A stretch of 64,000 nt of DNA from positions 1,050,116 through 1,114,115 of the forward strand of contig NW_001865049.1 in assembly GCF_000002865.3 (NCBI RefSeq). The letters are read 5' to 3'. The notes beneath the pieces are model-generated. The model had not been told where the DNA came from and made no database searches. It saw only the letters and a list, made by a program, of their open reading frames with translations. Source of the DNA: Monosiga brevicollis MX1 (lineage: Eukaryota > Opisthokonta > Choanoflagellata > Craspedida > Salpingoecidae). Below, piece by piece: positions 1 to 64,000 of the stretch. Positions within the stretch are counted from its first letter, which is position 1. Every line of letters starts with the position of its first letter. Both the position numbers and the translations under genes were made by a program.

Positions 1-2054
1 TGCGAGTGCAATGACGGGTTTGCGGATGAGAGTCAATGCACGCGCACGGGCTGCGAAACGGATGAGGCTTGCTCAGGACACGGCGCATGCGGGGACAACG
101 GCCAGTGCGCATGTGATGCCGGGTGGATGGGCGAGGCATGCGAGCTGACGGTGTGTGGGGATGATCGAGCTATTTTGCCGGGTCTGCTGGTGACGTATTA
201 CAATGGCTACTCGTTTGATGAGCGTCGCATTGAGGTGGCCGAGCCGTCAGCGTACCGGGACATTGGCTACAATGCACCGCACCCGGATGTGCCTGCCGAT
301 TCGTTCAGCGTGACGTATGTTGGGTTTTTGCGACCCAAGGAGGCGGGCTGGTATCGGATGCGGCTGCGGTGCACGCGCGGGGCATGTGGCATGTACCTGA
401 ACCAGAGTGCCTATACGGATAGTGGGAATGCGGTGCTCATTGGCCGGGGCGAGATGGTTCGCCTGAAGCTGGAGTGGCAGCACTCAAACTACGACACCTA
501 TTTTTTCTTTGAGTGGATGGGGCCGTATGCGAGTGCTGCAGAGGCGCAAGCGGCTGGCGCGGCGGCGTTTGAGCAGGTGCCTGCGCATGCATTGGTTCAT
601 GAGGCGGTGTGTACGGGGGGCTGCTCTGGCCGTGGTTGCTGCGTGGCCTCGGACACCTGTGCATGCGAGGTGGGGTATGGCGGCGCAAGCTGCGAGGTTG
701 ATCTTGCAACGTGTGGCGCTGATGCGCCAGATGGAGCGCTCGTCTCTGGGGGTCTGCGGGCGCGCTATTATGCTGGGTCATTGACCGACCCTTTGCAAAC
801 TACGGCAACTCATGTGGATGGCGGTGTTGTCCAGCGGCTGAGCCTGGATTGGGGGTATAGTGCGCCCGTGTCTGGGATTCCCAGTGACTACTGGACTGGG
901 GTGTTTTTCGGGCGGATCGTGTCGGAGCAGACGGGGTGGCATCGGCTGCGCGTGACGGCGGGCTCAGTGGCCGTCCAGGCCTTTGTGGGTGGTGTGCGAT
1001 TGTTTTCTTGGACTGGCTCTTGGACGCAGTCTGTGTATTTGATTGCAGATCGGAGCTACGACATCCGTGTAGACGTGCGCGATGGCAATTATGAGGCCGG
1101 CCTGTGGGTGTACTGGGAGGGGCCTGGATTCATGGAGCATCTTGTGCCGAGTACAGCATTGTATCACTACGAGGAGGGCTTTATGTGTGGGTGTGGAGCC
1201 AGTGGCTGCAGTGGTGAATCGCGCGGCGTATGCGTGGGAGCTAGCTGTGCGTGTGGCGGGCAGTATAGCGGTGCATCCTGCGAGTATTTCCAGTGTCGGT
1301 CGGACGAGTGCCGCTTCAGCGACAGCTGCCACGATGCTGAGTGCAATGGCCAGGGCCGGTGCGTGGCGGGCGTGTGCGAGTGCAATGACGGGTTTGCGGA
1401 TGAGAGTCAATGCACGCGCACGGGCTGCGAAACGGATGAGGCTTGCTCAGGACACGGCGCATGCGGGGACAACGGCCAGTGCGCATGTGATGCCGGGTGG
1501 ATGGGCGAGGCATGCGAGCTGACGGTGTGTGGGGATGATCGAGCTATTTTGCCGGGTCTGCTGGTGACGTATTACAATGGCTACTCGTTTGATGAGCGTC
1601 GCATTGAGGTGGCCGAGCCGTCAGCGTACCGGGACATTGGCTACAATGCACCGCACCCGGATGTGCCTGCCGATTCGTTCAGCGTGACGTATGTTGGGTT
1701 TTTGCGACCCAAGGAGGCGGGCTGGTATCGGATGCGGCTGCGGTGCACGCGCGGGGCATGTGGCATGTACCTGAACCAGAGTGCCTATACGGATAGTGGG
1801 AATGCGGTGCTCATTGGCCGGGGCGAGATGGTTCGCCTGAAGCTGGAGTGGCAGCACTCGAACTACGACACCTATTTTTTCTTTGAGTGGATGGGGCCGT
1901 ATGCGAGTGCTGCAGAAGCGCAAGCGGCTGGCGCGGCGGCGTTTGAGCAGGTGCCTGCGCACGCATTGGTTCATGAGGCGGTGTGTACGGGGGGCTGCTC
2001 TGGCCGTGGTTGCTGCGTGGCCTCGGGCACCTGTGCATGCGAGGTGGGGTATGG
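1..2054 (+). repeat. Tandem 1,374-bp in-frame duplication of an EGF-PA14 unit
   Basis: Bases 1-680 are repeated at 1375-2054, an exact offset of 1,374 bp or 458 codons. I see only about four substitutions. The second half of each unit (681-1374 versus 2055 onward) is related only at protein level. One half therefore looks freshly duplicated or gene-converted while the other half has diverged. Confidence 0.92.
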
Positions 2055-5000
2055 TGGCCCTCGCTGCCAGACCTCTGAGCTATCTTGTGCATTATCTTCA
2101 CCCGTGCCTCGTGGTGCTTTGAGCCCTGGCCTTCAGGTTCGGTATTATAACGGCGTGCTTGAGGACGCCATATCAAGTGGCCCTCAGACAGCTTCATCTC
2201 GTGCGGACACGATCAACGTGAACTACGGTTACAATCCTCCTTTTGCAGGTGTTAATTCCGATTATTTCACTGTTGTCTGGACCGGTCGTATCTTAGCCCC
2301 CCAATCTGGATGGTACACCTTTCGCCTCACATGTGGGAGCATGTCTGCGCGCCTTTTCGTTGGTAATATCAAGCTTATTGACTGGACCTCGTCTTGGTCG
2401 CAAAGCATCTATCTCGTGCAAGGTCGCTACTACGAGCTTCGATATGATGCTCAAGACGGCTCCTATGAGGCGTCGACACAACTGTATTGGACGGGACCCG
2501 GGTTCATGGAACATCTGGTTCCCGGCACCGTGCTTTTTGCCTACAATGACACGGCCAGCTGCACCTGTGTTGATGATTGTACGCAACCCTCTCAAGGCGT
2601 GTGCCTTAACGGATATTGCAGTTGTGCCGGTCCGTACGCGGGTGACACATGTGCAGCTTTGCAGTGTCGGGTAGATGAATGTCGCTACTCAGATGACTGT
2701 TTCGACCCAAGCAAAGGTTCTGCCTATGCACAGTGCAGCGGGCGTGGTGTGTGTGACAATGGAATGTGCATGTGTGCGGAGAGCGGGAGCGTGCAAGTCG
2801 CATGCACAACCGATGCCTGCCCTGGTGACGGCACGTGCGGGCCTCACGGCTTTTGCACACCCTCTGGATGTCACTGTGACGCCGGCATGTTTGGTAATGC
2901 ATGCCAGTATTATGAAGACAGCGGCAGCGGGCTATGGCCAGGGGTGCACCTGCAATTTTTCAATGATGTGACCATGTCCGTGGCCGTTGCGTCAACCATC
3001 TCGGATTCTGTGCACGGCTCGTGGCCTGGAAGTCCGTTTCCCTCTGTCAATTCAGACCGTTTTGGTCTGTCGTATCAGGGTCACGTACTTTCCTTGGGGG
3101 TTGGGTGGTATAGAGTGCGCTGCACTACGTCAAGTATGTCATGTACCTGGTCATTCAATGCGACTACCGGTAATGTCGTGTATTTTGGAGATGGCTGGGT
3201 GCCATTTTCAGTGAATGCAACTCACACGACGTCCACTGCAACCCTGTCTCTTCAACTCTCGGGTCCATATGAGAACCAGACCATGGCTGGCAAAGCAGTC
3301 AACTTCTGGAGCCTCGAAAACTGGCAGCTTGGCCATATTGTAACTTGTGCAGAGGCTTGTGTTCACGGTCGATGCAATGGTGTCGGTGTCTGCGAATGTG
3401 ATCCCGGTTGGTCTGGGAGCGACTGCAGCACGTCGCTTCCACAATGTGGGCCTTCTGCGCTTGTTCCAATCGGCGGTGCCATTGCGCGCTATTTTGAGGA
3501 CCGTACCTTCAACACGTTAATCGGTACAAGCAGCGTTGAGAGATTGGGGCAAGATTTTGGTACTGGGGCGCCCTCCGCCAACGCTCCCGTGAACTACTTT
3601 GCCATTCGCTACGAGGCATTCCTCTCACTCCCGAACGATGGCTGGTACCGCTTTCGGTTATCCACCGGCAATATGGAGGGGACGTTGCGAGTCGCCGGAC
3701 AGCTAGTTATACCGACTTCATCCGGATTTAGTCACGAATTGTTTTTGCGAGGTGGGGTTGAGCACCCCCTTGTATTCCAGATCTACGAAACCAATCGTTA
3801 TGAGTGTAGCTTTGATTTGAATGTTCGAGGCGAGAACAGCTACGAAGTGGACCTGGACTCGCTCTCTCTGCATTACTACTCTGGCTCGTGTGGTTGCTTG
3901 CCATGTGATTTAGCTGCTGTGAATGACTATGATCCCGTCTTTGACTCGGGTTCCGTGGAAAATCTGACCATTCAGGAGGGGCGCCTCGGTGCAGTTCGGT
4001 GGCTTGCAGCGATTGATCCAGACACTGGCGATGCCTTTGGCATGTCCTACACCCTCGTTACTGATCCTACTGGCTGCTTTGGCATAAACAACGTTACTGG
4101 AGCATTGTCCTTGCTCTGTGTCCTGCGAAAGGCAAACGAACCAGCCTTTGCACTCGCCGTGCAAGCTTCGGATTCAGGCTCACCTTCTCGAAACACCACA
4201 GCGCAACTTTACATCACAGTAGAGTGTGCCGAGGGATTCGTTGGTCCCAATTGCTCTGATTGTTCGGTGGGCTATGGAGGCTCCACTTGTGCTGCTTGTG
4301 TTGCGTGTTCTAGTCATGGACAATGCGGAGAGGAGGGTCTGTGTTATTGCACCTCTGAGGTCTTTACGGGGCCATCGTGCGAAGATTGCATTGATCGTCA
4401 CTACGGCGGTGCCTGTGAGCCTTTACCTTGGCTGTTCAGCGTTGTGCCCTCAACTGGCCTTGACTTGGGGAGCACAAAGGTGGCCTTGACGATTCACAAT
4501 ATGCCAGAGGCGCGGACCAATCCTATTTGTTCCTTTGCTGACATTCAAGTAGCTGCAACCATCGAAGACAACGCGACGGTCACCTGCCTGGCGCCTCGTC
4601 ATGAGCCGGCGGCAGTTGCGATCAAAGTTTCCTTTGATGGTGGCATGTCGTGGATCGGGCCTGCTGTGGGCATACCCTTCACCTACGTTGGCAATTGCCC
4701 TCAAACGGATTGTCCACCAACTCGGGCGAATTGTGTCTTTGGCAAGTGTTATTGCAAGCTGCAGTATTTTGGCGATAAGTGCGCACAGCAATACGTGCAG
4801 CCCAAAATCAAGGCAGTCAGCAATAGTGAGGTGCTTCCGGGCGCAGCGTATTCCCAGCGATTGGATTTGCAAGCTGGAAACGGTGATATTCATTGGGTTC
4901 TCATGCAAGCTCCATCGGGGGCATACATGGATGGGGCAACTGTTATTTGGCCCATGACTTTTGGTGCCCCAGTGCCACACGTTTTTCGCGTGGAGGCACG

Positions 5001-8000
5001 AAACACCTATGCCACGGGTTCGACAGAGTGGAAGGTCAATGTTCCCTTCTCTTACAAGACCAGCATTCATGCTACTGGTTTATCGGGCGTTCGCGGCTCA
5101 CCCGCCCTTCTTAAGCTTCAAGGTTTTGTGAATCAAAGTCGGCCTGATATCCGTCTCGACACAGTTGGCAACCTTGGCATCAAAATTTGGTTAGTCATTG
5201 CAGCTCACACCTGAGCATCAAACTCTTAAAAAAAAATTCTTTTTTGCTTTGTTTCTTTTGCTTCCTCACATACTTGTCTTGTTTTGCTTGGGACCCTGAA
5301 GGCTTGTTCGAGCCGGCGCATCCGGGCGCCGAGTTGCACCGCAGAGCACGATTCTGACGGTCAAGACGATGGAAAGTGGCCAGTTTGCATTCAACCTGAG
5401 CCTTCAAGACGTCGGTGTCTACACAATCGTAAGTGCGTCCGAGGCAGTAAAGAAAGAACGCTGTCGCTACTGAAATCATGATTGAAAAGGACTTGGCTAA
5501 ATTTTGCTTTGCATGCTTGCAGGGCGTTTCACACGTAGATGCGACAGCTCCAGAAGATCAGCGAAGCTTTGAGCTTGCAGGTTTGGTGGGGTCTGCATCA
5601 TCGGTGGAGGTTTCGTTGATCTCAGGGTACAACGGCACAGTGTTCCTTGCACGAATCACAAACCCGTCTTCAACTACCATCTCAAACATTTCTGTTGCGT
5701 TGTCTGGTCTATACGGGTTGGCAATCCCGAGCGGCCTTTCGCTACGAGCATTTACGGATCGGGAGAGTATTGCACCGCGCAGTAGTACAACGTTGCGTCT
5801 CGCAGTCACCAGCAATTTTGATTATTCAGGCGTTGTCCTGGTCGCCGTCCGTGTGACGGACCCAGTTTACAACTCCTTCCTTCCGATCAACCTAGCCGTG
5901 TCTGTTGTGCCGCCATCTGCTCGTATCCAGACATCCGCCACGTATTTTTCGATTACAGCCGTTCGCAACCAAACAACAAGCCGCTCATTGACGATTACCA
6001 ACGTTGGAAGTGCGGCAACCCCGGCTCTCGTTGTTGCCGTTCCAGAGGATCAATCCTTAATATCAGTGACAGCGAGCAAGATTGCTCCTTTGGCCCCTCA
6101 AGAGAGCGTTGATATTTCCCTGTCGGTGCGCCCGCAAGCTGATGCGGAATTGCAGCGTGGGTCAGCCACTTTGGTGGTGCGGTCTGAGATGCCATCTGCT
6201 TTGAACTCTGTGCAAATTCGTTTGGACTTTACAATTTCGAGCAATGCTTCGTACGACGTGGCTGTTGTGGTAGAAGATGAGTACACATTTTTTGCCGACG
6301 GTGCACCAAACGTGTCCGCGGCGCTGGTCCGCCTGGTTGGACAAAGTCGAAGCTTCAGCTTACGTGCCACGACGGATCATTCCGGCATGGTAACTTTTGC
6401 CAATGTTCCCGAGGGGGTGTACGAGGTGAGCGCACAGGCTCTGGGGCATGCCTCTGATTCTATGCTCATTCGAGTCAACGACGAGCTTGGCTTGACCCAC
6501 CTCTTTTTGGCGCGCTCGGCTGTGAGCTATGTTTGGACCGTCACACCGACTGAGATTGAGGAAACCTACTCATTCACCTTGGAAGCCGTGTTTGAAGCTC
6601 GAGTGCCAATGCCCGTCGTTACCATCGAGCCAAGCTCGATTGATTTGGAGCGGCTCTCGTTTGGAGACGTGACACAACTGGACTTTGTGATTACGAATCA
6701 TGGCTTGATTGCTGCAGAGAATCCTTTGCTGATTCTTCCAGAAAATCCCTTCGTCTCATTTGTACCCCTGGGTGAACCAAGTGCAGTGATACCAGCAGAG
6801 ACTACAATTGTGTACTCATATGCCATTATTGTGGATGGTGCTACGCCGGGGGATGATGATGCTGTTGTTCTTGATGACGATGATATCAATGGGGATGACG
6901 ATGCCACTAGCAACGACCAAGTCACTGACGATGACGATGCCACTAGCAACGATCAAGTCACTGACGATGACGATGCCACTAGCAACGACCAAGTCACTGA
7001 CGATGACGATGCCACTAGCAACGACCAAGTCACTGACGATGACGATGCCACTAGCAACGACCAAGTCACTGACGATGACGATGCCACTAGCAACGACCAG
7101 GTCACTGACGATGACGATGCCACTAGCAACGACCAGGTCACTGACGATGACGATGCCACTAGCAACGACCAAGTCACTGACGATGACGATGCCACTAGCA
7201 ACGACCAAGTCACTGACGATGACGATGCCACTAGCAACGACCAGGTCACTGACGATGACGATGCCACTAGCAACGACCAAGTCACTGACGATGACGATGC
7301 AATCGATGACGACATAAACGATGATGTCCCGGCCGATGATGATATCCCTGCCGATGATGATATTCCGGCCGATGATGATATCCCGGCCGATGATGATGAC
7401 GGAGCTGGTCCTGGTAGTGCACCAAGTGGGGGCTATGCAAGTGTTTGTTATACTGGCCGATTTTCGTATCAGTATCGCTGCCGAGGCTTGGAAACTCGGG
7501 CTCGAGCAATTGAGGTGACTCGTGGCGGTCGGCCATGTTCCTCTTCCGGCATTGCTTCCGGCAAGACCTACTATGGTACACTCGGCAGTTCCAGCTCGAT
7601 CGTTTACGCTGGAGTTTCCATTGCTTCGTCAGCCGGCTGTGGGGCACCTTGCCAGCTGCGTGATATCTTGAGTAACTGTATCGGAAATCGATGTACAGGT
7701 TCCGCCGCCGCCGCTGCGCTGAGCATGCAGTGCAACGATGCGCCTGACCTTGCGAGGCGACTTTCGCGAGCAATCATTGATTGCACAATTGGTGGCTGTC
7801 CTGGTGCCGTCGCTAACATTCCTTTCTGTACTACTGACGCGATCGGCATTGTACAGTGCATTGGCAATGTTGTGGTTGGTTGCACTGGTCCTTATGGTGC
7901 AGGTAGGCCTTTTTCTTGCCGGCATGTTTTCCGCACACCACCTTTTTTGTGGCATGACGACTGAAATAAAATGTTCTCGATAAAATATTCCTCTGCCGTT

Positions 8001-10952
8001 GTGGTTATATCTTTTTTTTTCCGTTGGTCTTAGTCTCATACCTCTGTTAATAATGTCCCTTTGCTTTCGAACTTAGCTGCTAGCGCCGGTTTCGGAGCAG
8101 CCATGTGCTCTGCAAGTATGGGACAAGCTCTTCAAACTGGACGACGTCGACGAGACATGACGCCTTCCTTCTTCGAGCTCGTTCGTCGAGATGCCGACGA
8201 GGATCTTGCTGCAGAGACATTCTTCTTGGCCTCAACGTGGCTAAACAACTATGTGCTGCTGATGCAAGCCATCTTCGGTGTACAAGAGCAAAATTTGGCA
8301 TTTTCTTACAGCCCTACTTTTCAAGCCCAGCACTTCATGCCAGCCTTGGCTGAGGGCAGTGAGCTGGATTCGCTGATTTCAGCTGGTGAGCTTGTGGATT
8401 TGCTCGACGCCACCCCACCTGGCGTCAATGCAAGCGAGCTTGAAGCGTGGCTGTTGCGCTATAATCGCACCGCCACTGCGTGGATATCTGGGAATTTTGA
8501 GGCAGAGCCGGGTGCTTTGTTTGACATCGACGAGATTGAGACTCGATTTGTGCAGATGCAAGACGACACGGCGGCTGCTAAACTCATGGGCTACGCGGAT
8601 ATCCTATCGGCCCACCAAGGTCTGCAACAGGTTTGGGAGTCGGCCAAAGAGGCGGCTGCTCGAAAATCTGGTGTCTGTGCTTCAGTTACCATGACGATTG
8701 AGCAGGATGTTGTCCTCACACGCTCCGCATTCGAGGCAAAACTTGAGATCTCCAATGAAGATGTTTCAGAGCTAACAAACATTCAAGTTGAGTTTGACAT
8801 TCGGCACGCTATCACCGGCATCAGTTCACGTGCTGTATTCGAGATTGGCAATGCCAGCTATAGTGGTGGATTGAGTGGAGCGCTAGAGACTGGCACCTTG
8901 CCAGGTGGGTCTGTGGGCATGGCAACCTGGTTGATGATTCCCAATGCCCTTGCCGCACCCACGCAAAGCCCTGAAGAATATGCGGTCGGGGGCACGCTGT
9001 CATACACTTTGAATGGACTCTCCACATCAGTGAGCTTGTTTCCAGACACCATCACGGTGCGACCCGACCCACGCATGACGATTCACTACTTTTTGCAAGA
9101 GTTCATTACGTCTGATGATCCTTTCACCCCCGAAAAGGAGGCTGCATTGCCCGCTGTGCTAGCAGTCGTGCTTCACAACCATGGAAATGGTACTGCAAAT
9201 GGCATGCGCATTTCCGCTGGACAACCAGAAATCGCTGAGAACGAAAAAGGGCTCTTGATTGGTTTTGAACTGCAGCAAACAGCCATCAATGGCGCGCCTG
9301 TCGTTCCACCACAACTGGAAAATGTGGTCCTTGGCGATTTGGAGCCTCATTCGAGCCGCGTCGTCACGTGGAAATTGCTGACCACGCTGCAAGGTCGTTT
9401 TACGGCATTCAAGGCTGAGATGCAATACAATAACATTCTTGGCAAGCCCGAGCTGGCACTCATCGAGTCCGTGAGCTCTTATCAGCTCTTGAATATGGCA
9501 GCTGTAGCGAATGGGTTTGAATTTGTGGTTCGAACCGGCTCAAATATATTTGCTTTGTTGCATAGCCGCGACCCGCGCGTGATCACTCCTCTCGCCAACC
9601 CCACCGGTATTGTCAACAGCGTTTTTGACGATGAGAGTGGAGTGTTGACGTTTGCATCTCAAACTTTAGTCCCAGGGTATCGCCTCACGCAAGTGCGCTT
9701 GCCTGCGCGCCAACGCGCCCAACAAGTGCTGCGACGACTCAATGGAACAAGTGTGGATATTGATTCAAGTCGTTTCTGGGTAATACACGTGACGAATCAC
9801 TATGATGAGACACGTCGCCGGCGGGAGGTCGCGGAAACGATTTCGACGCTATATATCGTTGACAGCACAACTGGCACAGAGCTGATCTCCTACGACGCGC
9901 ATCTCGTTCCTGATCCCCCGCAGTTGGCCAACAATACTGGTGCAGACGACACTCCGATCAGCACGACCCCTGGCGCGGCTTTAACGTCCATCTCAACCAC
10001 AGCAAATGGCAACGGCCACGGGAGCACTGGTTACAGCACAAACAGCCCTGATAGTGAGAACGACGATGCTGTTGATGACGACATCCTCGGACAATGGTCG
10101 ACACTCACCGGTGACAAAGACCAAACCTCAACGACCGTAGACCCAGCACAGGAGAATCGCGACCCGACCGGAGACCGGTCTAAAGCTGCTTTTCCGTTTT
10201 GGATCATTGTCGTTGTCATTATCCTGATGCTGCTGATAGTGTTCATGTTGCTCGTTTACTACTGGCGCCGCAGCCGTGTCGGAGCACGGACGACCCCGAG
10301 TGGAAAGCACAGCTCCATAGACCCAGGACTCGAACAGCGTACAAACTTTGTCAATCCTGCATATGTTGATCATAGCATGCAAGCCTCTGATGGCATGTAC
10401 TCGGAGATTTCGGCTCAAGACCAGCGTGCTGTGATTAATCCGTTATATTCGGATGTGCAGGGAGAATCTGTTTCACCTGTGAGTGCCCAGGCGTCCTTTG
10501 AGCCGCAGAGTGGCTATGGTACATCCAATGGCCAGTACTTTGATCCTCGTAAATCAGCAGATCACTATTTCGATCCAAGTGGTTCAACCCATTCCAAGAA
10601 CGGCGAGGTAGATTACTTCGATCCACGCCTTGGTGGGGCATCAGAATACTTTGATCCAAGTCATGGCAGGAACGAGGCAGAGTACTTCGACCCGCAAGCT
10701 AGACAAGCAGCCCTCTTTTCAACAGAAACGCTTCGAGGCACTGCGACGACATCGATTCTGCGCCAAGATAATTATTTTGACCCCCACGCTCTTCGTGCGG
10801 CGGGAGCACGCGAGTTAATGGGCGATGATGATACTCTGTATGCTGACGGTGTTGAGGTTGGTGCTATGCAGTCTATTCCCCATTTTGAGCCATTTGAGGA
10901 GGTAGAAGACGACCGTGAAGGTTATCTTGAAGTCACCGAAGAGTCGTCATAA
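1..10952 (+). CDS. Giant PA14/EGF/cadherin type I membrane protein, 5' end outside window
   Basis: Coding is open from base 1, so the start lies upstream. Exons by hand: 1-5189, 5302-5428, 5523-7902, 8077-10952; phases 2, 0 and 1 join cleanly, giving 3,523 residues in the window. In order: EGF (1-150), PA14-like at about 178-590, 735-1165, 1552-1965, 2115-2545, 2930-3330 and 3460-3895, with EGF modules between; a cadherin repeat (about 3925-4220; DPDTGD, TGAL and ASDSGSP motifs); EGF; an IPT/TIG domain (about 4425-4695); EGF; a cadherin-like Ig fold. Exon 3 holds NEW3/CARDB-like folds, a carboxypeptidase-regulatory-like fold (about 6250-6510) and the acidic repeat. Exon 4 has a conserved-looking block with DDPFTPEKE and AENEKGLLIGFEL, then one transmembrane helix (about 10190-10260) and a roughly 230-residue cytoplasmic tail. 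The role is probably cell-surface adhesion or carbohydrate binding (PA14) coupled to tail signalling; the ligand is unknown. Confidence 0.85.
6889..7299 (+). repeat. 36-bp minisatellite coding 11 acidic 12-residue repeats
   Basis: Eleven units start every 36 bp from 6901 to 7261. Each codes DDDDATSNDQVT, differing only at silent C/T and A/G sites. The array is in frame within exon 3 of the giant adhesion protein. It is followed at about 7327-7400 by a second acidic repeat, DDDIPA in 18-bp units. The stretch is rich in Asp, Ser and Thr, so it is probably a flexible, calcium-binding or heavily glycosylated stalk outside the membrane. That role is inference. Confidence 0.95.
10262..10949 (+). 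other. Cytoplasmic tail with six YFDP and two NPxY motifs
   Basis: After the transmembrane helix the tail carries NPAY and NPLY (PTB-type motifs), MYSEIS, and six copies of YFDP between about 10533 and 10785, each preceded by Q, H, D, E, E or N. It also has a late TLYADG and ends in GYLEVTEESS. The spacing of the YFDP copies is irregular, so this is not a simple DNA repeat. A multi-site tyrosine phosphorylation and SH2/PTB docking tail is the natural reading, but no kinase-substrate link is shown here. Confidence 0.75.
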
Positions 10953-12085
10953 GCGGCCGGCGCCATAATGCCACAGAAGTACATTGACATGTGAACCAAG
11001 ATGCCATCAACGTTAACATGTAAATCTTTGGTTTTTTTTTGAGGTCTTGGATAGTAGGACTGAAAGTCTGTGAACTGCACTCGTCTTTTTTGCTGTTTTT
11101 CAAATTTGGTTGGTGATGCAGTTCCATCACCGTTTGGTGTGGTTTCAAAACGGCAGCGTTATTCCTGAATTAACTTATGCCAATTCGTTTGCTGGTACAC
11201 GTAGCTGCAACTGCTTTAGTATGATGTGTTGCTCTGGCGATCAGGGATTCCGCATGCGTCTCGAAAAAAAATCGTTTAAAATCAATGAAATTTCATCATT
11301 ATTCAAATGCTCGCAAGTAGGGCCGCAAATACATGTACATTATTTCTAAATCTCTGGTATTTGGTAAGGTACTTCGAAGAGAAATGACTTTCACGCTCAA
11401 AGTGCGACCGAGCATTATCGGCAAGTCGTGTGACCACCCCAAATTCACCTTTGACACACAACCAAAGTGAAAATGATTTGAATTAATCTTTCTCGTCATC
11501 AGGCACACCCAGGGGAATTTCAACTTTGCTGAAGACTTTTCTGGTTCATGGAGTCTGCTCTTGGAGGAGTTCTCAAGCTCGTGTTGCCAAACAATCAGCT
11601 GCATTCTGGCCCGCATTCTGTCATACTCGGGCGGCACCTCCGGCTAGTTTTGTGCGATGATGAATCCACTCTAAGATTGCAGAGTGGCTCTCGTTGAATT
11701 GAGCCACACGTGGCTGATTAGGGAACACAAATCTATGATGTAACAAAACAATGACCGGTAAACTAATGTAACTACTGCAGGTTTTCAAAGTCGGGGGCGC
11801 ATGTCTCCACGTCCAAGAGATTAGGCTTTCTGAAGTAATCCGGATCCATCAGGTAGATTCGATATCTAAGATTTGTGGGCGCACACAGACGCACATGCCA
11901 CCATGTTTCAATGAGTAAACAATCTGTAGTTCATCTGGAGGCTCGCTCGCACTTTGCATCCCACACGAGTACGCCACCCCCTCAAGACTGCCATTCGAGT
12001 GCGCCCTTCCTGTTTTTACTTTTTGTTTCAGTCTTTTTTTTTCGGGCTCTGTATGGTGTGAGTGTGGATGTGTGTGCGCGCGTGC
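10953..12085. other. Tail-to-tail intergenic region
   Basis: The 3' ends of the plus-strand adhesion gene and the minus-strand giant secreted-protein gene meet here, so this stretch should hold both 3' untranslated regions. I find no convincing exon, RNA gene or repeat, only short AT-rich runs. Confidence 0.6.
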
Positions 12086-15000
12086 TCACTTGGGCAATTC
12101 CTTGCGCACGGTGTAGTTGGGCAACTCCGAGGCCTGGTCGCATGCGAGACGGCGCATTTTGTTGAGGTTGGCCTCCACCGCGGCCAAGTATTGCTGACAC
12201 GACCAGTCGCTCTTCTTGGACGTGCTGATCAAGCTTGTGACACCCTTGGGGAAGATCATGATGTTGATGTGCTGGATGTTCGTGTTGTGAACGGCGAGTG
12301 CGTTGAGCACAGAGCGCTCCTGATCCAACATCAGCTCAAACTCCTTGTGGGAAAACGACCAGAGGTAAACGATGGGCCGCGAGATGTCCATGGCAAAGGC
12401 TTCCATTAGCGGGGGCACAATGGGCGCCCGGTTCCAAAACGACCGATAAATGTGCTTGCCGTTCACCTTCTCCTGCAAGTTCGTTTCATACGAAAACATA
12501 AAATCCGTGTCGAGCACACAATAGTCAAAACTGGACGTGGTGCCGGGCAGATCATACATCAACTGCGTGGTATCCTCAGGCTTGAGGTAACCGCTTCCCG
12601 TTTTTTGCTTGGTGTATTTGGTGCTGTAGCAGAGGTACTTCATGTTATCGTTCCAAGGATTGGGGTGAATGTGCATGCGACGGCGGGGCAGGCGGAACGA
12701 CAGCGAACTGGCATCCGCCCTGTATCGATAAAAGGCAGGCAAAAGTTCCTGGTATCGATCTACGTCGGTGGTTGAAGGTTGAGCATTGCGGCTGCAGAGG
12801 TAGCTTTTGCTTTTGTGCTCACACATGCCGCTTGAGCGCCACGTGCAGCCAGACAACGCCCGGCACTTCTTCTCACTCAGCTTGGTTTTGGTGTCGTAGC
12901 CCAGAAAAGCGGCACAAGGATCGCAGGTTTTGGTCGTTGGACGAGCCAGCGGGGCTACCTTGAGCAAACTGGGGCTCAGAATTGCTACGTCGCGGCAAGC
13001 ATTCTCGCGTCGCGTGTCCGACAGTACGTTCATACCGCAGTCCCCAAAGCAAACCTTGATGGCTTGCTTCAGTACTTCATTCTGCAAGGCGCTGCGCTTG
13101 CTGCCCAGCGCCTTGCACTTTTTCTCCTCCATCTCTTGCAGGCGCTTTACAACCTTGGCACGCAAATCCTTGGCCTTTTTGCAGTAGAAAAGACCAGTCG
13201 GAATCTCAAACTTGGTATAATCGGTCTTGGCATCCTCCAGATAGGCCTTGTACAGCGTGTGCGATGGCGTGGTGGTGAGTTGCTTCATGGCATGGTACTT
13301 TTTCTGGCGCTTAAAGCTGCAGGCTATATTCTGGTTGTACGACTTGATTTTGCGATCCACTTCCTGAAAAGCGTAAAAGCTGTCTGTTCGTGACAAGCCA
13401 TGTGCCGGCGTCAGGAAAGGGTCCGCCAACATGCTGAGCCAACTACTTGGGGTAGTGCAAGATTCTTGATCTGAGTAATCATTGTTGCAGGATACTTGCA
13501 GCTGCATTTGAGCACGTGCGCTCTGGGGTGCCTTGTCCTCATCCGTGGTGTCACACTGGAAAGTGTACTCAAAGGGAGTTTTGGCCACGCCGGCGGTCGC
13601 ATACTCGGGCATCAGCAGACCGTTGATCGTCAAGTTTTCCGTTGCCGTCTCAATCTGGCATTTGTGAATGGGTGAGGCAAAGAATGTAGACGCCGAGTCA
13701 AACAGCCGATAAAAGACGCTGCTCTTGGGCAGCGATAAGGACGTAGTTGGCATGGCAGTGCTTCGAGCCAAGGGCAGTGGAAAGAAGCCATCGTATGTCA
13801 CGACGGTGTCTGCAATGGTGTGTGTCACGTGCGCAACAAACACCTCACAAAAGAAGAGGCTACCATACCACATGGCATACTGCCCGGGCGTTGAAAATGT
13901 CAGCTCGTAGTACTTTCCCGTGGGATCCTTCAGCTTTTCAAATTCTTCGAGTTTTAACTTACGGCCATCACCAAACTCAAAATGATCCACGGCATCCTTG
14001 TTTGCTTCCGCAATTGAGCGTTCGCCACTCACGAACGTGACGCTAAAATGCTTGGCCTCCAAGCGAACCTTGGCCGTCTTCCGCTCTGGGTTAGAAGGGT
14101 CCACAAATACAACAACAGGATCCATTTGTGCAACCTACAACAGGCCAAAGTACAAATTTGGTGTATCAGAAGTTAACACAACGTCCAAGCGAGTAGCTTT
14201 GTAGGGGCACGCAGGGGGGGGGGGTATTGACACGCACCGAAACCAGAAAGTTGGCTTTGCGCCCGTCAACATCAATGGGGACAATGCGCGTGAGAATGCC
14301 CGATTCCTTGGACAACAGCTTGCCCGCAGTAGAGTCAGCGTCGCCTTGGTAGCCAACGTAAAAGTTGTTGTAATCGCTACTCAGGCTGATTGCGGCACCC
14401 TTGACACGCTTGTACATGAATGGCACCGCAGGGTCGAAAAAGGGGGAACAATTTTCATTTTCGCTAATATTATCTACAAAGGCACACCCGTTATCAGGTG
14501 CAATCATGACAAGGGCGTGAAGATGGATCAAGCTCAAGACGAAATTGGTTCCAAAAGAAGAAAGGCAATTGAGATAGGCGGGCATGGTTTGCGAACACAA
14601 TCAAGTGCCGTACCGACAGTGTTGTAGTAACCCACGCACACTCGCGCGCGGATCCAGCGCCATTTATACTGGTTGACAAACTCAACGTTGCGAACATATA
14701 CGCGTTGCATATTTTCAACGCCGTCAAGAGCAGGGTTTTCACTGCCATATGCCCCAAACCGATAAACGTCGGTTTCACAAGAAGTGTCCACATTGGCATA
14801 TTTCCACATAAGCTCTCCCTGACTCGGCATCAACACTAGAAGCACGACCAAACGGGCAATCAGTTCATTAACCAACGAAACACAACAAATGAACCACGCG
14901 ATTTAGTTTTGTTCCCCCTACCCCGTGATTAACTGTCCTTAAACTATCGGCGGGAGGGTTGTCAGATGCCCCTCTCCCGACCCCCTTCAAACATCGCTGT

Positions 15001-18000
15001 GATGCACAGCTTACCTCGGCCTTGAATCTCCACTCGATAATGGTTGGGTCTAAAGAAACCGCAACGACAAGCAACGCAGGTAAGTCAGACTTTTAGGAGA
15101 TACATGGCAATATCGCTTTGATGAGGATTGCATTTTTGCAGTATTGTCATCAGCGGCAGGAAAAGCCAGGCTTTCAATACCGTCAGGTGGGTGAGCCAAT
15201 AGCCGCTCGCAGAATGACGTACCTGAAAGATACGGCTTCGGTCAGATCCAAGCGCAGATCAAAGGTCACCGTTGGTACCTGAATCAAGTCGGCGCTCACT
15301 TTCAACGCCGAGCTTTTGATGGTGTTCATCACGTTGGACGGGCTGAAAAGTGCCGATCCCTTGCTGAAACCGTTGTTCTTACTGCCGGTGGTATAGTCGA
15401 GTGAACGCCACGAAGAGTCAAAGGTGCTTGGGTTGTTGTACTGGTTCATCGTCACGCGCGACCCCGTGGATAGGACCAGCTTGGTGTCAAAAGTTATGTT
15501 CTGCATGAGCAAGATGCGCGGAGCGGCATAGATGCTTGAGGCGGATGCCGGCCAGACCAGCTTGCCCGAGGTGGCGCTGGTCAACTTAGTGAAAGTGCAG
15601 CCGGATGCCGTGAGGCATTGATTACAACGGCCCGAGGCCGAATACTTCCATTCATATGAGTCAGAGGCTTGTACATAGCGCATATGGCCCGTGATGGTAA
15701 AGCCTGCCTCGCAATACCAGGCAAAGCTGCTGCTGGCAAAGCAATCCTCAACCGTTGGCTCACAGGCAAAGCCCTGGCAATCCTCTGGTGGAGTCCATTT
15801 GCAAAACATGATGCCAGGGGACCACTGGATCGGGTCGATCACGCCAGCAACATTAGCAGCGTTGGTGATCGGACAGGCGCCCCGTGTGTGAGTGTATGTC
15901 CGTGTCATCGTGGCCTCTTCCAAACGCTGCGCTTCTTGATTGTACACAATCTGCAAGTCATCAAGATGGTGGTGCATCCAGGATTGATCCGAGTTTTCCG
16001 GCACGCGGACGTTGGAATTTGTAGAGGATTCTTTGATAATGGTAAGATCAGCAATTGGTAAGCTGGCTGCCTCCTGGTCTGCCAACTCGGCACCAGACAG
16101 CATGCGGTACGCGGTGGCAAAGGTTAAGTTGCTGGCACAGGCCGACACGGAAGCGGCCGGGCAGTATTCCGTTGCTGGAATGTCAATCTGACGATCGCAG
16201 GTGGCATGGATAACGTTGACGGACTCAGGCAGACCCGTGCTCACGTTGAACTTTTCCACTGCCGCGTAGGTGACATCCACATATCGCAACATCTGCTGGC
16301 CTGCGAAGGTTTGATTGATGCCCAGGCGCCAGGCTCCCTCAAGCGTGTAGGCGTTAACACCGGCCTGGCCCTCTCGCTCAATTGTGCGTTTGGCCATCAG
16401 GGACGATTCTGCGGGCATGATGTAGGTCTTGGTAGCTGATTCTGGCGCCCCAACGCTCGGGGCGGGGAAAAGAGGTGCAGGCTCGGTAAATGTCAAATCT
16501 ACAATTTGTGGCGTGGTGATTCGATCCGAGGGCCGCCAGACGTTGTGAGTGCGCGTGGCTCGCACAAGGGACAGCACATCTGTATCGTTCGCCCGGCCTG
16601 AAAGCGAGCTGAGAACAGTTCCGTTCAAGCTGGCCAGGGCATCGACCGCAAGGCTCAAGTTACGTGCTCGCGACAGCGGCAGCGCGGGAGCAAAGTCCAA
16701 CACCATGTCCAGCTTGGCGGCGCAATCAGGTGTGGTGTCCGTTCGCACGTCTAAGCAATATGTGGCTCCGACATCAACGGAACCCCAACCGTAAGCCCCA
16801 GCCACAGGCTTGGTCACGTTATTGTAGAGATACTCGTCCGCCGTAAAGTAGAAGTACACCGTTGCGCTCGGGCCAGGCATTTTTGCCTGGAAGCGCAAGA
16901 ATGCAGCGGTCTTTTGCTGCAACAATTCCCAGCGCCAATTCTCAAAAGCAAAGCCATCCAAGTCAAGCTCAGTCAAACGAGCTTGCAAGGGCTGAAATGA
17001 GGAAATGCTCTCGAGGCTTCCACCCAAAAGGAGTGTGGGAAGGGGCGCTGTCCACGGCCGTGCTACAGACGTGTTACCGAGCCGCACCACGTCACTGAAG
17101 GGGCCAGGGACGAGAGCCGCAGGCACGGCAAGCGTCAGGGCCACGTTAGCGGAGGCGGAGGGGGTCGACGCGGCATCAATTGGGCTGATGGTCACGGTAC
17201 CGTCAGCATTGAAGGTGTAGTCGAGTTGGCCGGCCTGGCACGAGCTGTTGCAGTTGCTGCGTCCATAGACTACGACGCGTGCGATAGCGGCGCCGCGCAC
17301 GATCAAGCGGGTGGCCAGTGCGCCGACGTCAGAGGCAGCTTCAGAGTGGCTCACAGTCGTCCAAATATGCACTGTTTCTAGAGTTTTGCTTTGTGCAGCG
17401 GCATCCAATTCGGCCTTTGTCAACAGGGCATGGTTGGCGCGACGCAGATGCAGGTCAGCACCCGCGTTTCTCTCAATTCGATCCGGAGCATAGGCTGGCA
17501 GCGCAGTGGCGGCCACCACGACGGTCTCTTGCATACATGTGCGCGCGTTGTGCAAGAGCACGGTCCGTGGGCCCAGGGTGTCTGCCTGCAGGCGAGCCAC
17601 CAGCTGCTGCGTGGACAAAATGTCTTCTGGCGCGTCCAGTACTACCGTCAGCGATTCACTGTCAATCGTGTTGAGACCAAGCAACAGTGCAATCAGCGTA
17701 TCGTCGCGCAAGTTGGCATGCTCAATTGTCACTGTCAATGTGCTGTTGTCGTCAGAGGCAACGACGGCATTTGTAGCGGCGGAGGGCAGCACGGGCGAGG
17801 CCACAGTCCCGGCGCCGGACAAGGCAAAACACCAGTTGCCCACGACATCTCGCATGCAAGGGCCATCCATATCCTCATCGGCGAGGATCCAGGGATAGGC
17901 AGACCAGCCTATACATGTGTCTGTCTTGGTCACCTGCTCGGTGCAAGCGCGATCTTCCGGTAAAAAGATGTTAAAATCCAAATCCGCGGGCGCCAGGGGC

Positions 18001-21000
18001 GTGGGTAGGTTGCGAATGGCTACAAATGCCGCGCTGGAGCAGCTCAGATCATCCAGAGTCTTGGCGTCCACTGTGCGACCATGCAGAAGCTCTCGTGTCA
18101 GGGGGATGTTATTGTCGCAGTGTGGAGTGGAACAATCCCACAGATCTACGGTCATGCCGGAAGCAGGATCTGTGCCCTCGACATGCAGACGGCTGGTGTC
18201 ACCCACCGGTTCAGCAACCATGGTGGCCGGGTCGTATGCCTCCGACGCCGTGTTGGTGAATACGCTTGCTTTAACGCCGGCAGTAAAAAAAGGCAAAGCG
18301 GGCAGACTAGCCATCTGCGCATGTAGCGTGCCCACGACGCGAGTCGCGTTGGCAAATCGATCTACAGCACTGGACGAGCAACTGGTCTCGATCCACCACG
18401 TTCCAGTATTGATACACAGCGGCGTGCTCATCAAGCAGGCCTGCAGCCACTCGTGCCGGTAGCCGCGGGATCGACAATGGGGCGTCAAATGCCTCCAATT
18501 TCCACGTCTCGTTACTCCAGGTGGTGAAGCCTGTGGCGTTTTGCTTGGTTGCGTTCTCATAAGCAAACACATAGGGTGTAGCGCCTTGGGGTGTGATACA
18601 CACGTGCTGCGAGGATAGGACCTTGCTGTTTTGCACCAAATCCACTTGAGCCGTGCAATCCAGCCATGACGCCATGAGGGCCGGGCGCACAACAAGACTT
18701 GTATTATCGCCCCCAGTAGTCTGACTGGCAGCTAGCACAAAATCGGTGGCGTTGGCGTGAATACCCCAGCCGCCCAGCTCGCGCACCCGAGGCCACGCCG
18801 CGTGCGGTTCAGTTGCCAAGAGCAGCGGCCAGGGGCTGTCGTGCCAATTGTCCAGGGTAATGCCCCGCACACTGGCACGACGCCAGATTACTGTTCCATT
18901 ACCGACGGCAAGCTCATACGCCACGGGGCCAGCATGGCCAGTGAGCAGGGCTGAGTAGTAATCCGTGTCATTGACAATGCGCAGTTGCAGCTGCCATGCC
19001 TCGAGTTGAAGACCCCAGAGTTGCACCGGACTTTGACTCTGCACGGTCAGGTTGACATCCACAAAGTTGCATGCACCGTCCTGGGGATGCTCATAGCATG
19101 TTGCCGCCATTGATTGAAGGCACGCCGATCCGATGAGGTCCAGATCTATTTCGTCTAGAATGGTTCGCACGTCTTGCTGAAGGGCGTCATAGATGGCATC
19201 GAGGGTGCGGTTGGTGCAAACGCGCGGCTCAGCCTGCGATAATTCCATGGTGACTCCTGTTGCTTCATTGCTGCCACGAGCCTTCTTGGAGATGGTCGTG
19301 GCCGTGTAGCGCGTGCCTGCCAACCAAACGTCGGCTTGAACCGTCTCGGTGAGCTCGCTTGCATTAATATGCAGTGTGACGAGTGCAGCTCCCAAATCAA
19401 AGGCAACGCCATTAAGGATGAGCTCCCAACCTGCAGGCCGTACGGCCTCAACGCGCACTTCATGAACGGTAGCGGCGGGAACGGAGTAGGTGGCGTTGGC
19501 AGACCACACAAGCACAGTTCCCTCCAAAATGGGATGGAGAAAAGCATCATCCGCCGCGTGCTTGAGCTCTGTCAACAGAGCCTGGCTTAGAAGCACCTTG
19601 GATGCATTGTTCAAAGAGTAGTACTTTTGGGTAGCAGAGCTTGCCAAAACTCGAGAGGAATACGCCGTGACACCGTGGTCTGTAGCTGAGACGACGGCGC
19701 CATGATAAATCAGGGCCATGGAGCTCGGCGGTTGCAGGATCACGCGTACAGTGGAGTCCAGTGGCTTGTATGTGAATTGAGCTGAGCCAATGGCGCTTTG
19801 AGCCTTGCCTGAGATCGTGTCGCCGTAGCGATCCCACTTTATGTTGCGCAAAACCAGGCCCGTATCTGCGTGTGCGTTGCCGAATGCATCAGTGTGACGT
19901 TTAACAACGCGGACTTCCATGGTGGATGTGGCCCCGGCCAAGGCTATCGTCCTTGTATTAACGGAGGCAGAGGCGGTAGCCTCGGCGAGAGCAGTGGGAG
20001 AAAGGGCAAAGAGGTCAGGTGTCACGGGGTAGTGCGCTGCGATCGCCGCGTTTACCGGGCCAATGAGCTGGTAAGCATGAATCGAATAAGGCCAAGCCGC
20101 CATGGTTGAGGCGGCGGCACGTGGAGCGTAGTGCCATGCCATAAGACTCTGGTGTAGCGTGCACAGCCCGTTGGTCACGGAGAGTCTTTTCGAAATCTCA
20201 GAAGTCGTCTGGCAGTATAGCTCCTCGTTTGCAATGTTGCAAACGTGTTCCCAGACATTGCCTTGACTGGGTGCCTCGAGGGTGTAGTCCACAAACTTGG
20301 TGTTGCTATTTAAGGTTCCAGGTGCAGGCGCGTTTTCAGCAAGTGCGGCAACTATCATCCTGATTTCAGAATCATAAGACGGCCAGTCTAATGGGGCATG
20401 CCTCACAGCAATGCGTGTGTGCGTGCCAATAAGCTGCCGCTCAGCATCCAAAGTCACGGTCAGAGATACTTTGGCGTGGCCAGCCAAGGGCAAAGCACAC
20501 TCCACGCGTGCAGCGGTCATGGCGTTGATGTGAGTCAGCTTCAGAGCACAATGGGACACGGTGACCCCCCGCCAATCGAGTCCACCATCCACCAACACAT
20601 CGGCAGACCAGGTTTCCCATGCCGCGTTGCTCAGGCGGGGGCGCAAGCCATTGAATCCGGTGATGAGGGCCGAGTTGACCACGAATGGACCGTCGTGCAT
20701 CGTATGCATGGCATCAAGCGCATCCATAATAGTGGTGTAGGCCTCTGTCATATCCGTCAAAGTGCTTCCATGTGCCAGACGGATCGGATCCAGCCAGGCT
20801 GCACGATCGGCTGGTGTCGGCAGGTTCCAGCGCGTGATGACGGACATGGCATCACGGCACACCAGCGTCCAGCCAAGGAAGCTAGCACGCGCAGTGGATG
20901 CAACGAAAGTCTCCGCCGTTTCCATAGCCGCGGGCATGACGAGCGTCACGGGACTGAACGGTGTATCCGCCCAACGCAGCGTGCATTGTAGGGCAGCGTC

Positions 21001-24000
21001 GTCGTCCTCCCAGGCACCATCAGAAATCAGTCGTTGAGCAGAGGTGATCTGGCCAGTGCCATGCGCGGGCTGCACCACGCGCTGGCCATGCACAAGCAAA
21101 CCGGACGGTGCTACCCATAGTTGGTAGCTTACGCGCTGGGCCGTCACCGTCGTTGAGGTCGTTGGGCGCAAACACTCTAGTCGCACTGATGTCAAGAAAC
21201 CTGCTATAGCAGGCGCTGAAAGCGTATTGACCAACAGGGCGGGCATGCCCGAGTAGTTGAGCTCAGCAAGCCAAATATTGTCTGCATCACGACCCAAAGC
21301 AGCATAGACGTGGGCAGGCAGCAGCTCAGCTGCGCTTGATGCCAAACTGGTGGAATGATTGACGCCAGCTAGCGATGCATCTACGGCCAGGGGATTCCAA
21401 GCCGTCTCAAAGCCCAAAGGCAAAGATACACCGGGTCGGCCACCGAGCAAGAGCGTGGCATTGCCTCCCTCGCGCCGAGTGATCTGTACTGTGGGATGTG
21501 TGGTGCGCTCAATGTCAATTCTCGTGGCCAAAACAGCCGACCCCAGCGTCTCACTTGTCACGCGGGCTTGACAGCCACTGCAGGGCCAGCAAGCACGAGA
21601 TCCCTTGATACACAGCTGAGCGGCTGAGACCGTGCCAGATACGGTCCAAGTTTCATGGCGTAGGCCATCAACCTTCTCTGCACTGGGAATTTGCAGCAGC
21701 TCGACTTGCCGCAGGCTTGAAAAGGGCAGGGTGTCAAATGCCGGTGCATTGGAAGGGGGTAGGTCCGTGCGTAGCTCGTTGATGGTCCGCGTAGCAGCCA
21801 CGGCTGCCGGAGCCTCGCAATGCACGTTGCCAGAAATGGTGCTCAGCGTACACTCGGCGCCAAATCCCGTCACTCCAGCGTAGTGCAAATCGGCTTCCAC
21901 AACGGCGGCGCTATAAGCAGCAATGACTCCGGACACGCCGCCCCATGTAATTCGCGCATCCAAACCGGAGGGCGGAGGCGCCGCCATTGCGGCTGCTGGG
22001 GCGGCGAAAGCGACTGTAAAGGGGCGACCATCGACCCAACAGCCCTCGGTAGCAAACCAAGAGTCGTTGTACAGAACCAAGGTCTCCACCTCCGACGGAA
22101 CGACACCCGCGTGCGTCTGGAGCAGCGAGGCCCAGGGCAGGGCAGCATTGGGTGCAACTGCAGCAAGCACGTCATCGAGGGTGGAAGTCGCGCATGTGTT
22201 CACAGAAATTCCGTTGCTCAAGCGATTGCCCGTGGCACAGCCGCGAGCGAGCTGCAGATGGGGCCCTGCCTCGTTTCCACTCACAGTCGAAATACGCGCC
22301 AAGGTGCTGTCAGTAGCGGCTGTCGTTTGCGTGACACTGACCAGTGTGCACGGATCGGTGATCAAATGGACTTCAATCAAAGTGCCACTCTGCTCCAGCT
22401 TGACGATGGTGTTGTCATCATTTTGATGCATAGTTGTCGTGCTTGCCTCAGCCCAAGCTACGCTTTCCACATGTGCCAGAACGATATCGCGGCAAGTTGC
22501 TGACAAGCGCGGCGCCACATCAGCCTCCCAATTGGGTAACAAGACGCTGGTTGCGGCATCCATAGCGGGGGAAACCAGCATCGCAGTGCCCTCTGCCACA
22601 GTCCATGACTTGCGCGTTGTGATTTGCCAGGACATGGGGGCGACCAGGTCAATCCCACAAGCAGTGGCAGGCGCATCGAAGAGCACGCCGTTGTTGCGGC
22701 GAACGCCGCGGGTAACAAGTTTGCCCTCGGATACGCTGTCCGAGGCTGGGAGACGCGCATCTGACCCAACGAGTCCTACGTGACTGGTACCAGCTGCGTA
22801 GACGTCAAGGGCAGGAAAGCCAGAGTCAAGACCTGCAAGGTTGAGGGTTGTCTGCTGGGTGGACATCCAGCCGTCGCTGACAGAAAAGACATGCTCCAAG
22901 GCAACAACACAGTCGGATGATGCAATGCTTGCAGCAAAAGCCGAGTTTAAAAGACAAAGGCTAGGCGAGGTCCTTTCAGGAGCAAAAGGCGTGCTCGCTC
23001 GACCGGCAACCTGGTTGAGGACTTGGCTCAGAGGGTTGGCAGAAAGCATGCTTAGTTCAACCACATGCCACGTGTGGTCGTTAGCCACTCGCACGTGCAT
23101 GTACTGGGGCTCGTCTTGAGGGGCCAGTTTGAGCGCGGCTAGCTCATAGCCAGTCAGGGATCGGATGATGCGCGCTGAATGCCAAGGAACAGAACTATCG
23201 CCCAAGGTCAATCTGGCGTCAGTGGCAGCTGCCAAGCCCAACGCCATAGCACCATGAGACAGATCCAATTCCCCGCTGGTTGTGACAGCCCACGTTTGGT
23301 TCTGAACACAGATTGCACCAGAAATTGGCCAGAGCGCGCCTTGACGTGCCCGTTGCAGCTCCCAAGACTCGGGACATTGCTCGGCGTTGAGGACCCAGGT
23401 CGGGGTCACAGCCAGTAGGTTGGACGCATCATCCATCTCCATGAGGTGCAAGGTTACACGGCGAACACTGGGTAGACTGGCAGAGGCCCACATGGCTTGT
23501 AGCGCCAAGCTCCATGGCGTGTGAGCTTGCAAGGTGGACCCCAAAAGAGCCCAGGTCAGGGGTGTCGTACCATCACAATGTGTCAGGGACAGGTCCAGGT
23601 GACTCTGGTTGACGGATTCCAAGGTGCCGCAAACGGTGCTGGAGACGACAATCTGCTGACGCTCTACTGTCCAGATGTTGTCCGAACATGGTCGGCACCA
23701 GCGCTGGCTCTTGCACGTCGGGGTAGACTGCCAGGGCCAGGTGGCATGCGAGGCAGCGAGACAAGGACCCGTGCTTAAATCAGCACAGACACGGCATTGC
23801 TCCGGACCATTGCTGGTCTCCAGAGCTGTGAGGGTCCAGCCACTGAATTGCGTAGCGGTCTGGCTTGCACCTGCCAATAAACTTGCGGGGGCACTAATGG
23901 CAGCGTTGGCCTTCGACCACACATGCTGAGACAGGACAAATGCTTCCAACACGTTTGCATCCGAGTCGGAAAGCAAAAGGGCTCCGTGCTCAAGGGCAAC

Positions 24001-24116
24001 TGTGTCATCCGACAGGTCCAGGAAGAAGCGCTCCGTTCGAAGCAGACCATCTGTGCAAGTGTGCAGCGGTGTTAGTCAACCAAATTTGTGAACCGACCTG
24101 GGGTTGTGGTGCCATG

Positions 24117-24155
<39 letters not shown>

Positions 24156-26259
24156 TTTTTTTTTTTTTTTTTTTTTTTTTGGTGCAATGAGTGACGTACC
24201 TTGCCAGTAGACATGAGTTTGAGTGTGTCCATCAAAAAAGGCGGCACGTCGCACACGGGCCACAAAGTCCAAGGTAGGGTCCCACGAGAGTTCAAGGGTC
24301 ACCGGCTGGCCTGTCGTGCCCAGTTGGGTTTGCATGTTCGCCAGGGCAACCCAGGTGGATCTGGCTAGAGGACATGTTGATGCACAAGTTACCTCAAGGG
24401 TGGGGGCAGTCGCTTCGCTGGTGTCAATGCGATGGACTGCCGTTTGACTGGTCGCGTGCCAAGCGTGCCAGGTGGTGTTGGCGGTGCTGGCACCGATAAG
24501 GTGATCCACGCGAACAGAGACGTCCAGCATGGCGTCCAGAGGCACAAATAATTGCGCTTTGCTCATGGCATCGTCTGTCAAAGCGTCGGAGAGGGTACAC
24601 TGAAGTGCAAAGGTTGAGGTGGCATCGTTGACATTAACACTGTTTAGAATGCACGTGTCAAATTGATCAATGTTGAGATCCTCGTGGTTCTCTGGGCCTG
24701 GCAGAGCAGCGGGTGGCATTGTCTGTGTGTATAACAAGGCATGGTGACAAAATACATGAGGGATTAAACAATGGAAACAATCGAGTTCAAGCCAAGGCAA
24801 GATAGGAGAACAAGTCACGGCGAGCCACCGAGGCCTGAGTTTGTCAAACCTGAAACACCGAAGCCATGGTTGGAGTGGAAGCCAGCGGTTGCAGATGGGT
24901 GATTGAGAAGCTGGTCAAGTCACTGTTGGACACGAGCCCAAGTCGAAAGCCGTGCAACTCAATCTCTGTCTCGACAGGGAAAAAAAAAAACAAAAAACGC
25001 GCGGCGCACGGGGTGAGATCACGCTCAGAAACGGGCATAGTGGTGTAGGTTGGGGTAGACTCGCCTGTTGAATAGGAGCTACTGCTTGAGGTGAACACGA
25101 TGGGCCAGTCGTCTGCTTGCCAGGTGCCAGCTTGAAGAGGGCTGGCCAGAGACCAGGCGTTGGTCACGTTGACGGGACCTGAAAGTTTGAAGAGGACCGT
25201 CAAAGCAACATCGTTGATGTTTGATGCAGCGCGAAGCCCGGTCAGAGATGTCTCTCGAAAACAGATATCGCTTTCGGCGCAAGGTTGTACAGCTTGGGCC
25301 ATTTCCGCTATTGTGGGAGTGGGGGGCAGGGTGATACTAGAAGCGAGATCTGTGGTCAGTTCGGTGAGAAGGTGGGTCGTTTGCTCCAACGGCGTAAGGT
25401 CTGCAAGGGTTAGGTCCGCGCCCTCGTCGTTAATGCCCACGAGGGCGTCGGGTATCGTGGTCTCGATGTGGTAATCATAGACAGACGTGACACCCGCGAC
25501 ATGAGTCACGTTGGTGGTAAGTGTGGCCAGATTGAGGGCAGCGGTTGTGATTGTCGTGTTGCCTTGTTGGCTCACGTTGCAGGCTGCCGCCTCGCCGTGG
25601 CTCGTGTGCACGCCATTTAAGTCGAGCCAATGACTAGTAGCACCGTCCGTCCACTTGGCGCGAGCCGCGAGTTGCACGGCAGATGAAACTTTTTGGGTCC
25701 AAGCCGGTCGCTCAATGCTCAAGTGCAGGCTACCCTGCTCCATGACCGCGGCTTGAGGCATGCCAGCTGTACACGAAGCCCACAATGAAGTCAAGGTGTC
25801 TTTAGTCTGCGGGCCAGGGCAAGAAAGGATGAATATATGAGTGGAGTGAGCGCCACACGTGGAACAGGGGATATTGTGAAGCATGGAAAGTCGGGTACTC
25901 ACAACAGCTTGAAAGTCGGTTGGGTTGAGGCGTGTAGCCACCTCCAGCTCTACTTGCCAAGGACACTGACTGGCCTCATCCATACAAGTCGGAACACCCA
26001 GCACTGCAGGTAGCATGCAGGGCATCAGCGTCATGGTGGGGTCAGAAAATCTCTAGTTTGTAGCGCCATGATGGGCAGGACGCCAAGGCAGGCAAGCAAA
26101 GAGAAGAGAAGCGAAGGTGATCGGACCTTGACAGGCGGCGGGAGTGTCGGTGCAGGAGATGACTTGAGTAGCCTGGCTGGGTATCGATGCACTCAGCAGC
26201 CCGACTAAGGCCAGCAGTCCAAGCCGCAGCATGGCGCTGGTCGGGCTGGCCCGGGCCAT
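12086..26259 (-). CDS. Giant secreted protein of about 4,360 residues, unknown family
   Basis: Minus-strand exons: 26127-26259, 25903-26003, 24850-25806, 24200-24722, 15223-24050, 15015-15049, 14614-14835, 14238-14473, 12086-14134. The first in-frame ATG is at 26259; a second at 26232 also precedes the signal peptide (MLRLGLLALVGLLSASIPSQ). The 35-bp exon 15015-15049 links the 15-24 kb body to the 12-15 kb end in phase, giving FRPNHYRVEIQGR and then VLMPSQGELMWKY. The long exon changes frame once between 18307 and 18695; I found no credible intron there, so an assembly indel or real frameshift is likely. The protein is rich in Thr, Ala, Trp and N-glycosylation sites, with scattered Cys pairs, recurring beta-strand-like blocks and no transmembrane helix. 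I recognise no catalytic motif. It could be an extracellular matrix or surface-coat protein, as a guess only. Confidence 0.72.
24119..24180. repeat. TC/T microsatellite inside an intron
   Basis: A (TC)n tract followed by about 24 T on the plus strand sits inside the intron 24051-24199 of the giant secreted-protein gene. Read on the minus strand it is A-rich then GA-rich, so it does not serve as the pyrimidine tract of that intron. Confidence 0.9.
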
Positions 26260-26869
26260 GCCCCTAGGGTGATATAATGTCAACAAGCAGGACTAGCAAC
26301 GCTTCCAAAAGGCCTCGCTGGAGTGCGCGGTTGAGTCAAAAAGGAACGGAAAAGAGAAACAGAATGAGATGCCAGAAAGCCACATGCAACACACATGGCG
26401 TCAAGGCATTGATGCTGGGGTGAGTCGCACGTTCAAGAGAAATGGCGGCACGCAACCCTGTGTGGAAACACGGCCAAGGTGATACGCCCACAACACGTCT
26501 TGTGCTCTGAGGCTCATCTGACGCCCTCAGGGAAGGAGAGGGAGAGAGGGTCAGAGTGAAAAGAGGCAGAGCGAGTCGCTGTCGCTGGGACGGTTCAAAG
26601 AACACACACGTTCTTTTTGTGTTTTGGCAAGAGAGAAACTGGCCACAAAAGGTTCTGAGCGATATTCGTCATGTCCTTGAGACCCATGAGGTTGACACAG
26701 GGATACTTTTTGGGAGATTTCGTGCCAAGTCTCGGTAGGGTTAAAATGTGGGCCCGAGATTGGCTTCGTCAAGGCCAGGACAGCATCCGAATTTACAAAA
26801 TGTTAAACCTTTTGTTTCTCAAGCACCCATGTTTTCATCAGCTGATTCGATTGCGAACTCTGGGCAAAC

Positions 26870-26960
26870 CAGGGGGGCGTGACCAAGGGGGGCGTGACCA
26901 GGGGGGAGTGACCAGGCGGCGGGACCAGGGGGGCGGGACCAGGGGGGCGGGACCAGACCA
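26870..26960 (+). repeat. G-rich minisatellite
   Basis: Six or more imperfect units of about 13-15 bp, built on G-runs of five or six followed by CGTGACCA or CGGGACCA. The closely spaced G-runs could form a G-quadruplex on the plus strand. Confidence 0.85.
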
Positions 26961-27017
26961 ACCGTGTGGTCAGGATCACCAGACTGACTGACAAGCCACC
27001 ATGGCACGTGTCAGTTC

Positions 27018-27067
27018 NNNNNNNNNNNNNNNNNNNNNNNNNNNNNNNNNNNNNNNNNNNNNNNNNN
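27018..27067. other. Assembly gap of 50 N
   Basis: Fifty consecutive N next to a long GA repeat. The round size suggests a placeholder, so the real length is unknown. Confidence 0.98.
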
Positions 27068-27224
<157 letters not shown>

Positions 27225-27650
27225 TTGGTTGGCAGAAGAACAAAATGTCACATTTCCAGATGCGACGCACTTCAATGGGATCAACAAACTCGAGACCCGA
27301 TAGAAAAGAGTCGTACAACCCTACAATGTGATTGGATCAACAGGGAGACTTTTTGGGAAGATAGCACCATGACATTTCGATGACGCCATTCGAAGGTCAA
27401 AATTTGGCGATTTCAATTGCTGTATGCTGACCAACAGTAAAAACAACGGGGCCACAGAGCTCAGACGGGTTGTGTTGACACGGGCCAGCAACACCCTCAA
27501 GCACATGGACGTAAAAACCGCAAAGCTGGTGGCCGTTCAAGCGGAGCCTCCTTCACGAGGGGAACGAGACGAAGCAACACAACGCCTACCTCACAAACCA
27601 AGCACAAGACGAGTTCACACAAACGATCAACAGACAGAGAGGTTCACGAT

Positions 27651-30317
27651 TTACATCATATCCTCGACCTCAAGATAACCACCATGGTCTTCTGAATCCC
27701 GATTCGCCCGCACCATCTGCGTACGCTGAGTCCAAACCTCTCGCGGCCCATCTGCAAAGGTGTCTTGCGTGTTGGCTGACAGAGACGGGCTCACTCGGCC
27801 TCTCTGTGAGCTGAACCAAGGAAATTGAAATGATCCGCGTGAATTGTGGCGGGACATTGCGGCCTCGTCTCGGTTTTCCTCTTGCCGCGAGGTCACCGAG
27901 TCCAAACGCCCCTTGCTTGAGCTGTGAGAAAGTCGACGTGTTCGGCGGACGGGCGATTGAACCCAGGTTATCCCATCCGCATCGGTGTCGGTCACCAACA
28001 TGTTTCGAAGTGCTGTATAGTCAACTGAAGGGGCAACGCTCAGTCCTCGCACAGAGGGCAAGGTAGATGGCAAGTGTTTTGGCAGTTGTGCGCGCCGCAG
28101 AATGGCCGATTTGCGAGCGTTTTGACGCCACAACCGCAGAATTCGCAACGTTACATCCAGCGCCTTGACATCCAAGACTTCGTTCCGGATGCGCCGCTTG
28201 CCCGCAACAGTCAACTCAAAGTTGCGCTCATGCAAGAAACGGAAGTGTGCTGCCAAGGCAGCCACCGTTGGGTAGATGATGCCACAAGATGCACACTTGA
28301 AAATCTTGTTGCCTGAGTGAGCCACGGGCTTGGCGTCATCAAGACCAGAGCGCGAAGCCCACAGGCCAAGAACTCGGTCACGAACGGTGCGGTTATAAAG
28401 CTCAAGTTCTACTGCTGCTCGGATTTCGTCATTTAGTAAGCGTGACGCAGATCGAAGGTGCCAAATCATCAGCACAAAAATCAAGATGACGGACAATGGC
28501 ACCAAGACTGTAAGCGATACGTTGGCCCCAAGCCCCAGATCAACTGATGCTGCGCACAGACTGAGAACAAACAAGGCTAGCAGCAGCGCCCCGGCCGCAT
28601 GGATCAATGTACGTGTGCGCTGCATTTGCAGCTCAACTTCTTCTGGTATACGATAATCGCCTTCCAAACGCACTTGTTTCAAGAGCTGGTTCTTGGCATG
28701 CCAGTAGCGATGGAGTTCACGGCGACTCAGCACGATTGCTGCTATTAAAACGAACATGAGGTTCATGCTATTCGTGACAATACTCCATATCGCACGGCTT
28801 GCTGCTGAGCTTGCAGGTTCCATGTAAACAATCGCAAAAGTGCAATAATCTTGATCGTGGACGCGCAAGGCGAGCACATCCGATGAGCGCGTGCCGTTCA
28901 AGGATCCCTCCAACGTGATGGTGCGCTCGTTTGCCACAACCCACAGCGAGCGGTTAGCGGATGTGAAGTCAGCCAGATGTACAGGAAGACTCGCGTTCTC
29001 CATTGTAGCATTCAACACCACCCGCCGCTTATACTCAAGGTTCTCAAGAGCAGAACAATCGGAAATCAAGCCGGCGTGGGCTTGGGCATGGTCATGGCTC
29101 AGACTGATCAGTTCCAGTGAAAGGTTGGTCAAGGACCACTCAATGTCAGTCACCGGCACGATGACGCTCGTGTTGAAATCATTGAGAAGCCAGCGTACAC
29201 TGCGGGCTACCGGAGCGTCGTTGACTTCACGAACCAGAACTCGCAGCTCAATACTTTGCTCTGAAGTCAGGGGGTCTTCAGCAAAGGAATCACGAATAGC
29301 AAGGACTGTCGTTTCCACGCCCGTGGTATTAGTAGGACGGGGCCAGTTGTGAGGTGGTGAATAAGTCACACGCAGAGTGATGGTAGAGGCTACACCCACC
29401 ACACGACGGGCCACTTCGACCATAGAAAACGTGCCTCGGGCAGCTTCGTCCACAATCTCGGCGTCGCTGGCCAAAGGTTCGAGAAGAACCAGATCCATGG
29501 TATCACCCTCATCATACTCGACCACCGTGACATCAAACGAGATTTCCTCATCCTCATCAGTCATCAGGTTGAGCACGTAAACCACATCCTCTTCAAGACG
29601 GAGATCGCCTCCTACACTCACTACTGACGTATTGTCGACCTGCAAGATTGGTCGGTCATTGACCTGCTCAATAAAGACGTCAACCTTCATCAACACATCA
29701 CTGACAATATGCGTGCATGGGTTGAGCAAACCGTAAGCATCAAAGGTGGCTTCATGAATGCGGAACGTCAGGGAATCAGCACCATTGCGGTAGGGATTGC
29801 TCATGTAGTACCATGCTTCAGTACCATCATCATATCGGACGGTGCCTTTGCTAGGTACCGTGTCCACAGACACAATCAATGTGTCACCGTCGACATCACT
29901 CAAGTTCAATGCAATGGGGTGCCAGATGAAGTCATCCTCACGCACAAAAAGCGCCTCTGTTGATGCCATTGGTGCATGGCAGTGCGCGCTTGGATCGTAC
30001 GAATTGAGTGACAGGTGAATGGAGGTGTCGGGACCTCGCAGAATATAGGGTCGGCAGGAGGTGGCAGAGACATTGCTCATCGAGGCATTGAACCCGTGCC
30101 GTGCCATCAAATTGGATGTATTAACCAAAGTGGACAGCGTCGACTGATTCAGTGAGGCCGTGGTGACTCCAAAAATGGCCTCAAGAACTGCCTCACAGTC
30201 TGCCTTGGAAGCGGCTTCAAAGGGTACATGTTGACAATGGGCCCCACCCGAAACATCGCAGTCCCCCATCATCACGCGCAAACTGACTTCGGCCTCATGC
30301 TGCGTCGGCGAACAGAG
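27651..30317 (-). other. C-terminal exon: cadherin-3-like repeats, three TM helices, C2H2 finger, YLEV end
   Basis: The 889-codon last exon starts with Ca-binding-type cadherin-like repeats with D..DGD, VNDRP and VNDAP motifs (about 29180-29950). Three hydrophobic helices follow at about 28730-28800, 28545-28610 and 28455-28525. After them is a single C2H2 signature, CASCGIIY with HFRFLH (about 28228-28305), then a basic stretch (RRIR, RILRLWRQNARK), a Ser/Arg-rich tail and the last residues GGYLEVEDMM. With a cleaved signal peptide and three helices, the finger should lie on the cytoplasmic side. A classical zinc finger on a membrane protein tail is uncommon; it could bind a protein partner instead of DNA. 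Confidence 0.75.
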
Positions 30318-33300
30318 CTACACACCAAGGACATCACATGAAGCAAGTGAGAACTTTTGGGGACTGTGTGGTCTACACAGAGCAGCGAGGGCAGAAAAAA
30401 AAATACGCACTTGAGTGATATACTCGTCTGCCACATTGCTCTCTGGTGGCGAAACGTTGCAGTAGCTCGCTCCGACGGGCAACCATGCTTGAAAGTACAA
30501 ATTCCAGGCGAACCATTCAAAGTGTTCGTCGGCAGGCAAATTTGGGACGTTGGCCCGAATCACCCACGGACCTACGCAACAATAGTCAAGTCAAGTCAGA
30601 ATGCACACTGCAACATCGAGCGGTGCGGTGCGGCGATGGTAAGAGGACACGATTTATTTGAAAGGAACGCACCGTTTGGCAGAGGTACATCTCCCGATGC
30701 AAGCGTGATTGATAGACCAAGGCTAAGACCAATCGGGGTTGATGCCCAACGACCTTCTGTCAAGGTGTCATTGATTGGATGCATGAAGGAGGTCAACGAG
30801 AACTTGGACTCTTCCAAGGTCAAAGGGTCCAGGCTGTTGCTGTCCAGAATTGTTTGCACCTCGTCCACATCATGAGGAATTGAAATAAGTGACATGTTGG
30901 ACAAAAAGCCAGCATCAGGCGTGTCCAATAAAATGGTCTGGATAGCAGCATCGCGCCGGCGGCGCGCATCGGCGTTGGCTCCAATATCAAATCTGACCGA
31001 GTTGTTATTGTCGCTGACGGGTTGATTAACAATCGTTTCTGTGTTGGATAAAAATGATTGACATGCGAGGTATGAGTGCACAACAGCGCAGCGTCAAGAC
31101 TGACAAATGATAAAGCACCGCACGAAATCACGACAACCAATCACCGCAACATCCGCAACCTACCATCTCCGCGAAGGACAAGGAAAGGCTGTGAACAGGC
31201 CGTCGATAGCAAGCCTCCGATGTTTGAAAGGCGCACGCAAATGTACAGTCGGGTGGCCAGAGGAAGCGGCAAGGTCTCAAATTGGCCATGATCTGCCCAA
31301 TTGGTTTGATCCAGAGGAGATCCACACTTGGGGCTCAGGTCCAAACCAGATAGAGAAACAACGGCCGTCAATTCAGGTTCGTCAATGGCACATGGACTGT
31401 TCGCGGCACGCCAAGGTGAAACATCCATAGTGGTCATGCTTGTGCCGACTCCCACATCTATAGCATTGAAATCGAATTTTAATGTGAGCCGAATTCGGCC
31501 AAACAACACATTTTCTCTGCAACTTCAAAAGGTCACAGCCAAGACAGCAAGTTACGTACAGTAGGAAAACAATTGGGTTTCCTCGTCGTGGCCTACAAAT
31601 TTGAGCTACAGGCATGCGCATCAAAGTGAGGACACAGTTGCATTGGTATGGTTCAGAAATGTCAGGGCAGGCGGAAAGTCAAAGCACAGCAAAATTTCTG
31701 ACCTCATAGCTGGTGTTCAAGGCGTACGCCGGCAAAGTCTCCGCACCGACTGCAATTTGGTCCATAGCCGCGGACTGTGCCGTCATCACAAAAGAATCCA
31801 TAATGGGCGGTGTCAAGTCAACCGAAATGGCGTTGCTGGTGGTCTCAGCAACGAGACCAGCGGCATTAGTCGCGAACAAATGAACCGCAACCGAATCGCC
31901 TTGAGCCAGCGTCAGATTGGCGGCGTTAGCGACCAAAGTACCGCCCATAAAGTCAGCATCCAGATCCACACTGCCCCGAGCTCGGGCAACGCCGCTTATC
32001 TCAAGGCGCCAATCCACCTGAACCACTGGGCTTTCGAGCTCAAACACACTAAAGCGGAAATATACTTCGCTGGAGGTTCGAAGGGCTTCGATGGGGCGGT
32101 TGCGATAACCACGATCAACGAAGCGAACTACTCCCACAAAGGAAGGCGCAGTAAGGTCAATGGTGGTGGCAGGGCTCAGCGATACCGAGGTAAGCCCAGC
32201 GGCGTTTTGCATGGCGATGGCAAATCGATAGCTGGCAGGTGCAAAGAAGGTGATTGTCGTGCTGTTCTCATTGCGTTGCTGACCAGACGTTTCCGTGAAC
32301 AAGCAGTTGTCAATTGAGGGCCCACCACAGCCCAAACCCTGGCACTCGGGGTGACATGGCGCACAGGTGGTGTTGTTTGAGAAGTGAGTGATGGGGCAAA
32401 CAGCCTCACACGAGCCATCGTAGTCAACAGCACGGCACCCATGGGTCACGTTACGGCTCGGGTCAATCAAACATTCCGTCTTAGTCGGTCCCGAACATCC
32501 GTACAGACAGTTTTCGTGACAAGCCCGGCACTGACCGCCAGGTGCCACATAGGTCAGGTTTGGACAATTCGTCACGCATTCACGCAAGGATTCCAGCGCC
32601 ACGGTCGCGGCATCTTCGCTGTCAACATCCTTTGCTGTTGTGTTGGCCGCGCAAAGCTGGCAGTCAGAGGGCATCGGGCCACTGCAGGACAAGGCACTGG
32701 CACACTGCTCGTGACAGGCCAAGCAGCGTAGCGTGTATTCTTCCTTGTAGTAGCCCGGGGGGCAGTCCGTATCAAGGCATGTTCCGTTGAGCTCAGCTAC
32801 GCGACAACGTGGACAGGAGGCTTGTGCCGAAGGAGAGATGGAGATCGTGGTGGTCGTGGTAGTAGTTGTCGTCGTTGAAAAGGCTTGCGTGCATACTGGC
32901 GAGCAGTCACTGGCAGTAAGGCCCGTGCACCCACCCAAGCAGTTGTAGTGACATGACTGGCATGCGTCATCAACAAGAATTGCGTCGTAAGCGCAGGACG
33001 CGACACACGCATGGCCAAAGGCAGCACGCATGGTCCCCGCGGGGCACGTCGTGCAATCACGCGCGAGGCTACCGACACACCAAGCAGTCGAAGAATTTTG
33101 CTCCATGAGCAAAGGGGTCACTGGTGAGTTGATAAATAGTTCGTCAACGGCAACTACGCTGCCATCGGCGCGTCGGAATTGTTTGCTAACAGCGTCATAC
33201 ATTGGAATTTGCCACTCAAGCGTCGTTATGTTGGCTCGAATTGACACCTCTTGCTCCACGGTCGTTGCATTAGTAGTCACGTTATGAGTTACTGTCACAT

Positions 33301-36300
33301 TTTGCAACGTTGTCACGTTGGTGGCGACCAAAATCGAGGCAAGGTCCGCCAAAAGTACTTCCAAAGGCCAAGAACCAATGCGCCCTTCAAGTGACATCTG
33401 ACCATAACCGCTCACCACCTTGCAATTGCCACTCAAAGTGTCATTGACCGCAGGCATAAAGTTAGGCATGGGTCGAGGCAGAGCGTCAAACGTCCACCAG
33501 GTACGCACACCCTCATCCACACGAACAAGCAGAGAGACGTTGTCATATGAGTGTGGCACGGTCACATGAATGTCATCCCCAAAGCGGGGATTGGCATCGT
33601 GCAATTGTGCAAGTGGATCCACAACACCAGGCAATTTCACGACGTCCACCAGCTGGGCAGGTACCTCAAGCGGCACAACGTCTCGAATCAAAGGCTCTTG
33701 ACTTACAAAGTCAGCCTGAATGTCCATCGTTGCCGAAATTGTTTGGTTATTGACTGTGTCTGTGAATGAAAGCATCACCGATCCTATCACGGGGATGTCG
33801 ACCTGGAACGAAGCGCCGTTTTCACTCACAACTTGAGTCACGGTGACATCATCAGTGGTCACAAGCTGCTCGATGAGGACCTGGCAGGCCGGATCTTGCA
33901 GCTCATAGCTTATGCTGACCTGGCTGGTGTTGACAGGCAGTTGTACGCCTTCCGGGTACGCCCGAGAGGTGTTGACAGCCACAGCGCGTTCGGCAGATAC
34001 TTGCATCATCAGCGCCTTCATGCAAGGCTTGTTGCCGCGTGCAATGGCAAAAACAAGCTCTTGCACCTCGTTTGTTCCACGGACAGCATCGTAAGCCGAC
34101 AGTTGAAGCGGGCTTGTGGCCGTGGTCACAAGGGCAGCACCAGAATCCCCCACCGTGATGAACTCATCCATGGCTTCGACCAGTACAGTAAAAGGGCCCG
34201 ACGGTTGGTCCACGTAGATTGTAGTACTATTGCCCACACCATTCAAAATGGCCGTTTGTGCCTTGCCGTGAGCATCAGTCACGTTCACGTTGACCATCAT
34301 TTGCGACCAAGCAGCTCCATGCACTTCCACAGTTATGGGCATAGCCGTGCACACGTCACCAGAGTTGCAAAACTCTGTCATCACAGAGCACGTTGCTGAG
34401 CGCTGAGCAAAAACAATGCCAAGCTCGTTCCATTCTTGCAGACTGGCAGTACAGCCAATCGCGTTGGAAATTCTGAGATAAAAGTGCTCAGATGAAGCAA
34501 CCACCCGCAGTGACACTGTTCGTGTTGTGCGCGATACATTGACATGGCAACCAGCCCCATCGGAGCATAGCTGATCAATAACCGTCAAGCCTTCAATCGA
34601 GTAATCCTTGGCTAGTGAAGTTTCCACAACGCGTTGCACAAACAAGGTGCTCACACTGGAAGTGACCCCATCCTGGGCCCATGCAGTGATTGTTATGGTG
34701 TTTGTTGCCGCTGTCAGTCCCGTAATCAACACCGCGCCATCGCCCGTCCACTCATGCGAGGCGGGCGCCGGTACGGATATGTCGAGCGTTGCATGAGGTC
34801 CGATCGCGGTCAAGCTCGTCAGAGTCAGCTGCGTTTCTACGGGCGAAAGCGTCACATTGCGCGTGCTTCCAATCGCAGACACGGTCACGTGTCGGTGTGC
34901 AGACACTTCAAAATTAGACAAAGCCACAGTCGTGGAAGGGTTGCCACGAGTCAGGAAGAGCGTGTAGCTGCGGGGTGGTACGGTCAAATCTTCCGCTTGG
35001 ACGCTGATGACGATAGAAGTGGGTTGGGACGGGCCACTTGGTGTGGGCACCTGTACGGAGAGTCCCTCCACAAGCTGCCCCGCAACAAACACCCGGGCGC
35101 CCGAGCTATCGTATACACTCATATTTAGCGTCAGTGCCGCAGCGGCATGCGGCAGTGTGATGACGTAGTTGCCGCGATTCGAGTGCCAAACAGGCGACAA
35201 GGTCAGAATCTGACCTACGCCATTCTGTTCCACCGACTCCACTGCGAGGGAGGCTAGTCGGTCTTCAATTGAGGGTGGCGTTCGTGTCCAGCGAATCGTG
35301 TATGTGGTCATTGTTGCCTGATCTTCGCTAGTGACCAGCAACTGAACAACGCCACTTGTGCCGGTCGTCTCAAATACGGCCGCGTGATGCCCCCAGGTGG
35401 AGTTGACACGAGCAAAAGGCACAACACTGACGGTGGCAAACACATCGGTAAACCAGGCAAGTTTCAGGCGGCGCGTTGCGTATGCGACTGTCACTTCATA
35501 CTCGAAAGCGAGCTTGCCATCAAAAGCCGGCGATGAATCAAGGTATGTCAGGTCCTCAGCGTCATTGCTCTCCACGAAAGCAGTGTCAGCCGCCACAAAG
35601 AGCTCATTCACAAGGGAGTTGTTGGATGCTGGCGCACGGTGGAAGAATAAGCGAACCATGCGACGTCGACCGTCCAGCGTTTCCAAAAGCACGGTGGCAT
35701 TGACATTTTCAGTGGTGCCTTGCAGCTCTACAGGTGGGCTGGTGCCGTCAATCAGAAGACCGCGACTGACAAGCCCATCAAAGTGACTCTGCTCTCCTAC
35801 ATAGCAGGCAAGTGATCCGGCCATCACCAAATCATGCACCACCATCAAGTTGCCGGCCGTGCCGTTGCCACAATCCAAATCATCTGGGAAATGACGCGAG
35901 GGCAGATCAAATCCGGCCACAAGACCCCCCACTGCGCCTGCGTTGCATGCGCACGGGTAGCACACGCCGTTCGAGCCTGGATACGTGTCACTTGGGCAGG
36001 CATTGACACAGCCACCTGTGCTCAAGGCAAAACGCGGGCAATTGACGCATTGGTCTTCGTCAGGGCCGGTGCAGAGGCCGTCACAGCGCTCATGACAAGC
36101 CTGGCACTCAAGCGTGGTGCTGTTCTCAAAGAAGCGCGCCGGACACTCGGGCACACAGGTGATGCCATTGCTTGTAGTCAGATATGGGCCCTGGCATGAG
36201 ATGCAATCCGAGGCTAAGGGACCTGTGCAGCCATCCAAGCACTGTTCATGGCAGGGGAAGCAAAATTCATCCAAAGTTGCGGTCGCTTCAAACCGGTTCA

Positions 36301-39300
36301 ACCACAGACTGTCCAGCCCACCCAAGCGTGAAAAATGAGCAGACACGTCAGACATATTCATTGGTGCGCTGTCATCGGGACAAGCCACCTCTGAGTGACA
36401 GACTACGTCCCCACGGCTCGCCACTCGCATGCCAGTGAAACAGGACTCGCACTCCCACTGAGTAGGTCCCGAGCAAGAGCCATCACAAGACAAGTCGCAA
36501 TCGCGACACACGCCCTCCGCACTGGCGTACGTTCCATTGGGACACGCTTCCACGCACATGCGACCGTGTTGAAGGTTCTCACAGGAGAAGCATTGGTCGG
36601 CAAAAGGTCCGTAGCAGTTGTCAGCACACTGGGCATGGCAATCCTGGCACACACCCCGAGTGTCTCGATAGGTGTTATCCGGGCAGCTGGCATGACATGC
36701 TCCCTTGTACTCGGCCTCTTTGCAGAAGTATGTTTGTCTGCCAGGAGATAGACCAGTAATCAAGCCGTCAAATACAATCGCGTCATTCAGATCACAATCT
36801 GGATCACAGAGGTCGCTGCTGCAAGCGTAGTCGGTATTGCAAGGCATGCACGGGACCTGAGACAAAGGCACAAGTTGTGATGCGTCCACGGTGTCATTGC
36901 GAGCATCGACAATACCATAGCTCATGGCCAATATCGGGCTCTCCTGATCAGCATAGTAGCGCTCGTCCCCGCACACGGCTGAGGTGGCAGCGATGGGCGT
37001 TTGCAGCTCACGAATCACTATTTCATCAACAATGTCCAGAACAGTCTCATCCGTCATCAAGCGAGAATCAGGCATGGCACCGACAATGAGCGTAGAAGAT
37101 GCAAGCAGTTCAAAATCTTGCTTGGTAACGAGCTGTCGGCCATCAATCAGCAGGGTCATCACACCCACGCCAGAAATAGTTTCTTGAAGAGACAACTCAA
37201 GCTTAAAGTTGAGAACGTTTGACAAGGTCAACCCAATAGCTGACTTCTCGTCGCTGCTTGATGACCACAGCGCAACAGAGAGAATGCAACCTGTGTCAGT
37301 TTCCTCGATGCAGCTTGCCTGCATACCATAACCGCTTGGGCCGTTGTAAAAGATGTCAGCATCCTCGTCCGCATTGTTTACGCTTATCAGCGGCGGCGAA
37401 AAATGGTTGACGTCAGTTGTAAAGGCAAGATCAACGCTGATGCCCACGCGAGACGGAAGAATGAGATCGACCGAGTATGAACCCATCACCGGAGCCGCAG
37501 GCGCAAAGGCCAACGCGCTGCCAAAGAAAGCTTTTCGAAATACAACCGAGCTGCTCATGCGCCAGGCGTTGGAGCTTGTTGGGCGAGCCCGAGCATTATA
37601 TAATCGTGGTAATGTGTAGGCACGATTCAGTACTGCAAACCGCTCCAGCGTGCAACGGGACAAATCAACTCCACAGCGAACGCTCGTATTAACGACAACC
37701 GGCACCAAAGTCGCCAAAGCCGTGCTCAGACTGCATTCGGAATCGGCCGGTGGGTGTGCCAGGGCAACAGTCAAGTTGATATCATCTACCTTCTTGAGAA
37801 ACGGTGTCGCCATGGAGGTAATCTCAGTCCCAATGATGACGGCACCAGCCCGGGGCGGTGTCTGATCTACAATGATGAGAGGCGAGCACACAAAAGCTCG
37901 CAAGCCCGCAGCATCGCGAATGCGCACAATGGTACGTAGAGCCTCGGCAGTGCCATCAATGTCTGATTCCAGCGCGAGCAGATTGAAAGAGGCACTCAAA
38001 TTGCCGAGCGTCGTAAAGTCGTCCTCGGTCACAGTAGCAGCTAGCTCTGCACAGCTGAGTGTCGACAAAGAACAGGCTTGACGATCAGCTTCAACCAGAG
38101 CCGCCGCCTGTTCAGCCACACCACTGTCTGCATCAAAAGTACCAGATACAGTCACAAACACACTCCCCTCAGTTGCATACCAAACAAGATCCTCTGCTGA
38201 AGCACCATCCGTTACTGGTTGCAAGGTACCCGGCGTGGGGGCAATGAGATCAACCTTGGCTGCCACTTCGCCCGTGGATTGACCAAGAGCAAAGTTGTGG
38301 GCCGTAAGGCGGACCTGAAGTGTATCAAGATGACGCAAGGCTGAGATGTCTTTGATGATATGGGTGGTCAGAGAAGGGTCCAGCTCAATGCGCTTCGTCC
38401 AGGCTGGTAGACCGGAAGAGCTCACAACCAGCTCCAGCTGACTGAGTGGAACGGCTGATTCTGGTTCATCCCAGGACACAAGAAGCGCACTGCTGGTGTC
38501 GGAAAACCATGCACTGCGGTTCAAAAAGAGAAGAGGCGTGGAGATGGACTTGTTCAAGCCACCGATAATGCCGTCGGAAGTAGTGGTGGCGTACAAGGTC
38601 TCAGCGCTGAAGGCACGGATACTAGCGTAGACGGTGGTGTTGCTTGCAATGGGTGTGGTGCTTCTCCACGTATAGCTCGTGGCCAGCCCGACAGACGTAA
38701 ACGGTAGCAAATTGTCCAGGTTGCTCTCGCTTGTTCCCGTCCCAAATGCGACTTCATACCTTTGGAGACACATTCACAAGCATTGCCACGGCATAAAAAA
38801 GAAAATAAAACAAAAGAAAGGGTGGGGTGAGTGAGAACACATATGCGTAAAAAGAGCCGAGCGGACCGATTTGACCTGATGATCGCCAATCACAGAAAGG
38901 TCGAAGTGTGCCAAAACGTACCGGATGATAGGAACTTCGTATGAACCGAAGCAGTCTTTGTCGTTGCGCTGGACACATGTGTGCCAGGTGGCCTTGAATT
39001 CATGGGCATCTTCTTGATAGTCCATATCATAGTCCATGATACCATCCATGATCGGGCCAACATCTGGGCTGGAGTCCAGGTAGCGAAATCCTATGGCATG
39101 AAAACAAATTATCAAGTCGAAGCTAAGAAGACAGCCAATCAGCCACACCACTTTCTAAACTCACCATCTGATCGCATGTTGCGATTGACCGAAAATTGGT
39201 CCTGAATCTCAAGCTCAAAGAAATATCGTCGACTGCTCTGCAAACCCTCTCGCTGTTCGCCATTGGGCTCCATATGATATAGATTGGTCACGGCATACTG

Positions 39301-42300
39301 CTCTGGGGCTGTTTCATCCATTTCAAGATCCCAAATGATATCTTCACTCACCAAAAGCCCGTCAGATCTGCAAAGTAATATGGTAAAGCGTGGTCAGGTC
39401 AAAGTGAGCATCGAAGGAGCGGATAGCGATGCAGCTCCAGCGCATCTGCATGCCAGTACAAACCTCAACAAGCGGAGGGTGATTGATTGGGGCTCGCAGA
39501 CGCCGAGCAAAGACCAGGAAGCATACACCCGGTCAAATTGTGTCCAAGTATCAACGTCGTTTTGGTTTGGGCCATCTGCAAGAGCCAAATTGGGTTTGAA
39601 AGTTGTGACAATCAAGGGAGCTGAGGTTGATGTGATCACAACCTGTCCCGAGTGATCCTCGACTCGGACCAAGCCATAAACTTCGCTACCAGCTGCTGCG
39701 TTCACGCCTGGAAAAACTGCCGATGTGCGATCGAGAGGGACTGGACGCCAGTGCGCAATATCTGGCGTGGAAGAAGTACTGCCCAAGCCAACCGAAAAAC
39801 TAATGGCCTCCGTGGTGTCGTTGCTCCAGCGCATCACCAAAGCATCCTCAAGAAGATAGCATGCCGTGGCATCCAGACGGGTCCACAAGTGGCTGGCATC
39901 GGGTCGACCTGCGCCCTCTGGAACGGTGACACGGGCTTCATAGAATGTGCCCTGGTATGCTACCACTTCGCCAGCGTTGTAACTCTGACTATATGAGAAG
40001 GCTTGTGCCAGTTCCGCAGCTATCGCGTCATGCAAGCGCGGGACAAACCAGAGCTCTGAGGGAGGAGTTGGCGGAACGGCATCGACCATGACCGGGTGAG
40101 CAAACAACAGCACACTCTCGCCAAGCTCATTAAAGGCCAAGAGAGATGGGTGAAGTAGATCGCCTTGAACCCACTCCTTGACAAAGACGCTGACTCGGGT
40201 TGCGGAGCCGCAATCCACCGCAGGAACACGATCCGCGATACCCGGCTGCGAGCCGACCATAAGAGCCTGGACCTGGATCCGCGTTTCTTCGTCAAAGATG
40301 CCTTGCCAACTGCAAGAAAGCTGCGAACTGTCCGAATCAAACTCACAATTCATATCTGCATTATCAGCGATTGGGCTTGTGACATCTCGAACCAATGTGG
40401 CTGAAGATACCGAATCCGAGCTAAGCCCCAGAATATTCGGGTGTAGCGCAGAGACTGAGAATGAGCGTGAGGATTCTGCCTCATCAAGGGGGACGCGTGC
40501 TGGACTGACTTCCCAGCATCCAAGCTCCGTTTCAAAAACGCCAGATTTCAGTGACAGTCCAGTTGGGCAGGAGACATTGCCGAGCACGGTTAAACTATCG
40601 CCTGTGGACTCGGACCAGGTGGCAAGGGCTGAGGCCAAATTGGTGAAACCCAAACGCGCTGCCACAGTCTCCATCATGGTTAAGCGCAAATCATGTGGGG
40701 ACTGGACACGAACTTCAAGGCCTTGATGTGTGGCTACAGCAATGGTGTGCTCAGATTGGTCTTTGTCGAGCTTCATCAGCATGCCCTTGCTTGTTCGAAC
40801 ATCAATACTTGAGATATTCAGATCAGAACTGGGCGCTTCTCGCGCCACGTTGACCGTAAGAAGAACTTCAAAGCAAGCATGTGCAATGCTGATTTCAAGT
40901 TGGTTGAGATCGTCGTCGGGCAGGGGCAAGAACCACACGTTGCCATGTTTGCTGGTAGAAAGTTGTCGGCCAGCCCACTCTGCCGTGAGCACGGGAGCGT
41001 AATCTTTGTTCGGCGAAGTCACAAGTGTCCACTCTGAGCACAGCGCAGGAACAGTAATGCTCGTCTTGGCATCGGCCATAAAGAGGCCAAAGGAGGATAA
41101 AAGATCCCAAGATGAGCCCTGATTGCAATGGAGTTCAAGCTTTTTGAACACGGATGACGGATGAGGCACACGCAGGCGCACAATGGCTGATGTGCGTGAC
41201 TCAAACACTGTACCCACACGCCGCGAAAGCGTGAGGTTGCTGCTTCCCGACGCAAACTCGAGGCCTAAGTTGGTCGTGCTATTGGGGTAGACGTTGGTCA
41301 TCAGCACGCCGCTTGCAGTGGCCACCTGCACAAAGTCAAAAGGGTCTTGACCTTGAGCGCTTACGTCCACAGTCGTCTGCCCACAAGGAATCATAATGTC
41401 CTCTGTCGTTGGCAGACTATGAGTTTCGAGGAGCATCGTTGTGGCAGTGGGCGTGGCCTCGTGACGGTTAAACACGATGCGGTAGCTCTCTGAGTTACCT
41501 GCTTGCGCAGTAACAGTCAAGCCAACTTCGGAAGCCGTGTTATCGACATGACGCGGAAGCGCCAATTCCGTTGCTGCCGTTCCATCGTATGTGGCATTGC
41601 CATCAATGACCGCCCTCCAGGTAGAAGTGGCCGCAACAGGAAAGTTAATCACGATGGTATCAGTGTCAAATGGTACAGAAATGGCCACGTAGCGGGCGGC
41701 TGTTTCCACCTCCACCTGCCAATTGGCAGTGGTACCCTTGTGCAAAGCAGCCACCGCCACGTGTGGCAAGGTAGCATCTGTACTCACAGTGGCCATGTGC
41801 AATCCATACACCATTTCCTGCTGAGTTGTGCCATCCTCAGCCTGTACCGCAATGGTCAACACCATGCCCTGGTAGCCGGAATTGCCTTGGATGCCTTCCG
41901 GCAAGGGGGCACTCCACGTACGTTTGGCAAGCGAGGTAAAGCTGCTGGAGGCTTCCAAAAGAACACCATTGATCGTATCATGAACTGACAAGGTGATGGA
42001 AACAAACGGATGGTTTGGTGCGATTGCCAGCGTCAGTGCATCTGCGTCCAGAGCAATTGTAGCAAGGCCCTCGTCGGCACAGGGATCGATGGCTGTCAAG
42101 CCATTGATGTCTAGCTGGCGCAGACAGGTGTCGGTCGAGGGAGGCAGAGATTGCACCTCTACTGTGAGCGTCGCCATCGCAGCCCCACTATACAGATTGA
42201 ATGTGCGGGCTCCTGCGGATCGATCCAGCACAAACACGATGCTCGTATGCATGGCCTGGCCTTGTACGTCCTCCACCACAACCGCATGACCATCGACCTG

Positions 42301-45300
42301 AACGGCCAGAAGAGTTATGGAGCTGGGCGCTGAGATGACGGTCGTCCAGGAATTGCCTCCGCCGGTTGTTGTAGCCACGACCGATAGTGATCTGGTGAGC
42401 TCATCAGTGGCGGACACACTGAAGCTTTCAGCTGTAATGGTGGGCATGGCCACGTTGACCGTCAACTCCAAGCTTAGGTCGTGGTCAAACAAGTTGCAAG
42501 TAAGCACAAGCTGTGAGAGGGTCGTCGGCATCGAAACTGAGACTGGAACATCCGGTTGCACTGTCAACTGAAGATTACCACCGCTGCACTCCCAGGTGTG
42601 GCTATTGTGAGGGAAGGAAAGCTCGAAAACGCGCACTTGGTACGGAATATTGATCGTCGCGGCTGCGTCTGCCAAGCCTATAGAGTGGGGCACCCCATCG
42701 TGGACGAGCTGAACTTCTGTCGGCAGTTCAACCTTCTCGCGGACGACTACCAATTCTAGCAAAATCTGTTCGCCTCGCCAAAAGGTCAAAAGAGTATCGT
42801 CGTTAACAGTGGAAAGGGGAAAAGCCCGGCTGCTGGTGGTTTGCACGGAGAAAGTTGAAGCGCCATCTATTAACAGCAGGGCAATACGTGAGGGATGAGT
42901 TGTGCAGACGCGCTTCATAGCCATGCCGTCAAGAAAACATAAGCAAGCGATGATGAAGAAGAGTAACAGGGTGGCCACGATCCAGATCACAACAGCGCCA
43001 CATGCGAGACAAAGACTCCAATGTCCTTCACGGCAAACGGAGTGAAGTGAAACCATTTGAGACTCAAAAACGAACCGTTGACAAAGACGGGCTCGCCGTG
43101 AGCCACATCGATGCTAAGAGTGATGCGATCTTGTTCGAATGGCAGGGTGGCCTTCAATTGTCGAACTCCAAAGCTCTCATAGCTCAACACATCAACATTT
43201 TCGTCCAAAACGTGCACACGCACAACGTCCTCCATTGGAGGGCTTAACGTGAGCTTGTAGGTGCTCGTCCTGCTGCCGTCTTCCGAAGTGGCGGTCAACG
43301 TATAATGACGTGCGACCACGCCAGCCGACATGGTGATGGGCGACCATACATTGGCTTCGAGCTGACGCTCTAAGACTTGGGTCTGGTTTGTATCCACGGA
43401 CAATGATACGGAGTCTGGCGTGGAAGAGTCGAGATAGACACGAAAGCCAGACGACACGGCGTCCAAGAAATGCTGACCAAACGCCCCCTCCACTCCAGGG
43501 TGGTCATTGGAGACGTGGTGGCGACACAGCGTCTTGGCTCGCACCAGTGCGTACAGCTGTTGCCCTTGTAAATCATCGATTGGGAGGGAAGCGACAAACA
43601 CGCCCTCCGTCCCTTGTACCAGGATCTCCTCATCCGTAAGCGGGACTACGTCAGTCTCATATGGGCTTGTACCGAGGCCCCACGTGTAACTGTGGATGCC
43701 GCCACATAGCTCGGATGCAAAGCCATAAAAGTGCCCAGCCACCTGGAGATGGCTCTGAATCTCCACATCAAAGCTGACGGTCGGGCCATCCACGACTGTA
43801 CCGATGCGATCTTCATCCGGCATGCGGAAAGGCTCTGATCGCGCACTGCTGGAGAGGCCCGCGCCATTGTGACAGGTGAGCTCAAGCTGATAGTATTGGT
43901 CTGTAGTGAGCGGGGATGTCAGCATCAACGTCGAGCGTGAAAGCTCAGTTGTAGCAATGCCCCCGCTGCTAAATTGTGCCATTGGTGTGAAGGTTGCGCT
44001 GGCTGGGTCGCTCTTTGCAGCTTCGGATTGGGTGGCAGGTAGAGTTCCTGCTCTGAGATAACAGCCAGCTACGCCTGACTGCAAGTCAATGACCGTCCAA
44101 TAGGCCTGAAGCGTGTCGGGCGTTTCCACCAAGACAAAGCCTGCAGCATCCCGCCGGCTGTCGGCAATATTGTTCGCGAACCCCAAAGCCGGCCCGTCTG
44201 AAATGACTGGCGGTGATGAGTCGATGCGCACACCGCTCGTGTAGCGCTGGGTCTTCAGTCCAACGTTGTTGTATACTCGTACACGGGCTGCAAGTGTCGC
44301 GCCATCACTGATGACAGGCAAATTGGCAAAATCAATGGATGAGTGAATGTCAACACCACCGTCTAATCGAGTGGTGAGCTCGATGACGAGACCATTGGGG
44401 TCATGATGGCTTTGCGAACTCTGGCCAGTAACCCGGGTTGTGGTCGACAGTAGTTCCAGAGCTGGCGCAGAGCCAACAAAACGATAAAGCGTGATTTCGA
44501 CGCGTGCCACCCCCGAGTGCGGGTCTACGGAAGCGAACGATTGTTCGAGCCTGCCCGACCCCGACACCCAGTGCTGCGAGTCTTCGGCCTCATTTTGATT
44601 AGATGCCACCTCGCCGTCGACAGCGTACAGCAGCACCGGAGGCGTGGCGTCGATGATAAGACCATCCGTAAAAGCAACTGTGCTGATGCCTGCTCCGTTA
44701 GTTGCCCGCACTGCGCCGATAACATGAGCGCCGTCGGCAAAGGACATGCGTTCCGTAACAAAAGTGGTGGCAGTAACATCAATGTCTGCAAAATCCAAGA
44801 AAGCTTCGGGATCCACAACCGAGCCTGAGCGACTGCCAATTGCGACCTCCAGACGCGCAATGGAGGATTCCGGGTCCGAGAAGCCCGTAAAGGACATGCG
44901 GTAAGAATGGAGTGACGATGAGTACGTCCAATCCGCGACTTGGCCAGCCTTTAATGTCCAGTCGGCAGAAAGCCCGTCGCGTAGATAGCCCGACGAGGCG
45001 GCCGGGCATGCACTGGCGTCGCTGTTGGCAATGCAAACGCAGTCGGCCAGGGCGGTGCTTGTCAAAATTTGAAGCTCGTTGCGACGTCCCGGGGAAGCAA
45101 TTGGGCACGTCAGATCCACCATGAAACCATCAGAGCGAGCCGAAACGCTGAGAAGATCCAAGCCGCCGTGATAAGCTGTAATGGTCGAATAATAGCGAGT
45201 CGCATGGGTGAGAGGCTCCGCGAGCTCAACTCGACCCGCCGCAGCATAAAACGGTAGGGACTGGTTTACAATCACGTCGCCGTTTGGATTGAACACCCAA

Positions 45301-48300
45301 CCAGTTTTGGTGAGATATCCGGCTCGGACGATCCACCTAAAGCGTGATGATGTGTCATACATCCGACAAGACACAGAAGTGAATTTAAAATCCATAGGGA
45401 AAAGAAAAGAAAAGAAAACAGAAAAATAAATAACATGTCAATAAAAATAAAAAGCGTCAACAGAATGACGGGTCGAGAAATCACGAACCAGTACGACGAG
45501 ATGCCGGTATCCGGGTCACGAAAGTCAGCAAAATTGACGCCCACCACGGAGGGATCGTTGGTAAACGATAAGTCTTGCTCAACTTGAGAGCCATCCTGAA
45601 CTTCACCAGCCAGCGGAGCTGCAAAAGGAGTTGATGCATCAGCAAATGCATGTGTTGCGTTGAAAGACACAGACGAAGCCGCGGCGGGCAGAGCTGACTT
45701 ACGTGTTGTATCGAAATACAAAGGTTCGTTACTGCCGACGCGAGCAAAGAGATTAACCAAGTCAAACGTCTCCAGCTGTGGGTAAATGTAGACACCATCG
45801 GGAAGTTTGCCAAAGCTGTATTCAAATTGCGGATGCTGATGAATGTCTCCACCAAAGGGAACCAGCGATGCGTCAACCGGGAGCACACCCAGTGCAACTC
45901 GGTGGGCCGCTAGGCCGGATCCTTTGTCCCATGCAGTGATGTTGAACGCGAGAGAGCCTTGGGTGGAGCCCACGGTGGCCTTTAACTCGACGATCGAAGG
46001 CGGTGTTACATCAACCTTCAGTGGAATGGTTTGGCATGCTAGTGTGGACATGGGCCCACCAAAAATGACCGAGTTGAAAAAGTACAGCGACTGGTAGTAG
46101 TCGCCTTCGCGAAGATCGAGACCATGTTGCCCAGCCGCACGACCATCGGAGTGGCGCCACGGGATTACATCAGTACCACAGGGCTGTGTGCCGACAGCCC
46201 ACAAAGTGGCATACAACTGTGTCTCTGGGTCAATAGCGGGGTCCCAGCCAAACTCCACAAAATCCTGAAAGCGCTGATATGTGCGATGGTTGCTGATAAA
46301 GGCGCCTAGTTTTGTGTCACAAAGTTAGTCTGAGCAGGGTAGCGGAAGAAGCAACTTGCGGCGCACACGTACCATCAATTGACCCCATCGCGTCGTGTAA
46401 GATGAGGTGATTGTCATGGGGTGTGACATCGTCAGCTGCGCAGCGAGATCCGATCGACGATGCAACCTCGTCCAAGACTTCAGCAGCCTCACACGCATGA
46501 TAGACAAGCTCGTTACGGTGCTGGTCACAGGCTTGGGTGCGAATACTACGGGGCAGATTGTTGGAGGTTGTGCCTGCACTGTCATCACAGCGTGCTTCAT
46601 CATACACAATTGGTGGCTCAGGAGGCGTGAGGTCCACTACAATGCCTCTGTCCTGCGACGTGGAAAGGAGAAGCTTGTCGTCACTGGACCGGATGTTGAG
46701 GTAGACAATCTCGTTATGTCGCAGCTTGCGTTCTGTGGCAAAGTCCAGGTTGCCGGAGCGCGAAGTATGCAGACGGTTGGTCCACGACACAAGGTCAGCG
46801 CCCTGCCCGTCTCCCAACACGGGAAGAGCAGGCTGCAAACCAGCAGAAATTTCGAGGAGAACCAGCGGAGACAAATCGTCAGCCGTCCATCCCCCAATGA
46901 TACGCTCGTCGTGGCTTTGAATCGTGTAGTCCTGTGACGTCCAATTGACCCAAATACGAGAGACGTGAGACAAAAATGTCACATCATAGGATAGCAAGCT
47001 TTATGTTGGGCGTGTCAGCATGACGTACGTTTGTAATACTGAGAGTAGGTGGTGTGACATCGTATCTTGTCGCAGTTTGGCAGTACTGGGTCGAACTGAC
47101 ACCAAAAGTATTTTGCGACACCACTTTGGCAAAGACAATCTTGTTTTCATCCACGGGAACCGACTCCAGGGGTACCTTGGTCGTGTCCTTGTCAAATTCT
47201 CTATTATTCAACACTTCCGTACCATCCTTGCTGTAGCCGACCGAAACAAAGATCTTGTCTACAGCTGACTCAGCCTCATAGCTTTGAAAGTATATGGCAA
47301 GGTACGGCACCTATATGGAGGAAAATCTTTATGTTAAACAGGTGACGTTACAACTCTTGACAAGATGCATGCCAGTGAAAGCTACAAGACATGACAACCC
47401 ACCTCAACATCCTCTCCGATAGTCTGATTGATGACACAACTGGTTTGCGCGAATAAAGGGCCAGACTCGTCAACTTCACTGCTGCAAGTCCTTATCAAAT
47501 TCTTCTCGATTGCTGCGGCTGAGAAGGAGAAGAGCGTCGCTCGGAAAATGGTGCTGAATATCGTCTACAAGAAGCAGGGCGCGACCAAGGATCAGCACAA
47601 GCAGTTTGCGTTACCAACTCAAAAAGGGCCTTCACACCTCCGCAAAGGCTTCGCATGAGATGCTCAATGGAATCAAGATCATGTCCACAACAGTGCATTT
47701 CTCGTATGGAAAGGCCTAAGACAAGCATGCAGGTTACGTCAAGATGGGTACCAAATCTTCACCCATTAGTCGAGTAAGTGAGGATGAACCGACGTACGAA
47801 GTATTGCACAGGACGCGAAATCGGAAGACGAATATCGGCAATGGTGCCTCGAAGCGTCAGACCACCACAGAGCACCATACATTCGCCGATCTACACAATC
47901 AAACCAGATGAAAAAAAAGATGCGAGTCCTTTCTGTTGACATGAAAACAAAACAGCAGACATACCGCAAGACTGATGGCGACTTGAAAGTTGAACTGCGG
48001 TGTAATGATTGCTGCAGTGGGTCAGTATAGCCATGAGATTCTTTTCAAAAAACCGAACCCCCCAGAAAGAGGAAAGAAAAACCTGAAAAGCGTAAAACCA
48101 CACACCACCTACGTGTTATTGTGGTTGACATGAAGCAAAACCGCAGACCAAAGCTCATGCCACCCTCGAAAAGAACCTCGCCGCGAATTGTGATGGGAAG
48201 TACACCTCCGACTAATGTGCACGGCAAGACAAACCAAGTACTTGAGCGTTGTGAAGTTTCGAGAACATGGTGCCACTTTGCCATGGTCATACGTACTGAT

Positions 48301-51300
48301 AAACCGAGTCTGCATTTGGAAAACCGTCATGGTCGAAGTAAACGGGCCCCTGGACGAAGGGTTGGGTCATCAGTCAAGTATGACAACGAAAAGAAGACCA
48401 AACCCAAACCAGAGCCAAAACTGGAACAAGAAATAAAAAATATGAAAGAACAGAAACAAACGCGGAACGTACAGGTTTCCGGAAATGCAGACGTCTTCGG
48501 GCGAGTCCAAATCGTTGCAGCTCGATGCACGACGCTGTCGTTGCGCGCCAACGGGCACCGCGCCGTCGCGCGTCAAGTAAACCATATCGTACTCTCCAAC
48601 ATCGATGATCTCATCGTCATCAGCGTCATGATCGGGCACCCAAACCAGTGAGTCAACCTCGGTGCGATCAGACGCGACCGTCAAATTCGCCCAGCGCTCA
48701 GCAGCGGCACTACGACGGCGTCGTGAAGACTTTTCTGATTTCCTTTTGGTCTTGCCAGGAAAGTCCTTTGCAGCACTTGCTGCCTCGCCAACCGTGCCTT
48801 GGAACAGCGTGAAGTCTAGCACTTTGAGAAAGACGAGGTCCAGTGTTTTGTCGAACAAGCCGGCAAGAGGGTTAAAGGGCAAGAAGCGACGTGGATCCAG
48901 CGGGTCCTCGCCATCTTCTGACTTGGTGGCGGCAAAATGAACGAATCGACCGCATGCGCTATCCTTTGGTTCGAGAGCTTCAGCGATAGTTTGTCCAGCC
49001 CGAAGTTTGGATCCCTTCACAATGCCAGGGATGAGTTTGACGTTTGAGATCCAGAAATAGGCACCCACGTCCTTGCTAGGTTTAATTGCGACCGAATCCC
49101 CGCGCACAACGACAATGCTACCATCGTACGGGGCAGGCACGTAGTATCGTTGCGCTTTGGTTGGGGCAGAAGGCGGGCTTGTCTTTTTGGAGCTTGAGCC
49201 CTTTTTCTTGATGCCCGATTTGCCCTTGTTGAAGCGTGCCGGGGTCTTTTCAAGATTCTTGAGACATTTTTTGTCACACATCGGGCTCAACTTCACAGAA
49301 AGACCGATACCATCGGGCCACAGCGACGAGTCGGTGTTCTCGGCCCCTAAAAGCTCGTTGGCAGGGTACTCCCCAGAGCCACACTGATCATTGCCTTTGA
49401 CTGTATCTGGAAAGAGGCTGTGCACCTTGGGAGTTTTGAAGCGGATGTAGGCCTCGTATAGTTTGGCCGCGACTTCGTGAATCGTGTCAGCCACATCAGC
49501 AATGTTATTCATGGTGGTAATGGCGCCCATTACCACTTGATACACGGCCTGGATAGGCTTGAGCAGATCGTTAAAGCTGGTGTCTTCTTGCAGAAGGGCA
49601 AGCAGTTCTTTGGCTTCTTCGAGTTGACTTGCGGAGTAGGACACGCAAGCGGGAGCGGTGGAGTTGGGCTCGCACACCACAGAGGTGAGCTCCTTCAGCT
49701 CTTTCACAGCCGCATCATATTGGTCAATGAAAGCCGTGTTGGCCCGAGAAACGGGGTCGATCCACTCTGGGAGCGGAGAGCCATCCAGTTGCAAAGCGCC
49801 CATAAAGTCAAAAAATGCCGTGGTAATGTTGCCGATGGCCAGTTGGACTTGTTGGATTTCGGAGAAGATTGAGGCCGCCGCTGCAGGGCCACATTCGTCA
49901 AGCAGGGCAATTTGGTCGAAAATATCACTGATGGATTGCTTGAGGGTCGAAGAATTGGTGGGCCAATACTTGCCAAACAAATCATCAATGGCTGCACACT
50001 TATCAGCCAGTCCACCTGTGATACTACGCAGGTGCGGGATGCCGATTTCAAAAAGTTTCTTGGTTTGCTCAGCCCTGCCCGCCACTTTAAGGGGTCGAAA
50101 ATTGATGAGGGTGTCCGTGAAATTGCTGAAACGGGTGATCACAGGCTGGACGTTGGCCCGGCAAGCACCATCAAGGCCGGAGACCATGTCATCACCGGTA
50201 GAGAAGATGGTGCTGGCGTAGTCGGCAAAGGATTCAAACCCCGCGCCCAAATCGTCAATCACTTCAACAAGTTTGTTAAAGTCCTTGGTGCGCTGGTTAA
50301 CGTCGAACATACCCTTGAGAATGCTCTTGTCGTAACCGGCAGAGAGAGCATAACCAGCAAACACGTGCAGCACGTTGACATTGATGCCGAAAAAGCCAAC
50401 CTGAAAGTAGGCTTTACACTCGCCGACAGCTCGCAGCAAGACATCGAGTGAGTAGCCATCTGCATAGACGTAAAGCTTCAGCTCGCCAGTCGAAGTAAAG
50501 CCCCCACCCACGGCTTCAGAGCCTATTTTGAAGCCATACGACAACTTGAGGTTGAGATCGGTGGTGAAAACCCCGTCTCGGACGCCGGCTTCGCTCTTTG
50601 CCTCTGCACTGGAGGATGAAGCGCGCCGCAGGCGTGGACTGAAAGAAGGGTCCGAGTCCATCTCTGCAGCGTAAGCCAGGCGCTCGCTGCGTGAAAGTGA
50701 GGCAAACTTATTTTTACAACGGCCAGGCTCAATGTCATGCAGGTAGCAGTAGTATTCCTCTTCAGGAAAGATCTCGTCATCAGAGGCTTCACGGCGCTCC
50801 ATGCGCATGTGATATTCGTCTTGTTGCTCATTGGCGCGGCGTGCGTAGTCATTAAGGAGAGTCTCGTGGTCTGATTCGTTGGCATGCATGATGTGCGACC
50901 GCAGTGCAGCGATGCGATGTTCGAGGGAGGAATCCTCGAGAGCAATGCGGCGCAGAGTGCTCATGCCCGCCGGGTCCTTGAGCTGGGCCAACGAGGCGAT
51001 GGCGTAATGACGAATGGAGTTTGCAATGGATGGGTCGGTGTCGTTTCGAGCCGTGAGGGCATGTCGAATCAAGGCGTCATTACCTCGCTGGTGTCTGGTG
51101 TTGCCAAGTGCGGCCAATACACTCGGGCGATGGTCGTGGTGGATGGTATGGCGACGAAGGCGCGCCTCAGGATGATACTCGAGCTGCGTTTGTTCGAGCA
51201 AACCCTCGAGGCGGCCGACATGCTGATGGGCTTCCTCAGCGGGGAAGCGTGATAGCACAGCGCCCAGGGCGAGCAGAGCGCCTTCGCGAATGTCTTCGTT

Positions 51301-53729
51301 CTGGAGGGAGAGGGGAAGCTCCTTGGGCTCGTAGCACACCTCTTGCAAAAACTGTAGGCAAGAGTGGCAGGGACCTTGAGCAAAAGCCAGAGCTGCAATG
51401 GCGTGCTGCGTCTGATTGAACGGAAGCAAGTCCAATAACATGTATTGAATGGCAAGATCAACGCCACCCTTCAGATCCGTTACGACTTGGTACACAAGCG
51501 CCGTGGCCGTGGCATCACTATAGTCACGGATGGTTTCCACGACCACGCCGCGAATGTCCTGTGGGTCGTGCATGAAGTGAGCAGATAGAACTCGTAAGTT
51601 GGGTCGAATCATGCGAGAACACACAAACGATCAGAAAGTGTCACACACGAACATCAATAGGAAGCTCGCGGAGTGCCCGTCGCAGCTCTTGGATGCAGTC
51701 CATGCGCTTGGGCCGAACAGGAGAGTCTAAAGGCAACGTGGGTCAGCGAAATTGGAGACAGAGCAGATTTCAACGGGATCCAGAGTCATGAGGCGATCGC
51801 CGGTCTACACACCGCCTTCGGCAGATTGTTCCAAGCACACCAGGCTGGCGTGCAAAAGCGGCGACTCTTCTTCTTCGTGTGCCGGCAGCTAGTTGCATCA
51901 TTAGAAATATCACAATGAAGTGGGGTGGGCACCATAAGCCTTTTATGCAGATACGTGACAATGGGGTGTGTGTTGGACAATCTTGTTCGGGTGACGTGAG
52001 TTCTGTACCTGCAGGGCAAGAAAATCGCGCAGGGAGCTGCTGTCCAGACCAGGGGGGACCATAACATGGCTCGCAGGCGAGGTCGTCATCAATACCATGT
52101 TAAACTCGCCCTACAGGCGTGTTTGCAATGTTGTGAGGCGTCCGATAAAATTATACAAATGATTGTGAACGGCCCAGAGGAAATTTACCTCGGAGTTGTG
52201 AGAGGACGTGTCATCACTGGCATAACCATTGTGTACGACGTGCTCGTGATCGTCCGCCGCAAACGCACCAAAGAGGTTTCCTGAGAGAGATGCCATGGAA
52301 GCAAACGACGGTTAAAGTTCATTGCTTTTGTGATGCATGGGGAAGCGGGACGAGGGGGTAACACGACATACCCTTGTCATTGGTCAATGTTGACTTGGCG
52401 TCGTAGCCATGAGGACCAGCACTGAAGCGCTGCTGTTCAAACAAATTCTCGGGTTGGCCGTCGGCGCGAGTGGCGTGTGCGGCCGTTCCTGACAGATGGG
52501 GATTCGGTAATTGTTCAAGTCAATAGCAAGGAGATTAGGTAAGCTGTCATGGATCAGGCTCGCAGAAATAACCCGTGGAATATTGCAAACAGGCTCAGTC
52601 CAAACCTTGTTGCTCCATGCCTTCAAAGAGGTAATTATCATTGCCATGTACTCGAAGGAGACGGCCATCAGCATGCACAACGTGGGTCTGCCATCGACGC
52701 ATGTCTTTGTCAGGATACATCGACAGGAGCGATGTCGATGGGCGATGTGAGGGCTCTATTCCACCAACCTTGACGGAGGTCGCCATTCGGGCGTGAGGGA
52801 TGTGGTTTTCCAGACGGCACTCGTGGTGGTATTCCCCGTTGTCCACCAACGTGCGGTAGTTGGCGTAGGCATCTGTGCACATCCAAGCGAGGTGAAGCGA
52901 GATGAGGGGGGCCAGTGGACTACGAAGATAAAGGGCGTGCGGGCAGTTGGCTCGGAGCAAGATGCCGTACCATGATGGTCTTCAAAGGCAGTGTAGTTGT
53001 GCTGTCCCATGCCATCGCCTCGATGAAGAGTACCTGCCAGAGTGGCTATGATGTTGCCTGGCAGGGTGCTGTGGATAGCTTGGTCTTGGGGCTCATAAAA
53101 CACACGGGCAACGCGGCCGTCTTGGCACTGAGCGAAAGCCAGCCTAACAGAGGAAGCAGGTCACATCAGGCCACGCTTAGGCCCGAAATAATATGTCACG
53201 AATACAGGCGAGCGCCAACGTAGGCAAGACAAGTGGGCTAACCAGATTTTCAGAGACTCTGGGCGAAACATCTGGTCCTCTTGCGCTGATGCAGAGGCAA
53301 AGCATCGGTCAGCGTGTACTTAGAGCTTAACAAAACACAGGGCTGTGAACCGAGCGGGGGGGGGGGGGCGTACCATGGCTCGCAACGTGTACTTGCGTGA
53401 CATTGATGGCCATGACGCTCGGGTGTGAGGTTGCGCAAACCAAGTTGCCCAAGTTGAGTTGCGCCTGAGCCTCCGCGTCGAGCGTCGTCAGCTCAAACTA
53501 AACAAGAATGGCGTGGCCGCGTGAGGACCAGAGGTGTGACAAACAGAACGGACAGATAAGGGGTGAAGCACAAACCGCATAAGTCAAAGATTGATAGCCT
53601 GATAGGTGCTCGGTGGAACGCTGGGACGACTCGGCGGACCATCGCGCGGTCGAAGTGCCTCTAGCATACATGAATCATCATCAACATGCCGTCGGCCAAG
53701 GGTCGACAGAGCACCGAGGAAGGTGGGTT

Positions 53730-53771
<42 letters not shown>

Positions 53772-53923
53772 ACCATGCATCAGCTCAGACGCAGCCTCAG
53801 CGCCATGACGAACCGGAAGAAGTAGCGCGTATTCGGGTTCCATATGAGCGTGGCCTGGGCTAAGCTGCTGATGGCCAACACGAAGGCCACTGCCTGCACG
53901 AGCGGCGCCTGCACGGCCGCCAT
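27651..53923 (-). CDS. 31-exon giant membrane protein: LLTP module, FN3-like, furin-like, cadherin-like, 3 TM, C2H2
   Basis: Hand-built minus-strand exons: 53810-53923, 53374-53497, 53243-53285, 52971-53143, 52769-52872, 52606-52687, 52372-52488, 52189-52280, 52009-52110, 51813-51888, 51649-51726, 48473-51590, 48297-48349, 48113-48211, 47965-48011, 47798-47890, 47638-47715, 47403-47564, 47029-47310, 46373-46931, 45489-46305, 43076-45336, 39464-42866, 39165-39367, 38922-39090, 31703-38759, 31560-31605, 31164-31457, 30673-31038, 30411-30571, 27651-30317. The sum is 23,040 nt, or 7,679 residues, with all phases agreeing. The start is ATG at 53923 with signal peptide (MAAVQAPLVQAVAFVLAISS). I found no second signal peptide or stop along the chain. 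Weakest splices: exon 1 donor (GTCATG), exon 12-13 join, and the exon 20 acceptor. Predicted surface protein combining a lipid-transfer-like head with adhesion-type repeats and a membrane anchor. Two or more separate genes remain possible, but no internal start or terminator supports that. Confidence 0.72.
30673..47564 (-). other. FN3-like DxTPP repeats, cadherin-like beta-sandwich repeats and furin-like clusters
   Basis: Exons 18-29 of the giant gene. FN3-like repeats share a front motif (DPETQLYATLWAVGTQPCG, EETQLFSYYVGVGTS, YEVAFGTGTSESN, DPESSIARLEVAIGS) and a back motif (VDLTPP, IDATPP, VDAVPP, VDQTPP). Between them are repeats like the Pfam cadherin-like beta-sandwich domain (for example LASLAVESV, then ILTLSPV, then YTLFLTR). 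Two furin-like cysteine clusters (C..C...CxGP..xxC) lie at about 35940-36860 and 32300-33075, the second broken by a Thr-rich linker (about 32840-32885). The front motif fixed several splice choices, notably exons 27-28. The architecture fits an elongated extracellular stalk. Ligands are unknown. Confidence 0.75.
48473..53923 (-). other. Large-lipid-transfer-protein (vitellogenin N-like) module and helical/M23-like region
   Basis: Exons 1-12 of the giant gene. After the signal peptide comes LIWNPNTRYFF, then FELTTLD, then LAFAQCQDGRVARVFYEPQD followed by LPGNIIATLAGTL. This is the order and spacing expected of the N-sheet of vitellogenin, MTP and apolipoprotein B (a WxPG-Y start, then an F..DGrV..vf..pxD line, then an NikrGIls.Lq line). 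Later, REGALLALGAVLS and HEAT-like helices (about 50900-51590) fit the superhelical domain, where vitellogenins have TALLALGSLV. Further on are long helical stretches, then an M23/lysostaphin-like barrel at about 48925-49150 with APYDGSIVVV, VKGSKLRAGQTIAEAL and GRFVHFA. The zinc-binding histidines of active M23 peptidases are not evident. The family call rests on remembered patterns. Confidence 0.6.
53731..53770 (+). repeat. 40-base A homopolymer in intron 1 of the giant gene
   Basis: Forty A on the plus strand, which is T40 in the transcript direction, within the 312-bp first intron (53498-53809). It may be slippage-prone. I see no target-site duplication to suggest a retroposon tail. Confidence 0.9.
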
Positions 53924-55875
53924 GGCCCTGGGTCGGGAGCCTTGCAGAGCGCCTTGCTTACAGATGGGAAAAACAGCGCGGGACAGCGGAATGAGGCAAA
54001 TGACGGACGGGAGGGAAGGGGGTCCGAAAAAAAACAGCAACGGTGGGCGGGCGAGCAAACGCGCGAGGGCAATGGGGAGACGAAAGACAGGGAGCAGACA
54101 CTGGGCCGCCGCTTGCTCGCCTTGAACAGCGCCCCTCTGACCTTTCCCTCGCTGCCAGAGTTGGCTTGGCGAGAGCATGTTCCTGCGCTTACCGTTATAG
54201 CCAGCCAGTTTGAAAGCAGCCCGTCATCCACACGACAAGGCGAGACGCCAGTTGACGCCACACCCAGAGGTCTGGATATCAGCGCAAACCCGGGGTCCAA
54301 ATGCTGTGTCTGGCGAGGAAAGTGTGCCTCGCTTGACCTGCGGCGCTTCCCATTCGGGAATGAAATGCGTCTGTGTGTGGATGTGTGCTGAATGTGCTCT
54401 CTGCCTAAACGCGACTGGATTGTGATGAGGCTTGGCTTGGGCTTGTGCATCTAAACGTTGTGGGATTTTGTCACTATATCTGTCATGGTTGGTATACATG
54501 CTCTGTTTTGGGTCGATGAGAAGGCTCTTACACCAAACATTAGTGGGCTTTACACGGAAAATTCTTCACGCGGTTGGAAAGACTTGGGTAAAGATTGGGT
54601 AGTTTGGGTCGTCATTTGAGAACGTGATGCTTTTGGTAGCGAAATCCAACGCTTTCTCCGAAAGAGCGGTATCGAAACTCCCAATGGCACAGAATCTTGC
54701 AAAGGCAAATACCACCACGTGAGGTGAGCTGTGAGAAGCAGCGTTTTGATTTTATCAACGACAAAAACGCATGCAACATGGGTCTCTGTAACGCTCCCAT
54801 CACGGCGTTTGGCCCAGGAGCACCTGCTGGGCGACGCTGCTCAGAGCGAGAAGATGCGCCACTGCAGACTCAATTGGCTTCACACGTTCTGTACACAGGT
54901 TTTCTTTTTTTTTTTCTTTTTTCAGTAGAGAGGGAATTCTTTGCGGTCATTTACAATCAAGCATAACGGAGAATGCGTCAGTCATTCTTGCTTTGGGCAC
55001 ACTCATCAGCGCTGCTGCGGGCCACGTTGCAGACACAGCAAACTAAAAGTTTGTATCACGGGTGCGGTAGCCCTTGGTTTCTGGTCGATCCTCGTTCTGA
55101 CGGGACCGGAAATAGGAATTTGCAAAGCCTCTGTCTCCTGCACCACCGGGCTCATATGTGCCTGTGTTACAAGAGCGACTCGCCCGAACATCCAAAATGT
55201 GGCCCCTACCGGAGGTCATATTCGCTTGTAAGCTCGAAAGTGGCTACGACAAGATCGGCAGGCGCGCTTTGATGCACTTGATGGGATCAATGACATTTGA
55301 GACAGACCTCAGATAACATCTGGCCACAGCCGTCTTCGTTGTCGTAAAGGTGCTGGTGTCGCAGCGGTGGCGCTACGCGTAGCGCCACACTGGATGGTCC
55401 CTTTTTGCAACATACTTCAATCATTTGCTGACCAAGACCAAGCTCGTTATCATAAATGTCGTTGACACGGAACAGAACCTGATTGTTTGCTGGTGCCTAT
55501 TCCGAGACGATCGAATAGGCGATGAAGTGGGAAACATGTTGCCACACTTTCAAGTGGGATCATGCCGTGCGAGTGCAGTATGGGCATGGCCACCAACCCT
55601 GTGGTGATCCATTGGAGCCTGCGCTACGGCAGGGCTGCCATGCAACTGAGGCAAACAGTCCGCATTGCCGCGAAACGTCTTGTTTTCCACCCAAGGTGCC
55701 TGCAGAGATTAACATGTAAATAATAAAAGCAAAGCAGCAACACCGTAGCCGTCATGAGACTCTCTGCCGATAACCCCTCAGAGGTGTTGGCAAAAGCAAG
55801 GCTTGCTACTGTTTCCCTTGCCAAGCTGCCGGGTCCGTCTATAACTCATGCAACACAGACTTTGCAAAAGAGCAG
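53924..55875. other. Intergenic region between the RTK 3' end and the giant-gene 5' end
   Basis: About 1.95 kb upstream of the 31-exon giant gene and downstream of the receptor tyrosine kinase, both on the minus strand. A 149-codon plus-strand frame at 53942-54391 has no recognisable domain and a biased composition, so I do not call it. I see no clear RNA gene, repeat or promoter element. Confidence 0.55.
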
Positions 55876-58800
55876 TCAACCAACCTCAGTCATTTCGTCG
55901 GCGTCCCGCTGATTGAGCACGACATCGAATGCGGCTTGGGCTTTGGGTAATTTTCTGACTGAAGGCTGAGCGCCGCTGATGAAACCATGGGCAGGGGCGT
56001 GGAGACCAAGGTCCTCAAGCGCCTCCTGCACATCAGCAATTGTCTCATACAAAACTTCACCGTTATTCGCACAGCCAAGGGACTCGGAGCGCCAGCCCGT
56101 GAACGATCCGATGAGCTCTGCAAAGGCCGGTCGTTCTTCGGCTTCCATCGACCAACATTGCTGCATGATCCCGTGTGCCTTTGATGGCATTTGCATTGGC
56201 ACAGGAAGACGATAGCCAGACTCCAGCAGGTTCAAAATGTGAGCATTGCGGTACTCCTGATACGGGGTTCCCCCCAACGAGAAGATCTCCCACATGGTCA
56301 CTCCAAAGGCCCAGACTAAGGTTGACACACAGACAATCCTCTGAGGCAGATCACATTCATCACAACAACAAAAGGACATGAGGTTAGCCTGGACGTACCG
56401 TCGGATTTCGTCGTGTAAATTCGTCTCCCCAAGCTCTCTGGGGCCATCCACTTTACAGGGAGCCTGGTGGTGGTTGTTGTGTATTGCTCACCATCCAGCG
56501 TCCTTGCCAGACCAAAGTCACTGACCTTGCACGTCATCTGTTGGTCCACCAGCACCTACATAGTCATGTTTCGACACAGATGAGCCTTGTGTCGGCACGC
56601 AAAACGCACGGGCGCAACGCTGTGGTTGGTGCTTTGCTCAGCCTACACACAGGTGCTTGAACTCAAACTTGGCCAAGCGATGTCTTCGTACATTTCGAGC
56701 GGCAAGGTCTCGATGGATGACGTCGTTTTGTTCCAGAAAAGCCATGCCATTCACAATCTGACGGCAGAACTCGATCAACTGTCCAACAGAATGTGACTGA
56801 GCACGACCTTCAGAGGCCCGGCCCTTGCGCAAAAGGTCCCGAAGGTTCCCTAACTCGGCCAGCTCGACCAGTAAAATGGGTGGCTCGTCCTGAAAACAGT
56901 GCCCAACAAGGCCAATCACGTTAGGATGTGTGCCCAGCTCCTTCATCAGGGCCAGCTCGGCCCGAAAGTCCTGATGAGCTTCGTATGATGCACCAGGTGG
57001 AAGTCGTTTGGCAGCACAAGCTTGCTTTCCATCTGCGGACTGATGTGCAATCCAGGCTTGAAACACCTCACCAAAGGCACCATTCCCCAGCTTTGGGCCA
57101 ATCCATAAATTGTGCCTCTCAAATTCCCACACATCTTTATCGTGCACTTCGAAAAGGTCGTAAATATTCTCCGAACCCACTGAGGTCGCTTTCGTCCTGC
57201 GCCTACAAAAGTAAACGAGCAAAGCCAAACCAATGACCAACAGCACGATACCACCACTGGCACCAGCAGCAACCAGCCCTGTTTGACGAGGCTTTTTGGA
57301 ACTATGGTGATTTGCATCATCAGTCGTCGGGACGTTGTTGTCTGTGAACACAGCACACCCGTCCATTCCGGCCGAGCGATAGCTACCAGCAGCACACATG
57401 TCACAGCCACTGCGCTCCGAGTTGGGTTCTGATCCCACGGGGCACGCCGCACACTGGTCCATGCTCGATGCATCACGATATGCGGCTCCTGAACACGGCA
57501 CACACGACGCTTGGCTTCCTGACGGTTCCGTGCCATCAGCGCACACGGCACACCCGTTCATGCCAGCCGAGCGATAGCTACCAGCAGCACACATGTCACA
57601 GCCACTGCGCTCCGAGTTGGGCTCTGAGCCCACGGGGCACGCCGCACACTGGTCCATGCTCGACGCATCGCGATATTCGGCTCCTGTACACGACACACAC
57701 GACGCTTGGCTTCCTGACGGTTCCGTGCCATCAGCGCACACGGCACACCCGTTCATTCCAGCCGAGCGATAGCTACCAGCGACACACGTGTCACAGCCAC
57801 TGCGCTCCGAGTTGGGCTCTGACCCCACGGCGCAGGCCGCACACTGGTCCATGCTCGATGTATCACGATACCCGGCTCCTGAACACGGCACGCACGACGC
57901 TTGGTCGCCTGACGGCTCGGTGCCGTCCGCGCACACGGCACACTCGTTCATTCCAGCCGAGCGATAGCTACCAGCAGCACACGTGTCACAGCCACTGCGC
58001 TCCGAGTTGGGCTCTGAGCCCACGGGGCACGCCGCACACTGGTCCATGCTCAATGCATCACGATATGCAGCTCCTGAACACGGCACACACGACGCTAGGT
58101 TTCCTGACGGCTCGGTGCCGTCCGCGCACACGGCACACTCGTTCATTCCAGCCGAGCGATAGCTACCAGCAGCGCAAGTGTCACAGCCACTGCGCTCGGC
58201 GTTAAGCTCCGACCCCTCAGGACACTGATCACAATCGGCGCCTGTGTCACAGCCTAGTACGACAAGATCGCCAAACAGAAAGTACTCATCTCGATGCGTT
58301 GTACCAAAGTCATAATCCACCCTCATAAACTCGGTGTCGGCATGAAGCGAAAAGGTGCTCGTAAATTTGAGCACATTCGAGTTCCGGTCCACCCCCAGCT
58401 CCAAGCCGTTGATAGGCGTCTGCATAGTAATAATGCCACCAGAAGTTGCTCCAGTGACATACAGGACATCACTAGTTTCCAAATTCTGCTGCTCACCGCC
58501 CAGAAATACAAGGGTGACACGGAAAAAATCAGGCTGATCATATGCTGATCCGGGTGCGGCAAACTTGACAGACACTGTGATAACAGATACGTGGCCTTCC
58601 AGGGCCACGCCGCGCACGTCGCTCAGAGACAATATGGGTGATGACCAAGTCGAGTCTCCAATGTTGCCTGCTTGTTGCAGATAGTTGTCATAATCAAAAA
58701 ACGCATTGTAGTTGGCGTAGTATTGGTTCGTGATGCTAGGTGCCAAGGACGCGTTGTATCCTGCGAGATGAATGCGAACCCCACCATAAACTTCAGGAGA

Positions 58801-58914
58801 TTCGCAGTACATGGTCGGGCTACCACCTGCAATCCATTGCGCCTTTATGGCCTGGCAAGTGAGGAGTAGGGCGAGCACAAGGGCGCGCACCATCTTCCTA
58901 TGCCAAGCTCGCAT
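55876..58914 (-). CDS. Receptor tyrosine kinase with cysteine-rich repeats
   Basis: Minus-strand exons 56692-58914, 56399-56555 and 55876-56315 join in phase for 939 residues. The ATG at 58914 or 58893 precedes the signal peptide (MVRALVLALLLTCQAIKA). Residues about 30-220 form an ectodomain I do not recognise. About 221-528 are five 65-residue cysteine-rich repeats of GCC2/GCC3 (ephrin-receptor-like) type. A transmembrane helix lies at about 545-570 and the kinase at about 598-862. Visible kinase elements: glycine loop GNGAFGEV, AAKRL lysine, FRAELALMKELG helix-C Glu, HRDLAARN, DFG, activation-loop EQY, and LPVKWMAPE, which marks a tyrosine kinase. Nothing essential is missing, so it should be active. 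The tail has LYETI, a possible phosphotyrosine site. It phosphorylates protein tyrosines at the plasma membrane; the ligand is unknown. Choanoflagellates are known for many lineage-specific RTKs of this general layout. Confidence 0.93.
57330..58250 (-). repeat. 195-bp tandem repeats coding cysteine-rich modules
   Basis: Five units with an exact 195-bp period; the same 17-bp core starts at plus-strand 57374, 57569, 57764, 57959 and 58154. Each codes about 65 residues with PVGSEPNSERSGCDTCAAG and CADGTEPSG lines. The units are nearly identical, which points to recent expansion or ongoing gene conversion. Confidence 0.95.
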
Positions 58915-59683
58915 CAAGATTCGGCGCCACAATGAGTCGTCGTGGCACGGGATCAGGCAAGAAAAACGGGTCAGGGCCTACTTTGCGCATCTAGCTTCAG
59001 CATTCACAGCTCAAAACGCCGCCACAGCTGAGCAGCTGTGTCCGTTGCTGTGCCTGTTATGCGCTGCCAAATAAAAAAACAACAACAAGGGAAAGAATGA
59101 AAGAAAGCCAATTAAACAGAGGTGTGTGTGTGTGTGATCTCTGCGCCGAGAAAACGTGAAGCACCGTTGCGGGCAAAAGCAACGTACAGACTGCTGTTTC
59201 CCATGCCAAGGAGAACATGCTTACGAGTCCGAGTCCGAAATTTGATTTAGATGTACATGTGGTTCTCCGCAGGAGATGACCCGCTTGTTGGCCAAAAAAA
59301 AAACAAGATGGTCGGAATATACATGTACAAGCCAGCTGCGCACGTTGTTTGCTTTGATGCGCTGCCATGCCACGATGACCCTCTCTCTCTGCGCCCGTCA
59401 TATTGTTCATCACAACCAGCCAGCAAGACGTTCCGAACCGACTTCGATGATCATTTGTTTGAGTCTGAGCCGTTTCGCGTTTTGTGAAGAATGAGTTTCT
59501 TGTCGCTACAAGTTTTGACGTTGTCACTGTCTCTTGTCATTTTTTTTTTTTTTTTTTTTTTTTTTCGAAGCTTTGGCGATTGCTTGCCCGAGGCTGCCCT
59601 GTGATTCAGCCCTGGCGTTCCCTGAACGAACCATCTTTCATCTCATCGTTTCAAGATAACCAAGTGGTCTTGTCGTGGCCACG
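58915..59683. other. Divergent promoter region between the RTK and the helicase gene
   Basis: The two genes are transcribed away from each other, so both promoters should lie in these 770 bp. I see a T26 run (59540-59565) and no convincing exon. No TATA or other core element can be assigned with confidence. Confidence 0.55.
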
Positions 59684-62600
59684 ATGGACATTGACAGCTC
59701 AGTCATGCAAGGCAGGCAAGTTGCCTGTCGTCAGTGCGCGGCAACCTTTCCCAACGCTCACGCAAGAAATGAGCATTGTCGCCAGGTGTGTGAGAAGCCT
59801 TATTTGCCCGTGTCAAGATCAGGCACGAATGCTCATGAACGTCCGTTGATTGTAGATGCACCAACAAAGCACCACCGTCATTATTGACGGTGTTAGGTGC
59901 CGAGTTGAGCGACAAGTGGATGCCAAATTTTACTGTCCAGCACCAGGATGCACGTCCAGTCACGATCGGGCGGGATACCTTCGCAATCACGTCCAAAGGG
60001 CACACTCAGCGCCACCCGTCGACAGCATACCCTGTCGTCGCAAACATAGGCGACTACGTACAATGAAACGTGTGGTCAACTTTGACCAACAGCACGGCGT
60101 GGCCGGGGCTCGGATGTTCATGGCCAATCTTGGATGCCTTGTTACGTCTGCATTCGCCACACCGGTGTGCACGAACTGTGGCCATGTCCTGAGCGGCAGT
60201 GTGCCCCATCATCTGCTCAAAAAGCACCACATACGCTGTAGCCAAGAGGACGTAGATGCAGCTATGGCACTCCTGCGCCCACTGCAGCCCGAGGAGCTAC
60301 CGTTTGACCCCGAGGCAGAAGCTGGGCCACGTGCGCCTTTGAAAGGTATCCACATTCTGGATGGCGTGAAGTGTCCCCTTTGCCGGGCATGCTTTACGAC
60401 CAAAAAAAGCCTACAATACCACCTTCGCACTCAGCATGTTGGTGAACCCGGTACCAACCAGCCGCCTCAACGCGTCAAGCTGCAAAAGCCGTTGCGTGGT
60501 GCTGGAGCCCGCTGTGTCGAGGTCATTGTCGAAGAAAGCCACGACGCCTCGGCAGCCGACGTCAGCGAGAACGAGGAGGAACTGGAGGAACAGCAGCGGT
60601 TCAAGCAGTTCATCTCAAGCACCCAGGCCATGGCGTCAGAGGCCGAGGATAAGCGCTGCCCGCACGGCGTTCACCAGATGCATCCGTTCTACGACAGCGT
60701 GGGCATGACGCTGATCCTGAACGAGTTGACCCCAGAGCAAATCCTCAAGCTGGGTCATGACACCCCACCCGCACCACTTGTGGCGGGCATGCAAGAGCTC
60801 TTCTGGGAGGCCCACGAACAATTGTCCCAGCACGGTCTGGCGGCTGCTTCCGTGGCGTCTTTGTTCGAAGATGAAGAGTTTCAAGTTCAGCCGCAATCCT
60901 TACCCCAAGTATCTCCTGACACGATGAGCAGATACCTGAACATTGGGGCGCGCTTGGTGCAATTTTTACTGCTACTGGACGCAATGCCAGCCCCCGAGCC
61001 ATCCAGCTTTTTGAGCCAGGTGCTTGCCAGTCGTGGGGAGGCCATAACTACAGCTGCCTTGGCCGTGCAAGGGGCGCTGGATGCGGGACTGAACGGGAAG
61101 GATCTTGTCGAGCCCCTGACGTCCCTGTGGCTGGCGCTGGTGAATGCAGAGCTACGCCTCTTTGACAACGACAAGGTGCACTTTGTCAACGTGTTTTTGT
61201 TGTGCACGGCCGTGTCCAAGGGAGGCGGTGTCTTGCAGGACATCCGGCGCTGGACCACAACGCTGGCCGGCCTGATTTACATTTTCAAGCTGTTTTTGCT
61301 CCGGTTTGGCAAGGCACAGCGATGGGCCACTGCGGGTAAACTCAGGCCTTTTCTACAGTCTGGACGGCTGGTGCATTTTTTGAGCCAGCGCATGACGGCG
61401 GCTCGCTCTGCCAGCACGAACGAGGGACAGGTTGGAGTGGATATTGACGTGCAAACGGACGGGGACACGACGGACGAGGCGCTGCACACCATCGTTTGTC
61501 AAGGCGTTGAACTCAACGTGACAGAGATTGGGACCGCCCTGGCGCAGATGCGCAACGATATGAAGGAGGTCTTAGACACCCATCTCTTGCTGGGATCTGG
61601 TCTGCGAGAGCAACACATTGGCGAGTATGCTCGGCTATGGTCGAAGGAGGATCGGACCAACAGGGTCAAGAATTGGTGGGTGGGCCGTGGCAGCCCAGCT
61701 GAGCGGGCCCTATTTGATCACATTGGCCAGAATCCGAGCTTGCGGCAAGAGTTTATCTGCCCAGAGCTGGGGCCAGAAGGAGCTGATGAAGAGCTGACCT
61801 TTCGAGAAGACCGCGTGCGGGAATGGCTTCTGTTTGTGGGCAAGTTTAACCAGCTGGCGCTCACCTACACCCACATGGCTGGAGGTACGCTTGCGATCGA
61901 GCAAAGACTCTGTTTGAGAAGCTTGGCATGTTTATTGTACCACTCTTATCTGTTTGCATTGGCTTTGGCGTTTTGTTAGGTCTGCCACCTCAAGCAACCG
62001 TATATCAAGGGCTATCCTACAAAAATGGCGTGGGTCGGCAACGGGCCGTGTTTTTCGCTGAAAGGCAGCTTTCCATATTGACCCGTCTGGGTAAAACCCA
62101 CGGGCTCTCTCTAGATGAGCAGCACGCCTATCGGTACATGGACGAGGAAGTCAGCAAGCTGATTTTCATGTATTTGCTCTTGTGCAAGCCTCTGGAGCAG
62201 ATGCTAACCAGCTGGCTGGAGAAGCGGGGCGCTCTTCAAACCCCTCGCGATGGCGGGCGTGGAACCTACGACGATGATCAGGAAGAGGAGGATCTATTGG
62301 AGGACGAGCAGGATGAAGACCACATGAGCCACGACGATGGCATGACCTTGCGACGCGAGGTACAAGACGCTCAACGCCACTATAACAACAGCCACTTGCT
62401 CTTCAACATTGCGCCTCTGCAGACCATGCTCAGCCCAGCCTCTATCTACGCTGCCTTTCGTCGACAAATGGCCACCTACCTGCATCAGCCTACGCTCGGA
62501 GTGGCAAAGTGGCGACACGCTGCTACCTTTTGGATGACAACATTTGTGACAAACCGGCTCTTTGCCGACCCCGCGAGCACTTTGGGTAGCCTGATGCGCA

Positions 62601-64000
62601 CCCAGGCACAGCCCTTGGGCAACATGGCCAAAGACTTCTTTGCTACCGCAACAAGCTACCAATTGCAAGCCAAAATGTCATCACGTCTGATGCATCAGCT
62701 GGCCTCACAAAGCTGGCATGCCTTCTTGGGTCTTGACCGCAAGCGCAGCGTGGCCGAGCTCACAGCCGCCAAGGAAGCTTTAGATGTTCGCCACCCCATA
62801 AGCTGGAGCGGGTCATCAAAGCTTGAAGCAGACGGGCGCGTCATCATGGATCCACGAGCCGAGCATGATGTGGCCTACATGACCCAGCTGGCCCAGCAGG
62901 CACGCATCTCGTGGGGCCACGGCTTTAAAAGCCAAGAACAATTGGACCTGGCAGCGGCCATTGACCAGCATCGGGCCGAGGATGGCTGGCTGATTGTTGT
63001 CGCGCCGTTAGACATGGACAAGACGCTTTGTACCATGCCCAAACTGGGTTGTCACCCGCATGCCGGCACGGTGCTGTGGATTGTGCCATTTGCGACCTCG
63101 GCAGACAATTTGCTGCGGCGTCTGCAAGCGGCTGGCCACAGTGCACGAAGGTGGCTGGGCCCCTCGACGCCGGTAGCAGCTGGCCTGGACGTGCTTATCA
63201 TCACGACTGACAAGTTTGTTTGCGCAGGGTCTGACGCCCTGCACGCACGTGCTTGCTTCCAGGGCATCCGCACTGTGGTTATGGACGAGGCGCACACGCT
63301 CATCTCTGGTGCCAGCCACCGGAATATGATGGCTCAAGTCGGGGCCTGCGTGGCCGGCTTTTTCGACAACTGGGCCAGCAAGCAGGGGGCAAACTGTACC
63401 GCCTGGAAACGATGCGTCACAATGTGGAGCTGCGTGTGCATCACGGCGACCAGCGGGCCTTCTTGTCGCACGTGCAAGGTCTTGTAGACAGGCAGCGGAT
63501 GACGCGTCAGGAGAATGAGGAGCGTGTGCACATGATGGTCTTTTGCGACATGGTGACCGAGGTGAAGCTGTTGTGTGATCAGCTGCACGCACGCGGCTAT
63601 GCAGCCTTGCCCTACTATGCAGGCTTGGAAGAGATGGCGCAGAAGGACCATCTGGCACGGTGGCAACAAAGTGAATGCGACGTCATTGTGGCCACCAGCT
63701 GTTTGAGCACGGACGTGGACCTGTTTACCGTCCGTCACGTGCTGTGGTATGGCAGTGGCCATGACGTCTATACCCTGGTAAAGGTGAGTTGTTGCCCAAA
63801 CGTCCGCGGAACTGTCTCTAAAAAAACAAAAAAAAAACAAAAAAACAATTGTTCATTGAGCTAATGGTGTGCATGTAATCGGCTATAGGCATTTGGTCGG
63901 GCTGGCCGTGATGGTAAGGGCGGAGCTGCCGAGTTGTGGCTGCCAGTCAGGTGCACCCCAGCACCGGGCATCGAGGCCTTTGTCGAGGGCAGTGTGTGTC
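59684..64000 (+). CDS. C2H2 zinc-finger / RecQ-like helicase, 3' end outside window, probably disrupted
   Basis: Plus-strand exons: 59684-59785, 59856-61884, 61980 to about 63330-63400, then a change of frame to 63783, then 63889 to the window end. The first two introns join in phase. N-terminal fingers: CRQCAATF, then CPAPGC with H..RAH (about 59931-60000), CTNCGHVL with HHLLKKHH (60171 onward), and CPLCRACF with HLRTQH (60378 onward). This spacing resembles the DUF3505 region that precedes RecQ helicases in fungi. Helicase motifs: Ia-like TVLWIVPFATSADNL, DEAH (63284-63295), IVATSCLSTDVDLFTVRH, and motif VI GRAGRDG (63895-63915). Walker A reads APLDMDKT without its glycines, and motif III (TAT-type) is not visible. 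The product would unwind DNA if active, but this copy may be inactive. It may be a mobile or subtelomere-type gene. Confidence 0.75.

Follow-up and report, generated by a model that had tools for sequence, protein, structure and literature searches.

The minus strand of the window (the whole 64-kb stretch of Monosiga brevicollis DNA analysed) carries, between positions 53923 and 27651, what is best read as a single gene of 33 exons, which codes for 7,647 residues, with all phases closed and one stop. The model was built by hand from open frames and consensus splice sites, and then corrected against a related locus; automatic splice models were dropped as too loose or unsatisfactory. Exons sum to 22,944 bases, the longest being 7,057 bases. 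Introns measure 67-209 bases (middle value 97), and no gap exceeds 209 bp. The features of the locus, from the start of the gene to its end, are as follows.

27651..53923, minus: whole gene, 33 exons, 7,647 residues (introns shared with the paralogue; omega)
53852..53923, minus: signal peptide, about residues 1-24 (hydropathy, both copies)
52009..53851, minus: residues 25-331, exons 1-10; the place of the barrel in large lipid transfer proteins (LLTPs), similarity undetectable
50827..51888, minus: alpha-helical HEAT-like stretch, about residues 332-625; resembles the MTP helical domain
48886..49161, minus: decayed Peptidase_M23-like stretch, about residues 1181-1272 (PF01551, below cut-off)
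48529..48723, minus: RxRR, furin-type, at residues 1327-1330 and 1388-1391; both sites recur in the paralogue (pattern)
47403..48349, minus: small exons 14-19 with introns; the paralogue served to set the frame of exon 14
43076..47310, minus: first block of beta-sandwich-like modules with D-x-T-P-P, exons 20-24
39464..42866, minus: exon 25, Cadherin-like PF12733 block (32.2 bits in a piece joining exons 24 and 25, cut-off 24.2; 22.4 bits in the exon 25 frame alone)
35848..36763, minus: furin-like cysteine-rich block 1, about residues 4790-5095 (GF_recep_IV, Furin-like; cysteine density)
35282..35548, minus: Cadherin-like PF12733 domain (26.9 bits in the genome-wide search, 26.7 bits in a piece; 22.3 in the longer frame)
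32263..33040, minus: cysteine-rich block 2, about residues 6031-6290 (cysteine density)
29754..29975, minus: Cadherin_4 / Big_9 domain (33.9 and 24.4 bits, above cut-offs)
28443..28793, minus: three hydrophobic helices, about residues 7268-7290, 7330-7350 and 7359-7384 (hydropathy, both copies)
28230..28295, minus: C-x2-C-x12-H-x4-H motif in the tail, kept in the paralogue (pattern)

The strand, the span, the one start with its signal peptide, the one stop and the three hydrophobic helices agree with an earlier note on this DNA. The long single model with closed phases proposed there also stands, its 31 exons and 7,679 residues being replaced by the figures given above. In-phase joining of open frames is weak evidence when taken alone, since a loose splice search chained nearly the whole strand of the 64-kb window into 368 exons. 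An independent test was therefore required, and was provided by a paralogue.

A second, diverged copy resides in the same genome (39.47 Mb in 57 contigs, the sole eukaryote genome covered) on the minus strand of contig C50 (1279796-1253672). The copy is colinear with the whole protein over residues 3-7622 in the numbering of the first model (tblastn). It can be read through 7,587 codons without a stop, as far as the donor ending its 33rd exon, and one more short last exon was recognized by eye. Exon 13 used as query has two matches in the genome, this gene and the C50 copy (89 percent identity), and the same pair only was retrieved by exons 25 (73 percent) and 33 (56 percent) at E 0.001. Three weak module matches accompany the gene pair when exon 24 is the query (82 percent), and eleven weak matches, within the cysteine-rich part, when exon 28 is used (92 percent). 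Two viral-contig scans and one prokaryote-genome scan revealed no relative. GT and AG fell at aligned positions in 29 of 32 introns in the first comparison. After correction all 32 are common to both copies, with GT-AG ends and equal phase, 28 having been placed before the paralogue was seen and kept unchanged, introns 1 and 2 having been placed by hand in the paralogue, and the paralogue having guided the repositioning of introns 13 and 14 in the window. On the 5' side the two loci cease to be similar in DNA no more than 16 bases from the start codon; towards the 3' end DNA similarity peters out at 29110, protein similarity continuing to residue 7622.

Over 7,555 aligned codons the two copies are 82 percent identical, with dN 0.107, dS 0.541 and omega 0.20. 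Omega peaks in exon 1 (0.51), and is 0.25 or less in all other exons, the small exons 14-19 and 29-32 included, values for exons of 7-17 codons being noisy. In exon 14 dS is saturated, and exon 12 has no replacement change. Purifying selection is at work on every exon. The regions flagged in the earlier note, 48473-47403 and 31605-30411, feature splice sites common to both copies, and omega is 0.25 or less in each of their exons. One gene, as originally claimed, is strongly supported by the colinear paralogue, the shared introns and the constraint on every exon, and appears to be the only economical reading of 53923-27651.

Divergence varies along the gene. The helical part of the head is 94 percent identical between copies, the membrane helices 38 and the tail 43 percent, and introns range from 32 to 91 percent. 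The synonymous difference is 0.04-0.09 over codons 4601-5600, well higher over most other codons, and about 0.75 near the gene end (maximum 0.77). This mosaic points to conversion between the two genes in the stalk, the old duplication being still visible in the tail. Copies with similar heads and very different helices and tails amount to a natural experiment on the roles of head and tail. The low values relative to C50 fall within window positions 38759-31703. Downstream of each copy, next to the saturated gene tails, lie 1,098 bases 100 percent identical (window 25920-27017 and C50:1252135-1253232), which are the only two genome matches to the stretch. An assembly gap borders each of them (N run 27018-27067 in the window, C50:1235552-1252134), and they may reflect either an assembly artefact or very recent copying.

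The stalk is made up of modules of several types. GF_recep_IV scores 92.5 bits (2.4e-26, cut-off 29.5) and Furin-like 47.1 bits (3e-12, cut-off 26.8) in exon 28, the frame of which holds four GF_recep_IV stretches; the furin-like repeats announced earlier are thus recognized by curated models. The blocks resemble in this respect the cysteine-rich regions of the EGFR and the insulin receptor, but no kinase domain was found in this gene in the Pfam scans. The cadherin-like repeats hold in part. PF12733 (cut-off 24.2 bits) scores below cut-off when whole long frames are scanned and above it in shorter pieces, and the bacterial-type PF17803 and PF17963 are also above cut-off, whereas classical Cadherin PF00028 has no match in the Pfam scans of the gene. 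Unlike their bacterial-type counterparts, these modules are part of a eukaryotic gene with many exons. In appearance the D-x-T-P-P modules recall FN3 domains, and FN3-like repeats had been reported in the earlier note. However, the 25 genome matches to fn3 (PF00041), obtained in a search scoring the best candidates only, all fall outside the gene, and Pfam scans gave none within it; the assignment is therefore not supported by the curated model. An eight-module profile compared to solved structures retrieved, at non-significant E values of 0.5-1, FN3 domains of contactins and a chitinase, and a collagenase. The NCBIfam scan yielded a tandem-95 repeat at 31.2 bits (cut-off 90), and otherwise only one chance-level match. 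No Pfam family was assigned to exons 26, 29, 30 and 32. A CBM_5_12-like carbohydrate-binding stretch is found in the stalk at 39925-39996, minus strand (E 0.0029, below cut-off). Related D-x-T-P-P modules occur in a second pair of very similar genes (C50:1289589-1293535 and C43:1029985-1032958), one of which lies near the paralogue, on the opposite strand.

The three transmembrane helices of the initial description correspond to strong hydrophobic helices located at the same place in both copies. Basic residues, read from the sequence, follow helices 1 and 3, and the tail should accordingly be cytosolic. Both copies have a weaker hydrophobic stretch at about residues 1514-1532, and this copy has a further one at 1469-1489. 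The C2H2-like motif of the tail is kept in both copies despite the low identity of helices and tail; among curated C2H2 models only the ZNF462 finger model was retrieved, at E 0.25. An adhesion GPCR was considered and rejected, the strong helices being three and not seven, and no GPS model being among the Pfam matches listed; 7tm_7 is listed at E 0.055, below cut-off. A surface protein is indicated by the signal peptide and strong helices, which both copies have, by the 78 N-x-S/T sequons of the protein as a whole and by the basic residues after the helices.

The head had been described as a vitellogenin-like N-terminus. This is not supported by the curated model, Vitellogenin_N (PF01347) having no match at E up to 10 in the heads of both copies, whereas the human MTP control scores 1.2e-86 against the same library. 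The genome-wide PF01347 search was also negative, which is no proof of absence, since control genomes gave no match either. Searches of solved structures with the head retrieved nothing meaningful, HEAT_2 is below the Pfam cut-off, and similarity to the N-terminal beta barrel of LLTPs was not detected in the head. In alignments involving one human sequence each of MTP and PR65 and a single human apoB segment, the helical segment of this copy ranks first of 90 segments against both MTP and apoB, that of the paralogue second and seventh, respectively. Of the 88 control segments, 23 are stretches of this protein itself, and 65 are cut from open frames of at least 200 residues in the window and some fetched loci; some of these frames may not be genes. 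An active M23 peptidase was rejected: PF01551 scores 14.2 bits (E 0.05) here and 19.6 bits (E 0.0011) in the paralogue, below the cut-off of 28.7, and of the zinc-binding motifs of M23 enzymes, HxxxD and HxH, only one His is left.

As in LLTPs (MTP, vitellogenin, apoB, apolipophorin), a signal peptide and about 300 residues precede a helical solenoid, and this solenoid outscores controls when aligned with the MTP helical domain. In contrast to LLTPs, there is no match to Vitellogenin_N, to the barrel or to the MTP lipid-binding domain, and the protein features a giant stalk and membrane helices, which are not known from that family. The alignment statistics suggest kinship with LLTPs for the helical half only, and the alpha-solenoid of the head is probably related to the helical domain of these animal proteins. 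There is an appreciable chance that the same single gene has a head of common HEAT-solenoid type, with no link to lipid transfer, and codes simply for a giant adhesin. Even so, for a unicellular organism it is a modular surface protein of great length.

The gene may be pictured as coding for a giant cell-surface protein, directed by its signal peptide to the secretory pathway. A head of ~1,600 residues, including the alpha-solenoid, would be carried by a stalk of about 5,600 residues, made up of beta-sandwich-like modules and two cysteine-rich blocks; the three membrane helices would serve as anchor, and a tail of about 260 residues with the C2H2-like motif would face the cytosol. The head would bind a ligand far from the membrane, and the tail report the event or act as an anchorage. 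On balance the protein probably functions as a long-reach adhesion receptor, which binds its ligand with the head and has its tail in the cytosol. That the ligand is a lipid or lipoprotein, for example of bacterial prey, is a guess, to be taken as a lead and somewhat doubtful. Equally tentative is the broader view that a vitellogenin/MTP-superfamily head exists outside animals, at the tip of a membrane-anchored adhesion receptor of 7,600 residues, either as a pre-carrier relative of animal lipoprotein genes, or as a choanoflagellate reuse for catching lipid-bearing prey or partners. LLTPs are generally regarded as an animal group; a relative at the surface of a choanoflagellate, if real, would change ideas on the origins of lipoproteins, and provide a testable molecule for lipid or prey capture.

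In both copies the RxRR sites at residues 1330 and 1391 lie where the head gives way to the stalk; a further one is found near residue 6618. RX[KR]R sites number seven in this copy, six of which have a counterpart in the paralogue, 1.2 being expected from composition. The shared sites suggest that the head may be cleaved off, and then either set free or kept in place non-covalently. According to one scheme the protein is a membrane-held precursor from which a furin-type protease frees the head as a soluble carrier of lipids; some animal LLTPs are substrates of furin-like enzymes. Conservation of the two sites agrees with this scheme, which looks unlikely nonetheless: RxRR is a mere four-residue pattern, RX[KR]R also occurs within the solenoid, near residues 361 and 514, where cleavage would be odd, and the lipid role of the head that it presupposes is itself conjectural. 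Two or more neighbouring genes for head, stalk and tail, duplicated together, are very improbable and were rejected: the pieces were joined from sequence alone, the longest exon could stand alone and a co-duplicated block would also be colinear, but each gap, 209 bp at most, keeps spliceable, phase-matched GT-AG ends in both copies, 5' similarity stops next to the start codon, and the signal peptide is found only in the first exon and strong helices only in the last, the weaker stretches near 1469-1532 being the exception.

The receptor favoured here shares features with matrix proteins of the FRAS1/FREM type, which are giant, membrane-anchored, and made up of furin-like cysteine-rich repeats and repeated beta-sandwich modules. 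It differs from them in its solenoid head, in its three helices where they have one, and in the lack of CSPG and Calx-beta models in the Pfam scans. To the earlier note the architecture was not known from any described protein. No described protein with it occurs among the literature matches listed. Titles and abstract openings among these matches, most subscription journals being outside their scope, mention neither this protein nor a choanoflagellate LLTP, and passages of PMC4224468 and PMC4219131 do not describe the protein.

Elsewhere in the genome, a 47-residue stretch of the UNC18 gene matches solved chain 2xhe_A, from the Monosiga brevicollis UNC18 complex, at all 46 aligned residues, which makes the genome that of M. 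brevicollis or of a very close form. An M. brevicollis structure of this kind is mentioned in PMC4224468, without the code 2xhe. Other frames were observed in the window. A tyrosine kinase gene lies directly upstream (55876-58977, minus); it is of the receptor type, with tandem cysteine-rich repeats, and matches PK_Tyr_Ser-Thr (4.1e-32) and Ephrin_rec_like. An open frame of 1,922 residues at 18310-24075, minus strand, has no Pfam match at E 0.001, and one at 59856-61976, plus strand, matches OrsD at 26.8 bits, just above cut-off.
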